Source of the DNA: Pseudomonas sp. S30
GTDB lineage: Bacteria > Pseudomonadota > Gammaproteobacteria > Pseudomonadales > Pseudomonadaceae
Length of the DNA stretch: 64,000 nucleotides
Assembly: GCF_016518545.1 (NCBI RefSeq)
Contig: NZ_JACVTO010000012.1
Span: 1 to 64,000 of the forward strand
Reading direction: 5' to 3'
The notes beneath the pieces are model-generated. The model was not told the DNA's origin. It was given only the letters and a program-made list of their open reading frames with translations, and did no database searches. A program made the position numbers and the translations under genes. Of the stretch, positions 1 to 64,000 are shown one piece after another (the stretch's first letter is position 1; every line of letters starts with the position of its first letter).

Positions 1-1038
1 GGGCGGCGGCGGGCGGTGGAAGCGCCGGGGTTTTCGCGGCAGCTGGCCACGCTGCTCAAGGCTGGGGTACCGCTGCTGCAAGCGTTCGAGGTGATGGCGC
101 GCAGTGGGGTGGATGAGAGGATGGTCGAGCTGCTGCGGCGTGTGCAACAGGATGTGGCGGCGGGGCTGGGGCTGGCCGATGCGTTGCAGCGTCAGCCGCA
201 GGGGTTCGATGGGCTGTACTGCAATCTGGTGCGGGTGGGCGAGCAGTCCGGGACGCTGGATCGGCAGCTGGAACAGTTGGCGGACATGCTCGAACGGCGG
301 CAGGCGCTGCGGCGGCGGGTGAAGAAGGCGATGCTGTATCCGATGATTCTGCTGCTCACGGGGCTGGGGGTGGCGGCCCTGTTGTTGCTGGAGGTGGTGC
401 CGCGCTTCGAGGGGATGTTTTCGGGGGTGGGCAAGGAATTGCCGGCGTTCACTCGGTGGGTGATCGACCTGTCCGAGGGGTTGGGCCGGCATGTGCTGTG
501 GTTATCGGCGCTAGTGGTGGGTGTTGGGCTGGGGGTGGGCAAGGCGTATCGGGATCACCTGCCGGCGCGGCTGTGGATGATTCGCCAGGCATTGCGGGTG
601 CCGGTGTTCGGGCGCCTGCTCAGCCATGCGGCGCTGGCGCGGTTCGCGCGCAGTCTGGGCACGGCCTACGGCGCGGGGGTGGCGCTGCTCGATGCGCTGC
701 ACACGGTAGCGCCAGCCAGTGGCGATGCCTTGCACGAAGCGGCCATCCGGCAGTTGCGCCAGGGCATGGCCAATGGCTTGGGGTTGAATCAGGCGATGGC
801 GCTGGAGCCGCTGTTCACGCCGTTGCTGGTGCAGCTCACGGCCATCGGCGAGTCCAGCGGCACGCTGGATGCGATGCTGAACAAGGCGGCGTGCCATTAC
901 GAGGAACAGGTGGGGCTGGCGCTGGAACAGTTGACCAGCCTGCTGGAGCCGGCCATCGTGCTGATCCTCGGCGTGCTGGTGGGTGGTCTGGTGGTGGCCA
1001 TGTACTTGCCGATTTTCCAGTTGGGTAGCTTGATCTGA
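1..1038 (+). CDS. pilC: Type IV pilus inner-membrane platform protein PilC (5' end cut off by the window)
   Basis: This is a GspF/PilC family polytopic inner-membrane protein, the platform that couples the PilB ATPase to pilin assembly. The reading frame is open from base 1, so the true start lies outside; about 345 residues are visible against roughly 400 for full PilC. Two repeated T2SSF domains are seen. The first begins with FSRQLATLLKAGVPLLQAFE and the second with FARSLGTAYGAGVALLDALH, and both contain the family motif around GEQSGTLD / GESSGTLD. Hydrophobic segments lie near residues 110-130, 165-180 and at the C-terminus. The stop is directly followed by pilD (1 bp gap), the usual pilBCD order. 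Family and context make the call firm; only the N-terminus is missing. Confidence 0.95.
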   Translation, partial: GRRRAVEAPGFSRQLATLLKAGVPLLQAFEVMARSGVDERMVELLRRVQQDVAAGLGLADALQRQPQGFDGLYCNLVRVGEQSGTLDRQLEQLADMLERRQALRRRVKKAMLYPMILLLTGLGVAALLLLEVVPRFEGMFSGVGKELPAFTRWVIDLSEGLGRHVLWLSALVVGVGLGVGKAYRDHLPARLWMIRQALRVPVFGRLLSHAALARFARSLGTAYGAGVALLDALHTVAPASGDALHEAAIRQLRQGMANGLGLNQAMALEPLFTPLLVQLTAIGESSGTLDAMLNKAACHYEEQVGLALEQLTSLLEPAIVLILGVLVGGLVVAMYLPIFQLGSLI

Positions 1039-1039
1039 C

Positions 1040-1906
1040 ATGAACCTATGGACATTACTTGCCGAGCAGCCGGGTGTTTTCCTAGCGGGCGCGGCGTTAC
1101 TCGGGCTGCTGGTGGGCAGCTTTCTGAACGTGCTGGTGCTGCGCTTGCCGGTGATGCTGGAACGTCAATGGCAGCACGAGGCCCGTGAGGTGCTGGGCCT
1201 GCCGACAGTGACCCATGCGCGGTTCGACCTGTGCCTGCCCGCCTCCCACTGCCCGGGGTGCGGGCATCGGATTCGGGCGTGGGAAAACATCCCTGTAGTG
1301 AGTTACCTGATGCTGCGCGGGCGCTGCTCGGCATGCCGGGGCCGCATCGCCGTGCGTTATCCACTGGTGGAGGTGGGCAGCGCGGGGCTGTCGCTGGTGG
1401 TGGCCTGGCATTTCGGGTTGGACTGGGCGGCGCTGCTGGGGCTGGTGCTGACGTGGTGCCTGCTGGCCTTGAGCCTTATCGATGTGGATCATCAGTTGCT
1501 GCCAGACAAACTGGTGCTGCCGACGCTCTGGCTGGGGCTGTTGGCCAATGCCTTCGGAATGTTCGTGCCGCTTACCGACGCAGTGTGGGGCGCGGCGCTG
1601 GGTTACCTGAGCCTGTGGTCGGTGTTCTGGGTGTTCAAGGGGATCACCGGCAAAGAGGGCCTGGGCTATGGCGATTTCAAGCTGCTGGCGTTGCTGGGTG
1701 CCTGGGGCGGCTGGCAGGTGCTGCCATTGACTGTGCTGCTGGCGTCGGTGGTGGGCGTGGTGATCGGCCTGAGCTTACTGAAGCTCAAGCGGACTTCGTT
1801 GCAGACCACCCTGCCCTTTGGTCCCTATCTGGCGATTGCGGGGTGGATTGCCTGGCTCTGGGGTGATGAAATATATGCTTCCTACATGCAACTGCTCGGA
1901 TACTGA
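1040..1906 (+). CDS. pilD: Prepilin peptidase / N-methyltransferase PilD
   Basis: A 288-residue bifunctional inner-membrane aspartic protease that cleaves type IV prepilins and type II secretion pseudopilins and N-methylates the new N-terminus. The cytoplasmic zinc-type domain has two CxxC pairs (C71/C74 and C96/C99). The two conserved aspartates of the protease sit in the [11 protein letters not shown] region (about D148) and in GYGDFKLL (D212). About eight hydrophobic stretches fit the family topology. It starts 1 bp after pilC and its TGA overlaps the coaE ATG, so the genes are translationally coupled. The length is normal for Pseudomonas PilD/XcpA. Confidence 0.97.
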
Positions 1907-2529
1907 TGACCACAGCAGCCTTCACCCCTTGGATTCTCGGGCTCACCGGCGGCATCGGCAGCGGCAAGAGTGCGGCGGCCGAGCGTTTCGTCGAACTGGG
2001 CGTGCACCTGGTGGACGCCGACCAGGCGGCCCGGTGGGTGGTGGAACCTGGCCGACCAGCGCTGGCGAGCATCGTCGAGCGCTTCGGCGCGGGGGTGCTG
2101 CTGGATGACGGCACGCTCGACCGTGCGGCGCTGCGTCAGCAGATTTTCGCCGACCCGGCCCAGCGGCGCTGGCTGGAGCAACTGCTGCACCCGTTGATCG
2201 GGCAGGAGATCTTCAGCCATCTGGCCAAGGCCGAGTCGCCCTATGCGGTGTACGTGTCGCCCTTGCTGATCGAGTCGGGCCAGTACCGGAAAACCCAGCG
2301 CATTCTGGTGATCGACGTACCGCAGCAGGTGCAGATCGCTCGCACGTTGCTGCGCGACGACACCAGCGAGGCGCAGGTGCAGGCGATCCTGGCGGCGCAG
2401 TTGTCGCGCGAGGAGCGGCTGCGTCATGCCGACGACGTGGTGACCAACGACCGTGACCTGACCTGGCTGCACGCGCAGATCGATCAATTGCATGCCTTTT
2501 ACCTGACTTTACGAGGAGGCCAGCCTTGA
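1906..2529 (+). CDS. coaE: Dephospho-CoA kinase
   Basis: A 207-residue cytoplasmic P-loop kinase that phosphorylates the 3' hydroxyl of dephospho-CoA, the last step of coenzyme A synthesis. The Walker A motif GGIGSGKS lies near residues 14-21 and is followed by the family-typical LVDADQAAR segment. The ATG overlaps the pilD stop (ATGA), and its own stop overlaps the start of yacG by 4 bp. The pilD-coaE-yacG order is conserved in Pseudomonas. Confidence 0.97.
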
Positions 2530-2726
2530 GCCAGCCAATGACCGTCGATTGCCCGACCTGTGGCGCCCCTGTGGAATGGACCGCAAAAAGCCCCAACCGC
2601 CCATTCTGTTCCGACCGCTGCAAGCTGATCGACCTGGGCGCCTGGGCGGCCGAAGAACACAAGATCCCGGCAGCGCCGGAGTCCGAAGACGAGCTGTACT
2701 CGGGGGATCTGGAGCCGCGTCATTGA
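2526..2726 (+). CDS. yacG: DNA gyrase inhibitor YacG
   Basis: A 66-residue zinc protein with a four-cysteine site (CPTC near the N-terminus and CSDRC about 20 residues later), typical of YacG, which binds GyrB and inhibits gyrase. I chose the TTG at 2526 because GAGGAGG lies about 7 bp upstream and the gene then overlaps coaE by 4 bp. The ATG at 2538 is a possible alternative that would shorten the protein by four residues. The acidic C-terminal tail is family-like. Confidence 0.92.
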
Positions 2727-2763
2727 GAGGCCGACACTGCATGCCCCCAGCGTGCATCTGGCC

Positions 2764-3426
2764 TCACTCCTGCAAATACCGGGTACGGTCGAAGGTTTCC
2801 AGCCACTCCGGGCAGAACACCACCAGGGCGCTGATCACCGTGCCGTTGATGAACGCCTCGGGGAACAGCATCAGCCAGAGGTAGCCGACGAAGTCGCCCA
2901 GCCACTCGGGCATGGCGAACAGGCCGTCCCACCACAACAGGGTCATCGCCGCCAGCAGGCACAGCACGGTGGCCAGGGCGGCGGCGAAGAAGCCGGAGCA
3001 GAAGATGTAGACGAACAGGTTGCGCGGCTGGGCGCGCTCCACCAGGTTTGCGCAGGTTTCGGTGACCAGCACCGGCAGGCCGACGATCAGCAGGCCATTG
3101 ATGCCCAGTGCGGCGAGGTCCTGGCGGCCCAAGGCGAGCAGGCCGAGCTGGGCCAGGCAACCGCCGAGCACGGCCAAGGGCCAGTCGAGCAGCAGGGTGA
3201 CGGCGGTCATGCCGAGGAAATGGAAAGACACGCCCGAGTCGAAATCCCGCCGTACCAGCCACAGGGCGAACAACCCGAGCACGGTGCCGAACAGCAGGTG
3301 CTGGCGGCGCAGGTCGCTGAACAGCTCGATCCAGCGGGTGCGGCTGGCGGCCCACAGCAGCAGCGGCACATAGGCCAGCCAGCCGAGGGTCAGGCTGGTG
3401 GTGGACAGGACCTGGGCGCTGATCAT
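2764..3426 (-). CDS. CbiM-like energy-coupling factor transporter permease
   Basis: A 220-residue integral membrane protein with about six hydrophobic helices, resembling the CbiM/energy-coupling-factor S-type permease family, whose characterised members take up cobalt or nickel. It stands alone here, convergent with yacG, and no ATPase (CbiO) or T component (CbiQ) is adjacent, so the substrate cannot be stated. The same isolated arrangement is, as I recall, common beside yacG in Pseudomonas. The ATG at 3426 is the only good start. Confidence 0.75.
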   Translation of the reverse strand: MISAQVLSTTSLTLGWLAYVPLLLWAASRTRWIELFSDLRRQHLLFGTVLGLFALWLVRRDFDSGVSFHFLGMTAVTLLLDWPLAVLGGCLAQLGLLALGRQDLAALGINGLLIVGLPVLVTETCANLVERAQPRNLFVYIFCSGFFAAALATVLCLLAAMTLLWWDGLFAMPEWLGDFVGYLWLMLFPEAFINGTVISALVVFCPEWLETFDRTRYLQE

Positions 3427-3535
3427 GGCGAGCTCGGCTGAAGGCGGATGCAGCCGAGTCTAGTCCATTGCGCAGCCGCGATTATTGCGTGAAGACAAGC
3501 GCTTATCCTTCACAATTGCAGGCTAAGCTGTGTGC

Positions 3536-4165
3536 ATGGATGACTCAGATTACCTGCGCCTGCTCACCATCCAGGCCGAACAAGCCAATGCCTTCCTGTC
3601 CAATGCCCGCAAATGGGAGCGCGAGCGTTGGGTCTGCCAGCGCCTGCTGCAAGGGCTGAACATTCCCTACCGCAGCGAGGACTTCACCCCTGCCGGGCAG
3701 GAGCCACCGGACGTGCTGTTTCGCGATGCGGCGTTCGAGGTGTTCTTCGTGCTCGACCAGGGCCGGCGCCTGAACGACGAGTGGCGCGAGGAATTGCAGC
3801 GGCGGCGCAGCGCCTTTTCCCTGGCCCAGCTGGTACGGCGCGAGGCGAGGCCACGGCGCATCAGCGCCCAGGAGCTGATCGGTCGTCTGGGGCCGACGCT
3901 GAACAAGAAGGCGCGCAATTACCGTGAACGTGGCCTGGTGCTGGGCGAGCTGGACATCATCGCCTTCGCCAGCCTCAAGCGCGAAGTGCTGGACCTCAAC
4001 AGCCACTTCCCGCCGCCCACCGAGTACCTGCGCCAGGGCTGGCGCTCGCTGTCGCTGGTGGGGCCGACCTTCGCCCGGGTGTTGTTCGCCCACCCGGATG
4101 CCCCGGATTTCCTGCGCGCCAACCTGGGGCGCAGCATTCTGTTCGACGTGGGCATCAGCCTTTGA
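3536..4165 (+). CDS. DUF1780 family protein
   Basis: A protein of 209 residues, conserved in Pseudomonas and of unknown function. The frame is open from a GTG at 3530, but the ATG at 3536 (MDDSDYLRLL) is the better start. There is no signal peptide or membrane segment. The sequence is charged and rich in Arg and Glu; ERWVCQRLLQGLNIPYRSEDF and VLFRDAAFEVFFVLDQGRRLNDEWREEL read like a compact alpha/beta domain. A nuclease-like fold has been suggested for this family from structural genomics, but I cannot verify that here. It sits between the CbiM-like gene and ndh, as in other pseudomonads. Confidence 0.8.
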   Translation: MDDSDYLRLLTIQAEQANAFLSNARKWERERWVCQRLLQGLNIPYRSEDFTPAGQEPPDVLFRDAAFEVFFVLDQGRRLNDEWREELQRRRSAFSLAQLVRREARPRRISAQELIGRLGPTLNKKARNYRERGLVLGELDIIAFASLKREVLDLNSHFPPPTEYLRQGWRSLSLVGPTFARVLFAHPDAPDFLRANLGRSILFDVGISL

Positions 4166-4443
4166 GTGGGTGCCGCAGCCGATGGTGATGATGGACACTC
4201 GGCAGCGCAGATGAAAGGGATTATCATCCGTTTCACCTGATCGCTCCGAGGCTCTGCGAACGTTGTACCGCCTTCGCACTCCAACACGTCTATCCCTGCG
4301 ACACACCGCCCCGTCCCGGGCCGTGCCGTCGAGCCGCACGCCCTGTGGACCGGTGCTTCGAGCTGCCTTGCGCTCGCCCTCCCCTGTGCTGAAGCGGCCG
4401 GACCTCGTGTCCCCGAATTCCGTAAAACTTGTGAGATATTCCC

Positions 4444-5739
4444 ATGACTCATCGCATCGTGATTGTCGGCGGCGGCGCCGGCGGCGTGGAACTGGCGACC
4501 CGCCTGGGTAAAAGCCTCGGCAAGCGCAAGCAGGCCGAGATCACTCTGGTCGACGCCAACCTGACGCACATCTGGAAACCGCTGTTGCACGAGGTGGCGG
4601 CCGGTTCGCTGAATTCGTCCGAGGACGAGCTGAACTACGTGGCCCAGGCCAAGTGGAACCACTTCAATTTCCAGCTGGGCCGCATGAGCGGCCTGGACCG
4701 TGAAACCAAGCGCATCCAACTGGCCGCGACCCTGGATGAAGACGGCCGCGAGCTGCTGCCGGCGCGCACCCTGGGCTATGACACCCTGGTGATCGCCGTG
4801 GGCAGCAACACCAACGACTTCGGCACCCTGGGCGCAGCGCAGCATTGCCTGTTCCTGGACAGCCGCAAGCAGGCCGAGCGCTTCCATCAGCAACTGCTCA
4901 ACCACTACCTGCGCGCCCATGCCGGCGACGCGGCGAGCGAGAAGATCAGCGTGGCGATCGTCGGCGCCGGAGCCACCGGCGTGGAACTGGCGGCCGAATT
5001 GCACAACGCGGCGCAGGAGCTGGCGGCCTACGGGCTGGACCGGATCCGCCCGGAAGACATGCACATCACCCTGATCGAGGCCGGCCCGCGCGTGCTGCCG
5101 GCGCTGCCGGAGCGCATCAGCCAGCCGGTGCACAAGACCCTGGAGAAACTTGGGGTGAAGGTGATGACCAACGCCTCGGTGAGCGAGGTGACCGAGGATG
5201 GGCTCAAGACCGCTGGCGGCGAAGTGATCCAGGCCAGCCTCAAGGTGTGGGCGGCAGGCATTCGTGCGCCGGGCTTCCTCAAGGACATCGACGGGCTGGA
5301 AACCAACCGCATCAACCAGCTGGTGGTGCGCCCGACCTTGCAGACCACCCGGGACGACGACATCTTCGCCTTCGGCGACTGCGCCGCGTGCCCGCAACCG
5401 GACAGTGACCGCAATGTGCCGCCGCGCGCGCAGGCGGCGCACCAGCAGGCCTCGTTGCTGGCCAAGAGCCTCAAGGCACGGCTGGAGAACAAGCCATTGG
5501 CCACTTACACCTACAAGGACTACGGCTCGCTGGTGTCGCTGTCGCGCTTCTCGGCGGTGGGCAACCTGATGGGCAACCTGACCGGCAGCGTGATGCTGGA
5601 GGGTTGGCTGGCGCGGATGTTCTATGTGTCGTTGTACCGGATGCACCAGATGGCGTTGTATGGGGTGTTCCGCACGGCGATGCTGATGCTCGGCAGCAAG
5701 CTGGGCCGCAGCACCGAGCCGCGCCTCAAGCTGCACTGA
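4444..5739 (+). CDS. ndh: Type II NADH dehydrogenase (NDH-2)
   Basis: A 431-residue peripheral membrane flavoprotein that oxidises NADH and reduces quinone without pumping protons. Two dinucleotide-binding GxGxxG motifs are visible: IVGGGAGGVELATRLG at the N-terminus for FAD and VAIVGAGATGVELAAEL near residue 170 for NADH. The segment DDDIFAFGDCA near residue 305 is the conserved FAD-contact motif of this family. The C-terminal amphipathic region (LARMFYVSLYRMHQMALYG) fits membrane association. It lies 278 bp downstream of the DUF1780 gene and probably has its own promoter. Confidence 0.95.
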   Translation: MTHRIVIVGGGAGGVELATRLGKSLGKRKQAEITLVDANLTHIWKPLLHEVAAGSLNSSEDELNYVAQAKWNHFNFQLGRMSGLDRETKRIQLAATLDEDGRELLPARTLGYDTLVIAVGSNTNDFGTLGAAQHCLFLDSRKQAERFHQQLLNHYLRAHAGDAASEKISVAIVGAGATGVELAAELHNAAQELAAYGLDRIRPEDMHITLIEAGPRVLPALPERISQPVHKTLEKLGVKVMTNASVSEVTEDGLKTAGGEVIQASLKVWAAGIRAPGFLKDIDGLETNRINQLVVRPTLQTTRDDDIFAFGDCAACPQPDSDRNVPPRAQAAHQQASLLAKSLKARLENKPLATYTYKDYGSLVSLSRFSAVGNLMGNLTGSVMLEGWLARMFYVSLYRMHQMALYGVFRTAMLMLGSKLGRSTEPRLKLH

Positions 5740-5787
5740 GGGAGGGGGCGGGGGCGGCTGCCAGCGGCTCCCGCCTACCGGCTGGCT

Positions 5788-5802
5788 CTGTCTGAAAAAC
5801 CT
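5788..5802. repeat. Left copy of a 15-bp direct repeat flanking the accessory block
   Basis: CTGTCTGAAAAACCT here is repeated exactly at 29168-29182. With three mismatches the similarity extends to about 23 bp. The copy covers the phnN stop codon. It could mark an insertion boundary or be a dispersed intergenic motif. Confidence 0.5.
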
Positions 5803-6352
5803 AGCCGTAAAGGTGCGCGAGCAGCCGTGACACGGTGTCGGCCAATGGCCCGGAATTATCCAGCACCCGCAGGCCCGGCTCGGCCTCGCGCGCCTCGCTG
5901 GCGAAGCGGGCGTTGCGCGCCAGGCGTGCCTGCACCTCCTCCAGCGTTTCCCGCCCGCGATCCAGCAGGCGCTGGCGCAGCACGTCCTGGGCGACGCTGA
6001 GCAGCACCACCTGCAATGCCGGATAACGCTCTCGGGCCTGGTTCAGGTAGCCGCGCGAGCCGTTGACCAGCACGTCGCGCCCCTGCGCCAGCCAGTCGTC
6101 TATCACCCGTGGAATGCCATAGTGCAAGCCATTGGCCTGCCAGTGCAGGGCAAATTCGCCTTGTTCGCGCATCTGTTCGAACTGCGCGGTGCTCACGGCC
6201 ATGGCGGCCTCGCCGGTGGCCTCGGCGGAGCGGGTGATGACCCGCCGGGCGATGCACGCCCCCCTGGCCGTAAGCGGTTCGCGGGCCGCATCCAGCAAGC
6301 TGTCCTTGCCCGAGCCGGACGGCCCGATGAGGTAGATCAACCTGCCTGCCAT
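5801..6352 (-). CDS. phnN: Ribose 1,5-bisphosphate phosphokinase PhnN
   Basis: A protein of 183 residues of the guanylate-kinase-like P-loop family that makes PRPP from ribose 1,5-bisphosphate, normally within the phosphonate C-P lyase pathway. It has a Walker A motif GPSGSGKDS near residue 9 and the family-typical RVITR segment. I start it at the ATG at 6352 because a GGGGGAA Shine-Dalgarno precedes it; the frame stays open to 6403 but has no better start. No other phn gene is nearby, so it is an orphan copy. Its stop codon lies inside the left copy of the 15-bp direct repeat that bounds the accessory block. Confidence 0.88.
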   Translation of the reverse strand: MAGRLIYLIGPSGSGKDSLLDAAREPLTARGACIARRVITRSAEATGEAAMAVSTAQFEQMREQGEFALHWQANGLHYGIPRVIDDWLAQGRDVLVNGSRGYLNQARERYPALQVVLLSVAQDVLRQRLLDRGRETLEEVQARLARNARFASEAREAEPGLRVLDNSGPLADTVSRLLAHLYG

Positions 6353-6499
6353 CGCTTCCCCCTCTACCTTCGACGGCCCCGCCCCCGCGTGACCTGTCGT
6401 CATGACCGAATTGTCGCAGCCGTTGGCCGATATCGCGACATTCGCGCGCTCGGCGGCCTGGAGCCCGCGCTGTGCGCGGCTTCACGTTCTGCGACACGC

Positions 6500-6515
6500 T
6501 AGCACATGCGTACTA
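6500..6515. promoter_or_regulatory. Palindromic operator candidate, site 1 (autotransporter promoter)
   Basis: TAGCACATGCGTACTA is an imperfect 16-bp palindrome with TAGC/TAGT half-sites. It recurs twice at 10827-10856 and in perfect form at 15747-15762, each time upstream of a gene of this block. Its right half overlaps a -10-like TACTAT. It lies 119 bp before the autotransporter ATG. Confidence 0.6.
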
Positions 6516-6634
6516 TTTTCAGCGCGTCGACCCCTCCCGATACTTCCCCTGTTAACCCGTTGCACACAAGGAACGCCCTCGCCCACCGGGCTGGCAGCCA
6601 CTTGCGTGGCCACTATGGAGTATCTGGAGTCACT

Positions 6635-9600
6635 ATGAACCCCTTATTCAGACTATCCCCGCTCACCTTCGCGATCACGCTCGCCGTGATGCAGAATGCG
6701 CACGCGGCGGACTACACCTTGACCAGTGGACAGGAAACCTGGAGCAGCGATCGCGTGATCGACGGCTCCATACAGATCCGTCCCAGCAATGGCGTGCCGG
6801 CCACCTTGACCATCAACAGTGGCGCCGATGTCATCAGCCAGGGCGGCCGCGTCGGTGGCGTGTCGAGCAACAGCGCAGACTCCGCCGCCATGGCCACCGT
6901 GGTGGTCGAAGGCGCTGGCAGCCGCTGGGTAGTACCGCGCAGCAACGCCGTGCTGGGCAATACCATCGTCATTGGTGGCTCAGGCCAGGGCACGCTCAAT
7001 GTGCTCAACGGCGGCGAGGTGTCGGTACGCGATCTGCAGCTCAGTGACAATGGCAACGCCGGCAACCAGTTCTCCCGCGCCAACCTGCTGGTCGACGGCC
7101 AGGGCTCGAAGGTGGACACGGTCAACGTGACTTCAGGTGGGGTGTTCCTCTACGACTCGCGCATCACCTTGCAGAATGGCGGACAACTGAGCAGCGAAAA
7201 GGTCGCCATCAACTCGATCAGCGACCTCTCCGGCGCAGGCACCCGCTGGGACAACACCGGCACGTTCAGGAACCGCAACGACCTGACCGTGCGCGATGGG
7301 GCCGTGCTCACCACCGATTCCATCGCCCTGGGCTCGGCCAACATCGACCGCAATACCGTCGTCAACGTGACCGGGGAAGGTACCCGCCTGAGCACCCGAG
7401 CGATGACCCTCGGTACCACCACCTCCACCACCAATCTGGTATTGGCCAATGGTGCAGAGCTGAGCAGCACCGAAGGGATCGACATCAGTGAGCTGACCAG
7501 CATCAACTCAGCCGGTCGTGGCACCCTGAGCATTGGCGGCGCCGCGGTCCGGAACGACGACCTGACCGACATCGACGCCATCACCGCAGGCACTGCGCAA
7601 GCGGCCGGCCGCCTCGACCCGCAGAGCGCGATCCGCTTCGGCGCCAGCGGTGGCGCCGTGGCCTTCAACCATACCGACAGCGACCTGCAGGTGAGCAACG
7701 CCATCAGTGGCGCGGGCCGGATCTACTCGTTCAGCGGCAACACCACCTTGAGCGGCGACCTCACCGGGCTGTCCGGCAGCACCGTGGTGCGCGGGGGGCG
7801 CTTGGTACTGGCCGGCAACGTCGACCAGACCAACCCGCGCGGCACCTCGCTGCTGAGCGTCGGCAACGGCACCCTGGTGGTGAACGGCATCGTCGGCCAC
7901 ACCGACAGCACCGGCGCCTACAGCAACCGCGCCCAGGTACTGGACGGCGGCGTGCTGGCCGGTACTGGGCAGATCGGCAACACCCAGGTCGCCTCGGGCG
8001 GTACGCTGTCGCCGGGCGAAGGGGCGCTGGGCACCCTGTCGATCAACGGCAACCTGGAGATGGCGGACGGATCGCGCTATGCCGCCGACATCGCTGGCGA
8101 CGGCGGTGCCGACCGGGTCAACGTGACCGGTACGGCGACCCTGCGCGGCACCCGCGTGGACGTCACCACCCTCAACGAAGCCCAAAGCTACCAGAACGGC
8201 CAGACCTACACCCTGCTCGCCGCGCAAGGGGGCCTGGTCGATGGCGCCGCGGCAGGCACGGCCTACGCCCAGGCGTTCACCAACTCGGCGTTCCTCAACG
8301 TCAGCCTGCAACGTACGGCCAACGAACTGAACCTGACCATCGCGCAGAAGACCACCACCCCCGAGCCACCGGTCGAACCGCCCGTCGAGCCGCCGGTGCA
8401 GCCACCTGTGGAGCCGCCCGTCGAGCCGCCGGTGCAGCCGCCTGTTGAGCCGCCCGTCGAGCCACCGGTACAGCCGCCCGTCGAGCCACCCGTCGAGCCG
8501 CCGGTGCAGCCACCGGTAGAACCACCGGTCCAGCCACCGGTAGAGCCGCCGGTCCAGCCACCGGAAACCGGCGGTGGTTCGGGCACGCCAGGCATCTTCC
8601 AGACCGTCGCGCTGACCCAGAACCAGTGGAACACCGCCGGCGCCCTGAGCGTGCTGCAACAAAGCGGCGACCCGCTGCGCCTGTACAACAATCTGCTGGT
8701 GCTCGATGCCGACAGCGCCCGCAACGCCATCGACCAGCTTTCCGGCGACTTCCACAGCAGCACCGGCACCGCGCTGATCACCAACAGCCAAGTGGTCTCC
8801 GGCGTGCTGGGGACCCGCCTGCGCGGCCTGCTCGACAGCGGCACCGTGCGCATGCCGCTGGGCGCGTCGAGCTTCATGCCGACCACGCCTGAAGCCCCGG
8901 GCGGTGCCTGGGCACAGACCTTCGGCAACTGGTCGCGCACCGACGGCGGCAACGGCGCCAGTGGCCTGCACCAGAAGACCGGTGGTGTGCTGGTCGGTGC
9001 CGACGGCAGCATCACGCCAGACTGGCGCGCCGGGGTGTACGGCGGCTACAGCCGCTCGAAATTCGACGCCGACGACCGCGATGCCAAGGGCAACAGCGAC
9101 AACTACCACCTGGGCCTGTACACCGGTGCCCAGCTCGACGCCCTGCGCCTGAGCGCGGACGTCGGCTACACCTGGCACAAGCTCGACAGCACCCGCAACG
9201 TGGCCTTCGCCGGCTTCGACGATCACCTCAAGGGCAAGCGCGACGCCAACACCCTGCAAGCCAGCGGCGAAGCGGCCTACCGCATCGGCCTGGGCGCGGT
9301 GGCGCTGGAGCCGTTCGTGGGCGTGTCCTACGTCAAGTACGACGCCGACAGCTTCCGTGAGAAAGGCGGCCCTGCGGCGCTGTCGGTGTCCAGCGAGAAG
9401 CAGGACACCTGGTTCTCCACCGTGGGCCTGCGCGCTTCCACCCACACCCGCGTCGCCGAGCGCGACACCGAGCTGTACGGCTCGCTGGGCTGGCGTCGTG
9501 CCTACGGCGATCTGGACCCGCGCAACGAGCAGTCCTTCGCCGGTGGACCGAATTTCGAGGTGCAGGGCATCGCCCAGACACGCAACGTGGCACTGACCGA

Positions 9601-9718
9601 AGTGGGGGCGAAGGTGCGCCTGACGCCGCAGACCGACCTGGGGCTGTCGTACCAGGGCCAGTTTGGCACGGACACGCGTTTCCATTCGGTGAACGCGGGC
9701 GTCACGGTACGCTTCTGA
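6635..9718 (+). CDS. Type Va autotransporter with proline-rich linker
   Basis: A 1027-residue secreted surface protein. I start at the ATG at 6635 (GGAG about 6 bp upstream), which gives a clean signal peptide ending near residue 24 (NAHA). The passenger (about 25-575) is a beta-helix-type sequence rich in Gly, Thr, Ser and Asn, with autotransporter-associated strand repeats such as TTLSGDLTGLSGSTVVRGGRLVLAGNV split over residues near 370. Residues about 578-643 are a PPVE/PPVQ repeat array. Residues from about 750 form the 12-stranded beta-barrel domain, ending in the terminal aromatic VTVRF expected for BAM recognition. No protease triad is evident, so an adhesin or biofilm role is more likely than an enzyme. 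The palindrome at 6500 and a terminator at 9754-9798 make it a single-gene transcript. Confidence 0.9.
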   Translation: MNPLFRLSPLTFAITLAVMQNAHAADYTLTSGQETWSSDRVIDGSIQIRPSNGVPATLTINSGADVISQGGRVGGVSSNSADSAAMATVVVEGAGSRWVVPRSNAVLGNTIVIGGSGQGTLNVLNGGEVSVRDLQLSDNGNAGNQFSRANLLVDGQGSKVDTVNVTSGGVFLYDSRITLQNGGQLSSEKVAINSISDLSGAGTRWDNTGTFRNRNDLTVRDGAVLTTDSIALGSANIDRNTVVNVTGEGTRLSTRAMTLGTTTSTTNLVLANGAELSSTEGIDISELTSINSAGRGTLSIGGAAVRNDDLTDIDAITAGTAQAAGRLDPQSAIRFGASGGAVAFNHTDSDLQVSNAISGAGRIYSFSGNTTLSGDLTGLSGSTVVRGGRLVLAGNVDQTNPRGTSLLSVGNGTLVVNGIVGHTDSTGAYSNRAQVLDGGVLAGTGQIGNTQVASGGTLSPGEGALGTLSINGNLEMADGSRYAADIAGDGGADRVNVTGTATLRGTRVDVTTLNEAQSYQNGQTYTLLAAQGGLVDGAAAGTAYAQAFTNSAFLNVSLQRTANELNLTIAQKTTTPEPPVEPPVEPPVQPPVEPPVEPPVQPPVEPPVEPPVQPPVEPPVEPPVQPPVEPPVQPPVEPPVQPPETGGGSGTPGIFQTVALTQNQWNTAGALSVLQQSGDPLRLYNNLLVLDADSARNAIDQLSGDFHSSTGTALITNSQVVSGVLGTRLRGLLDSGTVRMPLGASSFMPTTPEAPGGAWAQTFGNWSRTDGGNGASGLHQKTGGVLVGADGSITPDWRAGVYGGYSRSKFDADDRDAKGNSDNYHLGLYTGAQLDALRLSADVGYTWHKLDSTRNVAFAGFDDHLKGKRDANTLQASGEAAYRIGLGAVALEPFVGVSYVKYDADSFREKGGPAALSVSSEKQDTWFSTVGLRASTHTRVAERDTELYGSLGWRRAYGDLDPRNEQSFAGGPNFEVQGIAQTRNVALTEVGAKVRLTPQTDLGLSYQGQFGTDTRFHSVNAGVTVRF
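8366..8563 (+). repeat. Tandem repeat encoding (PPVE)2PPVQ units
   Basis: About 198 bp encode a run of PPVE and PPVQ tetrapeptides, first as a 12-residue (36-bp) unit PPVEPPVEPPVQ and then as PPVEPPVQ pairs. It links the autotransporter passenger to its barrel. The DNA is degenerate at third positions but repetitive enough to slip in multiples of 12 bp without breaking the frame. Confidence 0.9.
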
Positions 9719-9753
9719 GTCGTCGTGGCGGCCTTTCCAGGTCGCCGCTCAGC

Positions 9754-9798
9754 CGCCCGGGCCCGACGCTGGATGACAGCGCCAGGCCCGGGCGTTTT
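9754..9798 (+). terminator. Rho-independent terminator after the autotransporter
   Basis: The arms CGCCCGGGCC (9754-9763) and GGCCCGGGCG (9785-9794) form a 10-bp stem, with an inner CGCTG/CAGCG pair, followed by TTTT. It ends the autotransporter transcript just before the OmpA-like gene. Confidence 0.85.
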
Positions 9799-9829
9799 CA
9801 TGAAACCGCCCTGCCCCCACGAGTCCCCC

Positions 9830-10813
9830 ATGAAAAAGACCTTGTCCACTGCCCTGGCAGTGACGATCGGCCTGTGCGTGACCATCAGCTGGCTGCCAGA
9901 GGCAACGGCTGATGTCGCCCCCACGGCTACCAAGAACCCGGCACCTTTCGAAGCCGCCAGGCTGCCGGTATCCAGCGTCGCCCTGGGCGCCTTTCCCTAC
10001 CTGTCCCTGCCTGACGGCTACACCACCGGCAGCACACCGGAGGTCATCGACTTCGATGAGATTCCGTTCTGGACCGGCGACCGGCTACAGCCGGTGGAAG
10101 GTCGCGCATGGTCGGCCAACATCACGGCGGCCGAAGGCAGAACCTTCTCTCAGCTGGAATTGACGCGCAATATCGAGGCGCTAGTAAGGGCCATGGACGG
10201 TCAGAAGATCTTCGACGGCAGGTTCGACCAAACCACTCTCCAAGCCCTGGACACCTGGCCACGGGAGTTCACCCAACGCTACAACAGCGGTCTGGGCGAT
10301 GTGTGGAACAACCCGGCGCAGGTCTTCGTGGTCCATCGCGCCGACCGCGACATCTGGATTCACCTGTGCAGCTACGCCTACGGCGCCGGCCTGCTGATCG
10401 CCGAAAGCAAGCCGCTGGACATCACCGCCCGGCTATTGCCGGCCGAACAGCTCAAGGCGCAGATGGACGCCAACGGCAAAGTGTCCTTGAACGTGAACTT
10501 CGCGACCGACCAAACGCAGATCCTGCCGACTTCGCGGCCGCAACTCGATCAGGTCGTGCAGTGGCTGCAGGCCGAGCCGTCGCTGCACTTGCAGATCGAT
10601 GGTTACACCGACGACCAGGGCGATGCAGCCCATAACCAGGCGCTCTCCGAGGGCCGGGCCGGGGCGGTGATGGCGCTGCTGGTGACCCAAGGGATCGAGC
10701 CGGGCAGGCTGTCCTCGGCAGGCCTGGGCGCCGCCAATCCGGTCGCCGACAACGGCTCGCCGGCAGGTCGTGCGCAGAATCGTCGAGTGGAACTGGTCAG
10801 GCGCGCGCCCTGA
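9830..10813 (+). CDS. Secreted OmpA-domain (peptidoglycan-binding) protein
   Basis: A protein of 327 residues. The ATG at 9830 gives the signal peptide MKKTLSTALAVTIGLCVTIS, cleaved near ATA-DVA; an in-frame ATG at 9800 is less likely. There is no lipobox cysteine. The central region has no family I recognise. The C-terminal 110 residues are an OmpA-like peptidoglycan-binding domain: VNFATDQTQILPTSRPQLDQ, IDGYTDDQGDAAHNQALSEGRA and the final AQNRRVELV are the standard signatures. It follows the autotransporter terminator closely and lies directly before the palindromes at 10827-10856. It may anchor or support surface structures of the block; this role is inferred. Confidence 0.85.
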   Translation: MKKTLSTALAVTIGLCVTISWLPEATADVAPTATKNPAPFEAARLPVSSVALGAFPYLSLPDGYTTGSTPEVIDFDEIPFWTGDRLQPVEGRAWSANITAAEGRTFSQLELTRNIEALVRAMDGQKIFDGRFDQTTLQALDTWPREFTQRYNSGLGDVWNNPAQVFVVHRADRDIWIHLCSYAYGAGLLIAESKPLDITARLLPAEQLKAQMDANGKVSLNVNFATDQTQILPTSRPQLDQVVQWLQAEPSLHLQIDGYTDDQGDAAHNQALSEGRAGAVMALLVTQGIEPGRLSSAGLGAANPVADNGSPAGRAQNRRVELVRRAP

Positions 10814-10826
10814 TCTTTCATCGGAC

Positions 10827-10856
10827 TAGCACACCTGTACTAGCCCACGTGCGCTA
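10827..10856. promoter_or_regulatory. Two overlapping palindromic operator candidates, sites 2a and 2b
   Basis: TAGCACACCTGTACTA (10827-10842) and TAGCCCACGTGCGCTA (10841-10856) share two bases, so they are two 16-bp palindromes 14 bp apart. Both match the sites at 6500 and 15747. They lie 74 bp or more before the response regulator ATG at 10930 and just after the OmpA-like gene. Confidence 0.6.
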
Positions 10857-10929
10857 TTTCTAATGCGTATCGAGTCCGACATCATCGACGCCAATCATTA
10901 TTGTGCCGAATGGATTCCACGTCCTCAAA

Positions 10930-11562
10930 ATGACTTGCCGAATTATTGTGGCAGATGAACATCCGCTATATCGCGAGGGGATGATTGGGCTACTCAAATC
11001 CTTGATCCCCGACGCGACCATCGCGCAAGCGGGACACTTCGAACAGGTGCGTTCGCTACTTGAGGACGCGCCGCCGGTGGTGATGTTGATGATCGAACTT
11101 CGCCTGCCCGGGCTAAGTGCCGTCGCCGAACTTTCCAAGTTGCGCCAGTTGCAGGAACGTTCATTGATCGTCATCGTCGTCTCCGCCATCGAAGACCCGG
11201 AGCTGGTCGAACTGATCATGGACACCGGCGTCAACGGTTTCATCGGCAAGAGTTGCTGCGCCGACCAGGTGCGCAAGACCATCAGCGCCATCCGCAAGGG
11301 CCAGGTGGTGGTCAATTGCCAGGCCGTCGAAGTGCAGGCCTGCGAAGCGGACGAGCAGACCGGTCGGCTGACCGCGCGCCAGCGTGAAGTCTGGCAACTG
11401 GTCGCCCAGGGCAAGACCAACAAGGAAATCGCCGCGGCACTGGAGATCTCACCCTACACCGTGCGTATTCACGTCTCGTCTCTGATACGCACGTTGAACG
11501 TGCCCAACCGCGCGGTGGCCGCCGCGCGCTTCGCCGGTCGCTACACCAGCCAGGCGCTGTAG
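10930..11562 (+). CDS. NarL/LuxR-type response regulator with Glu in place of the phosphoacceptor Asp
   Basis: A 210-residue regulator. An N-terminal receiver (about 1-120) is joined to a C-terminal LuxR helix-turn-helix ([25 protein letters not shown], split near residues 148-172). The start at 10930 ([10 protein letters not shown]) matches its paralogue at 14979 (MSCRIIVADD). Aligning the two puts Glu56 (codon GAA, in [10 protein letters not shown]) where the paralogue has Asp56 (SLILDLRFPG). The acidic pair is D9/E10 instead of D9/D10, while the switch Ser (VVSAIED) and the Lys (NGFIGKS) are kept. Without the Asp it cannot be phosphorylated in the normal way, and Glu may mimic the active state. 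It is divergent from the kinase pair downstream and sits behind the tandem palindromes. Confidence 0.9.
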
Positions 11563-11582
11563 CGGGCCGGCCGCTCGCGCCC

Positions 11583-13235
11583 TCAGGCTTCGCAGCGCTC
11601 GCCGGCGATGGCCTTGACCTGCTCCAGCAACACCGCGCGCAGCTCGGGCGGGCGTACCGGCTTGGCCAGTACGGAAATGTTCAGGTCCGCCACCAGCGCG
11701 CGAATGCGTGACATCTCGTGACCGGTCATGATCATCGCCGGCACGTCCCAGCCTCGCTGCCTGCGAATGGCGGCGATGCATTCGGCGCCGGAAATCCGCC
11801 GACCCAGATCGTAGTCGGCGATGATGATGTCGCACTCGGTGACCACGTTCAGCCCGTCGCTGTGTCCCTCGACCTCGCAGCCCCACTTCTCCAGCAGCGC
11901 CGAGGTGGCCATCAGCACACTGGCGTCGTCTTCCACCAGGCACACCCGCAGCCCCTGCAAACGATTCTGGGTGGGGATGGGCCGTGTTTTCTCGATGCCC
12001 GGCGCGGTGCGCACCAGCCCATGAACCGTGGCCCGGGTACCGTGGCCCTCGCGGGAATCCAGCTGCACCTGCAAGTCGATCAGCCGGCCGATGCGCTGGA
12101 CGATGGACAGCCCCAGGCCCAGGCCCTCGACGTCCTTGTCGCGCTCATGGCGCACCCGGTAGAACTCCTTGAACACTTCGGGCAGGTGCTCGCGGGCAAT
12201 GCCGCGGCCCTTGTCGTAGAGCACGATGGCCAGCCCTGTGCCGCGCCGCCGCACGCCGATCAGCACCGGTTGGCCGGCGGCGTACTTGAGGGCGTTGGAC
12301 AGCAGGTTCTGCACCATGGTGGTCAGCAGCCCCGGATTGACGTTCACCCAGTGCCGGCAGGGTCGCAGGCGCAGCTCGACGCCCGCCCAGCGGGCCGCTT
12401 CCTGGTTCTGCTTGACCACATCCTGCAACAGCGCGTTGAGGTTCACGGGCTCGGATTGCGGCTCGAACTGGCCGTTGTCCAGGGTATAGATGTCCAGGAT
12501 GGAGCGGAACAGTTGCGAGACGGTGTGCAGCGAGCGGTCGATGTTGTCCACCAGTCGCAGCTCTTCGCGCCCCAGGTCGGCATCGCGCAGGCAGGCGGTG
12601 AACAGGCCAATAGAGTGGATCGGTTGGCGCAGGTCGTGACTGGCCTGGGCCAGGAAGCGGGACTTTTCCTGGTTGGCGGCCATGGCGTCCTGGGACGCCT
12701 GGCGCGTGCGCTTGAGCAGGATATCGGCGTAGGCCGGCACCACGATGGTGGTGACCATCAACGTCAGGAACATGAAGGGTTGCGAGTGCCAGTAGGGGTC
12801 GAACCAGAACACCAGCACCAGGGTGGCCAGCGCAATGACCGTGGCCCAGGCCAGGTAGCGCGAGCCGAAGCGCATGCCGTTGCCCAGGGTCACCCACAGC
12901 AACGCCGCGTAGATCGGCAACGCCGCCTCGCCCCCCAGCGCCAGGGCGAAGGCGATGCCGGCGTAGTCGTGGAGCATGGACAGCAGCCGTCGCCAGAAGA
13001 AATGCCCCGGCCAGCGCTTGATCGCCAGGCGCAGGAACACCGAGACCACGATGAAGGTGGCGATGTAGGTGACGATCGGCAGGTAGACCACCGCATGGTC
13101 GGCGCTGAGCAGGGCCAACGCCAGGATGTACAGCAGCGCCAGGCTACTGACGATCAGCCTCAGGGTGGCCTGGTCGACCTCGCTTTTCACCTCGGCCATG
13201 TTCAATGCACGGTGTCCCGCGCCAGCGCTGTTCAA
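11583..13235 (-). CDS. Hybrid sensor histidine kinase with C-terminal receiver (copy 1)
   Basis: A protein of about 550 residues. The N-terminal roughly 170 residues contain about six membrane helices and no periplasmic domain, so it senses in or near the membrane. HisKA has the H-box SHDLRQPIHS (H200), followed by a HATPase domain (NLLSNALKYA, YDKGRGIA, GLGLGLSIV) and a receiver (VCLVEDD, IIADYDLG, switch Thr in IMTGHE, Lys in LAKPVRP). I chose the TTG at 13235 because AAGGAGG lies 6-7 bp upstream; an ATG at 13199 lacks a Shine-Dalgarno. It follows copy 2 by about 21 bp and is probably cotranscribed with it. The kinase core is almost identical to copy 2 at DNA level, while the sensor part has diverged. 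Likely partners are the LuxR regulators on either side. Confidence 0.92.
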   Translation of the reverse strand: MNSAGAGHRALNMAEVKSEVDQATLRLIVSSLALLYILALALLSADHAVVYLPIVTYIATFIVVSVFLRLAIKRWPGHFFWRRLLSMLHDYAGIAFALALGGEAALPIYAALLWVTLGNGMRFGSRYLAWATVIALATLVLVFWFDPYWHSQPFMFLTLMVTTIVVPAYADILLKRTRQASQDAMAANQEKSRFLAQASHDLRQPIHSIGLFTACLRDADLGREELRLVDNIDRSLHTVSQLFRSILDIYTLDNGQFEPQSEPVNLNALLQDVVKQNQEAARWAGVELRLRPCRHWVNVNPGLLTTMVQNLLSNALKYAAGQPVLIGVRRRGTGLAIVLYDKGRGIAREHLPEVFKEFYRVRHERDKDVEGLGLGLSIVQRIGRLIDLQVQLDSREGHGTRATVHGLVRTAPGIEKTRPIPTQNRLQGLRVCLVEDDASVLMATSALLEKWGCEVEGHSDGLNVVTECDIIIADYDLGRRISGAECIAAIRRQRGWDVPAMIMTGHEMSRIRALVADLNISVLAKPVRPPELRAVLLEQVKAIAGERCEA

Positions 13236-13256
13236 TGACAACCTCCTTGTTGAATG

Positions 13257-14879
13257 TCAGACCGCCAGGCGGGCCTGCTCCATGGCCTTGACCTGTTCGA
13301 GCAACACCGCGCGCAGTTCGGGCGGGCGCACCGGCTTGGCCAGCACCGAGATGTTCAGGTCGGCCACCAGCGCCCGGATACGCGCCATCTCGTGGCCGGT
13401 CATGATCATCGCCGGCACGTCCCAGCCACGCCGCTGGCGAATGGCCGCGATGCATTCGGAGCCGGAAATCTGCGTGCCTAGATCATAGTCGGCAATGATG
13501 ATGTCGCACTCGGTGATCACGTTCAGCCCATCGCTATGGCCCTCCACTTCGCAGCCCCACTTCTCCAGCAGCGCCGAAGTGGCCATCAGCACACTGGCGT
13601 CGTCCTCCACCAGGCACACACGCAGGCCGTGCAGACGGCTCTGGATCGGCGCGGGACGGGCGACTTCCTGACGCGCGGCGATGACATTCAGGCCGTGAAT
13701 GGTCGCGCAGGTGCCGTGGTCCACGCGCGAGTCCAGGCGCACCTGCAGGTCGAGCAACTGGCCGATGCGCCTGACGATGGACAGCCCCAGGCCCAGGCCC
13801 TCGACGTCCTTGTCGCGCTCATGGCGCACCCGGTAGAACTCCTTGAACACGTCCGCCAGATGCTCGCGGGCAATGCCGCGGCCCTTGTCGTAGAGCACGA
13901 TGGCCAGCCCTGTGCCGCGCCGCCGCACGCCGATCAGCACCGGTTGGCCGGCGGCGTACTTGAGGGCGTTGGACAGCAGGTTCTGCACCATGGTGGTCAG
14001 CAGCCCCGGATTGACGTTCACCCAGTGCCGGCAGGGTCGCAGGCGCAGCTCGACGCCCGCCCAGCGGGCCGCTTCCTGGTTCTGCTTTACCACATCCTGC
14101 AACAGCGCGTCGAGGTTCACGGGCTCGGATTGCGGCTCGAACTGGCCGTTGTCCAGGGTGTAGATGTCCAGAATGGAGCGGAACAGTTGCGAGACGGTGT
14201 GCAGCGAGCGGTCGATGTTGTCCACCAGTCGCAGCTCTTCGCGTCCCAGGTCGGCATCGCGCAGGCAGGCGGTGAACAGGCCGATGGAGTGGATCGGCTG
14301 GCGCAGGTCGTGACTGGCCTGGGCCAGGAAACGGGACTTTTCCTGGTTGGCGGCCATGGCTTCCTGCGACGCGATGCGCGTGCGTTTGAGCAGGATGTGC
14401 GCATAGGCTGGCACCACGATGGTGGTGATCATCAGCATCAGGAACATGTACGGCTGCGAGTGCCAGTATGGGTTGACGTTGAACACGACGACCAGCATCG
14501 ACAGGGCGATCACAGTGGCCCACGCCAGGTACTGCGAGCCGAAGCGCATGCCGTTGCCCAAGGTGACCCACAGGAGTGCGGCGTAGACCGGAAGTGCACC
14601 CTCGCCACCTACGCACAGGGCAAAGCAGATGCCGGCATAGTCGTGGAACATGGCGAACAGACGGCGCCAGAAGAAATGCCCGGGACGGCGCTTGATCAAC
14701 ATGCGCAGCGGCACCGCCACCGTGATGAAGAAGGCCATGTACCAGAGGATCGGCGAATACAGGGCGAAATCGTTCGACGGCAGGCAGGCGACGATGAAGA
14801 TGTACAACGAAGCGCACGTACTGACCGTCAGGCGCAAGGTAGCCTGGTCCAGCTCGCTGTTTTTCTCCGTCATGTTCAT
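13257..14879 (-). CDS. Hybrid sensor histidine kinase with C-terminal receiver (copy 2)
   Basis: A 540-residue paralogue of the adjacent kinase with the same order: membrane sensor region, HisKA (H190 in SHDLRQPIHS), HATPase and receiver (IIADYDLG, LAKPVRP). The start ATG at 14879 has GGAG 7 bp upstream. It is divergent from the response regulator at 14979, with 99 bp between them, and is the first gene of the two-kinase operon. The sensor part differs from copy 1 (for example LPSNDFALYSPILW against LSADHAVVYLPIVT), so the two probably detect different cues and feed the same output. Both carry receivers but no Hpt domain, so final transfer needs a direct kinase-regulator step or a separate Hpt. 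Confidence 0.92.
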   Translation of the reverse strand: MNMTEKNSELDQATLRLTVSTCASLYIFIVACLPSNDFALYSPILWYMAFFITVAVPLRMLIKRRPGHFFWRRLFAMFHDYAGICFALCVGGEGALPVYAALLWVTLGNGMRFGSQYLAWATVIALSMLVVVFNVNPYWHSQPYMFLMLMITTIVVPAYAHILLKRTRIASQEAMAANQEKSRFLAQASHDLRQPIHSIGLFTACLRDADLGREELRLVDNIDRSLHTVSQLFRSILDIYTLDNGQFEPQSEPVNLDALLQDVVKQNQEAARWAGVELRLRPCRHWVNVNPGLLTTMVQNLLSNALKYAAGQPVLIGVRRRGTGLAIVLYDKGRGIAREHLADVFKEFYRVRHERDKDVEGLGLGLSIVRRIGQLLDLQVRLDSRVDHGTCATIHGLNVIAARQEVARPAPIQSRLHGLRVCLVEDDASVLMATSALLEKWGCEVEGHSDGLNVITECDIIIADYDLGTQISGSECIAAIRQRRGWDVPAMIMTGHEMARIRALVADLNISVLAKPVRPPELRAVLLEQVKAMEQARLAV

Positions 14880-14978
14880 GCACCGGCTCCAGCGCGGGTT
14901 CGCGCCTGAAAGTTGGGAAACCCCAGGTAAACGTTTGCGTTACTATGCCCGCATTCGAGCGAGGAATGGATCTGGGAC

Positions 14979-15611
14979 ATGTCGTGCAGAATCATCGTGG
15001 CAGATGACCACCCGCTATTTCGCGAAGGCATGCTGCGCACGCTCGAAAGGCTGCTGCCCACTGCCCAGGTGGAACAGGCAGGCGACCTGGAAGCGGTGCT
15101 GAAACTCGCGCGCCAGGGCGATGAAATCGATTCGCTGATTCTCGACCTGCGTTTTCCCGGCCTCACTTCCCTCTCCGTCATCGGCCAACTTCGCGCAGAA
15201 TTCAAGCGAACCTCCATCATCGTGGTGTCGATGGTCGACGACCTGGATATCATTTCCCAGGTCATCGCCCAGGGCGCCGACGGCTTCATCGGCAAGAACG
15301 TCGATCCCGCGGGTATCGCCGAGGCCATCATGGCCATCCGCGAGGGCGAGGTGGTGGTGCGTTACAACCCGGAAAACCCGGTTCTGGATCCGAGCCTGTC
15401 AGCGCTCACGGTGCGGCAGAAACAGGTGCTCGGGCTGATTGCGGCCGGTAAGACCAACAAGGAAATCGCCAAGGAACTGGGCATATCGCCTTTTACCGTG
15501 CGCATTCACGTGTCCACGCTGCTCAAGGCCCTGGGTGTGCCGACGCGCGCGGCGGCGGCGGCCCAGTTCAGCAACTTCGCGAGCCTGTCGGGTTGGCCGC
15601 AAGAGCACTGA
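14979..15611 (+). CDS. NarL/LuxR-type response regulator with intact receiver
   Basis: A 210-residue regulator with a receiver domain (D9/D10 acidic pair, phosphoacceptor D56 in LILDLRFPG, switch Ser in VVSMVDD, Lys in FIGKN) and a LuxR helix-turn-helix ([26 protein letters not shown] region, about residues 145-170). It is paralogous to the regulator at 10930, but its active site is complete. It is transcribed away from the two hybrid kinases, the most likely cognate phosphodonors. It is a candidate protein for the TAGC palindromes of this block, although that link is inferred. Confidence 0.92.
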   Translation: MSCRIIVADDHPLFREGMLRTLERLLPTAQVEQAGDLEAVLKLARQGDEIDSLILDLRFPGLTSLSVIGQLRAEFKRTSIIVVSMVDDLDIISQVIAQGADGFIGKNVDPAGIAEAIMAIREGEVVVRYNPENPVLDPSLSALTVRQKQVLGLIAAGKTNKEIAKELGISPFTVRIHVSTLLKALGVPTRAAAAAQFSNFASLSGWPQEH

Positions 15612-15930
15612 AGTGCAACGACCGAGCATGCGGAAGTGGCCAAGTTCTCGCCCCACAAGTGCCTATCAGGTGATCGAGCCCGCGCAGTTCGCCGACCGCC
15701 GATGATGGCCGCCGGCAATTATATACAAGCGGCCCTCAAGGGCACTTAGCACATGTGTGCTATAGCCTAACGCGACCGGCGCGAATACCCTTTCCCCGCA
15801 CTTTAAACTCTTGAAATGACTGACCCAGCCGATACTTTGCTATATCGCTGGATGTGCCCCCGTGCGCGTCCCGCTCGATGCCCGTCGACAACTTCAGCTG
15901 GCGCAGTCGCTCTCCTCTACAGGTGATGTC
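15612..15930. other. 319-bp intergenic region with the perfect palindrome and lipoprotein promoter
   Basis: No coding sequence is supported here. The region contains the perfect palindrome at 15747-15762 with a -10-like TGCTATAG overlapping it, AT-rich patches around 15718-15728, and the ribosome binding site AGGTGATG just before the lipoprotein start. No terminator for the regulator at 15611 is obvious. Confidence 0.6.
15747..15762. promoter_or_regulatory. Perfect palindromic operator candidate, site 3 (lipoprotein promoter)
   Basis: TAGCACATGTGTGCTA is a perfect 16-bp inverted repeat and the best copy of the motif seen at 6500 and 10827-10856. Across the four sites, TAGC, CA, G and CTA are invariant. 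It lies 168 bp upstream of the lipoprotein start at 15931. Confidence 0.65.
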
Positions 15931-16434
15931 ATGGCGCATGCAAACATTAAACTCATGAATGTCGGATTCGCCCTGTGCCTGATGACTGGCGCACTCGCCG
16001 GCTGCAATGGCTCGGGCAACATGGACGTGATGAAGTCCTTGAACGCATTCAATTCCGGCTCGCAGAAATATGACGTGGCTTATTTGAAGAGCACCCTGAT
16101 TCCGGGCAAGACCACCAAATACCAAGTGCAGCAATTGTTCGGTGCACCCGCGCAACAGTCCCTGGATTCGACCAGCCGTAGCAATGGTTCCAACTGGACC
16201 TACAGCAAGAGCGAAGAAGGCCTGGACAAGTATATGGCACTGGCTCACAAGTATGTGTCCACCGAAAACAGCTTGAAGATGTACAACGCCACCGCACAGC
16301 TGTCCAAGGCCCAGGGCGTGATGAACGATGTGGGCGGTGTCGCCGGCGTCACCGCACCGAGCGGTCAGCCCCAGGGCTCGCAGTTGATCATCTACTTCAA
16401 GGACGATGTCGTGGATTACTACCGGCTCTACTGA
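15931..16434 (+). CDS. Small lipoprotein with BamE/SmpA-like domain
   Basis: A protein of 167 residues. The start at 15931 has AGGTGATG upstream; an ATG at 15955 is also possible. The signal ends in a lipobox, TGALAGC, so the mature protein starts with a lipidated Cys. The segment LIPGKTTKYQVQQLFGAP matches the hallmark of the SmpA/OmlA/BamE fold (pGmt..qV...lG.P). The rest is Gln/Ser/Asn-rich and ends in DDVVDYYRLY. BamE proteins assist outer-membrane protein assembly; this one is island-borne, so a dedicated role for the autotransporter or the usher is conceivable but unproven. It has the strongest palindrome of the block in its promoter. Confidence 0.75.
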   Translation: MAHANIKLMNVGFALCLMTGALAGCNGSGNMDVMKSLNAFNSGSQKYDVAYLKSTLIPGKTTKYQVQQLFGAPAQQSLDSTSRSNGSNWTYSKSEEGLDKYMALAHKYVSTENSLKMYNATAQLSKAQGVMNDVGGVAGVTAPSGQPQGSQLIIYFKDDVVDYYRLY

Positions 16435-16519
16435 GGCCGCGCGCGGTTCGCCGTCCGTGGCAGGCTGCGCCGGACGCCTGGCACGGGCCGGGCGGTGAAT
16501 GCGGGACCTGGCACGAACT

Positions 16520-16529
16520 GGAATATTCC
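16520..16529. promoter_or_regulatory. GGAATATTCC palindrome upstream of the EAL gene
   Basis: GGAATATTCC lies within ACTGGAATATTCCGG, 65 bp before the EAL start. A near copy lies 77 bp before the fimbrial subunit gene at 17886. The shape recalls the GAATATTC core of RcsB-type boxes. Confidence 0.45.
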
Positions 16530-16594
16530 GGCAACGGCCAGCAGGGGGGCTCGCTACAGTCGACCTCCCGCAACGACCCGCCGGCCTTCCTGCA

Positions 16595-17476
16595 ATGACC
16601 CGTGCCTTCATCCGCGACTCTTCGCGCGAACACAGATCCCGATCATCGCTGCCCCGCGACTTCACCAGCAGCGCTCCTTTGGCCTACGCGCAGCCGCAGA
16701 TCAACCTGCGCTCGCTGGAACTGGAGGGCTTCGAGATCCTGGCTCGCTGGGCCCATCCGCAGCACGGCCTGCTGCACCCGGCCCAGGTGCTGCCTCATAT
16801 CGGTTTCATCCAGCACCTCAATGCCTTGACCGAGGCCTTGCTGCGCCAGACCTTGGCGCACATGGCCAGCTATCAGCCGCCTGTCGCAGACTGCCGAGTA
16901 GGCTTGAATGTCGCGCTGGGACAGCTGACCGATGACGCGTTCGTCGAGCGCCTGTGCCAGCTGTGCGATCAACGCACCTCGGGCCTGAGCCTCGTCCTGG
17001 AGATCACCGAGCAAGCGTCGATCGCCAGCGAACGGACGCCGGGCGCTGCGCAGCGCGCGCTGCAGCGACTGACCGGCTGCGGCTGGCTGATCTCACTGGA
17101 CGACTTCGGCACTGGCACCTCGACCTACGAACGGCTCTGCACCTTGCCGGTGAGCGAGATCAAGATCGAGCGGCACTTCATCGAAAAACTCGGCGCGCCC
17201 AACGCCCGCGAAGAGATCATCGTGCAGCACCTGGCGCGGCTGGCCGCCGAACTCGGCGTGGACTGCGTCGCCGAGGGGATCGAGCGACGCGAGCAGTTGC
17301 TGACGGTACAGGCCCTGGGTTGCAGCCGTGGCCAGGGCTACTTGTTCAGCCCGCCCATGGCCTTGCAGAGCCTGCACAGCTGGTGCGCGGGGTGGCAGAC
17401 GGCGCGCTGCCGCACGCAGTTTCTCGAGCAACTGCGCCAGGGCGCGGAGTTCACCGACGGGGCGAGCCGGTCATGA
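16595..17476 (+). CDS. EAL-domain cyclic-di-GMP phosphodiesterase
   Basis: A 293-residue cytoplasmic protein consisting almost only of an EAL domain. The metal- and substrate-binding residues are kept: the signature is E47-I-L in GFEILARW, then the Asn in GLNVAL, Glu in LEITEQ, DDFGTGTS, Lys in IKIERHF, VAEGIE and GCSRGQGYLF with its Gln. An active c-di-GMP phosphodiesterase is therefore likely. I place the start at the ATG at 16595 because the palindrome at 16520 lies inside the longer open frame that begins at 16499. No receiver or PAS domain is attached. A receiver-like protein is encoded immediately downstream with an ATGA overlap. In P. aeruginosa, similar EAL proteins (RocR, PvrR) sit beside cup fimbrial genes and their sensors, as here. 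Confidence 0.88.
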   Translation: MTRAFIRDSSREHRSRSSLPRDFTSSAPLAYAQPQINLRSLELEGFEILARWAHPQHGLLHPAQVLPHIGFIQHLNALTEALLRQTLAHMASYQPPVADCRVGLNVALGQLTDDAFVERLCQLCDQRTSGLSLVLEITEQASIASERTPGAAQRALQRLTGCGWLISLDDFGTGTSTYERLCTLPVSEIKIERHFIEKLGAPNAREEIIVQHLARLAAELGVDCVAEGIERREQLLTVQALGCSRGQGYLFSPPMALQSLHSWCAGWQTARCRTQFLEQLRQGAEFTDGASRS

Positions 17477-17880
17477 AACCGACCTGCCCGCTGTCGGTGT
17501 TCGTCTGCACCAGCAGCCCTTATCGACGCGCCACCTTGCAGAGCAAGCTCAACAACCTGCGCCAGTTTCACATCCATCACTGCTCCAGCCTGCAGCCCGC
17601 CCCGCTGATGCTCGCCCAGGCGCCCATCGGCCTGCTGTTGATCGATCCCGCCGAGCTCTACGACCTGGCCCCGCTACTGGTCGCGGCGCCAAGGCCGGTA
17701 CGTGCGGTGCTGTGCACGCGAACCGTCGAGCGATTCGAGCAGCGCGTGCTGGCCCGCCTGTTGCGCGCCACGGGCGCGGAGTTGCTGGGTGAGCTGCCTG
17801 CGGATTGCCCTGTGGCCAGCCGCCAGCGCGCACTGTGGCTTCACCTGCAAGCGCTGGCGCGCTCGGCGACACCGCGCTGA
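17473..17880 (+). CDS. Small receiver-like protein, translationally coupled to the EAL gene
   Basis: A 135-residue protein starting at an ATG that overlaps the EAL stop (ATGA). I do not recognise a named family. The alternation of short hydrophobic strands (LSVFVCT, IGLLLID, VRAVLCT) with helices looks like a degenerate response-regulator receiver, with D58 in GLLLIDPAEL where the phosphoacceptor would be. The N-terminal acidic pair and the conserved Lys are not evident. RocR-like proteins carry a receiver fused in front of EAL; here the two appear separate and in reverse order. It may be a binding partner or regulator of the phosphodiesterase. Function is unproven. Confidence 0.65.
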   Translation: MKPTCPLSVFVCTSSPYRRATLQSKLNNLRQFHIHHCSSLQPAPLMLAQAPIGLLLIDPAELYDLAPLLVAAPRPVRAVLCTRTVERFEQRVLARLLRATGAELLGELPADCPVASRQRALWLHLQALARSATPR

Positions 17881-17884
17881 AGAC

Positions 17885-17896
17885 TGGAATTTTCCA
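17885..17896. promoter_or_regulatory. TGGAATTTTCCA palindrome upstream of the fimbrial operon
   Basis: TGGAATTTTCCA is a near-perfect inverted repeat within ACTGGAATTTTCC, which shares ACTGGAATwTTCC with the site at 16516-16529. It lies 76 bp before the first fimbrial gene and just after the receiver-like gene. Confidence 0.45.
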
Positions 17897-17972
17897 AGGA
17901 TCGGCGGCCCGTCCGACTTTTATTCTGGTCATGTAACCACCCTACCTCTAACACCCAAGGAGTACATGACCC

Positions 17973-18521
17973 ATGTTTCACCCCCGTGCATGCCTGACCC
18001 TCAGCCTTCTGGCGCTGGCAATGTCCACCACGGCCGCGCAGGCGAGCGACGGCAAGATCACCTTCAACGGTTCGATCACCGATGCTGCCTGTGCCATCGC
18101 GATGGGCAGCGAAGACCTGACCGTCAATCTGCCTCAGGTCACCGCCCATGCATTGCCGAAGAAGAACGCCAAAGCCGGGAGCACCCCGTTCCAGATCAAG
18201 CTGGACGACTGCTCGGTGGAAACCTTGAAGAACGCCACCATCACCTTCAACGGCCGGCCCGATGACAGCGATGAGACCCTGCTGCACCTCAGTGGCGCCA
18301 AAGGCGTGGCGCTACAGCTGGGCTACGAGGACGGGTCATTGCTGAAGCTCAATACAGCCAGTACGGCGATGAAGCTCAACAAGTTCAGCAACGCGTTCGA
18401 CCTGACCGCTGCCTACGTCAGGACCGCCGCCGATGCTACCCAAGGCACAAACGCCAACGACGCCAACTTCACCGTCGGCGCGGTCAGCGGCGTCGCCGAC
18501 TTCACCATCAACTACAAGTAA
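17973..18521 (+). CDS. Major fimbrial subunit (type 1 fimbrial protein family)
   Basis: A 182-residue pilin of the chaperone-usher class. A signal peptide of about 25 residues ends at AQA. The mature part begins with GKITFNGSITDAACAI, whose Cys pairs with a second Cys about 40 residues on (LDDCSVET), as in FimA-type subunits. It closes with the typical DFTINYK pattern of the terminal beta strand used for donor-strand exchange. It is the first gene of a four-gene operon (subunit, chaperone, usher, adhesin) and has CAAGGAG upstream. Confidence 0.93.
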   Translation: MFHPRACLTLSLLALAMSTTAAQASDGKITFNGSITDAACAIAMGSEDLTVNLPQVTAHALPKKNAKAGSTPFQIKLDDCSVETLKNATITFNGRPDDSDETLLHLSGAKGVALQLGYEDGSLLKLNTASTAMKLNKFSNAFDLTAAYVRTAADATQGTNANDANFTVGAVSGVADFTINYK

Positions 18522-18553
18522 CGTCGGCCCGCACCCGCAGCCTGGAGATCGAG

Positions 18554-19246
18554 ATGAACCACGCCTTACTCGCCAGCCTGGTGCTGCCATGGCTGATGGC
18601 AGCCCCCATGGTCCAGGCTGCGGTCGCCGTCGGCGCGACCCGGGTGATCTACAACGCCGCCCACAAGGAAGCCAGCCTCGGGGTGAGCAACAAGGGCGAA
18701 GGGCTTCCTTACCTCATCCAGTCGCGGGTGCTGCCCTATGCCAGCGACCAGCAGAACGACCATCCCGACTTCATCGTCACCCCGCCGTTGTTCAGGCTCG
18801 ATCCGAACAGCGAGGGCGTGCTGCGCATCATCGCCACCCCGCAGAGCCTTTCCGACACCGAGGAAACCCTGCTCAGGCTGGAGGTCAAGGCCATCCCGGC
18901 GCTGCCCGAGCAGGCGGACAATCCGAACATGCTGCAGATCGCCATCAAGACCTCGCTGAAACTGTTCTACCGACCCGCAGCCCTGCAAGGCGACCTGCCC
19001 GGCGCCGTGCAAGCGTTGCGCTGGCGAAGCGAGAACGGTCGGCTGAGCGTGTTCAATCCTACCGGCTTTCACGTGGTGGTCGACAGGCTGACCTTGAACG
19101 GCCAGGCCGTCACCACTGATGCTCCGGTGCTCGCGCCGCACCGCAGCACCGCGTTGTCCGTCGCCACGCGCGCCGGCGCGCGCTTGCACATGGACTACAT
19201 CAACGACTACGGAGGCGTTGCCGGCACTGCGTACACCGTAGAGTGA
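18554..19246 (+). CDS. Periplasmic fimbrial chaperone (PapD/FimC type)
   Basis: A 230-residue secreted protein with a signal peptide ending near VQA. The first immunoglobulin-like domain contains VGATRVIYNAAHKEASLGVSN and the chaperone signature region FRLDPNSEGVLRII, where donor-strand residues and the conserved Arg/Lys that anchor the subunit C-terminus reside. The second domain has NPTGFHVVVDRLTLNG. It lies 32 bp after the pilin gene and 16 bp before the usher, in one operon. Confidence 0.93.
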   Translation: MNHALLASLVLPWLMAAPMVQAAVAVGATRVIYNAAHKEASLGVSNKGEGLPYLIQSRVLPYASDQQNDHPDFIVTPPLFRLDPNSEGVLRIIATPQSLSDTEETLLRLEVKAIPALPEQADNPNMLQIAIKTSLKLFYRPAALQGDLPGAVQALRWRSENGRLSVFNPTGFHVVVDRLTLNGQAVTTDAPVLAPHRSTALSVATRAGARLHMDYINDYGGVAGTAYTVE

Positions 19247-19262
19247 TCCGGCGCTTCCTGGT

Positions 19263-21806
19263 ATGGCACGACTGCACTCCCCTTCTCGTGGACCCGGCGC
19301 CGCCCTGGCACTGGGCCTGGCCTGGTCGGCCGGCTGCTGGGCCGACTACCGGTTCAACCCGATGTTCATCAGCCAGGGCCGGGCGCTGCCGGCGGAAACC
19401 GTCGCCCAGCTCGAACGCCTTGGCCGAGGACAGCTGCCCGGTACCTACGAGGTTGAACTGTCGATGAACGACCGGCTCGTCGGGCGCCGCAGAATCGAGT
19501 TCATCAGCGACACCCAGAACCTGGGCGGCTCGGCCAGTGGCCTGTACCCCTGCCTGAGCATCGAGCAACTACAAGCCCTGGGCGTGCAGGGCGACACCCT
19601 GCGCAGCATCACCGTGCAGGGCCAGCGCTGCGTGCTGTTCGGCAGCATCCTGGACGGGCTTCGCTATACCCATGATTTCAACCATCAACGCCTGCGCTTG
19701 CAAGTTCCACAGGCCTATCTGGGCAGACCATCCCTGCAGAGCATGCGCCAGCAGTGGACGCCTGGGGAAAACGTGGCATTTCTCAACTATGGGCTTTCGG
19801 GCAGCCAGCAGCAGTCCAGCCATGGCAGCCGACACCACCAGTTCGGCTCGTTGAACAGCGGCGTGAACCTGGGCAACTGGCGTCTGCGCAACTTTTCGAC
19901 CCTGCGTTCGGGTTCATCGGGTTCGGGCACGCGGATGCAGTCCCTGGAGAACTACGCACAGCGCGACCTGCCCGACTTCATGGCGACCTTGACCCTGGGT
20001 GATGCCCAGACCGACGGCGAGCTGTTCGACGCCCTGCCCTACCGAGGCGTGAGCCTGGCATCGGATCTGGGCATGCTGCCCGACCAGGCCCAGGGCTTCG
20101 CCCCGGTGATTCGCGGCACTGCCACGGGCCGCTCGCGGGTGCAGATTCGCCAGAATGGCAACCTGATCAACGAGCGGTGGGTGCCTGGCGGGCCCTTCGT
20201 GATCGACGACCTCTACCAAACGGCCAACAACGGCGACCTGGACATCCGGGTGATCGGCGAGGATGGCACGGAGCAGCGCTTCACCCAGTCGTTCACCTCG
20301 GTCCCGTCCATGCTGCGCGAGGGGCAAACGGTTCATGCCTTCATGGCTGGCCAGTACCGCCCCGGCGAAGGCGCCGACCTCCAGCGCCCAGGCTTCGTGC
20401 AGCTCACCACGCGCCGCGGCCTGGCGTCGGATCGCACGCTGTATGGCGGCATCCAGGCCAGCGAGGATTACCAGGCTGCCGTGCTTGGCCTGGCCACGAG
20501 CCTGCGCTACTTCGGCGCGCTGTCGCTGGACGTCACCCAGGCTCACAGCGGCGCGGTCGGCCTGCGCCAACGCAGCCGTGACGGGCAGTCCTATCGCGTG
20601 CGCTATGCCAAGTCGTTCGCTCCCTCCAGCACCAACTTCAGTCTGGTCGGCTATCGCTATTCCACGGCGGGCTACTACTCGTTGCAGGAGATGCTCGAAA
20701 GCCAGCGCGACCAGCGACCGGACGATGCGCCGTGGGATGGCGGGCATGTACGCAGTGGCCTGACCGGCAACATCGTGCAGCCGCTCAATCGCTACGGTGC
20801 GATCTACGTGAGCGCCTCACGCCTGGACTACTGGAACCGGACGCGCGCCACGTCCTCACTGCAGGCCGGTTACAACTTCTCCTGGGGCGACGCGTCCTGG
20901 TCGCTGACCGCCAGTCACAGCAGCGGCAGCGGTCCGGCGTCGAACAGCCTGGCCCTGAGCGTCAGCCTGCCACTGGGCCGCGCCGGGAGCAGCCAGCGTT
21001 TGTCGCTGAGCCACAGCCAGGGCGACGATCACCGTCAGTTCAGCACCGCCACCCTCAGTGGCAATGCCCTGGCCGACCAGAGCCTGGGCTACAGCGTCCA
21101 GGTCGGGCAACGTACCGACGAGCGCCGCGCCGAAGCCAACTACACGCTGTCCGCCCGCTACACCGGCACCCAGGCCGATGTGCAGGCGTCCTACAGCGAG
21201 CAGTCGCAGAGTCGTCAGTTGGACTACGCCGTCCAGGGCGGCATCGTGCACTATCGCCACGCGACCGTGTTCACCCAGCCGCTGGGCGAGACCAACATCA
21301 TCGTCGAAGCTCCCGGTGCGGCCGGTGTGCCGGTGGTCAATCGGCAATCGGTGGCCACCGACGCTGGCGGCTATACCGTCCTGCCCTCGACCCAGCCCTA
21401 CCGCGTCACGCGCGTGGCCTTGCAAGCTGCCGAGTTGCCGGACGACATCGAAATCCGCGACCTGGTGCAGCGCGTCACCCCGACCCGTGGCGCCTTCGCG
21501 CTGGCGCGATTCGACACACGCCAGGGCCGCAGGATTCTGCTGACCCTCACCGACCTGCAGCAGCGGCCAGCGCCCTTCGCGGCCACGGCGGTGCTGCGCG
21601 ACGAGCAGGGTCAGGTGCTGGGCGATGCCATGGTCGGCAACCAGGGCCAGGTGTACCTGACCGGCGTGCCGGCGCGCTCGCGCCTGAGCGTCAGGGTCGG
21701 CCAGCAGCTCTGGTGCCAGCTCGACTTGCAGCTGCCTCCAGAGACGTCCGCAGGTGTCCGGGTGCAGCGCCTGGAGCGACAGTGCCCTCGCCCGGCGCCG
21801 CATTGA
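19263..21806 (+). CDS. Fimbrial outer-membrane usher
   Basis: An 847-residue outer-membrane assembly pore of the PapC/FimD family. After the signal peptide, the mature N-terminus YRFNPMFISQG is the chaperone-binding usher domain. The 24-stranded barrel with plug follows (LPYRGVSLASDLGMLPDQAQGFAPVIRG and PGGPFVIDDLYQT are the classical usher signatures). Two C-terminal beta-sandwich domains end in a Cys-bearing segment (LWCQLDLQLP). The length is typical. The ATG at 19263 lies 16 bp after the chaperone stop. Confidence 0.95.
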   Translation: MARLHSPSRGPGAALALGLAWSAGCWADYRFNPMFISQGRALPAETVAQLERLGRGQLPGTYEVELSMNDRLVGRRRIEFISDTQNLGGSASGLYPCLSIEQLQALGVQGDTLRSITVQGQRCVLFGSILDGLRYTHDFNHQRLRLQVPQAYLGRPSLQSMRQQWTPGENVAFLNYGLSGSQQQSSHGSRHHQFGSLNSGVNLGNWRLRNFSTLRSGSSGSGTRMQSLENYAQRDLPDFMATLTLGDAQTDGELFDALPYRGVSLASDLGMLPDQAQGFAPVIRGTATGRSRVQIRQNGNLINERWVPGGPFVIDDLYQTANNGDLDIRVIGEDGTEQRFTQSFTSVPSMLREGQTVHAFMAGQYRPGEGADLQRPGFVQLTTRRGLASDRTLYGGIQASEDYQAAVLGLATSLRYFGALSLDVTQAHSGAVGLRQRSRDGQSYRVRYAKSFAPSSTNFSLVGYRYSTAGYYSLQEMLESQRDQRPDDAPWDGGHVRSGLTGNIVQPLNRYGAIYVSASRLDYWNRTRATSSLQAGYNFSWGDASWSLTASHSSGSGPASNSLALSVSLPLGRAGSSQRLSLSHSQGDDHRQFSTATLSGNALADQSLGYSVQVGQRTDERRAEANYTLSARYTGTQADVQASYSEQSQSRQLDYAVQGGIVHYRHATVFTQPLGETNIIVEAPGAAGVPVVNRQSVATDAGGYTVLPSTQPYRVTRVALQAAELPDDIEIRDLVQRVTPTRGAFALARFDTRQGRRILLTLTDLQQRPAPFAATAVLRDEQGQVLGDAMVGNQGQVYLTGVPARSRLSVRVGQQLWCQLDLQLPPETSAGVRVQRLERQCPRPAPH

Positions 21807-21844
21807 CCCCTTGCCGATTTTCCTTCGCTCGAGACCCATTACCC

Positions 21845-22873
21845 ATGACTTCCCTATCGCATCACGTTCTGCGGCTGATCCCGCTCATCGGCCTGTCAAT
21901 GTGGGCCAGCCTGGCCCAGGGCGAGGTCAAATGCTCAGGCTACTACGGTCACTCACTCCCCTGGGCCACCTCCACCATCAAGCTCGAGCCCGTCACGGTC
22001 CCTCCTACCCTGGCGGTCAACCAGGTCATCGCCCAGGTTGAAGACGCCAGTCTCAGCCAGGTGGGGGAGTTGCTCGATTGCGATGGCCTGACCGATGGTG
22101 AACTGGCCTGGAATGGCGGCGACTTCCCCCAGACCAACTTTCCGAGGGCAGGCGACATGGACTCGGGTATCCCGGGCGTGGCCATCCGCCTTGTGATCAG
22201 CCCAGGCAGTACCGGGCACTTTCTCAATTGGCCCACCGGCAGTTTTCCCCGACAGGTGTGGCATGTGAAGGGATGTCGCCAGTCCAGCGACTGGATTCAT
22301 TTCTTCTGCGGCGGGATGTGGGGCAAGTTGACGGTGCAACTGATCAAGACCGCGGCGCGTACAGGCACCGGCCGCATCGGCTCGCGGCACTTGGCCGCGG
22401 CAGGATTCGTCAGGCGCGTACCGCATGCCTACAACTTCACCCTGGCGCCGGTGGACGTTCGCAGCAGCGGCTGCGAAGTGCGCACTCCCGAAATCAACGT
22501 GAACCTGGGCGAGGTGTCGAGCCGCGAGATGCAGGGCGTGGGCAGTACCTTCCAGGCCCAGGCCTTCAGCATCGGGCTGGACTGCATGGCCGAAACACGG
22601 ATTCGCCTGAAGCTGGACGATGCCGGCGGCCGCAAGTCCGCGGTGCCCGACATCGTGTCGTTGACCGAGGCATCCGGTCACGCCAGTGGTGTCGGCGTGC
22701 AGATTCTGCACGGCAACGCGCCGGTGCGCCTGGGCGAGTTCATGGATGTCGGTCAGCCAGGCAGCGCCGGGGCTTACGACATCGCCCTCCAGGCCCGCTA
22801 CTACCAGACCGAGGAACAGGTCAAGCCCGGCACGGCGAACGCGCTGGCGTTTTTTTCCTTGGAGTACCGCTAG
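21845..22873 (+). CDS. Fimbrial tip adhesin / minor subunit
   Basis: A 342-residue secreted protein at the end of the fimbrial operon. The signal peptide ends near AQG. The N-terminal about 170 residues contain several cysteines and no pilin pattern, suggesting a receptor-binding lectin-like domain. The C-terminal about 150 residues form a pilin domain (APVDVRSSGCEVRTPEINVNLGEV and the closing ALAFFSLEYR). This two-domain design is that of tip adhesins such as FimH-type proteins. The receptor cannot be told from sequence. Confidence 0.85.
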   Translation: MTSLSHHVLRLIPLIGLSMWASLAQGEVKCSGYYGHSLPWATSTIKLEPVTVPPTLAVNQVIAQVEDASLSQVGELLDCDGLTDGELAWNGGDFPQTNFPRAGDMDSGIPGVAIRLVISPGSTGHFLNWPTGSFPRQVWHVKGCRQSSDWIHFFCGGMWGKLTVQLIKTAARTGTGRIGSRHLAAAGFVRRVPHAYNFTLAPVDVRSSGCEVRTPEINVNLGEVSSREMQGVGSTFQAQAFSIGLDCMAETRIRLKLDDAGGRKSAVPDIVSLTEASGHASGVGVQILHGNAPVRLGEFMDVGQPGSAGAYDIALQARYYQTEEQVKPGTANALAFFSLEYR

Positions 22874-22901
22874 AGCGCTAGACTCACCTCCAACGGATGG
22901 A

Positions 22902-22913
22902 TGAAACGTTTCA
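22902..22913. promoter_or_regulatory. TGAAACGTTTCA palindrome before the third LuxR regulator
   Basis: A perfect 12-bp inverted repeat in the 108-bp gap between the adhesin gene and the response regulator start at 22982. It is a possible operator or promoter element of the regulator-sensor pair; no function is established. Confidence 0.3.
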
Positions 22914-22981
22914 GGAAAACACTCCAGAACCTCTCAGCCACCTTTCTGAATCCACTGGCCCTTCTCACTGACGGAGTATGG

Positions 22982-23623
22982 ATGAAGCCACGCGTGATCA
23001 TTGCCGACGATCATCCCGCCATCATCCATGGCTGCCGGTTCATTCTGGAAAAGGACGGCTTCGCCTCGCTCCAGGCGACCGCGGGCGATGCCCAGGCGTT
23101 GCTGCAAGCCTTGCGTGAGCATCCCTGCGACGTGCTCATCGTCGACTACTCAATGCCTGGCAAGGAGCTCGATGGCTTGCAGATGCTGGGCATGCTGCGC
23201 CGCCAGTATCCCAGACTGCCGATCCTGGTGCTGACGGCACAGGAGAACCTGGGCATTCTGCGGCTGATCCTGGCGTGCTCGGTCCAGGGCCTGATCCAGA
23301 AGAACAGCGATATCCTGTGCCTGCCACGTGCCATCCGCACGGCCCTGCGCGGCGGCTGCCACTTGAGCGACAACCTGCGCCTGGCATTGGTCGACAGCCA
23401 GCCGCCACGCCACGGGCCCTCGCCATTGACCGCGCGGGAACTGGAGGTGGTGCGACTGCTGGCCCAGGGTCACTCCCCCGACGAAGTCGCCGCCGTGCTG
23501 CACCGCAGCATCAAGACCGTGAGCTGGGCCAAGACATCGGCCAAACGACGCCTGGGGATCAGCTCCGACGCTCAGTTGTTCGAGTACTACGCCTCGCTGA
23601 ACCACCCTGCCGAGACGTCATGA
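22982..23623 (+). CDS. LuxR-type response regulator paired with the BvgS-like sensor
   Basis: A 213-residue regulator. The receiver has the acidic pair in IIADDHPA, phosphoacceptor Asp in LIVDYSMPG, switch Thr in VLTAQEN and a Lys in LIQKNSD. The C-terminal helix-turn-helix is PLTARELEVVRLLAQGHSPDEVA, split near residues 145-167. The start at 22982 is preceded by ACGGAGT; an upstream in-frame ATG at 22901 is unlikely. It overlaps the next gene by 4 bp (ATGA), as expected for a cognate pair. Similar LuxR regulators (RocA1, RcsB, BvgA) control fimbrial operons, so the adjacent fimbriae are the natural target; this is inferred. Confidence 0.92.
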   Translation: MKPRVIIADDHPAIIHGCRFILEKDGFASLQATAGDAQALLQALREHPCDVLIVDYSMPGKELDGLQMLGMLRRQYPRLPILVLTAQENLGILRLILACSVQGLIQKNSDILCLPRAIRTALRGGCHLSDNLRLALVDSQPPRHGPSPLTARELEVVRLLAQGHSPDEVAAVLHRSIKTVSWAKTSAKRRLGISSDAQLFEYYASLNHPAETS

Positions 23624-26600
23624 ACTGGACCGCCCTGCCGCGCAGGATCTACCTCGTGGCAGCCCTTGTGCTGGTGCTGTGTACGCCTGCGAGCCTGGCG
23701 GACAGTCGCCGGGTGGTGGTGGTCGGCCTGCCCCAGCAGGCAGCGGCCCCCCTGGGGTTCTGGGAGGCCGACCAGCCCAGCGGCTTCAGCGTCGACTACC
23801 TGCGGGCACTTGCCGAACAGGCCGGGCTGGAGCTGAAGTTTCGCCGCTTCGCCACCTTCGAGCAGGCCACCGCCGCCCTGTGCGAGCGCCAGGTGGATAT
23901 GGTCGCAGACCTGTTGACCAATGCCTTGCGCCAGCGCTGCATGATCTTTTCCAGGGCCTACCTCGATGCGCCACTGGTCATGGTAGTGCGCCGCAATACC
24001 CCGGCCGTGGCCACCGAGCGCCTGAGCCAGCGTCAGTTCGTCGGCGAGCAGGGCTACGTCACCAGCCAGTGGCTCGCGCAGCGCCTGACCCCTGGCCACC
24101 TGCGCCTATATCCCGATACCCGGGCCGCGCTGCTGGCGCTGCAGTCAGGCCAGGGCGATGCCTACCTGGGCGAACCCTACCCGTTGCACGCCCTGCTGCG
24201 CGACCCGGCCTTGAGAGACTTGCAGGTTCGAGCACAAGCGCTCTACCAGAATCCCGCCCTGCATCTGGGCATCCGCGCCGATCGGCCCGAGCTGCGCCAG
24301 GCCCTCGACCTGGCCATGACGCGCCTGCCGGCGGACGTGCTGCACCGGCTGCAGGAACGCTGGCTGGACCAGGCGCCAGCGTCGACCCAGGCGCCCGCGG
24401 CCGTGGTCGACGCCAGGCAACGTCGCTGGCTGGATCGCCTGCCCAGGTTGCGCGTGGGCTACAGCCCGGACATGCGTCCCTTGAGCTTTCGCGACGAGCA
24501 CGATCGACCGCGCGGCCTGAGCATGAGCTACCTGGACTACCTGATGCAGGGCCTGGGCCTGGTCACGGTAGCGCAGCCGGTGTCGGATACCAGCGGCGAC
24601 GACGAAGACCTGGACTTGCTGATTCCGGTCAACAGCGCCGCCGAGCATCGGCCAGGCTGGTTGTACACGCTGCCGTTCGTCCGCATTCCCAACGTGCTGG
24701 TGACGCGCAACGAGGCGCCGGCACAAACGGCCCTGGAGGAGATGAACGGCAAGACCCTGGCCATGCCTACCAGCCCCTTCTTCGCACGGCAGGTGCACCG
24801 CCGCCTGCCCGACAGCCAGATCGTCCAGGTCAGCGACGCCGCCGAGGGACTGGCGCAGGTCCGTGACGGCAAGGTCTACGGCTACCTGGGCAATCTGGTG
24901 GTGGTGGACCAGTTGCTGGGCAAGACCTTCGGTACCCAGTTGAAGATCGCCGCCACCACCGACATTCCCATGAACCTGTCGATCGCCGTCGCCGAGCGGC
25001 ACGCGCAGTTGGTGCCGCTGCTGGACCGCATGATCCAGCGCGTACCCGCCGAACAGCGCGAGCTGTTCGCCCAGCAGTGGTTGCGCAACCAGTACAAGAT
25101 CGGCATTTCCGCCCAGCGCCTGTGGTGGAGCCTGGGCAGCGTGGCAGCCGCCGCGCTCACCATCATCCTCGTCCTGCTGGGGGTGCAGCGTTCGCTCAAG
25201 GCCCGGCAGCGAGCGCTCAGCGAAGCGCAAACGCAACTGACGGCGCAACTGCGCTTCATCGAAGAACTGCTCGACGCCTATCCCTACCCGCTGGCGGTCA
25301 AGGATCGGCAACGGCGCTATCGGATGTTCAACAAGGCCTACGTGAACACATTCGGGCTCGATCCACACTCTGCCATCGGGCGCGCTATCGACGAACTGCA
25401 GCATTACCCGCAGGCCATTCGCCGACGCATTTCCCGGATGACCAGGACCGCACTCGCGCGCGACCGCCGCGAGCAGATCGAGCTGGTCATGGAGGACGCC
25501 AATGGTCGATCCCGCACCTGGCTCTACCTGGTCACGCCGTTTCACCAGGGCGCGGATCAGGCCCAGGGAGTGCTCACCACCTTCATCGACGTGACCAGCA
25601 TTCGCGCCGCAGAACGGCTCGCCGAGCAGACCGCCGAAGCCAAGGCCGCGTTCCTGGCCACCATGAGCCATGAGATTCGCACGCCCATGAACGGCGTCAT
25701 GGGGCTGCTCGAACTGATGGGGCACTACCGACTGCCGCCCGAACCCCATGCCATGCTGATCACCGCGCAGGAGTCGACCCGCGCCTTGCAACAGGTGCTG
25801 GACGACACCCTGGATTTTTCCCGGCTCGATTCGGGCAAGTTCAGGCTGGTCGAAGAGCCCGTGGACCTGCGGCGGCTGATCGACAGCGTTCTGCGCCTGA
25901 TCGCACCCCAGGCCCAGGCCAAGGCCCTGGAACTGATCTGCGTGGTCGACCGCCGCCTGGCGAGTCGGTTGCGGGTCGACGGCAACCGCTTGCGCCAGGT
26001 ACTGCTCAACCTGCTGAGCAATGCCTGCAAGTTCACCGAGCAGGGACAGGTGATACTCGAGCTGCGCGTGCTGCGCCAGGATGCGCAGAACCAGCGACTT
26101 CGGTTGAGCGTCATCGATACCGGCGTGGGCATGAGCTCGGCCCTGCAGCAGCGGCTGTTCAGCCCATTCGTGCAGGACGACAGCGACCGCGCCAGCCGCT
26201 ACGGCGGCTCGGGGCTGGGCTTGATGATCTCGCGGCAGCTGATCGAGCTGATGGAGGGCAGCCTGCTGCTCGGCAGCCAGCCCGGTGAAGGCACGCGCAT
26301 CGACATCTGCCTGCGCCTGGCCGTGGTCGAACCCCTGACGCCGGCCTTTCCCGGCATCAGGGCACGCCTGCCCGTCGGCGTCGGCCCGGCCTGTCCCGGC
26401 CTGGACGAGCACCTGGCGGCGTTGGGTATCCAGACGGTTGTGGATGACGCGCAATTGGCGATCGTCCTGGAGCCCGACGGCGCCGACCCTGACCTGCCTA
26501 CCCTGTTCATCACCCACACGCCATTGAGCGCAGGGTATGCGAGCGAGGCCGGCCGGCTGCGCGTCAGCAGCCAGCCACTGGCCTGGAGTGCGCTGCACAC

Positions 26601-27333
26601 TGCGGTGGAGCAATTGCTGCGCGAGGGCATGGCGCCGCCAGATCTGCCTGTGCCTGCGCGGCCCTGCCGCGTTCAGGGCCATGTGCTGGTGGTCGACGAC
26701 CACCCCACCAATCGCCTGGTGTTGATGAACCAGTTGCAGCGCCTGGGCCTGAGCTATTCCCTGGCCGAGAACGGTCACCAGGCACTCAGCATCTTGCAGC
26801 AGGCCCCTGCGGACCTGGTGCTGACCGACTGCTACATGCCAGGCATGGATGGCTACGCGCTGGCGCGCAGTATCCGCCAACTGGCCGCACCCCATTGCGA
26901 CGTCCCCGTAGTGGGCATGACCGCCAGCATTCATGCCGACGAGCAGGTCCAGGCCCGTCAGGCCGGCATGACCCAGTTGCTGCGCAAACCCTTCAGCCTC
27001 GACAGGCTGCGCAGGACCCTGGAGTCGGTGCTGTCCATGGACAGCGCGCCCGACGGCGCTGCCGGCGATGACCTGGGGCAACTGCGCGCCGCCATGCAGG
27101 CGAGCTTCGTCGAGGAAACCCTCAAGGACACCACCGAGCTGGAGGCGGCGCTGCGCCGCGACGACCGGCAACGGGTCGACGACCTCCTGCACCGGTGGAT
27201 CGGGTGCCTGCGGCTGCTCGAGCTCGACGGCCTGGCCGACCAGGCGCAAGCCCTGTGTGGCGAGCCGAGCGACAGCGCCGCGATGAGCCGCTTCATCGAC
27301 GAACTGCACGTCGCCCTGCGCAGTCTTGGCTAA
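23620..27333 (+). CDS. BvgS-like unorthodox sensor kinase (two SBP domains, PAS, HisKA, HATPase, REC, Hpt-like)
   Basis: A 1237-residue inner-membrane phosphorelay kinase, close to the size of BvgS. A signal sequence is followed by two periplasmic solute-binding (SBP_bac_3) domains at about 30-245 and 265-485, a membrane helix near 500-525, and a PAS domain at about 555-660. The HisKA domain has H684 in MSHEIRTPMNGV, followed by HATPase (NLLSNACKF, DTGVGM, GGSGLGLMISRQL) and a weak receiver-like stretch around 910-1010. A true receiver has D1070 in VLTDCYMPGMDG. The C-terminus (about 1150-1237) is Hpt-like with H1191 in LLHRWIGCL, lacking the usual HxLKG lysine. It overlaps the LuxR gene before it. 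RocS and RcsC/PvrS sensors near cup genes share this plan. Confidence 0.93.
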   Translation: MNWTALPRRIYLVAALVLVLCTPASLADSRRVVVVGLPQQAAAPLGFWEADQPSGFSVDYLRALAEQAGLELKFRRFATFEQATAALCERQVDMVADLLTNALRQRCMIFSRAYLDAPLVMVVRRNTPAVATERLSQRQFVGEQGYVTSQWLAQRLTPGHLRLYPDTRAALLALQSGQGDAYLGEPYPLHALLRDPALRDLQVRAQALYQNPALHLGIRADRPELRQALDLAMTRLPADVLHRLQERWLDQAPASTQAPAAVVDARQRRWLDRLPRLRVGYSPDMRPLSFRDEHDRPRGLSMSYLDYLMQGLGLVTVAQPVSDTSGDDEDLDLLIPVNSAAEHRPGWLYTLPFVRIPNVLVTRNEAPAQTALEEMNGKTLAMPTSPFFARQVHRRLPDSQIVQVSDAAEGLAQVRDGKVYGYLGNLVVVDQLLGKTFGTQLKIAATTDIPMNLSIAVAERHAQLVPLLDRMIQRVPAEQRELFAQQWLRNQYKIGISAQRLWWSLGSVAAAALTIILVLLGVQRSLKARQRALSEAQTQLTAQLRFIEELLDAYPYPLAVKDRQRRYRMFNKAYVNTFGLDPHSAIGRAIDELQHYPQAIRRRISRMTRTALARDRREQIELVMEDANGRSRTWLYLVTPFHQGADQAQGVLTTFIDVTSIRAAERLAEQTAEAKAAFLATMSHEIRTPMNGVMGLLELMGHYRLPPEPHAMLITAQESTRALQQVLDDTLDFSRLDSGKFRLVEEPVDLRRLIDSVLRLIAPQAQAKALELICVVDRRLASRLRVDGNRLRQVLLNLLSNACKFTEQGQVILELRVLRQDAQNQRLRLSVIDTGVGMSSALQQRLFSPFVQDDSDRASRYGGSGLGLMISRQLIELMEGSLLLGSQPGEGTRIDICLRLAVVEPLTPAFPGIRARLPVGVGPACPGLDEHLAALGIQTVVDDAQLAIVLEPDGADPDLPTLFITHTPLSAGYASEAGRLRVSSQPLAWSALHTAVEQLLREGMAPPDLPVPARPCRVQGHVLVVDDHPTNRLVLMNQLQRLGLSYSLAENGHQALSILQQAPADLVLTDCYMPGMDGYALARSIRQLAAPHCDVPVVGMTASIHADEQVQARQAGMTQLLRKPFSLDRLRRTLESVLSMDSAPDGAAGDDLGQLRAAMQASFVEETLKDTTELEAALRRDDRQRVDDLLHRWIGCLRLLELDGLADQAQALCGEPSDSAAMSRFIDELHVALRSLG

Positions 27334-27374
27334 AGCGAAGGTCGCCGAGATCGAAGAACAGCCGCCGCAGCCCA

Positions 27375-29003
27375 TCAGCGTGTGGCGGATACGCGCAGCA
27401 GCACGTAGTCGTCATTGTCGAAGTGCCCGTTCAGCAGCACGGGAGCATCGCTCAAGCGCGAGTGCTCGAGCGCCTGCCAGTCATCGCGGCTCATCATCAC
27501 GTAAGCAGGCCACTGGGAGGCTTCCAACTGCTCGCGGGTGTCGGTGAACAGTGGGCGCAGGTCCTCATGCACGTTGACCATGAACTTGATGCCCTTGGCA
27601 TCCTTGCCCATCTGGTGCAGGAGCAGGGGCAGATCGTCCTCGCGCTTGACCTCCAGCACCTGCTGGGTGAAACGCTGAGTGTCGTACAGCCGTCTCTGGA
27701 CCGTCTCGACCACGGTGATGTAGGTGCCCCAGACGGCCAGCACCGCACAGGCCGGCAGGCCATGAAGACGCCACCGGGCACTCATGAGCAGTGCCAGCGC
27801 AAGCAGTTGCGCCGCCACCAGCGCGGCCAGCAGCGGCATGATGTCGCCGAATGTCTGCGGCAGGCGCGAACGCACCGCCCATAGCGTCGCCACCAGCACC
27901 CCGGGAATGCAGCAGCAGATCGCCAATGTGGTGCCTCGCAGTACCGCGAAGGCCTTGCCGGTCGACACCTGGAACGGGTAGGCCGCCATGATGGCGAGCA
28001 TCGGTGCCATCGGCAGGATGTACCTGGCTTTCTTGGCCTGGGGAATCGACAGGCCGACCATCACCGTCGCGGCTGCGAAGGCGCAGAGGTAGAACAGCGA
28101 CAATGCCGGGGTCGGTTGCCGGCGACCGCTCAGCCCGACCACCACCAGCGCCAGCAAGGCCAAGGGATACGCCAGCGCATAGTTGCCCATGGCGCTGGTG
28201 AAATACCAGAACGGCGGGCTCGCGCCCTCGGTGCCATCCATGCGCGAGGTCACCTGCATGCGCAGCACCTCGGCCAGAAACGCCTCGCCGCCGCTCAGCC
28301 ATGCCAGCGACAGCAGCACCGCCGCGCAGGCCACCAGCAACACGGCCGCGGCCGGAGCGAAGGTCAGTAACCGGCGCCATTGGCCGCTCAAAAGGTAATA
28401 ACTGCAGACTACCCCTGTGGGCACCACGAGCCCGATCGGGCCACGAATGGCGAAGCCCAGGGCCAGCAGTACGAAGATCCAGCCCAGTCGCCGGGGCGCA
28501 GCGAAATGATCGGCCGCATAGGCCAGGTAGAACACCGCGAAGGTGACCGTCGCCAGCATCTGGTCCAGCGACACCGAGCGGGTCTCGGTGATGAAGGTAT
28601 TGCTCAGCAACAGCAAGGCGACGCTCAGCCATGCCCAGCTTCGGGAATAAGGCACCAGCAGGCGGTACATCAAGCCTACGGTGACCGCCGAGGCCAGGCT
28701 GGTGGGCAACCACGCCGAGAAGCTCGTCACCTGGCCGAACGGCAAGGCGCCCAGGTAGATGAGCCAGGTGGAGAAGGCCGAATAGTCAGCGTAAGGCTCG
28801 CCGTAGGTGGTGGGGAAGAAGCCCGGGCCGTGGCGCAGCATCTCCTGGGCGAACAGCACGAAGCGCGAGTCGAAACCCACGATACTCAGGTTCCAGCTGG
28901 CCGCCACGAACAACGACAGGGCCAGTACGCCCGCGCACCCGGCCTGACGGCGTGCCTGGGCTGGCGTGACGCCGGAGGGTGAATCGAAAACCGCTGTGCT
29001 CAA
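27375..29003 (-). CDS. GT39-like polytopic glycosyltransferase
   Basis: A protein of about 542 residues with roughly eleven hydrophobic helices and an acidic motif in the first loop (IVGFDSRFVLFAQEML), as in the dolichol-phosphate-mannose mannosyltransferase / ArnT superfamily that uses lipid-linked sugars. The segment YADYSAFSTWLIYLGALPFG fits the first periplasmic loop. The frame is open to a GTG at 29030, but a TTG at 29003 with AGGAG 6 bp upstream is the more likely start. It is convergent with the BvgS-like gene (41 bp gap). Acceptor and sugar are unknown; protein or LPS modification are both possible. Confidence 0.78.
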   Translation of the reverse strand: MSTAVFDSPSGVTPAQARRQAGCAGVLALSLFVAASWNLSIVGFDSRFVLFAQEMLRHGPGFFPTTYGEPYADYSAFSTWLIYLGALPFGQVTSFSAWLPTSLASAVTVGLMYRLLVPYSRSWAWLSVALLLLSNTFITETRSVSLDQMLATVTFAVFYLAYAADHFAAPRRLGWIFVLLALGFAIRGPIGLVVPTGVVCSYYLLSGQWRRLLTFAPAAAVLLVACAAVLLSLAWLSGGEAFLAEVLRMQVTSRMDGTEGASPPFWYFTSAMGNYALAYPLALLALVVVGLSGRRQPTPALSLFYLCAFAAATVMVGLSIPQAKKARYILPMAPMLAIMAAYPFQVSTGKAFAVLRGTTLAICCCIPGVLVATLWAVRSRLPQTFGDIMPLLAALVAAQLLALALLMSARWRLHGLPACAVLAVWGTYITVVETVQRRLYDTQRFTQQVLEVKREDDLPLLLHQMGKDAKGIKFMVNVHEDLRPLFTDTREQLEASQWPAYVMMSRDDWQALEHSRLSDAPVLLNGHFDNDDYVLLRVSATR

Positions 29004-29167
29004 GGGATACTCCTGGGTCGATGGCGCCACGATATGCGCCTGGGCGCGTCATGAAGGTGGCGGACGCTCGGGACGCTGGGTATCCGCCGCCGCCTCGCCA
29101 ATTCGCTCAGGGGTTGTCGTGCGCGGCAAGGCTCAGGCGCATTGTGCTCAAGAGAAAGCACCTGGGC

Positions 29168-29182
29168 CTGTCTGAAAAACCT
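29168..29182. repeat. Right copy of the 15-bp direct repeat flanking the accessory block
   Basis: CTGTCTGAAAAACCT, identical to 5788-5802 and in the same orientation, 23.4 kb apart. It lies in the non-coding gap upstream of the glycosyltransferase, so phnN through the glycosyltransferase fall between the copies. Confidence 0.5.
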
Positions 29183-29395
29183 GGGGATGCCGGCAACACC
29201 TGAGCAACAGGACGATGCGCAAGCGTGCTCGAGCAGCATCGAGGTGTCGGCGAAGCGGGCGTTGGATGGGGTGATGATGGGCCTAGTCGCCGTGGAGTTC
29301 GTCGCGACTTACCTGAGCGTGCTGTACGACTCATCGTCATCGATCGGGCAATGACGTTCATGGCTGAGCTGGCCGACGAGATTTTCTCTCGGAAA

Positions 29396-29422
29396 CGAAA
29401 AAGCCCGCCATAAAGGCGGGCT
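29396..29422 (-). terminator. Rho-independent terminator of the tRNA operon
   Basis: Read on the minus strand, AGCCCGCC and GGCGGGCT form an 8-bp stem with a five-base loop, followed by TTTTTCG. It lies 80 bp past the last tRNA. Confidence 0.85.
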
Positions 29423-29504
29423 ATTCGATATTCCTAGGGGTTTCCCATACCAGGTCGACTCTTGCGAGCCTTCATTCACCGGCACGGACAAACCGCTGCG
29501 AATA

Positions 29505-29580
29505 TGGTGGGTCGTGTAGGATTCGAACCTACGACCAATTGGTTAAAAGCCAACTGCTCTACCAACTGAGCTAACGACCC
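29505..29580 (-). tRNA. tRNA-Lys (anticodon TTT)
   Basis: 76 nt including encoded CCA. The acceptor arm GGGTCGT pairs with ACGACCC, the anticodon loop reads CTTTTAA, and the T arm carries GGTTCGAATCC. It is the last gene of the Asn-Pro-Lys operon. Confidence 0.97.
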
Positions 29581-29586
29581 GGAAAA

Positions 29587-29663
29587 TGGTCGGGGTGAGG
29601 GGATTCGAACTCCTGACATCCTGCTCCCAAAGCAGGCGCGCTACCGGACTGCGCTACACCCCG
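29587..29663 (-). tRNA. tRNA-Pro (anticodon TGG)
   Basis: 77 nt with encoded CCA. The acceptor stem is CGGGGTG/CACCCCG, the anticodon loop TTTGGGA and the T loop GTTCGAATC. It is the middle gene of the tRNA operon. Confidence 0.97.
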
Positions 29664-29667
29664 AAAT

Positions 29668-29743
29668 TGGCTCCGCGACCTGGACTCGAACCAGGGACCC
29701 AATGATTAACAGTCATTTGCTCTACCGACTGAGCTATCGCGGA
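29668..29743 (-). tRNA. tRNA-Asn (anticodon GTT)
   Basis: 76 nt with encoded CCA. The acceptor stem is TCCGCGA/TCGCGGA, the anticodon loop CTGTTAA and the T loop GTTCGAGTC. It is the first gene of the operon, 81 bp after the promoter -10. Confidence 0.97.
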
Positions 29744-29824
29744 ACTGCACTTCGTACAACCTTTACAGCTTCGAAGAGTGTTTCAGCTTCGATCTCTTCA
29801 GCGTTGTCGCTGCTGAGGTCGGCT

Positions 29825-29852
29825 ATTCTACATTCTTCGTTTTGCTTGTCAA
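29825..29852 (-). promoter_or_regulatory. Strong sigma70 promoter of the tRNA operon
   Basis: On the minus strand, TTGACA (-35) and TAGAAT (-10) are separated by 16 bp, close to consensus and correctly placed before tRNA-Asn. Confidence 0.85.
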
Positions 29853-30070
29853 CACCTTTTTTCAATCCAACTTACTGATTTGTAAGTTGTTTTCAGATCG
29901 ACGTTACCGCTGCCGATCTGGGTAGTGCGTGACAGCGGGGCGAATATTAGGCGCACTCTTTTCCACGCGCAAGTGTTTTTTTTCAAAATTTTCAGCGGCT
30001 TAGGTCGAAAGCCGGAAAATCAGGGGGTTGCGGGCGAGCATCACACTCCACCGCGCTCTAGCAGGTCAAA

Positions 30071-30093
30071 AGAAAGGGCCGCGAAGCGGCCCT
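30071..30093 (-). terminator. Rho-independent terminator after clpB
   Basis: Read on the minus strand, AGGGCCGC and GCGGCCCT form a stem with a TTC loop, followed by TTCTTTT. It lies about 30 bp past the clpB stop. Confidence 0.85.
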
Positions 30094-30121
30094 GGAATCA
30101 CAAGATGACGTGGCGAGCGCC

Positions 30122-32686
30122 TCAGGCGAAGACGATCTCGTCGCCTTCCACTTGCGCCGTGATCGCCGCGCCCGGCACGAACTGGCCGGCGAGGATCAAT
30201 TGCGCCAGCGGGTTCTCGATCCAGCGCTGGATCGCCCGTTTCAGCGGCCGCGCCCCGTAAACTGGGTCGTAGCCGACGGCAATGAGCTTGTCCAGCGCCT
30301 CGGGGCTGAGGTTCAGCGACAGCTCGCGCTCGGCAAGCCGACCACGCAGGCGGCCCAGCTGGATCTCGGTGATCCCGGCGATCTGCTCGCGGCCCAGCGG
30401 CTCGAACACCACCACTTCGTCGATGCGGTTGATGAACTCGGGACGGAAGTGCGCCCCAACCGCGTCCATCACCGCGGCACGTTGCGCCTCGCGGTCGCCC
30501 ACCAGTTCCTGGATCTGCGCCGAGCCCAGGTTGGAGGTCATCACGATCACGGTGTTGCGAAAATCCACCGTGCGCCCGTGGCTGTCCGTCAGGCGACCGT
30601 CCTCGAGCACTTGCAGCAGCACGTTGAACACGTCCGGATGCGCCTTCTCGACTTCGTCCAGCAGCACCACCGAGTAGGGTTTGCGCCGCACCGCTTCGGT
30701 CAGGTAGCCGCCTTCTTCGTAACCCACGTAGCCTGGCGGTGCGCCGATCAGGCGAGCCACCGAGTGCTTCTCCATGAACTCGGACATGTCGATGCGCACC
30801 ATGGCTTCTTCGGTGTCGAACAGGAATTCGGCCAGGGCCTTGCACAGCTCGGTCTTGCCGACCCCGGTAGGCCCGAGGAACAGGAACGAGCCGCTGGGGC
30901 GATTAGGGTCGGACAGCCCGGCACGCGAGCGGCGCACGGCATTGGCCACCGCGGTCACCGCTTCGTTCTGACCGATCACCCGCTGGTGCAGCAGGCCTTC
31001 CATCTTCAGCAGCTTGTCGCGCTCGCCTTCGAGCATCTTGGACACCGGGATGCCGGTCCACTTGGAGACCACTTCGGCGATCTCCTCCTCGGTCACCTTG
31101 TTGCGCAGCAGTTGGTTGTCGGTCTTGCCGTGCTGGTCGACCATCTGCAGGCTGCGCTCCAGGTCCGGAATGACCCCGTACTGCAGTTCGGCCATGCGGC
31201 TCAGGTCGCCCTTGCGCCGGGCCGCTTCCAGCTCCTGGCGGGCCTGCTCGATCTTCTGCTGGATCTGCGCCGAGCCCTGTACTTCGGCCTTCTCCGACGC
31301 CCAGACCTCTTCGAGGTCGGAATACTCGCGCTCCAGCCGAGCGATTTCCTCGGTAAGCTTTTCCAGACGTTTCCTGGCGGCCTCGTCTTCTTCCTTCTTC
31401 AGCGCCTGGGATTCCACCTTGAGCTGGATCAGGCGACGGTCCAGGCGATCGAGCACCTCGGGCTTGGAGTCGATCTCCATGCGAATGCGGCTGGCGGCCT
31501 CGTCGATCAGGTCGATGGCCTTGTCCGGCAGTTGCCGGTCGGTGATGTAGCGATGGCTGAGCTTGGCCGCCGCGATGATCGCACCGTCGGTGATGGCCAC
31601 CTTGTGGTGCACTTCGTAGCGCTCTTTCAAGCCACGCAGGATGGCGATGGTGTCTTCTTCGCTCGGCTCCTCGACCAGCACTTTCTGGAAGCGCCGCTCC
31701 AGGGCCGCGTCCTTCTCGATGAACTGGCGGTACTCGTTGAGCGTGGTCGCGCCGACGCAATGCAGCTCGCCACGGGCCAGGGCCGGCTTGAGCATGTTGC
31801 CGGCGTCCATGGCGCCCTCGCCCTTGCCGGCGCCGACCATGGTGTGCAGTTCGTCGATGAACAGGATGATCTGGCCTTCCTGCTTGGACAGCTCGTTGAG
31901 CAGGCCCTTCAGGCGCTCCTCGAACTCGCCGCGGTACTTGGCGCCGGCGATCAGGGCGCCCATGTCCAGGGCCAGCAGGCGCTTGCCCTTGAGGCCATCG
32001 GGCACCTCGCCGTTGATGATGCGCTGGGCCAGGCCTTCGGCGATGGCGGTCTTGCCCACGCCGGGCTCACCGATCAGCACCGGGTTGTTCTTGGTGCGGC
32101 GCTGCAGGACCTGCACGGTGCGGCGGATCTCGTCGTCACGGCCGATCACCGGGTCGAGCTTGCCCTCCTCGGCGCGCTTGGTCAGGTCGACGGTGTACTT
32201 GTCCAGGGCCTGGCGCGATTCCTCGGCGTTGGGGTCGTTGACCGCCGCGCCGCCGCGCAGGTTGTTGATGGCGTTCTCCAGGGCTTTCTTGCTGACACCC
32301 TGGCCGAGCAACAGCTTGCCGACCTTGCTGTTCTCGTCCATGGCGGCGAGCAGCACCAGCTCGCTGGAAATGAACTGGTCACCTTTCTGCTGGGCCAGGC
32401 GATCGGCCTGGTTGAGCAGGCGTGCCAGGTCCTGGGACATGTTCACATCGCCGGTGGGATTCTGGATTTTCGGCAGTTGGTCCAGTTCCTTGGTCAACGC
32501 CTTGCGCAGGCCGTTGATGTCGAAGCCCACTTGCATCAGCAGCGGTTTGATGGAGCCGCCCTGCTGCTCGATCAGCGCCTGGAACAGGTGCACGGGTTCG
32601 ATGGCCGGGTGGTCCATGCCCACGGCCAGGGATTGGGAGTCGGATAACGCGAGTTGCAGTTTGCTGGTCAGTCGGTCTATTCGCAT
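30122..32686 (-). CDS. clpB: ATP-dependent disaggregase ClpB
   Basis: An 854-residue cytoplasmic AAA+ chaperone that, with DnaK, pulls proteins out of heat-induced aggregates. It has an N-domain (1-150), a first AAA domain with Walker A GEPGVGKT (about 205), a long coiled-coil middle domain rich in Glu/Arg (about 400-530), and a second AAA domain with GPTGVGKTE (about 605) and the pore motif [13 protein letters not shown]. The length is exactly normal. A sigma32-type promoter lies 77 bp upstream, and a terminator follows, so it is monocistronic and heat inducible. Confidence 0.98.
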
Positions 32687-32762
32687 GGGATACCTTCCTC
32701 TAAAAAGGGCAGGCGGAGCGATGGACAGCCCCCATCAGAAGAACCTGCCGGAGATGAGCAAT

Positions 32763-32790
32763 AGATATGGCTGATTCCGGAAGATTCAAG
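32763..32790 (-). promoter_or_regulatory. Sigma32 heat-shock promoter of clpB
   Basis: On the minus strand, CTTGAAT, a 13-bp spacer and CCATATCT match the sigma32 pattern CTTGAAA-N13/15-CCCCATnT in most positions. It lies 77-104 bp before the clpB ATG. Confidence 0.65.
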
Positions 32791-32845
32791 CTTAGCGGGG
32801 TTGACCAGGGGGCAGGAGCGGCGCTTTGCCGCTCCTTGGGGGGCT

Positions 32846-34210
32846 TCAGCGCACGCCGCTTTGGCGCAGGGCGGCAGGCTGGAAGTCGGCCTTGTTGGCC
32901 GTGAAGGTGAAGTCGTAGGAGCGTTTCTCCTCGTTCTTCATGCCCAGTGCCAGATAGCGCCCGGACTGCAGGTCGTAGATGGCTTCGAGGGTGTACCACG
33001 GCACCTGGCTGTTGTAGTACGGCTGGGCGAAGGCCTCGGATACCCGCCACAGCTGACCGCGACCGTCGTACTGGTCGATGACCGCCGCCTGCCAGGTGTC
33101 CTCGTCGATGTAGAAGTCACGCTTGGCATAGATGTGCTTCTGGCCAGGCTTGAGCGTGGCCACCACGTGCCACACCCGGCGCAGCTCGTAGCGGGCCAGG
33201 TCCTGGTTGATGTGGCCCGGCTTGATGATGTCGGCGTACTTGAGCTTGGGGTCGTCGAGCTTGAAGGCGTTGGAGGCGATGTACATCTCCTTCTTGCCTT
33301 CGAGTTTCCAGTCGTAGCGGTCCGGAGCGCCGTTGAACATGTCGAGGTTGTCGGAGGTGCGCAGGCCGTCGGCGGCGGTGCCCGGCCCGTCGTAGGACAC
33401 CTGGGGCGCCTGGCGCACGCGGCGCTGGCCGGCGTTGTAGATCCACGCCTTGCGCGGCTCCTTGACCTGGTCGAGGGTCTCGTGCACCAGCAGCACGGTG
33501 CCTGCCAGGCGCGCCGGGGCGGTGACCTCTTGCTTGAAGTAGAACAGCACGTTGCCAGGATTGCTGGGGTCGTAGTCCTTCATCTTGTCGCGGAACACGA
33601 ACTGGTCGCTGAAGTACACCAGGCTGTAGGAGCCGTTCTGTTGCGGGGTGGCCTGGGTCACCAGACGCGAGACGCTGCCGCCGCGGTAGCGGGTGATGTG
33701 GTTCCAGACCACCTCGACGCCACTCTTGGGAATCGGGAACGGCACCGCGCCGCGGAAGTTGTTCAGGCCGTTGCCGCCCTCGACCAGGCTGGCACCGGTG
33801 GCGTTGGCCTTGATGTCGGCGTACACCGAATCCGGCACCGTGGCGCCGCGATGAGTCTTGTACACCGGCAACTTGTAGCTGTCCGGATAACGCTTGAGCA
33901 TCGCCAACTGACCAGGGGCGAGTTTGTCCTTGTACTGCTCGGCATTGGCGGCAGTGATGGTGAACAGCGGTTTCTCGCTGGCGTAGGGATCGGACAGGAA
34001 GCCGCGCGCATCGACGCTGCCGGCGCTCTTGCCCAAGGGCTCCCACGGGCCGATGGAGCCGTCGGCGTTACCGGCCTTCTCGGCCCCCATCGGCGTGAGC
34101 GTGCTACCGAGCTTGGCCGCCTCGTCGGCGGACACCGCCGCCATCACGCTGGTGGCCAGCAAGGACAGTCCCAGCACACCGGCTTTGAGCAGACTGGTGG
34201 TCATCTTCAT
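32846..34210 (-). CDS. DUF1329 family secreted protein
   Basis: A protein of 454 residues. The ATG at 34210 (MKMTTSLLKAGV) has AGGA at a good distance, whereas the ATG at 34219 directly abuts it. The signal peptide ends near VMA. The family is secreted, LolA/LolB-fold-like, and nearly always encoded beside a DUF1302 protein, as here (the DUF1302 gene lies 24 bp upstream in the same operon). The pair is often found with acyl-CoA ligases or lipid exporters, and an envelope lipid or hydrophobic-compound role is suspected. The exact function is unknown. Confidence 0.88.
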   Translation of the reverse strand: MKMTTSLLKAGVLGLSLLATSVMAAVSADEAAKLGSTLTPMGAEKAGNADGSIGPWEPLGKSAGSVDARGFLSDPYASEKPLFTITAANAEQYKDKLAPGQLAMLKRYPDSYKLPVYKTHRGATVPDSVYADIKANATGASLVEGGNGLNNFRGAVPFPIPKSGVEVVWNHITRYRGGSVSRLVTQATPQQNGSYSLVYFSDQFVFRDKMKDYDPSNPGNVLFYFKQEVTAPARLAGTVLLVHETLDQVKEPRKAWIYNAGQRRVRQAPQVSYDGPGTAADGLRTSDNLDMFNGAPDRYDWKLEGKKEMYIASNAFKLDDPKLKYADIIKPGHINQDLARYELRRVWHVVATLKPGQKHIYAKRDFYIDEDTWQAAVIDQYDGRGQLWRVSEAFAQPYYNSQVPWYTLEAIYDLQSGRYLALGMKNEEKRSYDFTFTANKADFQPAALRQSGVR

Positions 34211-34234
34211 CGTTGTCATCCTGGGTCTGAGTGC

Positions 34235-36121
34235 TTAGAAGTTCACGCCGAAGCTGAGGGCGACGAAGTCGCGGTCATCCACGGTGCTGTACTTGCCATC
34301 GAAGAAGTTGGTGTAGGAAAGGCTCGCCGTGTAGGTGTTCTGGTACTCGGCATCCACGCCCAGGCTGATCGCCTTGCGGCCTTCCTCGAAGTTGCCGCCC
34401 GGACCTGGCGAGTAGCCGGACACGTCGTGGGACCAGGCCACGTTGGGCTTGAGGTTGACGCCGGCGAACACGTCGTTGTAGTCCCAGATCACCCGGGCGC
34501 GGTAGCCCCAGGAGGTGCTGGTGGTGTAGCCGTCGTTCTCGCACTTGCGGTTGAGGTTGGCGGTGGAGGCTCCCGCGCCGGCCCCGGCGATGGTGCTGGC
34601 ATTGAGCGCCTGGCAGGTGTTGGCGCCGCCGGTGGCCGGCAGCGGGCCCGGGCCGAACACCGGGTCGCGGCCGTACCGGGTGTCGTAGGCGCTCTCCAGC
34701 CCACCCACATGGGTCACGCCGACCTCGCCGACCACGGTCATGCGGCTGGCGCCCATCACCTGATCGAAGAAGTGCGTGAGGGTGGTCTGGAACTGGGTGA
34801 TTTCCTTGCGCTGGTAGCCGTGCAGGTCCTGCCCGGGCGTGCCGCTGAGCAGCGAGGCGTTGGCCAGGGCGCCGCCCAGTGGGCGCACACCGGCGAACAG
34901 GATGTCGGTGGTGTTCAACTGCACGGGAGCGTTGGGGCGATAGCTGATCTCGCCACTCCAGGCGGTGCCGGTGGGCAGGGTGGTGGAGAAGCTCAGGCCG
35001 TAGAGACGGATGTCTTCGGGGTACTCGACGAAATAGCGCGAATTGCCGGCGACGATCAGTGGCGCCAGCGCGCGCAGGTTGGCCGGCAGTGACGGGATGC
35101 CGGCGAACACGCTCGCCGGTGCCCCGGTGGCGCTGAAGATCGGTGCCCGGCTGTGGTAGTTCATGAAATAGGCGCCGAACTCGGTGTCCAGCGGTTCGAA
35201 CATGTAGCGCATGGCCACGCCGAACTGCCCGCTGTCGCGAGCGTCTCGGTCGGCGCCACGGGCCACCTTGACGCCTTCCTGGTCGATGTCCACGCCCCGG
35301 GTAGCCAGGAACTGACGCGCAGCGGCCGGCACCGTGCGGCTGCTGTTGAGCACGCGCAGGTTGTCGGTGCAGCCGTCGGAGATGATGTCGGGCTGGGAGA
35401 AGAACGTGCCGCAGTTGTCGGTGACGGTCTGGTCCCATTCCAGTTGGTAGAAGGCTTCGGCCGACAGGTTGTCGGTCAGGCTCTGGGAGATGTAGAACAT
35501 GTTGACCGGGATCAGGCCTTCCTTGATCTCCGCGCCGGGTCGGCGGAACGCGGCGACGTCGATGGGGTTGATCGCGTTGATGCCGCTGCCGATGAAGGTA
35601 CTCTCGCCCCAGCTCACCACCTGCTTGCCCAGGCGCACGGAGCCGGGCATGTCGCCGATGGAGTAGTTGTGGTAGACGAACGCGTCGAGCAATTGCGCGC
35701 CCGAGGACTTGGCGCCGGATTTGCGCCCCGAGTCGCTTATGTTCTTGAATTCGCGGTTTTCATCCTTGAGTTCGAAGTCGTACCAGTACTTGCCGCGCAC
35801 GAACACGCCGGTGTCGCCGTACTTGAGTTCGAGGTCGTGGATGCCCTTGAAGATCTTCGAGAAGGTTTCGCCCTTCTTGAAGTTGAGGTGGCCGTCGTCC
35901 GAGGTCTGCGACAGACCCTTGCCACCGTTGTTGACGCCGATCAGGTTCTTGTTCGGATTGGCCGTGGACCAGCTGGCCCCGATGGAAAGCGACGAATCGA
36001 ACTGACCTTCGATTTCCCCGATGTTGAAACTCACAGCGAAAGCAGGACTTGCCAGCGTGGAAGCGAGGCTGACGGCCAAGGGCAGCTTGGCCCGTCGCCA
36101 GAACGGGTGTGCAGATGTCAT
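34235..36121 (-). CDS. DUF1302 family outer-membrane protein
   Basis: A 628-residue protein with a signal peptide (cleavage near AFA) and a sequence of alternating amphipathic strands ending in FVALSFGVNF, an aromatic terminus typical of beta-barrel outer-membrane proteins. A Cys pair lies in the region DNCGTFFSQPDIISDGCTD. It heads the operon with the DUF1329 gene. A hairpin (GGCCTGTG/CACAGGCC at 36181-36201) lies in its 5' leader. Together with the acyl-CoA ligase upstream, this suggests uptake or export of a hydrophobic substrate; this is inference. Confidence 0.88.
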   Translation of the reverse strand: MTSAHPFWRRAKLPLAVSLASTLASPAFAVSFNIGEIEGQFDSSLSIGASWSTANPNKNLIGVNNGGKGLSQTSDDGHLNFKKGETFSKIFKGIHDLELKYGDTGVFVRGKYWYDFELKDENREFKNISDSGRKSGAKSSGAQLLDAFVYHNYSIGDMPGSVRLGKQVVSWGESTFIGSGINAINPIDVAAFRRPGAEIKEGLIPVNMFYISQSLTDNLSAEAFYQLEWDQTVTDNCGTFFSQPDIISDGCTDNLRVLNSSRTVPAAARQFLATRGVDIDQEGVKVARGADRDARDSGQFGVAMRYMFEPLDTEFGAYFMNYHSRAPIFSATGAPASVFAGIPSLPANLRALAPLIVAGNSRYFVEYPEDIRLYGLSFSTTLPTGTAWSGEISYRPNAPVQLNTTDILFAGVRPLGGALANASLLSGTPGQDLHGYQRKEITQFQTTLTHFFDQVMGASRMTVVGEVGVTHVGGLESAYDTRYGRDPVFGPGPLPATGGANTCQALNASTIAGAGAGASTANLNRKCENDGYTTSTSWGYRARVIWDYNDVFAGVNLKPNVAWSHDVSGYSPGPGGNFEEGRKAISLGVDAEYQNTYTASLSYTNFFDGKYSTVDDRDFVALSFGVNF

Positions 36122-36434
36122 CGACGCTACTCCATGTACATTTTTTTGTTATGGCAGTGGGTACTTGCAGAAACGGCTCCGGCCTGTGGTTCGCACAGGC
36201 CGCAGCGGATGACACGCGTAGCGCGCCCCTCCCCTGTCGCTGAAAATTCCCTGAACCGACTATAGCCAGCGCTCGCGGGCGCTTGATCCCTCTAAAGTGT
36301 GATTTGCGTCTTTTCGCGGGCGGCGACGGCAAGCCGCCAGCGCCTGGGCTGACCGTGCTGAAGCATGGCTGAAATTGCGCGTTTGACAAGTGGCGATGGC
36401 TCTAGCGCAACGCTTGAGTCGTCGCCGAAGGTGT
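36122..36434. other. 313-bp gap between the DUF1302 gene and the acyl-CoA ligase
   Basis: No gene is seen. It contains the strong inverted repeat 36181-36201 (8-bp arms, 5-base loop, no T tract) in the presumed DUF1302 leader and, on the minus strand, a -10-like TATAGT near 36260. Confidence 0.5.
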
Positions 36435-38117
36435 TCACAGGGTCGACAGGAAGGCGCTGTTGCTGGCCTGCCATTGACCGATGTCGACGCGGATGCGTTT
36501 CTTGTCCAGCTTGCCGACGCTGGTCTTGGGAATTTCAGTAACAAGGGCGATCTGGCTGGGAATGGCCCACTTGTTGATATGGCCCTGCTCGACGAAAGGC
36601 TTGAGGTGCTCCTTGAGCTTGCGCGCGTCCAGCGCCTGGGCTTCGTGCAGGACCAGCAAGGCGAAGGGCCGCTCGCCCCACTGCGGGTCGGGCACGCCGA
36701 CCACGGCCACCTCGCGCACCGCCGGGTGACGGCTGATCAGGTCTTCGAGGTCCAGCGACGACAGCCATTCGCCGCCGGTCTTGATCACGTCCTTGATACG
36801 GTCGCGAATGTCGATGAAGCCCATGCTGTCGAGGGTGGCGACATCACCGGTGTGCAACCAGCCACCGGCCCAGAGCTCGTCGCTCTTCTGCGCTTCGCCG
36901 TAGTAACCCATGCTCAGCCAGGGGGCGCGCAGCACCAGCTCGCCCTGGGACTCGCCGTTGGCCGGCAGGAACCGCCCCTGCTCGTCGACGATAGCGGCCT
37001 CCACCAGGGGCACCGGCACGCCGGCCTTGATTCGGTAACTGACCCGCTCGTCCTCGCTGCCGGCCAGCAACTCTTCGTTCAGGTGCGCACAGGAAATCAG
37101 CGGACAGGTCTCGGACATGCCGTAGGCCGCAGTGAGCTGGATGCCGCGAGCCAGCGCCGCCTGGTACAGGCTGCGGTTGAGCGCGCTGCCACCGATGATG
37201 ATCTTCCAGCCGCCGAAGTCCTGCCCTTGCCCGAGCGGGCAACTGAGCAGCATCTGCAGGATGGTCGGCACGCAGTGGGAAAAGGTCACCCGCTCTTCGC
37301 GCCACAGGCGCAGCAGCATCTCGGGCTCGTAGCGGCCAGGGTAGACCTGCTTGATGCCCATCAGCGTGGCCACGTAGGGAATGCCCCAGGCATGCACGTG
37401 GAACATCGGCGTGATGGGCATGTAGACATCGTCGCTGCCCAGCAGGCGCACACTGTCCAGGCCGCCCAGCACCGAAGTCTCGGCCAGGGTGTGCAACACC
37501 AGCTGGCGATGGGTGAAGTACACGCCCTTGGGGTTGCCCGTGGTGCCGGTGGTGTAGAAGGTGGTGGCCACCGAGTGCTCGTCGAAATCGGGAAAGTCGT
37601 AGTGCGGGCTGGCCGCAGCGAGCAGTTGTTCGTACTCACCCACCAGGTTCGGCAACTCGGCACTGCGGTCCGGGCCGTCGGTGATCAGCAGGGTCTTCTC
37701 GACCGTGGTCAGTTGCCCGGCAATGCTCTGGTAGAGGCCGACGAAATCGCTGTTGACCAGCACCAGGCGATCCTCGGCGTGGTTCATGGTGTAGAGAATC
37801 TGCTCCGGCGAAAGGCGCACGTTGATGGTGTGCACCACCGCGCCGATCATCGGGATGGCGAACATGCATTCGAGGTAGCGATGGCTGTCCCAGTCCATCA
37901 CCGCCACCGTGTCGCCGGCCTTGACCCCCGCCTCGGTGAGCACGTTGGCCAGCCGCGCGATGCGTTCGCCCAGTTCGCGGTAGCTAAGACGCACCCGGTC
38001 GCGGTAGACGATTTCGCGAGTCTTCTCGTAGCGACTGCCGGACAGCAACAGGCGCTTGATCAACAGCGGGTACTGGTAGGCGTCGTTGGCGGGTTTGAGG
38101 ATGCGGGTCTGCAGCAT
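36435..38117 (-). CDS. Fatty acyl-CoA ligase (AMP-forming, medium/long chain)
   Basis: A protein of 560 residues of the ANL superfamily that activates a carboxylic acid, probably a medium-chain fatty acid, to acyl-CoA through an acyl-AMP. The motif [11 protein letters not shown] (A3) lies near residue 190, followed by YGMSETCP (A5), GWLHTGD and the hinge-proximal [15 protein letters not shown]. The C-terminal domain ends with the catalytic Lys in [10 protein letters not shown]. The start ATG at 38117 has AAAAGGGA upstream; the frame stays open to 38261 without a better start. It is transcribed toward the DUF1302/1329 pair, but 313 bp separate them. Confidence 0.92.
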
Positions 38118-38301
38118 GATTGTCCCTTTTCTGAAAATGCGTGCTGGAGGTTCGAGCAGCCTACTGTAGAGCGCCGGGTCCAGGGCCAAATCAGCCGAAG
38201 GAATGATTTGGCGCAGATCGTGAGCAGTGGCAAGGTGGGCAACCGGCCAGATTTCGTCCACGAGCGCCGCCGAGCTCGTCCCTCTGCAGAAGGTACCGTC
38301 A

Positions 38302-39258
38302 ATGCTGCGACACGCCGTCTTTCTCGACCATCACTCGCTGGACCTGGGCGACCTGGATCTCGAACCGCTCAGGCAGGCGTTCGACCGCCTGGACCTGCAC
38401 CCTGCAACCGACGCGAGTGAAGTCGGCCAACGGCTCGATGGCGCCACGGTGGCGATCACCAACAAGGTCGTGCTGGACGCGCCGGTACTGCAAGCCAACC
38501 CGCAGTTGAAGCTGATCCTGGTGGCCGCCACCGGCACCAACAACGTCGACCTGGCTGCCGCCCACGCCCAGGGCATCACCGTGTGCAATTGCCAGGGCTA
38601 CGGCACGCCGTCGGTGGCCCAGCACACCCTGGCCCTGCTGCTGGCCCTGGCCACGCGCCTGTGCGACTATCGCCAGGCGGTGCGTGACGGCGCGTGGGCG
38701 CAGGCCAGCCAGTTCTGCTTGCTCGACTTCCCGATCGTCGAACTGCAAGGCAAGACCCTCGGCCTGCTCGGCCATGGCGAGCTGGGCGGCGCGGTGGCGC
38801 GACTGGCCGAGGCGTTCGGCATGCGCGTCGTGAGTGGACAGATCCCCGGACGCCCCGCACGCGCCGACCGATTGCCGCTGGACGCGCTGCTGGCGCAGGT
38901 CGACGCGCTGACCCTGCACTGCCCGCTGAACGAGCATACCCGCCACATGCTGGGCGCCCGCGAACTGGCCCTGCTCAAGCCGGGCGCGCTGGTGGTCAAT
39001 ACGGCACGCGGCGGCTTGATCGACGAGCAGGCGCTGGCCGATGCCCTGCGCAGCGGCCATCTGGGCGGCGCGGCCACCGATGTGCTCAGCGTCGAGCCGC
39101 CCACACAGGGCAATGCGCTGCTGGCGCCGGACATTCCCCGCCTGATCGTCACGCCCCACAGCGCCTGGGGTGCGGTAGAGGCGCGCCAACGGATCGTTGG
39201 GCAACTGGCGGAAAATGCCCAAGCCTTTTTCGCTGGAGCGCCGCGCCGAGCGGTCTGA
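38302..39258 (+). CDS. D-2-hydroxyacid dehydrogenase (glycerate dehydrogenase / hydroxypyruvate reductase type)
   Basis: A 318-residue cytoplasmic NAD(P)-dependent oxidoreductase. The Rossmann motif GLLGHGELGGAVA lies near residue 153. The catalytic Arg is in NTARGGLID, the Glu in the TDVLSVEPP region, and the His in TPHSAWG near the end. The start at 38302 has AGAAGGT upstream. The specific substrate cannot be fixed from sequence; hydroxypyruvate/glycerate is the usual annotation for this Pseudomonas orthologue. It is divergent from the acyl-CoA ligase. Confidence 0.88.
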   Translation: MLRHAVFLDHHSLDLGDLDLEPLRQAFDRLDLHPATDASEVGQRLDGATVAITNKVVLDAPVLQANPQLKLILVAATGTNNVDLAAAHAQGITVCNCQGYGTPSVAQHTLALLLALATRLCDYRQAVRDGAWAQASQFCLLDFPIVELQGKTLGLLGHGELGGAVARLAEAFGMRVVSGQIPGRPARADRLPLDALLAQVDALTLHCPLNEHTRHMLGARELALLKPGALVVNTARGGLIDEQALADALRSGHLGGAATDVLSVEPPTQGNALLAPDIPRLIVTPHSAWGAVEARQRIVGQLAENAQAFFAGAPRRAV

Positions 39259-39345
39259 GCGACACGGCCCGCCGATCGCTTGCAGCCGACCGCGGGCAGC
39301 TCGCCGCAAATGCTACACTCCGCGCTTTTTCCAGGAGATCTCCGA

Positions 39346-40344
39346 ATGGATCCGCGCAGTGAAGTGTTGCTCCGCCAGGCGGACCTGTTCCAGGGACCAC
39401 TGCTGATCGCCGGGGCGGCAGCCGATGGCGCACTCGGGCAGTTGCCCCAGGCCAACGTCTGGACCTGGCATGCTGGCGACCACGCGCTGCTCCAGCAGCG
39501 CTTCCCGGGCCGCTGTCACTTCGGTGTCGAGGTGCCGGACGTCCCCTTCGACGCGGCCGTGCTGCTGCTGCCCAAATCCCGCGAGCTGGCCGCCTACCTG
39601 CTGGACGCACTGGCCGCGCGGCTGGCAGGGCGCACCCTGTACCTGGTGGGAGAGAAACGCGGGGGCATCGAAGGGGCGGCCAAGCGCCTGCAAGCCTTCG
39701 GCAGACCGCGCAAGCTCGACAGCGCGCGCCACTGCCAGCTCTGGCAGGTCACGGTGGACAGCGCCCCGGCCGCCTCGCCGCTCGAACACTGGGCCAAGCG
39801 CTTCGATCTGCCCCTCGAAGACGGTCCGCTTCAGGTCGTCAGCCTGCCAGGGGTGTTCAGCCATGGTCGGCTGGACCGTGGCAGCGCCTTGTTATTGCAG
39901 CACCTGGAACACCTGCCCAAGGGCCATGTACTGGACTTCGGGTGTGGCGCCGGAGTACTGGGTGCGACGCTCAAGCGGCGTTACCCCGACAGCCAGGTGA
40001 CCCTGCTCGACGTCGATGCCTTCGCCGTGGCCGCCAGCCGGCTGACGCTGGCGGCCAATGGTCTGGAGGGGGACGTAATTTGCGGGGATGGGATCGACGC
40101 CGCCCCCGATGGACTGAATGCGATCGTAAGCAATCCACCCTTTCATACAGGGGTCCATACCGATTACCAGGCGTCGGAAAACCTGCTGCTAAAATCAGCG
40201 AAAAAGCTACAGAAATCGGGTGAAATTCGCGTAGTTGCCAACACGTTCCTGCGCTATCAGCCGCTGATCGAGGCTGCACTCGGCAACTGCGAAGTGCGCG
40301 CCGAGGGCGACGGATTCCGCATTTATCGCGCCGAACGCCGTTGA
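39346..40344 (+). CDS. rsmC: 16S rRNA m2G1207 methyltransferase RsmC
   Basis: A 332-residue SAM-dependent methyltransferase that modifies G1207 of 16S rRNA in the 30S subunit. It has the duplicated architecture of RsmC: an N-terminal degenerate methyltransferase-like domain, then the active domain with [11 protein letters not shown] near residue 190 and the catalytic NPPFH near 257. The start ATG at 39346 has AGGAGAT 9 bp upstream. TACACT at 39314 is a plausible -10. Confidence 0.95.
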
Positions 40345-40384
40345 AAAAAAGCGCTTGCCGAAACGGAAACGGCTAGGCAGAATC

Positions 40385-40590
40385 CGCTCCGTCCTAGGGG
40401 AGTAGTCTCCCGCAAGCACCCTCTGCTTGCCCGGTACGCGTCAACACACTTGGTCCGCAGACCATGGCGCGTACGACCTTACGGCTCACACAGATGAGCC
40501 CGGGGTTTGACAAGACCTATGACACGCACACCTTACCCGGGGCGGGAAGGCTGTACGTGTCATAGCCGTGTCGACCCGCCCCCGTAGGAA
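40385..40590 (+). ncRNA. yybP-ykoY manganese riboswitch
   Basis: A 251-bp leader separates rsmC from the TMEM165/GDT1-type exporter. It contains the GGGGAGTAG entry motif (about 40397-40405) and a series of paired arms (for example TTGGTCCGCAGACCA at 40451-40465 and the GACACG/CGTGTC arms later), as in yybP-ykoY elements. In gammaproteobacteria these precede Mn exporters and turn them on when Mn2+ is high. The call rests on the motif and on the downstream gene; boundaries are approximate. Confidence 0.75.
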
Positions 40591-40595
40591 CCCTG

Positions 40596-41180
40596 ATGCT
40601 GGAATCCCTGCTGGTCCCCACCGCCATCGTTGCGCTCGCCGAAATCGGCGACAAGACGCAACTGCTCGCGCTCATTCTCGCGGCCCGCTTTCGCAAGCCG
40701 TGGCCGATCATCGCCGGTATCGTCGCGGCAACCCTGGCCAACCACGCGGCCGCCGGTGCGGTGGGCGCCTGGGTCAGCGGATTCTTCACCGAGAGCGTGC
40801 TGCACTGGATCCTCGCCGCCAGCTTCACCGCCACCGCACTGTGGACCCTGGTCCCGGACAAGATGGACGATGACGAAGCCAGCAACGCCCGCCGCTTCGG
40901 CCCCTTCCTGACCACGCTGATCGCCTTCTTCCTGGCCGAAATCGGTGACAAGACCCAGGTGGCCACGGTGATGCTGGCCGCCCAGTATCCACACCTGATC
41001 CTGGTGATCGTCGGCACCACCCTGGGTATGCTGATCGCCAACGTACCGGTGGTGCTGGCGGGCAACTTCGCCGCCGACAAACTGCCCCTGACACTGATTC
41101 GCCGCCTGGCAGCGGCTGCGTTCTTCGTGCTGGCGGCCGTGGCGGTGTACTCGGCCATGAAGACCAGTGGCTGGGTGTAG
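40596..41180 (+). CDS. TMEM165/GDT1 (UPF0016) family manganese exporter
   Basis: A 194-residue membrane protein with six helices arranged as an internal duplication. Each half carries the family motif E-x-G-D-[KR]-[TS]: ALAEIGDKTQLLALIL near residue 14 and FLAEIGDKTQVATVML near residue 113. Characterised bacterial relatives export Mn2+. The riboswitch-bearing leader directly upstream supports control by Mn2+. The start ATG at 40596 has AGGAACC upstream. Confidence 0.9.
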   Translation: MLESLLVPTAIVALAEIGDKTQLLALILAARFRKPWPIIAGIVAATLANHAAAGAVGAWVSGFFTESVLHWILAASFTATALWTLVPDKMDDDEASNARRFGPFLTTLIAFFLAEIGDKTQVATVMLAAQYPHLILVIVGTTLGMLIANVPVVLAGNFAADKLPLTLIRRLAAAAFFVLAAVAVYSAMKTSGWV

Positions 41181-41265
41181 GGGCCGCGTCATGAGTGACG
41201 TCGCCCGCGGCTGCAACGGCCGGCGCGCCTGGCGCCGACCGCATCCTGCTACCCACTTGCCGCCT

Positions 41266-42081
41266 TCAGCGCTTGGCGGCCTGGTACAGCGGCATCACCT
41301 TGGGAATGGCCGCCTGCAACGAAGCGATACGGCTGCTGGAGGCCGGGTGGGTACTCATGAATTCGGGCGGAGCACCTTCGGACGCCTTGCTCATCTTGTT
41401 CCACAGCGTGATCGCGGCGTTCGGGTCGTAACCGGCGCGCGCCGACAGTTCGAGGCCGATCAGGTCGGCTTCGTTCTCGTTGGCCCGGCTGTTGGGCAAG
41501 GTCATGGCGTAGTTCACCACGGTGTCGGCCAGCGCCATGCTGTCCTGACCCAGGCCCAAGAGCGCGCCGGCACCTTGTCGCGCCATGTTCACGCCATAGG
41601 CCTTGGACATCGCTTCACGGCCGTGCTCGCGCAGCGCATGGGCGATCTCGTGGCCCATCACCGCCGCCAGCTCGGCATCGGTGAGCTTGAGCTGATCGAT
41701 CAGGCCGGTGTAGACGATGATCTTGCCGCCCGGACCGCAGTTGGCATTGAGCTCGTCGCTCTTGATCACGTTGACTTCCCATTTCCACTGCGCCGCATCG
41801 GGGCGGAACTGGGGCGCCTGGGCGATCAGCCGGTCGGCGACCAGCTGCACGCGGCGAGCGTCGGCGCTGGTCTTGTCCAGCACACCCTTGCTCGACGCCT
41901 CGCCCAGTGTCTGCTGGTACGACTGCGCGTACATCTGATTGACCTCGTCGGTGGACAGCATGCTGAACATGTACTGCTTGCGCTCCACGCCCACCGAGCC
42001 ACCGCTGGTGGTGTTGACCGCCTGGCAGCCGCCCAGCAGGACGCTGGCGCTCAACAGGCTGACCACGAATGACTTACGCAT
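41266..42081 (-). CDS. M48-family metalloprotease lipoprotein (LoiP/YggG-like)
   Basis: A 271-residue protein. The signal ends in a lipobox (LLGGC, Cys19), so it is an outer-membrane or periplasmic lipoprotein. The zinc-protease motif HEIAH lies near residue 145 (VMGHEIAHALREHG), and the third ligand is in NENEADLIGLEL. The size fits E. coli LoiP/YcaL-type proteases that clear misfolded outer-membrane proteins. It is convergent with the Mn exporter gene. Confidence 0.92.
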   Translation of the reverse strand: MRKSFVVSLLSASVLLGGCQAVNTTSGGSVGVERKQYMFSMLSTDEVNQMYAQSYQQTLGEASSKGVLDKTSADARRVQLVADRLIAQAPQFRPDAAQWKWEVNVIKSDELNANCGPGGKIIVYTGLIDQLKLTDAELAAVMGHEIAHALREHGREAMSKAYGVNMARQGAGALLGLGQDSMALADTVVNYAMTLPNSRANENEADLIGLELSARAGYDPNAAITLWNKMSKASEGAPPEFMSTHPASSSRIASLQAAIPKVMPLYQAAKR

Positions 42082-42238
42082 GAAAAGACTCCCTCTTTTT
42101 ACATGCCGCGTATCCTAGGCGCTGACGCGCGCCCCTGCCAGGGGTTGGCGCGAGATTTCCGATCTGCCACCCTCATGCTTTGCTTCGCCCACGCCGATAA
42201 CCCGGGACAACGATCTCCTGGCATGGGGCTTTTCGATC

Positions 42239-44341
42239 ATGAAGTTCAAGTCGATCCAGTTTTCCGTGGCGGCGCTGGCCGGCGCCATCGTGTTGAGCAT
42301 CGTCGCCGCGCTGGTGCTCTACGCCGTCTGGGCTGGCGCGAAAACCCAGGCGCTGGTGCAGCACCGCACCCAGCAGCAGTTCGAGGCGGTCATCGAGCAG
42401 CGCCTGTCGGCCCTGGCCCGCACCCAGATCAGCGAAATCCAGCGCGGACTGGAAGCGCCGCTGACCATCAGCCGCGGCCTGGCCACCCTCAGCAGCCTTA
42501 TCGGCCAGCAGGATGCCGACGGCAAGCCGCTGCTGCAGATCGATCGCGCCTACCTGAGCAACCTGCTCAAGCGCACCGTCGAGGACAACCCCAACGTGCT
42601 GGGCGCCTACCTGGGCTGGGAGCCCAACGCCCTGGATCACGCCGACGTCAATGGCCAGCGCTTTCTGCCCTGGTGGTTCCGCAATGCCGACGGCACTCTC
42701 GGCCAGGACCGGCTGGTGGACGTCGACGACCAGACCGTGCTGGCCACCGGTGTGCGCGCCAGTGAGTACTACCTGTGCCCCAAGGAAAGCCGCAAGGCCT
42801 GCGTGATCGACCCAGCACCTTATAAGGTGGGTGACAAGACGGTGATGCTCGCCTCGTTCGTCGAGCCGATCCTGGTCAAGGGTCAGTTCCAGGGCATCGC
42901 CGGCGCCGACCTTTCGGTGGACTTCATCCAGGACCTGCTCAATGCCGCCGACCGCCAGCTGTACGACGGCGCGGGCGAACTGGCGCTGGTCTCCGGCAAC
43001 GGCCGGCTGGTGGCCTACACCAAGGATCCGGCCAAGTTCGGCGAGAAAGCCAGCGACGTGCTCGATGCAACCGAAGCCACCGCCCTGGCGAGCAAGGACG
43101 ACAACCTGCACTACCAGATCGACCGCAGCAAAGACCGCATCGAGCTGTACCTGCCGTTCCACATCGCCAACACCGACGCACGCTGGACGCTGCTGCTGCA
43201 ACTGCCCTTGAGCACGGTGATGGCCGATGTCACGCAACTGCAACAGGACCTGGCCTCGCAACGGCGCAACGACATCGCCGGCATGACCGGCGTCGGCCTG
43301 GGTATCGCCGGCCTCGGGCTGCTGGTGATCTGGCTGCTGGCCCTGGGCATCGCCCGGCCGTTGAAGCAGATGGTGACCATGCTCGACGACATTGCCCAGG
43401 GCGAGGGCGACCTCACCCGGCGCCTGCACAGCGACCGCGCCGACGAACTGGGCGCCATCGCCAGCGGCTTCAACACCTTCCTGGGCAAGCTGCAGGCGAT
43501 GATCAGCCAGGTGGTGAGCTCGGTGCAGAAGGTCAGCGACTCGTCCGAGCACACCGCCGACATCGCCATTCGCACCAACCAGGGCATGCACCGGCAATTG
43601 GCGGAGATCGACCAGGTGGCCACGGCGGTGCAGGAAATGACCGCCACAGCCCAGGACGTCGCGCGCAACGCCACCCATGCCGCGCAGGCGGCCACCCACG
43701 CCGACCAGGCTGCCAGCCAGGGCATGCAGATCGTGCGTGACACCTCGCACTCGATCAGCGCCCTGGCCGGCGAAATCGGCCGGGCGGTGGGCGTGGTGCA
43801 GAGCCTGGCCCGCGACAGCGAGAACATCAATGCCATCCTGGTGACCATCCGTGCCATCGCCGAGCAGACCAACCTGCTGGCCTTGAACGCCGCGATCGAG
43901 GCCGCGCGAGCCGGCGAGCAGGGCCGCGGCTTTGCCGTGGTCGCCGACGAGGTGCGCAACCTGGCGCAGAAAACCCAGCAGGCGACCCAGGAAATCCAGC
44001 AGATGATCCAGCAGTTGCAGCAGGGCACCCGCGATGTGGTCAAGGTCATGGAGGACAGCCAGGGCAAGACCGACGACAGCGTGCAGCAGGCCAGCCGCGC
44101 CGCCCAGGCGCTGGAGAGCATCACCCAGGCGGTGTCGGTGATCACCGACATGAACACGCAGATCGCCAGCGCTGCCGAACAGCAGAGTGCAGTGGCCGAG
44201 GACATCAACCGCAACGTCACCAACATCGGCCAGGTGGCCGGTGAAGTGGCAGGCGGCGCCGACGAGTCGAGCCAGGCCAGCGCCGAACTGACCCGGCTTG
44301 CCGAGCAGCAGCGGCGGCTGATCAATCAGTTCAGAGTGTAG
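42239..44341 (+). CDS. Methyl-accepting chemotaxis protein (Cache-type sensor)
   Basis: A 700-residue chemoreceptor. The N-terminal membrane helix (about 10-32) is followed by a large periplasmic sensor (about 33-345) with Cache features ([35 protein letters not shown]). A second helix lies near 350-375, then HAMP ([23 protein letters not shown]) and a long cytoplasmic coiled coil. The signalling tip [20 protein letters not shown] lies around 540. No C-terminal CheR-tethering pentapeptide is present (it ends NQFRV). The ligand is not predictable from the sequence alone. Confidence 0.93.
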
Positions 44342-44424
44342 GGCGCAGCGTCGCGGCGCGCCCATCGTGGGCACGCCGCGACCGAACGCAGCGCTGGTTC
44401 ACCCGCGATGGCCACGCCCAGGAG

Positions 44425-45045
44425 TCAGGCCGGCGTCAGGCACTGCGGTCCGTCGAGTTGCGGATCATTGACCAGGTGCGCCAACGCCCGCTCACGCAAG
44501 CTCGCCTGCGGGCTGGCCAGCAGCTCCTGCAACCGCACCAGGGGTGTCTGGGGGTCCAGCCAGGCCGCCTGCCCCGCCTCATCGAGGATCAATGGCCGAC
44601 GCTGGTTCATGGCCGCCTGGGTGACCACTGCACAGCTGAGCCACACCTGCTCCTGCACGGGATAGGCTTCCCAGATACCGGCATAGAACAGCGAGGCACC
44701 CTCCCCTGGCGTCACCCAATAGGGCCGCTTGCGTGCCGTACCCCGCCACTCGTAGAAACCGTTGGCCGGCAGCAGGCAGCGACGCAGGCGAAACGCCTCG
44801 CGGAACATCGGCTGCTCGGCGAGGGTTTCGGCGCGGGCATGGGCCGGGGTGCGCGACAGGTCGGTGAGCCACGGCGGCGTAAGCCCCCATCGGGCCCTGG
44901 CCAATTGCACCTGACCGTCGAGCTGGCGCTGGATGAGCACCGAGGCACCGGGCGAAATGTTCCATTGCGCCCTCTGGTCGCTCGGAAACCCCGGCAGCGC
45001 AGCGAAGGCCTGGGACCAGCGAAACAGGGCATAGCGTCCACACAT
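44425..45045 (-). CDS. SRAP/YedK (HMCES) family protein with altered active site
   Basis: A 206-residue member of the SOS-response-associated peptidase family, whose Cys2 cross-links to abasic sites in single-stranded DNA. The start is set at the ATG at 45045, so that Cys follows Met (MCGRYALF). The Glu of NGFYEW (E99) is present. However, the Asn before ARAET in the family is His69 here (AHARAET), and the His of the HDRMP motif is Asn147 (MNQRRP). Cross-linking may survive through Cys2, but release chemistry could differ. It heads no operon; two small genes lie just upstream on the same strand. Confidence 0.85.
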   Translation of the reverse strand: MCGRYALFRWSQAFAALPGFPSDQRAQWNISPGASVLIQRQLDGQVQLARARWGLTPPWLTDLSRTPAHARAETLAEQPMFREAFRLRRCLLPANGFYEWRGTARKRPYWVTPGEGASLFYAGIWEAYPVQEQVWLSCAVVTQAAMNQRRPLILDEAGQAAWLDPQTPLVRLQELLASPQASLRERALAHLVNDPQLDGPQCLTPA

Positions 45046-45059
45046 ATAAAGAAGCACAC

Positions 45060-45320
45060 CTAACAGATCAAGGTGCCGGGAAAAGCCTCTGGCTCATCAC
45101 CGGCGAGGGGCTGGGCGGCATTGTACGCATCGATCAGCTGCCGTGCGTAGCCCGCCTGCTCATCGTCCACCGCCAGGGCCAGCAGTCCCTGCAAGGGCAG
45201 GTCGCCCATGGCGCCGACCAGATCGGCGCCGATCAGGTGCACCGCCACGCCTTCGCTGGTCAGCATGCCGATCAGCATCTGCGCTTCCATCAGGCTCGCC
45301 GGTTCGTAGATCCTGCGCAT
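45060..45320 (-). CDS. DUF2007 family protein
   Basis: An 86-residue cytoplasmic protein beginning MRRIYEPASLMEAQMLIGMLTSEG, the signature of DUF2007 (a putative signal-transducing, PII-like ferredoxin-fold family). Its start overlaps the stop of the CPXCG gene by one base, and the SRAP gene follows after 14 bp, so the three are likely cotranscribed. Function is unknown. Confidence 0.85.
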   Translation of the reverse strand: MRRIYEPASLMEAQMLIGMLTSEGVAVHLIGADLVGAMGDLPLQGLLALAVDDEQAGYARQLIDAYNAAQPLAGDEPEAFPGTLIC

Positions 45321-45505
45321 CAGGCGTCATCCTCCCGGCGTGCCTCGAGCATCCATTGGTCATCGTGCACCTGCAGGATGAACACGATGGGCTGGCAGCA
45401 CACCTGGCAATCCTCGGTGTAGTGCTGGTCGCCGGCGGACAGGTCGACAGTGGTTTCGACGCGTTCGCCGCAATAGGGACAGTCGTAGGAGTCGATTTCG
45501 AGCAT
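45320..45505 (-). CDS. CPXCG-motif cysteine-rich zinc protein
   Basis: A 61-residue protein with CPYCG at residues 9-13 and CQVCC at about 33-37, a likely four-Cys zinc ribbon. It is conserved in gammaproteobacteria next to DUF2007 proteins. No function is known. Confidence 0.85.
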   Translation of the reverse strand: MLEIDSYDCPYCGERVETTVDLSAGDQHYTEDCQVCCQPIVFILQVHDDQWMLEARREDDA

Positions 45506-45628
45506 CGGGGGCCTGTGCAGTGACTTATGCGTATAATTGCCGGTCTGTCTACGGGGTCCGTGTGTGTCCGAGCCGTTTTCTTGGCCCCGCCCCTACCTTA
45601 TTACTCTAGCCGTTTCCAACAAGAGAGC

Positions 45629-46798
45629 ATGATGGGCGAATTCGATGCCATCCGACCTTACGACGACGCTGAAGTCCCTGCCGTTCTGGCACGCCTGCTC
45701 AGCGATCCGGCATTTCTCGATATCCTCACCCACTTCCGGTTCCCGCGCCTGGCCGGTGCCTTCGGCTGGCTGCTCAGGCCGCTGATCGCCCGACGCCTGC
45801 GCAAGGAGTTCGCCGGCGTCAGCAGCGTGGCGACCTTGCAGGACAAGGTCGAGTACTACGTCGATCGCACCATCGACCGCGCCACCGACGGGGTCACCTA
45901 CACCGGTGTCGAGCAGTTGAAATCCGGCAGTGCCTACCTGTTCCTGGCCAACCACCGCGACATCGTCATGGACCCGGCCTTCGTCAACTACGCCGTCTAC
46001 CATGCCGGCCTGCCAACCCCACGCATCGCCATCGGCGACAACCTGCTGCAAAAGCCCTTCGTCAGCGACATGATGCGCCTGAACAAGAGCTTCATCGTGC
46101 ACCGCTCCATCAGTGGCCGGCGCGAGAAACTGGCGGCCTATCAGTTGCTGTCGGCCTACATCAACCATTCGATCCGCAAGGATGGCGCCTCGATCTGGAT
46201 CGCCCAGGCCGAGGGGCGCGCCAAGGATGGCGATGACCGCACCGATTCGGCCATTCTCAAGATGTTCCACATGAGCCGCAAGGAGGAAGCCTTCGGCGCA
46301 GTGGTGCAGAGTCTGAACCTGATCCCGGTGTCGATCAGCTACGAATACGACCCATGCGATCAGGCCAAGGCCCGCGAGTTGTACATCCGCGCCACCACCG
46401 GCAGCTACACCAAGGTGCCCGGCGAGGACGACAACAGCATCGCCCAGGGCATCACCGGCTACAAAGGCCGGGTGCACATCAACTTCGCCGCGCCCATCAC
46501 CGAGTACCACGAGGACACCAAGCAATTGGCGCAGGCCATCGATCGACAGATCCTCGGCGGCTACCGGCTGTTTCCCGCCCACTACCTGGCCTACGCCATG
46601 TGGGACGAGCAGGACCCGGCCCTGGCCGTGCCCAGCGCCGAAGCGGTGTTCCCCGCCGAGGAGCTGGCGCGGGCACGGGAGCAATGGCAAAGCCGGCTGG
46701 ACGCCTGCCCGGTCGAGCACCGGCCCTACCTGGTGTTGCAATACGCGACGCCGGTACGCAACCAGTATCAGGTCAAACGCCAGGCCGAGATCGCGTGA
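45629..46798 (+). CDS. 1-acyl-sn-glycerol-3-phosphate acyltransferase family protein
   Basis: A protein of about 389 residues. The start is the ATG at 45629 or the adjacent one at 45632, with AAGAGAG upstream. The PlsC-type acyltransferase domain has the catalytic NHRDIVMD (HxxxxD) near residue 112, the substrate-binding region FIVHRSISGRREK, and the WIAQAEGRAKDG block corresponding to EGTRS. It transfers acyl groups to lysophospholipids at the inner membrane. It is longer than PlsC itself, so this is a separate Pseudomonas branch with an extra C-terminal region. Confidence 0.85.
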   Translation: MMGEFDAIRPYDDAEVPAVLARLLSDPAFLDILTHFRFPRLAGAFGWLLRPLIARRLRKEFAGVSSVATLQDKVEYYVDRTIDRATDGVTYTGVEQLKSGSAYLFLANHRDIVMDPAFVNYAVYHAGLPTPRIAIGDNLLQKPFVSDMMRLNKSFIVHRSISGRREKLAAYQLLSAYINHSIRKDGASIWIAQAEGRAKDGDDRTDSAILKMFHMSRKEEAFGAVVQSLNLIPVSISYEYDPCDQAKARELYIRATTGSYTKVPGEDDNSIAQGITGYKGRVHINFAAPITEYHEDTKQLAQAIDRQILGGYRLFPAHYLAYAMWDEQDPALAVPSAEAVFPAEELARAREQWQSRLDACPVEHRPYLVLQYATPVRNQYQVKRQAEIA

Positions 46799-46941
46799 GC
46801 CCAGGGGCGCTCCGCGGGTGCGCGGGAGGCCGCTGGTAGAGCCGTTCGGCGGCCCTGCCCGGCACGCCCTAAATTTCGCCTGTCATACGCTCGTCATCCG
46901 AGAAGGCCACTCTATCGGCCTTCTCGAGACCGGAGCTTGAC

Positions 46942-47148
46942 ATGCTGCATGCCGAAAACCAGGACCGCCTCTATCTGGTCGCCCAGAGCGACGAGCAGCA
47001 GGCATTGATCGACGGCTGTTCGATCAACGTCCATGACCGCCGCTGGCTGGTGTATTGCGCCCTGGGCGGGCATGCCCATGACGACCTGCCGGAACTCGAC
47101 CTGCAGACCGGCCTGAGCCTGCTGAATTTCGGTATCGAGGCCGCCTGA
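46942..47148 (+). CDS. Small conserved hypothetical protein
   Basis: A 68-residue soluble acidic protein without recognisable domains. It starts at an ATG preceded by GGAGCTTGAC and is followed by a strong bidirectional terminator at 47184-47223, which supports it being a real transcription unit. I recall similar small proteins at this place in other pseudomonads but cannot name a family. Confidence 0.65.
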   Translation: MLHAENQDRLYLVAQSDEQQALIDGCSINVHDRRWLVYCALGGHAHDDLPELDLQTGLSLLNFGIEAA

Positions 47149-47183
47149 GGCCTCGAGGCGGCCTGTGCCTTGCCCGCGCCCAC

Positions 47184-47223
47184 AAAAAAACCCGCCGCCC
47201 GGAATACCGGCGGCGGGTTTTTT
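47184..47223. terminator. Bidirectional terminator between the small gene and yajG-like gene
   Basis: AACCCGCCGCC and GGCGGCGGGTT form a GC-rich stem flanked by an A run on the left and a T run on the right. It can therefore stop transcription from both sides. Confidence 0.88.
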
Positions 47224-47240
47224 CATGAGGCTGAAACCCG

Positions 47241-47825
47241 TTACTGAGCCAGCATCTGGCTGATCGACGGGTCCTTGAACAGCCGGGTCAGGGCATCGCT
47301 GAGCACGTCGCTGACCAGCTTGGTGTTGGTTTCCTGGTTCGGCGCCATGCCGAAGCGCTGATCCAGGGACGCACCATAGCGACCGCTGTAGCGGCGGTTG
47401 CCGTTGTTCACGTCGGCGCGGAAGGTGGCGCCGATGGTCGCTTCGGTGACGTACATCTTGTCCTTGGGCGACTGGTACTTGAGCTCGGCCAGGGTCACGG
47501 TCAATTGCGGCGCATTGCCTGCGCCGCGGGTCGGGGTGAAGCCGAGCAGGCGCACGGCTGCCTCGGCCTGAGCCTGCAGCTTGGGCACCACGTCATTGCC
47601 ACTGACGCTGATGGTGCTGGTCTCGGGGTACATGCCGCCGCGAGTACCCAGCGACTGCGAACCACGCCCGTCGACCACCTTGACCTCGACCGGCTGGCCA
47701 CGGCCGACAGGGTTGAGCTGGGCCGTGAGCTTGGGTTGCGGGCTCAGTTGCTGCGGGCTGTGGGCACAGCCGACCAGGCTCAGGGTAGCCACCGCCATCA
47801 AACCGAACAACAGACGTTGCAGCAT
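47241..47825 (-). CDS. YajG family lipoprotein
   Basis: A protein of 194 residues with the signal MLQRLLFGLMAVATLSLVGC, a lipobox with lipidated Cys20. It matches the YajG family of outer-membrane-associated lipoproteins in length and pattern (VVDGRGSQSLGTRGG, ending in a Leu/Phe-rich helix before SQMLAQ). Their function is unknown. I chose the ATG at 47825, which has GGAG 8 bp upstream; an ATG at 47831 is too close to it. Confidence 0.82.
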   Translation of the reverse strand: MLQRLLFGLMAVATLSLVGCAHSPQQLSPQPKLTAQLNPVGRGQPVEVKVVDGRGSQSLGTRGGMYPETSTISVSGNDVVPKLQAQAEAAVRLLGFTPTRGAGNAPQLTVTLAELKYQSPKDKMYVTEATIGATFRADVNNGNRRYSGRYGASLDQRFGMAPNQETNTKLVSDVLSDALTRLFKDPSISQMLAQ

Positions 47826-48020
47826 GCGCATTTCTCCAGAAAAAGCGGCAAAGGCCCACAGTATAACGAGTGGCACGACCCAAGCGGCAAGCTTCGGAAC
47901 ATGAAGCTGCAGCCAGGATGCAGGCGACGTTTGTCATGGCGAACGCATGCTTCTGTCACGTGCGCTTCATGGCCGCACCGCTATGCTGGCGCCACCTCCG
48001 ATCAGACAGGACTCGCCACC

Positions 48021-48254
48021 ATGGCCTCGCTCTGGAACCTGCTCTTCAAACGCTCGCGTGACAACACCTACGCCCGCCTCGACGGCGAAGGCAAGTGCCT
48101 GGCGTTCAAGCGCTGCGGCCAGGCGCCCACGGGCAGCGGCTGGGTTCAGGTCAGCGAGGCGCACCTGGCCTGGCTGGGTCGGCCACTGCCTGGCAGTGCG
48201 CGGGTGTGCACGCCGGCCAGACGCCGTTGGCCGGAGCGCCTGCTGGCAGCCTGA
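48021..48254 (+). CDS. Small conserved basic protein
   Basis: A 77-residue Arg-rich protein beginning MASLWNLLFKRSRDNTYARLD. It has no known domain. CACC precedes the ATG, so the ribosome binding site is weak (ACAGGACT about 12 bp upstream). It is probably real, because the frame is clean and the composition is coding-like; function unknown. Confidence 0.55.
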   Translation: MASLWNLLFKRSRDNTYARLDGEGKCLAFKRCGQAPTGSGWVQVSEAHLAWLGRPLPGSARVCTPARRRWPERLLAA

Positions 48255-48859
48255 CAAACACGGTAATAAAAAGCCAAGAAGTACGACCTTTCTGCCCGCG
48301 ACCTCGTTATAATCTCCCCCCGATTATAAGGACGTCTCCTGATCGGGCCCTGCACTCGCCGCTTGACCCCGGCACCTTCACCGCCTTGCCCACAGAGAGC
48401 CTTCCACTCAGGTCCTGCATCGGCTGTCGTGCCTGCTGTCTCCGGCCGTCCGCTGCCCATGAACCTGCGGGTTGCCCTCGCGCAGTCCACTTTTGAGGTT
48501 CACGTCTCCAAAAGAGCGTGGAAAAACGGTTTTCACAACTTCACGAGAGTGTGGCGAGCAAATGAACAGTCTGGCATGTGCAACAGCGGCAACGGCGTTT
48601 TCCTCAGCCCCGAGCAGTCGGCCTGGGCGCTCATCCTGGATGGGCGCCTGAGGCCGGTCCATAACCCACGACGGATCACCTGACCATAAGTCGAATTGCC
48701 GCAGTGCTGGCAAATGGCGTTCAATGACCGAACACCCGAAGACCGATTGGCGGTGTCCGCTGGAGTTGCAACAACTGCGAAGAGTCGGACATGGCGATCC
48801 TGGCCAACCCAGGGGTCCTATGCTGTCAATTAGGTGCTGTAGATTGTGGAGACGCGTTA
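48255..48859. other. 605-bp gap before mqo: promoter-like element and a possible gene relic
   Basis: No intact gene is supported. TATAAT at 48308-48313 is a good -10 without a clear -35. An open stretch at 48413-48496 encodes a Cys-rich segment resembling part of the YkgJ (CxxCxxCC) family without a start. The last 30 bp carry the mqo ribosome binding site. Confidence 0.5.
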
Positions 48860-50386
48860 ATGGCGCAGAACGAATCGGTTGATGTGGTACTGGTAGGCGC
48901 TGGCATCATGAGTGCCACCCTGGCCGTACTGCTCAAGGAGCTGGACCCTGCGATCACGCTGGAAGTCGTCGAGGCGATGGACTCCGGGGCCGCGGAAAGC
49001 TCCAACCCCTGGAACAACGCCGGCACCGGCCACGCCGGCCTGTGCGAGCTGAACTACACCCCGCAGGCCGCCGATGGCAGCATCGACATCAAGAAGGCCG
49101 TGCACATCAATACCCAGTTCGAGGTCTCGCGCCAGTTCTGGGCCTACCTGAGCCGCAAGGGTGGGTTCGGCCCTGCGCGCGACTTCATCAACGCCGTGCC
49201 GCACCTGAGCTACGTCGAGGGTGACAAGGGCATCGCCTTTCTGAAGAAGCGCTTCGAGTTGCTCAAGCAGCATCACGCCTTCAGCCACATGGAATACACC
49301 GAAGACAAGTCCGTGATGCAGCAGTGGATGCCGCTGATGATGCCCGGTCGCCCAGCCGACCAGCACATCGCGGCCACCCGCGTGCTCAAGGGCACCGACG
49401 TCAATTTCGGCGCCTTGACCAACAAGCTGCTCAAGCTGCTCGGCGACAGCCCTGCCGCCCAGGTCAAGTACAGCAAGAAGGTCACCAACCTGCACCGCAA
49501 GGGCAACGGCTGGACCGTCACGATCAAGGACGTCAACAGCGGCAGCAGCCGCGACGTGGACGCCCGCTTCGTCTTCCTCGGCGCCGGCGGCGCTGCCCTG
49601 CCGCTGCTGCAGGCCTCGGGCATCCCGGAAAGCAAGGGCTTCGGCGGCTTCCCGGTCAGCGGCCAGTGGCTGCGTTGCGACAACCCTGCCATCGTCAGCC
49701 AGCACCAGGCCAAGGTCTACAGCCAGGCGGCAGTGGGCGCCCCGCCGATGTCGGTGCCGCACCTGGACACGCGCGTGGTCGATGGCAAGAAGTCGCTGCT
49801 GTTCGGGCCTTATGCCGGCTTCACCACCAAGTTCCTCAAGCACGGCTCGCTGATGGACCTGCCGCTGTCGGTGCGCATGGGCAACATCGGCCCGATGCTG
49901 GCCGTCGCCCGCGACAACATGGACCTGACCAAGTACCTGGTCAGCGAAGTGATGCAGTCGATGGAACAGCGCCTGGACTCGCTGCGCCGCTTCTACCCTG
50001 AGGCCAAGGCCGAGGACTGGCGCCTGGAGGTGGCCGGCCAGCGCGTGCAGATCATCAAGAAGGACCCGAAAAAGGGCGGCATCCTGCAGTTTGGCACCGA
50101 GCTGGTCTCGGCCGCCGACGGCAGCCTGGCTGCGCTGCTCGGCGCCTCGCCAGGTGCCTCGGTGACCGTCTCGATCATGCTCGAGCTGCTCGAGCGCTGC
50201 TTCCCCGAGCAGACTCGAGGCGCCTGGGCAGCCAAGCTCGAGGAAATCTTCCCGGCCCGCGAGAAGACCCTGGCCACCGATGCGGCGCTGTATCAGCAGA
50301 TCAGCGCCGCCAACGATGCCGCCCTGGGGCTGGGCGAAGCCGAGCCGCTGCAACACGCCGAAGACGGGCAACGCCAGTCGGTCTAG
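48860..50386 (+). CDS. mqo: Malate:quinone oxidoreductase
   Basis: A 508-residue peripheral membrane FAD enzyme that oxidises malate to oxaloacetate and passes electrons to quinone, the TCA-cycle step that in Pseudomonas depends mainly on Mqo. The FAD motif [13 protein letters not shown] is at the N-terminus, followed by [20 protein letters not shown], the family signature. The start at 48860 has GGAGACG upstream; the longer frame from 48791 is not needed. Length is typical. Confidence 0.96.
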
Positions 50387-50477
50387 GCCCTGCCTGAGCG
50401 GCGAAGGCCGGGCCTGCCCGGCCTGACGCCCACCACGGCGCTGACGGTCACGTCGCGCCTGGTGGCGGGCCGACGCG

Positions 50478-50768
50478 TCAGCCGCGCGCCTTGTCGATCA
50501 CCTCGATGTATTCTGGTGCGTTGCGCTGGTCGACGATCGCCTCGGCGAAGGTCTTGCCCTGCTCGTCCTTGCCGTCCACGTCATGGCCGGCCTCGACGAA
50601 GAACTTCACGAACCGCTCGAAATCGTCGATGCGAAGGCCCCGGTAAGCCTTGATCAGCTTGTGGTGCGAAGGCGAGGTGCGGCCATCGGCCGGCTCGAAC
50701 TGAAGGAACGTCTTGATGTAGTCGTCGCTGATCTCGTCACCGATAACCTGCTTCTTGTCTTTACGCAT
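50478..50768 (-). CDS. PA4642 family protein
   Basis: A 96-residue acidic/basic mixed soluble protein (MRKDKKQVIGDEISDDYIKT) that is widely conserved in Pseudomonas under this family name. It contains an ankyrin-like stretch, FFVEAGHDVDGKDEQGKTFAEAI. Function is unknown. It is convergent with mqo and monocistronic. Confidence 0.82.
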   Translation of the reverse strand: MRKDKKQVIGDEISDDYIKTFLQFEPADGRTSPSHHKLIKAYRGLRIDDFERFVKFFVEAGHDVDGKDEQGKTFAEAIVDQRNAPEYIEVIDKARG

Positions 50769-50839
50769 CTACCGACTCCAACTGGGCTTTCACGGGCCAT
50801 TTCTAAGGCGGGCAGTGTACCCGGCGCGGCCCTCGCCTC

Positions 50840-51310
50840 TCAACGCGCGCGTACGCTGCCGGTATGCAGGTCGGCCCACACATGGCCGTTGGCATAACTG
50901 AGGAACTGCACGTACAGCGTCTCGTTGCGCAGCAGGTCCATGATCACCCGGTAGTCGGCCTGTGGATAATTCAACGTCAGGGTGCGTGTGGCGTCGTCGA
51001 AGGTGGGCCGCTTGAGGCTCTTGCCGCCCTCGCCGTCGAAGCTCACCAGCACCTGGCTGAGGGTGGCCCCTTTGTTCAGCGGCTTGCCTTTCAAACGCAG
51101 AGTCACCGACGCGGTGATGGGGATCGGCTGCTGGCTGGATTGACGCTGAGCGCCCACCACCACCGAGTACTCGGTGACCTGCAGCAATTGCTGGGCTTCG
51201 GGCGCCTGCTGGCGCAGGGAAAGGTCGTCCGGCGGCAGGAACTGGCTGTGCAGCGGGGCAGCGGCGAGCGGCAGGCTCAGCGCTAGCAGCAGAGGGAGGA
51301 AGGCACGCAT
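50840..51310 (-). CDS. Secreted hypothetical protein
   Basis: A protein of 156 residues with a clear signal peptide (MRAFLPLLLALSLPLAAA), starting at 51310 with GGAGCC upstream; the longer frame from 51340 is not needed. The mature part is strand-rich without known domains or cysteines. It is followed on the same strand by the PA4642-family gene after 71 bp. Confidence 0.75.
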   Translation of the reverse strand: MRAFLPLLLALSLPLAAAPLHSQFLPPDDLSLRQQAPEAQQLLQVTEYSVVVGAQRQSSQQPIPITASVTLRLKGKPLNKGATLSQVLVSFDGEGGKSLKRPTFDDATRTLTLNYPQADYRVIMDLLRNETLYVQFLSYANGHVWADLHTGSVRAR

Positions 51311-51356
51311 GGGAGGCTCCTTGGCAAGGCCCCCTAGCATGCCTATTCAGCGGCGA

Positions 51357-51526
51357 TCAGTCGAACTGCGCGCGCATCCAGTCGTGGTAGCCAGGCCCTA
51401 CGGACAGCGATGGCAAGGCTCTTCCATCTCATGGAAGTTGTGGTGCTGACGGCCGCGCGGGTTGCCCGCAGCCTTTTCGGCCAGCCCGTCGAACAGCGTC
51501 TTGTCGATGAAAGCGGGCTGGCGCAC
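51357..51526 (-). pseudogene. Internally deleted WbuC-like cupin gene
   Basis: A GTG at 51526, preceded by AGGGG and 3 bp after the hpt stop, opens a frame of 42 codons (QPAFIDKTLFDGLAEKAAGN...HHNFHEMEEPCHR) that matches the start of WbuC-family cupin metalloproteins. It then runs into TAG at 51398. The following bases, in another frame, encode YHDWMRAQFD and a stop, which fits the C-terminal end of such proteins. About 300 bp of middle sequence, including the metal-binding cupin core, are missing. It is a deletion relic rather than a functional gene. Confidence 0.7.
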
Positions 51527-51529
51527 GGC

Positions 51530-52087
51530 TTACATCCCCTTCACGGCGAAGATGCCATTGGCGTTGCGCCAGTAGCCCTTGTAGTCCATGCCATAGCCGA
51601 AGATGTAGCGATCCACGCACGGCAGGCCCACGTAGTCGGCCTTCAGGTCGGGACTGGCCTTGCGGTCGTGATCCTTGTCGATCAGCACGGCGGTGTACAC
51701 CGAACGGGCGCCGGCATGCTTGCAGAAGTCGATGATCGCGCTGAGGGTGTGGCCCTCGTCGAGGATGTCGTCGACGATCAGTACGTCGCGGTCGATGAAC
51801 GAAACTTCCGGCTTGGCCTTCCAGAACAGCTCGCCGCCGCTGGTCTGGTTGCGGTAGCGCGTGGCGTGCAGGTAGGAGGCTTCAAGCGGGAACTGCAAGT
51901 GGGTAAGCAGCTTGCCGGCGAAGATCAGCCCGCCGTTCATCACGCAGAACACCACGGGATTCTTGTCGTGCAGGTCCTGGCAGATCCGCTCGCCGACCTG
52001 GGCGATGGCCGCTTCGACCTGGGCTTCGGAATACAGGCAATCGGCCTCGCTCATCACTTGGCGGATATGCTCGAGATCGGCGGACAT
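51530..52087 (-). CDS. hpt: Hypoxanthine-guanine phosphoribosyltransferase
   Basis: A 185-residue cytoplasmic purine salvage enzyme that makes IMP/GMP from hypoxanthine/guanine and PRPP. The PRPP-binding motif VLIVDDILDEGHTL lies near residue 105, and the N-terminal loop NGGLIFAGKLL is present. It is divergent from upp, with a 165-bp regulatory gap that contains an inverted repeat at 52171-52189. Confidence 0.93.
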   Translation of the reverse strand: MSADLEHIRQVMSEADCLYSEAQVEAAIAQVGERICQDLHDKNPVVFCVMNGGLIFAGKLLTHLQFPLEASYLHATRYRNQTSGGELFWKAKPEVSFIDRDVLIVDDILDEGHTLSAIIDFCKHAGARSVYTAVLIDKDHDRKASPDLKADYVGLPCVDRYIFGYGMDYKGYWRNANGIFAVKGM

Positions 52088-52170
52088 GGGGCGCTCTCCG
52101 GGAGGTGCATTTTGGAAAAGCGGGCAACGGTACGCATCCGCTGGCTACAGATCAAGTGTTTATGGACTAA

Positions 52171-52189
52171 CGTGCACAATGACTGCACG
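52171..52189. promoter_or_regulatory. Inverted repeat between hpt and upp
   Basis: CGTGCA and TGCACG are separated by seven bases, giving a 19-bp dyad in the shared promoter region of the divergent purine (hpt) and pyrimidine (upp) salvage genes. It is a possible operator; no regulator is identified. Confidence 0.35.
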
Positions 52190-52252
52190 ACATCAGGGAC
52201 TGAATAGATTAACCTAGCGCGGTTTTTTTGCCCGCCTTCCGGAGCTTTTCCT

Positions 52253-52891
52253 ATGCCCACTCGTGAGATCCGCCATCCGCTGATCCGCCACAAGCTCGGC
52301 CTGATGCGCCGCGCCGACATCAGCACCAAGAATTTTCGCGAACTCGCCCAGGAAGTCGGCGCGCTGCTGACCTATGAAGCCACCCAGGACCTGCCCCTGG
52401 AAACCTACGAGATCGACGGCTGGTGCGGCAAGGTCCAGGTCGAGAAGATCGCCGGCAAGAAGATCACCGTGGTACCAATCCTGCGCGCCGGCATCGGCAT
52501 GCTCGACGGCGTGCTCAGCCTGGTGCCAGGTGCCAAGGTCAGCGCCGTGGGCGTGGCGCGCAACGAGGAAACCCTCGAAGCCCACACCTACCTGGAAAAG
52601 CTGGCGCCGGACATCAACCAGCGCCTGGCGCTGATCATCGACCCGATGCTGGCCACCGGCAACTCCATGGTCGCCACCATCGACCTGCTGAAAAAGGCCG
52701 GCTGCCGTGAAATCCGTGCCATGGTCCTGGTCGCCGCCCCGGAAGGCATCGCCGTGGTCGACAAGGCCCATCCCGACGTACAGATCTACACCGCTTCGAT
52801 CGATCAGCGCCTCAACGAACACGGCTACATCGTGCCGGGCCTGGGCGATGCCGGCGACAAGATCTTCGGCACCAAGCAGAAGGACGCCTGA
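52253..52891 (+). CDS. upp: Uracil phosphoribosyltransferase
   Basis: A 212-residue enzyme that converts uracil and PRPP to UMP. The PRPP-binding motif [13 protein letters not shown] lies near residue 127, and the uracil-binding C-terminus [15 protein letters not shown] is intact. It is cotranscribed with the uracil permease gene, which starts 2 bp after its stop. Confidence 0.97.
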
Positions 52892-52893
52892 TC

Positions 52894-54168
52894 ATGCAGG
52901 ACGGCTTCAACGACCCGCTCTGGCGACAGGTCGTTTCGGGCGCCCAGATGCTCTTCGTGGCCTTCGGCGCCTTGGTGCTCATGCCGCTGATCACCGGGCT
53001 GGATCCCAACGTGGCGCTGTTTACCGCGGGCCTGGGCACCCTGTTGTTCCAGCTGGTCACGGGCCGTCAGGTACCGGTATTCCTGGCATCGAGCTTCGCC
53101 TTCATCACCCCCATCATTCTGGCCAAGGGCCAGTTCGGCCTGGCGGCGACCATGGGCGGGGTGATGGCGGCCGGCTTCGTCTACACCTTCATGGGCCTGA
53201 TGGTGAAGATCAAGGGCACCGGGTTCATCGACCGCATGCTGCCACCGGTGGTGATCGGGCCGGTGATCATTTCCATCGGCCTGGCCATGGCGCCGATCGC
53301 CGCCAACATGGCCATGGGCAAGGGCGGCGATGGCAGTGCGCTGATGTCCTACCAGACCGCCATGCTGATCTCCATGCCGGCCCTGCTCACCACCCTCGTC
53401 GTCGCAGTGTTCGGCAAGGGCATCTTCCGCCTGGTGCCGATCATCGCCGGCGTGGTGGTGGGCTTCGCCCTGTCGTTCGCCTTCGGCGTGGTCGACACGG
53501 CGAAGATCGCTGCCGCGCCCTGGCTGGAACTGCCGAAGTTCACCGCCCCGGAATTCAATTGGCAGGCCATTCTGTTCATCGTTCCGGTCGCCCTGGCGCC
53601 CGCCATCGAGCACATCGGCGGAGTGATCGCGGTCGGCAGCGTGACGGGGCGCGACTACCTGAAGCAGCCCGGCCTGCACCGCACCCTGTTCGGTGACGGC
53701 CTGGCCACCACCGCTGCGGGCCTGTTCGGCGGCCCGCCCAATACCACCTATGCCGAGGTGACCGGCGCGGTGATGCTGACCAAAGCCTACAACCCGAAGA
53801 TCATGACCTGGGCGGCGGTGTTCGCCATCACCCTGGCGTTCATCGGCAAGTTCGGCGCCCTGCTGCAGAGCATTCCGGTACCGGTGATGGGCGGCATCCT
53901 GTGCCTGCTGTTCGGCTCGATCGCTGCGGTGGGCCTCAATACCATGATCCGCCACAAGATCGACCTGGCCGAGGCGCGCAACCTGGTGATCGTGTCGGTG
54001 ACGCTGGTGTTCGGCATCGGCGGCGTACTGATCGGCAGCGGCGACGGCCCCGACGACTGGGGCCTGAAAGGCATCGCCCTGTGCGCAGTGGTGGCCATCG
54101 TCCTGAACCTGATCCTGCCGGGCAACGACGGCTGGAAGAACAAGCGGCTCGACGACCCGCTGCCTTGA
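52894..54168 (+). CDS. uraA: Uracil permease (NCS2 family)
   Basis: A 424-residue inner-membrane transporter with about 14 helices. It has the NCS2 signature region with the substrate-contact Glu (APAIEHIGGVIAVGSVTG, near residue 240) and the later motif GLFGGPPNTTYAEVTGAV. It supplies uracil to Upp, the preceding gene, and the two form an operon closed by a terminator at 54181-54212. Confidence 0.94.
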   Translation: MQDGFNDPLWRQVVSGAQMLFVAFGALVLMPLITGLDPNVALFTAGLGTLLFQLVTGRQVPVFLASSFAFITPIILAKGQFGLAATMGGVMAAGFVYTFMGLMVKIKGTGFIDRMLPPVVIGPVIISIGLAMAPIAANMAMGKGGDGSALMSYQTAMLISMPALLTTLVVAVFGKGIFRLVPIIAGVVVGFALSFAFGVVDTAKIAAAPWLELPKFTAPEFNWQAILFIVPVALAPAIEHIGGVIAVGSVTGRDYLKQPGLHRTLFGDGLATTAAGLFGGPPNTTYAEVTGAVMLTKAYNPKIMTWAAVFAITLAFIGKFGALLQSIPVPVMGGILCLLFGSIAAVGLNTMIRHKIDLAEARNLVIVSVTLVFGIGGVLIGSGDGPDDWGLKGIALCAVVAIVLNLILPGNDGWKNKRLDDPLP

Positions 54169-54180
54169 GCTGCGCGTGAA

Positions 54181-54212
54181 CGAAAAGGGGCCGCAATCGC
54201 GGCCCCATTTCG
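54181..54212. terminator. Terminator between uraA and hemH
   Basis: GGGGCCGC and GCGGCCCC enclose AATC, flanked by CGAAAA on the left and TTTCG on the right. It is a symmetrical hairpin able to serve both converging genes. Confidence 0.8.
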
Positions 54213-54242
54213 TTGCAAGCGTTATGCCTCAGGCCTTCTCGC

Positions 54243-57352
<3,110 letters not shown>

Positions 57353-57406
57353 CGTGTACGGAAAATTTTTCTTGCATACTTTTTTTTCGATATGCTGGAA
57401 TAAACC

Positions 57407-57430
57407 TGTACATAAAATTCGTCTTGTACA
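57407..57430. promoter_or_regulatory. LitR-type operator before the DUF523/DUF1722-litR-phrB operon
   Basis: TGTACA-N12-TGTACA with symmetric flanks (AACC before, GGTT after), which extends the dyad to perfect 10-bp arms. It lies 20 bp before the start at 57450. The upstream flank TGGAATAA is shared with the site at 56292. Confidence 0.75.
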
Positions 57431-57449
57431 GGTTTAACGGAGATTCAGC

Positions 57450-58415
57450 ATGGACACCCAGGGCGTCATCGACAAACCCCGCATCGCCATCAGTGCCTGC
57501 CTGGCGGGTCAGGACGTGCGCTTCAACGGCGGGCACAAGGCCTCGGACCTGTGCCAGTCGCTCGGCGCCCATTTCGACTGGGTGCCCCTGTGTCCCGAGG
57601 TCGCCATCGGCCTGGGTACGCCTCGGGAAGCGATTCGCCTGGTGGGCGACCCGGAGGCGCCGGAAGTGATCAATCCACGCAACCCCGGGACCGACCTGGC
57701 CGCGCCACTGCGTGCCTACGGCGAACAGATGGCCGAGGCGCTGGACGATATCTGCGGCTACGTGTTCATGCAGAAGTCGCCGTCCTGCGGCCTGGAGCGG
57801 GTCAAGGTTTATCAGGACAACGGCCGCCCTTCGGTGCATGGGGGCCGCGGCGCCTATGCTCAGGCCTTCTGCGCACGACGCCCCGACCTGCCCGTGGAAG
57901 AAGAGGGTCGCCTGCATGATCCCGTGCTGCGGGAAAACTTCATCAGCCGCGTCTATGCCTATGCCGATTGGCAAAACCTGCTGCGCGAGGGCCTCACGCG
58001 CGGTGCGCTGATCGACTTCCACTCGCGCTACAAATACCTGTTGATGGCGCATAATCCCCAGGCTTATCGCGAACTCGGCAGCCTGCTCGGCAAGATGAAC
58101 CGTCATGACGATCCAGAAGTTCTCGGCCCACGCTACTTCAGCCAACTGATGCAGGCGCTGCGTCGCTGCGCCAGTCGAGGCACTCACAGCAACGTGCTGC
58201 AGCACCTGTGCGGGTATCTGCGCGACGCACTGGACGGCAGCGACAAAGCGGAAATGCAGCAGCTGATCAGCCAGTACCATGAAGGCATCGTGCCGCTGGT
58301 GGTGCCGCTGACCCTGCTCAAGCATCATCTGCGTAACCATCCGGATCCGTACCTCATGCAGCAGGCCTATCTGCAGCCGCACCCTGAAAACATGGGATTG
58401 CGCAATGCGCTCTGA
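57450..58415 (+). CDS. DUF523 and DUF1722 domain protein
   Basis: A 321-residue protein. The N-terminal half (about 10-155) is DUF523 (ISACLAGQDVRFNGGHK, PSCGLERVKVY), and the C-terminal half (about 195-310) is DUF1722. The combination is often found next to photolyase and MerR/LitR genes. Biochemical role is unknown. The ATG at 57450 has GGAG 9 bp upstream, and the gene overlaps the MerR-type gene by 11 bp. Confidence 0.9.
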   Translation: MDTQGVIDKPRIAISACLAGQDVRFNGGHKASDLCQSLGAHFDWVPLCPEVAIGLGTPREAIRLVGDPEAPEVINPRNPGTDLAAPLRAYGEQMAEALDDICGYVFMQKSPSCGLERVKVYQDNGRPSVHGGRGAYAQAFCARRPDLPVEEEGRLHDPVLRENFISRVYAYADWQNLLREGLTRGALIDFHSRYKYLLMAHNPQAYRELGSLLGKMNRHDDPEVLGPRYFSQLMQALRRCASRGTHSNVLQHLCGYLRDALDGSDKAEMQQLISQYHEGIVPLVVPLTLLKHHLRNHPDPYLMQQAYLQPHPENMGLRNAL

Positions 58416-59295
58416 AGATCACCTACCGATCGGCGAGCTGGCCCGGCGCACCGGGGTCAACCCTGTGACCCTGCGGGCCTGGGAGCGACGCTATGGTCTG
58501 TTGATTCCGGATCGCACTCCCAAAGGCCACCGGCTGTATCGCGAGGCGCATGTACAGAAGGTCCTCGATATCCTCCAATGGCTGGAACGTGGTGCTTCGG
58601 TCAGCCAGGTTCGAGACCTGCTGGAAAACAGCAACAGCACGCCACCGGTGCTCAATGGCGATTGGCAGGCGCGCTGCACGCAGTTGATCGAGGCCATCGC
58701 CAACCTTGCCCAGCGTTCGCTGGATCAGCAGCTGAACCAGGCCATGGCGCTGTATCCAGCGACCACTCTGTGCGATCAGCTACTGCTGCCGCTGCTCGAA
58801 CAATTGGAGCAGCGTTGGCGTCATCATTTCGATGCTGGGCTGGAGCAGTCCTTCTTCCACACCTGGCTGCGCAGCAAGCTCGGCGCGCGGGTGTACCACG
58901 ACAACCATTCCCTCGAAGGCCCACCCGTGCTCCTGGCCAGTGTGGCCGAACAGCCGTTCAACGAACGGCTGTGGCTGACGGCCTGGCTACTCAGCAGCAG
59001 TGGCGTGGCGGTCGAGGTGCTGGAGTACCCGGTGACGGGCAAGCAGCTGGTGCACGTGGTCGACAGGCTGCAGCCGCGGGCGGTGGTGCTGTACCTGGGC
59101 GCACGCCTCGACGTCCCTGCACTGATGCCGCTGGAGGGTGTAACGCAATTGAAACTACTGGGCGGTATCAGCGCTCCCATTCATCAGGAGCGACTGGAGA
59201 CCATGGGGCTTGCCAATTCCCAATTGTTCGAGACCCCGCAGCAGGTCCTGCGGCTGATCCAGCAGTCCACCCCGAGCCTCGATGCGAGACCCTGA
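58405..59295 (+). CDS. MerR-type light-response regulator, LitR class II-like
   Basis: A 296-residue regulator. The N-terminal MerR winged helix (IGELARRTGVNPVTLRAWERRYG, split near residues 8-30) is followed by a C-terminal domain of B12-binding type (about 90-290). I do not find the DxHxxG cobalamin ligand motif, so it should not bind adenosyl-B12. This fits the class II LitR proteins of Pseudomonas, which depend on a separate LOV partner protein. No LOV gene is in the window. Its neighbours (photolyase, flavin enzymes, LitR-type operators) support a light-controlled repressor role. Confidence 0.85.
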   Translation: MRSEDHLPIGELARRTGVNPVTLRAWERRYGLLIPDRTPKGHRLYREAHVQKVLDILQWLERGASVSQVRDLLENSNSTPPVLNGDWQARCTQLIEAIANLAQRSLDQQLNQAMALYPATTLCDQLLLPLLEQLEQRWRHHFDAGLEQSFFHTWLRSKLGARVYHDNHSLEGPPVLLASVAEQPFNERLWLTAWLLSSSGVAVEVLEYPVTGKQLVHVVDRLQPRAVVLYLGARLDVPALMPLEGVTQLKLLGGISAPIHQERLETMGLANSQLFETPQQVLRLIQQSTPSLDARP

Positions 59296-59296
59296 G

Positions 59297-60724
59297 ATGC
59301 ATTTGATCTGGTTGCGCAGCGATCTGCGCGTCGACGACAACACGGCCCTGAGCGCCGCGACCCATGAAGGGCCGACGATCGCCTTGTGGATCGCCAGCCC
59401 ACAGCAGTGGCAGGCCCATGACGACGCACCGGGCAAGGTGGATTTCTGGCTGCGTAACCTGCGCGACCTTCGTCACTCACTCGAGTCGCTCAACATTCCC
59501 CTGCTGATCGCCCACACCGACACCTGGCAACAGGTCCCCGAGACCGTATTGGCGGTCTGCCGCAAGCACAAGGTGCAGTCGGTGCACTGGAACGACGAGT
59601 ACGGCCTGAACGAGGCACAGCGCGACCAGTGCACCCGCGATGAGCTCGAAGGCGCCGGTATCGCCGTGCACACTCACCTGGACCAGGTGTTCTTCAAGCC
59701 CGGCACGCTGTTGACCAAGGCCGGCAACTATTTTCAGGTGTTCGGGCAGTTCCGCAAGGCATGCCTGGAGCACTTGCACCGTAGCGTGCCCTCCCTGGCT
59801 CATCCGGCGAAGCGCCAGGCGAAGCTGTCTATCGCCAACGATCCCATCCCCCAGCACCTGCAAGGCTTCGACAAACCCCGACAGAGCCTGCGCGAGCATT
59901 GGCCGGCCGGAGAGAAGGAAGCGCAGGCGCGCCTCGCCCGCTTCGTCGACCAGCGCATCGACGACTATCACGTGGCCCGCGACCTGCCCGCCACACCCGG
60001 CACCAGCCAGCTGTCGGCCTACCTGGCGGCCGGGGTGATTTCCCCCCGCCAGTGCCTGCACGCCGCCCTGGCCAGCAACCAGGGTGAATTCGACAGCGGC
60101 AGCAAGGGCGCTCGCACTTGGATCGAGGAACTGCTCTGGCGTGAATTCTACAAGCATATCCTGGTGGGTTATCCACAGGTCTCGCGCCACAAGGCCTTTC
60201 GCGCCCATACCGAAGCGTTGCCCTGGCGCGACGCGCCCGAAGATTTCAAGGCCTGGCAGGAAGGGCGCACCGGCTTTCCGCTGATCGACGCCGCCATGCG
60301 CCAGCTGCTTGAGACCGGCTGGATGCACAACCGCCTGCGCATGGTGTCGGCGATGTTCCTGAGCAAGAACCTGTTGATCGATTGGCGCAAGGGCGAACAG
60401 CACTTCATGCGTCACCTGGTTGATGGCGATCTGGCAGCGAACAATGGCGGCTGGCAATGGAGCGCCTCGACCGGAACCGACTCCGTGCCTTACTTCCGGA
60501 TCTTCAATCCAGTCACTCAATCCCAGCGGTTCGATCCAGATGGACGCTTCATTCGTCATTGGCTACCCGAACTCACTCATTTGGATGACAAGAACATCCA
60601 TTTACCAGTGAAATCTTCAGGGTTATTTGATACAAGTTCATACAGCAACCCCATTGTCGACTTGCGTAAGAGTCGAGAACGGGCACTTGCGGCATTCAAG
60701 GGGTTGCCCGCCGCCATCAGTTAG
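59297..60724 (+). CDS. phrB: Deoxyribodipyrimidine photolyase
   Basis: A 475-residue light-driven flavoenzyme that splits cyclobutane pyrimidine dimers. The N-terminal antenna domain begins LIWLRSDLRVDDNTAL. The FAD-binding half contains GARTWIEELLWREFYKHIL near residue 275, then FPLIDAAMRQLLETGWMHNR, and NNGGWQWSASTGTD near 390, the standard class I signatures. The start is the ATG at 59297, 1 bp after the regulator stop. It ends 12 bp before the SDR gene. Confidence 0.97.
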   Translation: MHLIWLRSDLRVDDNTALSAATHEGPTIALWIASPQQWQAHDDAPGKVDFWLRNLRDLRHSLESLNIPLLIAHTDTWQQVPETVLAVCRKHKVQSVHWNDEYGLNEAQRDQCTRDELEGAGIAVHTHLDQVFFKPGTLLTKAGNYFQVFGQFRKACLEHLHRSVPSLAHPAKRQAKLSIANDPIPQHLQGFDKPRQSLREHWPAGEKEAQARLARFVDQRIDDYHVARDLPATPGTSQLSAYLAAGVISPRQCLHAALASNQGEFDSGSKGARTWIEELLWREFYKHILVGYPQVSRHKAFRAHTEALPWRDAPEDFKAWQEGRTGFPLIDAAMRQLLETGWMHNRLRMVSAMFLSKNLLIDWRKGEQHFMRHLVDGDLAANNGGWQWSASTGTDSVPYFRIFNPVTQSQRFDPDGRFIRHWLPELTHLDDKNIHLPVKSSGLFDTSSYSNPIVDLRKSRERALAAFKGLPAAIS

Positions 60725-60736
60725 TGGGTATGCAAT

Positions 60737-61441
60737 TTGAGCAGTAGTCGCATTTTCTGGCTCACCGGAGCCGGTAGTGGTCTTGGCTTGGCGATGGCAG
60801 AGGACCTGCTTGGCTCCGGCCATCGAGTCGCGGTCAGCGGCCTTGATACTCAACGCCTTCAAGCCTTGAAGGCCGAGTACGATGACACCCTGCTGTGCCT
60901 TCCGGCGGGTCTGCATCACCTCGACCAGGCTCAACTGGCCGGCCAGCAGTTGCAAGCGCGCTGGGGCGCAGTGGACACGCTGATCGTCGATGCGGGTACC
61001 TGCGAGTACCTGCCGACGGATGTGCCGACCAACGAGATGTTCGATCAGATCCTCACCACCAACTGGCAGGCCTGCGAGCACGCGCTGGCAGTAGCTTTGC
61101 CCCTGCTGGCACGAAGTGAGCAGCCCCGTATCATGGCGGTTTTCAGCCGCTATTCGGCCTTGCAGCGGTACTCTCCCGCTCAGAGCCCGGCCGGCCACAA
61201 CAGCCTGCCTCATTGGCTGCGCGAGCAGCGCAAGGCGCTTGCCGACCTGGGTGTGCAACTGACGATAGTCGCCCCACCCTCGACCAAGGCGCCGCTGACC
61301 ACTGCGCAAGCATTGCCCGAATTGTGGACCGCCGACAGTGCCGCGAAGGAACTGCTCGATCGGTTGCAGACCAGACAGGCCGAACTGGTGCTCGAGGTGC
61401 TGGACCCTGCGCTGCTATGGCCGCTGCCCGAGCCGCGCTGA
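60737..61441 (+). CDS. SDR-like protein lacking the catalytic YxxxK motif
   Basis: A protein of 234 residues starting at TTG 60737 (the upstream ATG at 60730 stops at once). The cofactor motif TGAGSGLGLAMA is normal. Where short-chain dehydrogenases have YxxxK, this protein reads SPAGH (in QSPAGHNSLPHW), so both Tyr and Lys are missing and ordinary dehydrogenase chemistry is unlikely. It may be a binding protein or an enzyme of changed mechanism. It is last in the phrB operon and convergent with murI (14 bp gap). Confidence 0.8.
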   Translation: MSSSRIFWLTGAGSGLGLAMAEDLLGSGHRVAVSGLDTQRLQALKAEYDDTLLCLPAGLHHLDQAQLAGQQLQARWGAVDTLIVDAGTCEYLPTDVPTNEMFDQILTTNWQACEHALAVALPLLARSEQPRIMAVFSRYSALQRYSPAQSPAGHNSLPHWLREQRKALADLGVQLTIVAPPSTKAPLTTAQALPELWTADSAAKELLDRLQTRQAELVLEVLDPALLWPLPEPR

Positions 61442-61455
61442 GTTCACGTCGTCTC

Positions 61456-62256
61456 TCATTCCTCGAAGGGTTGCACCTGCACGCTCGATGCCTGCCCTAG
61501 CCCGGGCAGGACCGCTTGCAGGCGGCCTGGATCGGCGCTGCTGTAGAACACTGCCTGCCGCGCAGGCCCGCTCGCCAACAGATCCCCAGCCTGCAGCAGG
61601 CGCTGCAACTGCCGGGCTACCGCTGCGCCCGTATCGATGATTGCGACCTGCTCCGGCACCTGCTCGGCCAGCAGCGGCCGCAGGAAGGGATAGTGCGTAC
61701 AGCCCAGGATCAATGTGTCGCACCCGGCCTCCAGCAGTGGCTGCACGTAGCCTTGCAGCAACTGACGCAGCGCCGGGCTGGTGAGATCGCCTTGCTCGAT
61801 CAACTCGACCAGGCCAGGGCATGGCTGGGTGACGACGCGCACATCACCGGCGAAACGATCGAGCAAAGCGGCGAACCTGGCGCTTTGCAGGGTACCGGTG
61901 GTGGCCAGCACCCCGACCACGCCGGAACGGGTGGCCGCCGCTGCCGGTTTCACCGCCGGCTCCATGCCGACGATCGGCCACTGCGGGTAACGCGCGCGCA
62001 GGTCGGCGACAGCGGCTGCCGTGGCCGTGTTGCAGGCCAGCACCATCGCCTTGGCGCCCTGGGCCTGGAAGAACGCGGCGATGCGCCGGCAGCGCTCGCG
62101 AATGTAATCGGCAGACTTCTCGCCATAGGGCACATGCCCGGCGTCGGCCAGGTACAGCAACGATTCGGCCGGAAGCAGGCGACGCACCTCGGCCAGCACC
62201 GAGAGGCCGCCCACGCCCGAGTCCATCACGCCGATGGGCGCTGCACGATCAATCAT
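61456..62256 (-). CDS. murI: Glutamate racemase
   Basis: A 266-residue cytoplasmic enzyme that supplies D-glutamate for peptidoglycan. It has the two catalytic cysteines in ACNTATAAA (near residue 72) and GCTHYPFL (near 180), and the N-terminal [12 protein letters not shown]. The start ATG at 62256 overlaps the end of moeB by 8 bp, so it belongs to the prfA-prmC-moeB-murI operon. Confidence 0.96.
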
Positions 62257-63004
62257 GGCGGCCTGCACACACCGTGCAGCCCGGGTCGCGCTTGACCCGC
62301 AACTCGCGCATCCGGCTGCCGAGGGCATCGATGAGCAGCAGACGCCCTACCAGCGGCTCGCCGAAGCCGACCAGCAGCTTCAGCGCCTCGAGCGCCTGCA
62401 GGCTGCCGACCATGCCCACCAGCGGGCCGATCACGCCGGCCTCGCTGCAGGTCAGTTCGGCTTCGCTGCCATGACCGTACAGGCAGTGATAGCAAGGGCT
62501 GTGCGCCTGGCGTGGATCGAAGACCGACAACTGCCCTTCCAGACGAATCGCCGCGCCGCTGACCAGTGGCTTGCCCGCCGTCACGCAGGCGGCGTTGACC
62601 GCCTCGCGGGTGGCGAAATTGTCGCAGCAGTCCAGCACCAGGTCGACCGCACCGACCGCCGCCGCCAGGGTCTCGGGATCCAGCGCCTGGCGGTGGCCAA
62701 CCAGTTCGATCTGCGGGTTGATCGCGCGCAGGCGTCGCAGCGCCGAATCGACCTTGCTCAGGCCGAGGCTCTCGCTGTCGTGAATCACCTGGCGCTGCAA
62801 GTTGCTCAGGTCGACGTGGTCGAAATCGGCCAGATGCAGCTCGCCCACGCCTGCGGCTGCCAGATACAAGGCCACCGGCGAACCCAGCCCGCCCAATCCG
62901 ACCACCAGCACCTTGCTTTGCTTGAGTCGCAGCTGACCCTCGACATCCACCTGCGCCAGCAGGATCTGTCGGCTGTAGCGCAGCAGTTCGTCGTCGCTCA
63001 GCAC
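62249..63004 (-). CDS. moeB: Molybdopterin-synthase adenylyltransferase MoeB (ThiF/HesA family)
   Basis: A 251-residue E1-like enzyme that adenylates the C-terminus of MoaD. The nucleotide motif [16 protein letters not shown] is at about residue 33, with the Arg of NLQRQVIHD. Two CxxC pairs (CYHCLYG and CTVCAG) form a zinc site. No rhodanese domain is attached. It starts with GTG at 63004, overlapping the prmC stop by 7 bp. Confidence 0.93.
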
Positions 63005-63828
63005 GGCAGGCGCCCAAGGCTGATGCGCTCGTGACCGCCCAGATCGCGATGGCTGGCGACCTCGACGAACTGGCTGTCCTGCATCAGCGCGCGCACGGCG
63101 CTGGCCTGGTCGAAGCCGTGTTCGAGCATCAACCAGCCGCCAGGGAGCAGGTACCGGGGCGCCTGGGCGACGATCAGGCGCAAGTCGTCCAGGCCATCGT
63201 GGCCTGCCACCAGCGCACTGCTGGGTTCGAAGCGCAGGTCGCCGGCACTCAGGTGAGGGTCGTGGGCGGCGATGTAGGGAGGGTTGCTGAGGATCAGGTC
63301 GAAGCGCTCTCCGTCCAGGGCGTCGAACCAGTGGCTGGTACGCACCTGCACGTTGTCCAGGTGCAGCCGCTGGCGATTGCGCTCGGCCAGGGCCACGGCC
63401 TGCTCGATGCGGTCCACCGCCATCACCTGCCAGGCCGGGCGCTCGCTGGCCAGCGCCAGGGCGATGGCACCGCTGCCGGTGCCCAGATCCAGTACCCGTG
63501 CGGCCTGGGCCGGTAGACGTTGCAGGGCGGATTCCACCAGCAACTCGGTGTCGGGCCGAGGGATCAGGGTGTGCGGCGCCACCTCCAGGTCGAGCTTCCA
63601 GAACCCCTGCTGGCCGAGGATGTAGGCCACAGGCTCACCCGTACGGCGGCGTTCGATCCAGGCATCGTAGGTGTCAGCCGCTTCGCGGCTGACGATGCGC
63701 TCGGGCCAGGTGTGCAGGTAGCTACGCGACTTGCCCAGGGCGGCCGCCAGCAGCAGCTCGGCGTCCAGGCGTTCGGTAGGCGAATCGGGCAGGTGCGCAT
63801 TGCGCAGCAGGCTGGCGATGATGGTCAT
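62998..63828 (-). CDS. prmC: Release-factor glutamine methyltransferase PrmC
   Basis: A 276-residue SAM-dependent enzyme that methylates the Gln of the GGQ motif in release factors RF1 and RF2. SAM binding is through LDLGTGSGAIALALA near residue 116, and catalysis through NPPYIAAHD near 186. It follows prfA with a 1-base stop/start overlap (TGATG), the standard arrangement with its substrate gene. Confidence 0.97.
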   Translation of the reverse strand: MTIIASLLRNAHLPDSPTERLDAELLLAAALGKSRSYLHTWPERIVSREAADTYDAWIERRRTGEPVAYILGQQGFWKLDLEVAPHTLIPRPDTELLVESALQRLPAQAARVLDLGTGSGAIALALASERPAWQVMAVDRIEQAVALAERNRQRLHLDNVQVRTSHWFDALDGERFDLILSNPPYIAAHDPHLSAGDLRFEPSSALVAGHDGLDDLRLIVAQAPRYLLPGGWLMLEHGFDQASAVRALMQDSQFVEVASHRDLGGHERISLGRLPC

Positions 63829-64000
63829 CAGTCCCCCAGGGCGGCCAGTTGATCGGCCTGATATTCGGCGAGCAGGGGCTCGATCACCGCATCGACGCCA
63901 CCGGCCAGTACATCGTCCAGCGAATACAGCGTCAGGTTGATGCGATGGTCGGTGACCCGACCCTGTGGATAATTGTAGGTGCGGATACGCTCGGAGCGGT
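63828..64000 (-). CDS. prfA: Peptide chain release factor 1 (3' end only, cut by the window edge)
   Basis: The last 57 codons of RF1 on the minus strand. [19 protein letters not shown] and [17 protein letters not shown] are the conserved C-terminal part following the GGQ domain. The remainder lies beyond the window. It overlaps prmC by one base and heads the operon. Confidence 0.95.

Follow-up and report, generated by a model that had tools for sequence, protein, structure and literature searches.

The window, by which we mean the whole 64-kb stretch of DNA analysed, contains on its forward strand a gene for an autotransporter (6635..9718; Pfam Autotransporter, 2.2e-71; TIGR01414) and behind it, possibly in the same operon, a gene for an OmpA-family protein (9830..10813; Pfam OmpA, 2.2e-20). 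Then come the gene for a NarL/LuxR response regulator with the Pfam domains GerE and Response_reg (RR1; 10930..11562, forward strand) and, on the reverse strand, two genes for PA1396-like hybrid histidine kinases, namely HK1 (11583..13199), composed of a membrane input domain, HisKA, HATPase and REC, and its paralogue HK2 (13257..14879), in which the input domain is more diverged and the kinase core nearly identical. The HK2 gene is adjoined by the gene for a second NarL/LuxR response regulator, of the PA1397 type and with a GerE domain (RR2; 14979..15611, forward strand), after which a BamE/SmpA-like lipoprotein is encoded (15931..16434, forward strand), whose lipobox was recognized by eye and whose match to Pfam BamE is below the cut-off (E 0.044). 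RR2 has retained the phospho-acceptor Asp; in RR1 it is replaced by Glu (LMIELRLPG), although Asp-bearing orthologues of RR1 exist (L004 type).

In a first-pass annotation four 16-mers had been listed at 6500, 10827, 10841 and 15747, and all four are present at these positions. They share the architecture of a 7-2-7 inverted repeat, TAGCACA-NN-TGTGCTA, a symmetry seen both in the alignment of sites and in the window scan. Operator 1 (6500..6515, forward strand; TAGCACATGCGTACTA) has 2 mismatches to the symmetric repeat TAGCACANNTGTGCTA and is located 119 bp upstream of the start codon (ATG) of the autotransporter gene, a predicted target; its counterparts stand before an autotransporter gene in loci L014 and L124. 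Operator 2 (10827..10842, forward strand; TAGCACACCTGTACTA) and operator 3 (10841..10856, forward strand; TAGCCCACGTGCGCTA), which overlap by 2 bp, are the first and second halves of one 30-bp double operator before the RR1 gene, for which autoregulation is predicted. Operator 4 (15747..15762, forward strand; TAGCACATGTGTGCTA) matches the symmetric consensus perfectly, as expected of the perfect inverted repeat that had been claimed there, and lies 168 bp before the ATG of the lipoprotein gene, also a predicted target. The sites precede the three genes to which they had been ascribed. Relatives of the lipoprotein with an operator are found in L001-L005, L007, L008 and L020, and a similar protein in L125; in L001-L003 the OmpA-family orthologues are provided with a separate operator.

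With up to 2 mismatches to TAGCACANNTGTGCTA exactly these four sites were found in the window, in agreement with the earlier impression that it holds no comparable further copy; 100 shuffles of the window gave a mean of 0.04 matches, none of them reaching four. We regard it as confirmed that the four sites are genuine and above chance in the window. The asymmetric consensus from which the annotation had started, TAGC(A/C)CAnnnGnnCTA, did not hold: at up to 2 mismatches it has 18 matches in the window versus 14.8 expected, which is not significant, and because it performs at chance level it was dropped and replaced by the symmetric form. The neighbouring genes for an EAL protein, a chaperone-usher cluster and a BvgS-like kinase with its regulator are free of operators in the window scan (up to 2 mismatches) and are therefore set apart from the system.

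In the 5.47-Mb source genome there are five places with up to 2 mismatches, four of them the window sites and the fifth, C9:95130, inside an rplB-like open reading frame, so that the many equally good matches feared at the outset are absent. If five places were distributed at random, the probability of finding four within 9.3 kb would be bounded at about 1e-7; since the consensus and the sites were drawn from the same data, independent proof has to come from conservation elsewhere. Allowing up to 3 mismatches gives 48 places in the genome versus 66 for the reversed control, and weak sites are therefore not in surplus.

Such conservation was found. In 58 of 80 loci orthologous to that of RR2 a site is present with at most 2 mismatches; the sites are thus mostly kept and not lost from the orthologous islands. 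In 17 of the 22 remaining loci a decayed site (3-5 mismatches) together with a -10-like hexamer lies ahead of a small lipoprotein gene, a count from a single zone inspected after examples had been noticed and without a shuffled control. In L006, L011, L035, L042 and L051 not even a decayed site was found in the zone examined before the small lipoprotein gene, in the case of L042 because its contig is short. The small lipoprotein of the fluorescens-type loci was not found in the source genome in a search run without a positive control. The targets assigned across the loci are genes for lipoproteins, autotransporter, OmpA, FadL, type I secretion and regulators, in L017 and L019 including RR2 itself; for this comparison the genes were called by a simple script, by which genes in low-GC stretches are missed, and the adhesin query was left out.

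The double operator is conserved as well: its skeleton is invariant in 7/7 aligned RR1 promoters, and a search of 398 genomes gave 6 matches, all 6 just upstream of an RR1 orthologue. That the sites are a product of chance or a repeat artefact can in our opinion be practically dismissed. The non-significance of the loose consensus in the window and the lack of a surplus of weak matches in the genome would agree with it, but four sites versus 0.04 expected, the site in 58/80 loci and the behaviour of the double operator do not, and conservation in diverged promoters already refutes it.

In a sample of 119 genomes the pattern was found in 29, of which 27 also have a regulator of the RR2 (14979) type, itself present in 41 of the 119. 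The association has a Fisher value of 2.5e-14, which is an overstatement, since the reversed control and the regulator show a negative association of their own (p 4.6e-4), indicating that the genomes differ in make-up and relatedness. The raw counts are not enriched (29/119 genomes versus 59/119 for the reversed control), and in the pattern-bearing genomes G053 and G078 the regulator is absent at the cut-off. From these genomes 45 sites were collected, 26 of them within 10 kb of the regulator gene; of the 19 that are not within 10 kb of it on its contig, 10 are in one genome, G018. The proposal that the motif is private to the block is thus true for the source genome and false for other genomes, and as a general description it was abandoned.

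These 19 sites raise the question of whether an unlinked transcription factor binds the operators, the two-component genes being merely targets; RR1, and in L017 and L019 RR2, are indeed predicted targets. The coincidence of pattern and RR2 in 27/29 genomes speaks against such a factor, as does the 7-2-7 symmetry of NarL type, which suits the NarL/LuxR class to which RR1 and RR2 belong, and we consider it very improbable. NarL operators are inverted heptamers in a 7-2-7 arrangement. The sites described here likewise consist of two heptamers inverted around 2 bp; the heptamer TAGCACA, however, is unlike that of NarL, and nitrate genes are not among the predicted targets. Among the NCBIfam models NarL gave the best score with RR2, below the cut-off.

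Which of the two regulators would bind? Their recognition region, [IV]SP[FY]TVR[IV]HVSxL[LI], is common to both (that of strain PA7 differs), and since the recognition helices are nearly identical both may bind. RR2 is the favoured binder of the predicted operators. The annotation had postulated a single dedicated regulator with its gene lying between the sites, and this is supported by the minimal loci of the fluorescens type, in which a site lies near a regulator of the RR2 type that is the sole relative of either regulator detected by tblastn, and by the 27/29 genomes mentioned above. Were RR1 the main binder, with RR2 binding elsewhere or merely fine-tuning, one could understand why the double operator is confined, in 398 genomes, to a place before RR1, and the Glu at the phospho-acceptor position might give constitutive activity. 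But RR1 was found in 9/398 genomes, a tenth match (L145) falling into the RR2 group; the single-site pattern is present in 29 genomes, G000 being the only one of them to belong to those nine, and in the minimal loci RR1 was not found, all of which makes RR1 an unlikely main binder.

The position of the sites relative to the promoter fits activation by the bound regulator, which we take to be RR2. The sites were aligned in 77 rows, selected and oriented by hand from the neighbouring genes (row L117 lacks a suitable target on the strand in question, and at 3374 in L111 the site has 3 mismatches), and from 76 of the rows, the site at 10841 being left out, 36 non-redundant sites were derived. In 19 of these 36 a -10-like hexamer starts 23-26 nt past the operator, versus 2.1 in shuffled sequences, with 0 of 2000 shuffled sets reaching 19; the other 17 are without a -10 hexamer at the expected place. 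The alignment also reveals TTG-like bases at the -35 place. It had been claimed that several sites overlap -10-like sequences; this is not the rule, the commonest position of the -10-like hexamer being 24-25 nt downstream of the operator. The predicted operators, standing next to the -35 region, fit class II activation and not a -10 overlap.

In the window a putative autotransporter promoter (6516..6544, forward strand), deduced from the sequence and the site alignment, with TTTTCA (6516-6521) as -35-like hexamer, a spacer of 17 bp and GATACT (6539-6544) as -10-like hexamer, fits the spacing between operator and -10 region. A putative promoter of the lipoprotein gene (15763..15791, forward strand), proposed by analogy with the aligned sites, is weak (-35-like TAGCCT from 15763; -10-like TACCCT from 15786, 3/6), and at RR1 the spacing differs. 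A consensus promoter scan detected nothing at the operators, the autotransporter promoter included. Could the operators be repressor sites, the regulator, once bound, standing in the way of RNA polymerase? Binding at operator 3, situated between operator 2 and the predicted RR1 start, could block transcription, but a -10 hexamer at fixed distance in 19/36 sites together with a TTG-like -35 is typical of class II activation, and we therefore judge repression to be rather improbable.

The linked kinase/regulator pairs are, as judged from sequence, of the PA1396/PA1397 type, the DSF-sensing system of P. aeruginosa (An et al. 2019, PMC6536496; review PMC4504480). The domain order of the kinase with membrane input domain and REC, the conserved Glu8, most of the residues whose exchange lowers DSF sensitivity and the adjacent NarL/LuxR regulator are shared, and PA7 has an orthologue. 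The window system differs in having two kinases and two regulators, in the Asp to Glu exchange in RR1 and in a multi-gene surface block as predicted target. The orthology with PA1396 runs through PA7, the only one of 25 genomes of its genus to match; the PA7 kinase agrees with PA1396 at 33/33 published residue positions checked (0-5/33 in shifted registers), and the window kinases are 52-54% identical with it in the input domain. At the DSF-sensitivity positions T121, L123, L128, P142, L148, M149, V154 and I155, HK1 and HK2 are identical in 6/8, the remaining two exchanges, L123 to I and I155 to V in both, being conservative. From this orthology and the conserved residues we infer DSF as the ligand here; DSF has been demonstrated as ligand for P. 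aeruginosa only. Neither HK1 nor HK2 has a Pfam match to Hpt, and their input domains contain several hydrophobic segments. Their connection with the multi-helix kinases for fatty signals of the RpfC/CqsS type is via the published description of PA1396, whose input domain is likened to that of RpfC and compared with CqsS in the parts of PMC6536496 covered. CqsS and LqsS as nearest relatives were an early guess based on topology, dropped once PA1396 fitted.

In PA7 the counterpart of the RR2 gene is followed by that of VgrG, an arrangement also reported for the PA1397 homologue in the sections of PMC9846239 consulted. PA1397 of P. paraeruginosa is less than 90% identical to its homologues according to the portion of PMC12051241 covered. 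No more than two places in PA7 come within 2 mismatches, both of them ahead of lipoprotein-like open reading frames.

A DAP-seq study of 55 regulators (by Trouillon et al., NAR 2021, gkab928) may contain a PA1397 motif. The annotation had named no described regulator with the motif: the family is described, namely PA1396/PA1397, but no published operator for this system was found in the literature searched (main texts). TAGCAC and GTGCTA had no match in the main texts of PMC8041468 and PMC7532196, nor had PA1397 in that of PMC8041468, and PMC13086498 had none for TAGCAC or PA1397. The parts of PMC6536496 covered do not give an operator; they state that a simple model of PA1397 directly activating pmr genes does not fit and that other elements are involved.

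The conservation of the sites, their association and linkage with the regulator, the promoter spacing and the orthology of the system can be read from sequence comparison. We think it likely that the sites are operators of this PA1396/PA1397-type two-component system, with RR2 as presumed binder, activation as presumed effect and DSF as presumed ligand. The membrane kinases HK1 and HK2 would respond to a DSF-type fatty-acid signal, and phosphate would pass to RR2; for P. aeruginosa a separate Hpt protein is described (PMC4504480). Dimers of RR2 on TAGCACA-NN-TGTGCTA beside the -35 region would recruit RNA polymerase and, to judge from the promoter geometry, switch on the genes for the autotransporter, for RR1 and for the BamE-like lipoprotein. 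The recognition helix of RR1 is nearly the same, but because of the Glu at its phospho-acceptor position RR1 probably needs no phosphorylation and would serve for feedback through the double operator before its own gene.

Interspecies DSF signals are known to be received by PA1396, and the operator gives a short, testable list of candidate genes for control by PA1397. We can imagine, as a possibility not quite amounting to a probability, that the operator marks the genes which the PA1396/PA1397 DSF sensor controls directly across Pseudomonas, a regulon missing so far (envelope lipoproteins, adhesins, the fatty-acid porin FadL and bacteriocin-like peptides with their exporter), and that the circuit in this clade has gained a second, Glu-bearing regulator, which recognizes the operator too and regulates its own gene via the 30-bp double operator. 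If this is true, a fatty-acid signal from outside could set a phosphorylation-independent memory or limiter. In other species the operator would also connect the sensing of fatty acids with lipoproteins, adhesins, FadL and bacteriocin-like export. The duplication of the kinases, together with the repeated Asp/Glu change in RR1, would be a natural case of a sensor branch maybe freed from phosphate.

The four 16-mers that the first-pass annotation had put forward as a private operator were present at 6500-6515, 10827-10842, 10841-10856 and 15747-15762, upstream of the genes for an autotransporter, the NarL/LuxR regulator RR1 (10930-11562, plus strand; two sites) and a BamE-like lipoprotein. Their common form is the 7-2-7 inverted repeat TAGCACA-NN-TGTGCTA, from which they deviate by 0, 1, 2 and 2 mismatches. 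A scan for this symmetric repeat with up to 2 mismatches returned only these four (mean of 0.04 in 100 dinucleotide shuffles, none reaching four), in agreement with the impression that the window holds no other comparable copy. The looser consensus of the same annotation stayed at chance level with up to 2 mismatches (18 found, 14.8 expected). The whole genome (5,474,368 bases) contains five places with up to 2 mismatches to the symmetric repeat, the fifth within an rplB-like ORF; allowing 3 mismatches gives 48 places versus 66 for the reversed control, so that weak sites are not in surplus genome-wide. The argument for an operator is therefore carried by the symmetric form and its conservation.

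Conservation was followed around relatives of RR2, the second, PA1397-type NarL/LuxR regulator (14979-15611, plus strand). Of 434 RR2 relatives from one scan the best 80 served as loci (78 Pseudomonas, 2 Pantoea), and 58 of these carry one or more sites within 2 mismatches; none of 83 sites, those of the window included, fell inside a gene called by a simple gene caller. Where targets could be assigned across the loci they were orthologous genes, BamE-like lipoproteins among them. The operator precedes the gene for OmpA in L001-L003, for the autotransporter in L014 and L124, for RR1 in L001-L004 and L007, and for RR2 itself in L017 and L019 (L-numbers denote loci from other genomes). In fluorescens-type loci the target is a small lipoprotein, with the site mostly 125-132 bp before its start.

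A post hoc search of the zone before the small lipoprotein, which had no shuffled control, covered the 22 loci without a site of up to 2 mismatches. In 17 it found a decayed site (3-5 mismatches, typically TCGTACATCCGCCCTA) ahead of a -10-like hexamer, and in L006, L011, L035, L042 (a short contig) and L051 none. A search of the same 22 loci for 3-4 mismatches outside called genes gave nothing in most. In putida-type loci (L047-L080 in part, about 7740-7870) the decayed operator, typically of the same sequence, precedes the small lipoprotein gene and the -10 is retained; the recognition helix of the regulator is nonetheless unchanged.

Operator and regulator also occur together. The pattern TAGYMCANNTGKRCTA was present in 29 of 119 genomes sampled from the genus, and an RR2 relative (E 1e-45 or better) in 41; 27 of the 29 pattern genomes have the relative, and only 2 of the 78 regulator-less genomes (G053 and G078, at this cut-off) have the pattern (Fisher 2.5e-14). 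By raw genome counts the pattern is not enriched, its reversed control being present in 59 of the 119; this control has a negative association with the RR2 relative (p 4.6e-4). The p values are overstated because the genomes are not independent. On the same contig and within 10 kb of the regulator lie 26 of 45 sites; 10 of the other 19 belong to a single genome, G018.

An alignment of 77 sites, selected and oriented by predicted target (the row of L117 lacks a proper target on that strand), has TTG-like bases directly after the repeat, at the place of the -35, and a TA---T hexamer at about columns 40-45. At 19 of 36 non-redundant sites a hexamer agreeing with the -10 in 4 or more of 6 bases starts 23-26 nt after the operator, and the other 17 lack it there; shuffled downstream sequences gave a mean of 2.1 such sites, and 0 of 2000 sets reached 19. 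The predicted operator centre, about -43, would correspond to the class II activator position. Of the window's own promoters, that of the autotransporter agrees well with this geometry (TTTTCA, 17 bp, GATACT), that of the lipoprotein weakly (-10-like TACCCT), and that of RR1 has a spacing of its own.

The RR1 promoter carries a double operator, in which the sites at 10827 and 10841 share two bases. Seven of seven aligned RR1 promoters, whose flanks vary, have the unchanged skeleton TAG..CA..TG..CTAG..CA..TG..CTA, and its six zero-mismatch matches in 398 genomes each lie just upstream of an RR1 orthologue; the two sets overlap, the RR1 proteins of L138-L141 being the same as those of L002, L001, L004 and L007. 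At E 1e-60 ten of the 398 genomes matched RR1, of which nine are counted because the tree places the tenth match, L145, with RR2; three of the nine (L142-L144) have RR1 without the double operator.

The recognition region [IV]SP[FY]TVR[IV]HVSxL[LI] is kept in 88 RR2-type and 8 RR1-type rows (same-locus copies included), except in L077 (P. aeruginosa PA7 by title, now P. paraeruginosa); there the region deviates and the site is likewise divergent (TAGTACCTATGTGCTA). The phospho-acceptor is Asp in all aligned RR2-type rows. In RR1 it is Glu in the window, L001-L003, L020 and L137-L139, Asp in L004, L007, L140, L141 and L144, and again Glu in L142 and L143, which are placed separately in the tree; with moderate tree support there, this implies at least two Asp-to-Glu changes or a reversal. 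In response regulators a Glu commonly imitates phosphorylation, and RR1 may therefore not need phosphate for its activity.

Between the regulators lie two tandem, paralogous PA1396-like hybrid histidine kinases, HK1 (11583-13199) and HK2 (13257-14879), both on the minus strand, with 94% identity in the kinase core and 70% in the input domain. At the DNA level they are about 96-100% identical over about 500 bp of the core, against about 50% across the first 200 columns of the alignment. The near-identical core DNA beside an input domain of 70% identity suggests gene conversion between kinases with different sensing tips. We propose a mechanism in which binding, ligand, direction of control and sign of the feedback are inferred: a signal would act on HK1/HK2, phosphate would pass to RR2, and RR2 bound beside the -35 would activate the autotransporter, RR1 and lipoprotein genes, with RR1 feeding back onto the same operators.

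The PA1396/PA1397 family itself is already known: PA1396 is the DSF (fatty-acid signal) sensor of P. aeruginosa, and residues of it have been named (PMC6536496). The PA7 kinase matches 33 of 33 PA1396 positions taken from there (shifted registers 0-5). Of the eight PA1396 positions with lowered sensitivity as alanine variants both window kinases keep six, the two changes being conservative (L123I, I155V); all 96 aligned kinases, same-locus copies included, carry Glu8. In PA7 a VgrG gene comes after that of the RR2 orthologue, and the vgrG7 island is described as an insertion between PA1397 and PA1398 homologues, PA7 included (PMC9846239). The PA7 genome matches the symmetric repeat to within 2 mismatches at just two places, and each precedes an ORF that by eye resembles a lipoprotein; a Pfam search of these two gave no support. 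A simple model in which pmr is activated directly by PA1397 is stated not to fit (PMC6536496). PAO1 may differ, because P. paraeruginosa PA1397 is given as less than 90% identical to its homologues (PMC12051241). A partial literature search, with a 2021 DAP-seq study outside it, found no description of the operator, its regulon or the RR1 branch.

The autotransporter (6635-9718) has a long PPVEPP-type repeat between passenger and beta-barrel, as well as a T5SS/PEP-CTERM repeat. In the region adjoining the operator block (16499-27333), an EAL-domain protein (16499-17476) is accompanied by what reads by eye as a fimbrial cluster of subunit, chaperone, usher and adhesin; a BvgS-like kinase (23665-27333) and a third NarL/LuxR regulator (about 22901-23623) are encoded there too, and the arrangement resembles roc/cup loci.

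In other species the predicted targets are wider. Further lipoproteins are preceded by sites in G018 and G073. In G018 (L110-L113) 9 of 10 sites form two clusters distant from the regulator of that genome; several of these precede lipoprotein-like or secreted-protein-like ORFs, and one coincides with the start of a putative metallopeptidase ORF whose product has a peptidoglycan-binding domain. Operators also stand in front of HlyD-type secretion genes beside double-glycine leader peptides in L120 (4612-8650, with C39-peptidase ABC exporters) and L122 (623-4521), and before both HlyD and a double-glycine peptide in L016 (7298-8115 and 14148-15660). These bacteriocin-like loci are possibly under the same control, the bacteriocin assignments being weak (Pfam E 0.009-0.024, with only L016 passing the NCBIfam TIGR03949 cut-off). 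Sites also precede sequences that by eye are FadL-like in L009, L010, L012, L013, L015 and L021. In L115 the operator precedes the gene for a FadL-type outer-membrane transporter (4423-5894; Pfam Toluene_X 1.8e-114), a position that fits a fatty-acid signal.
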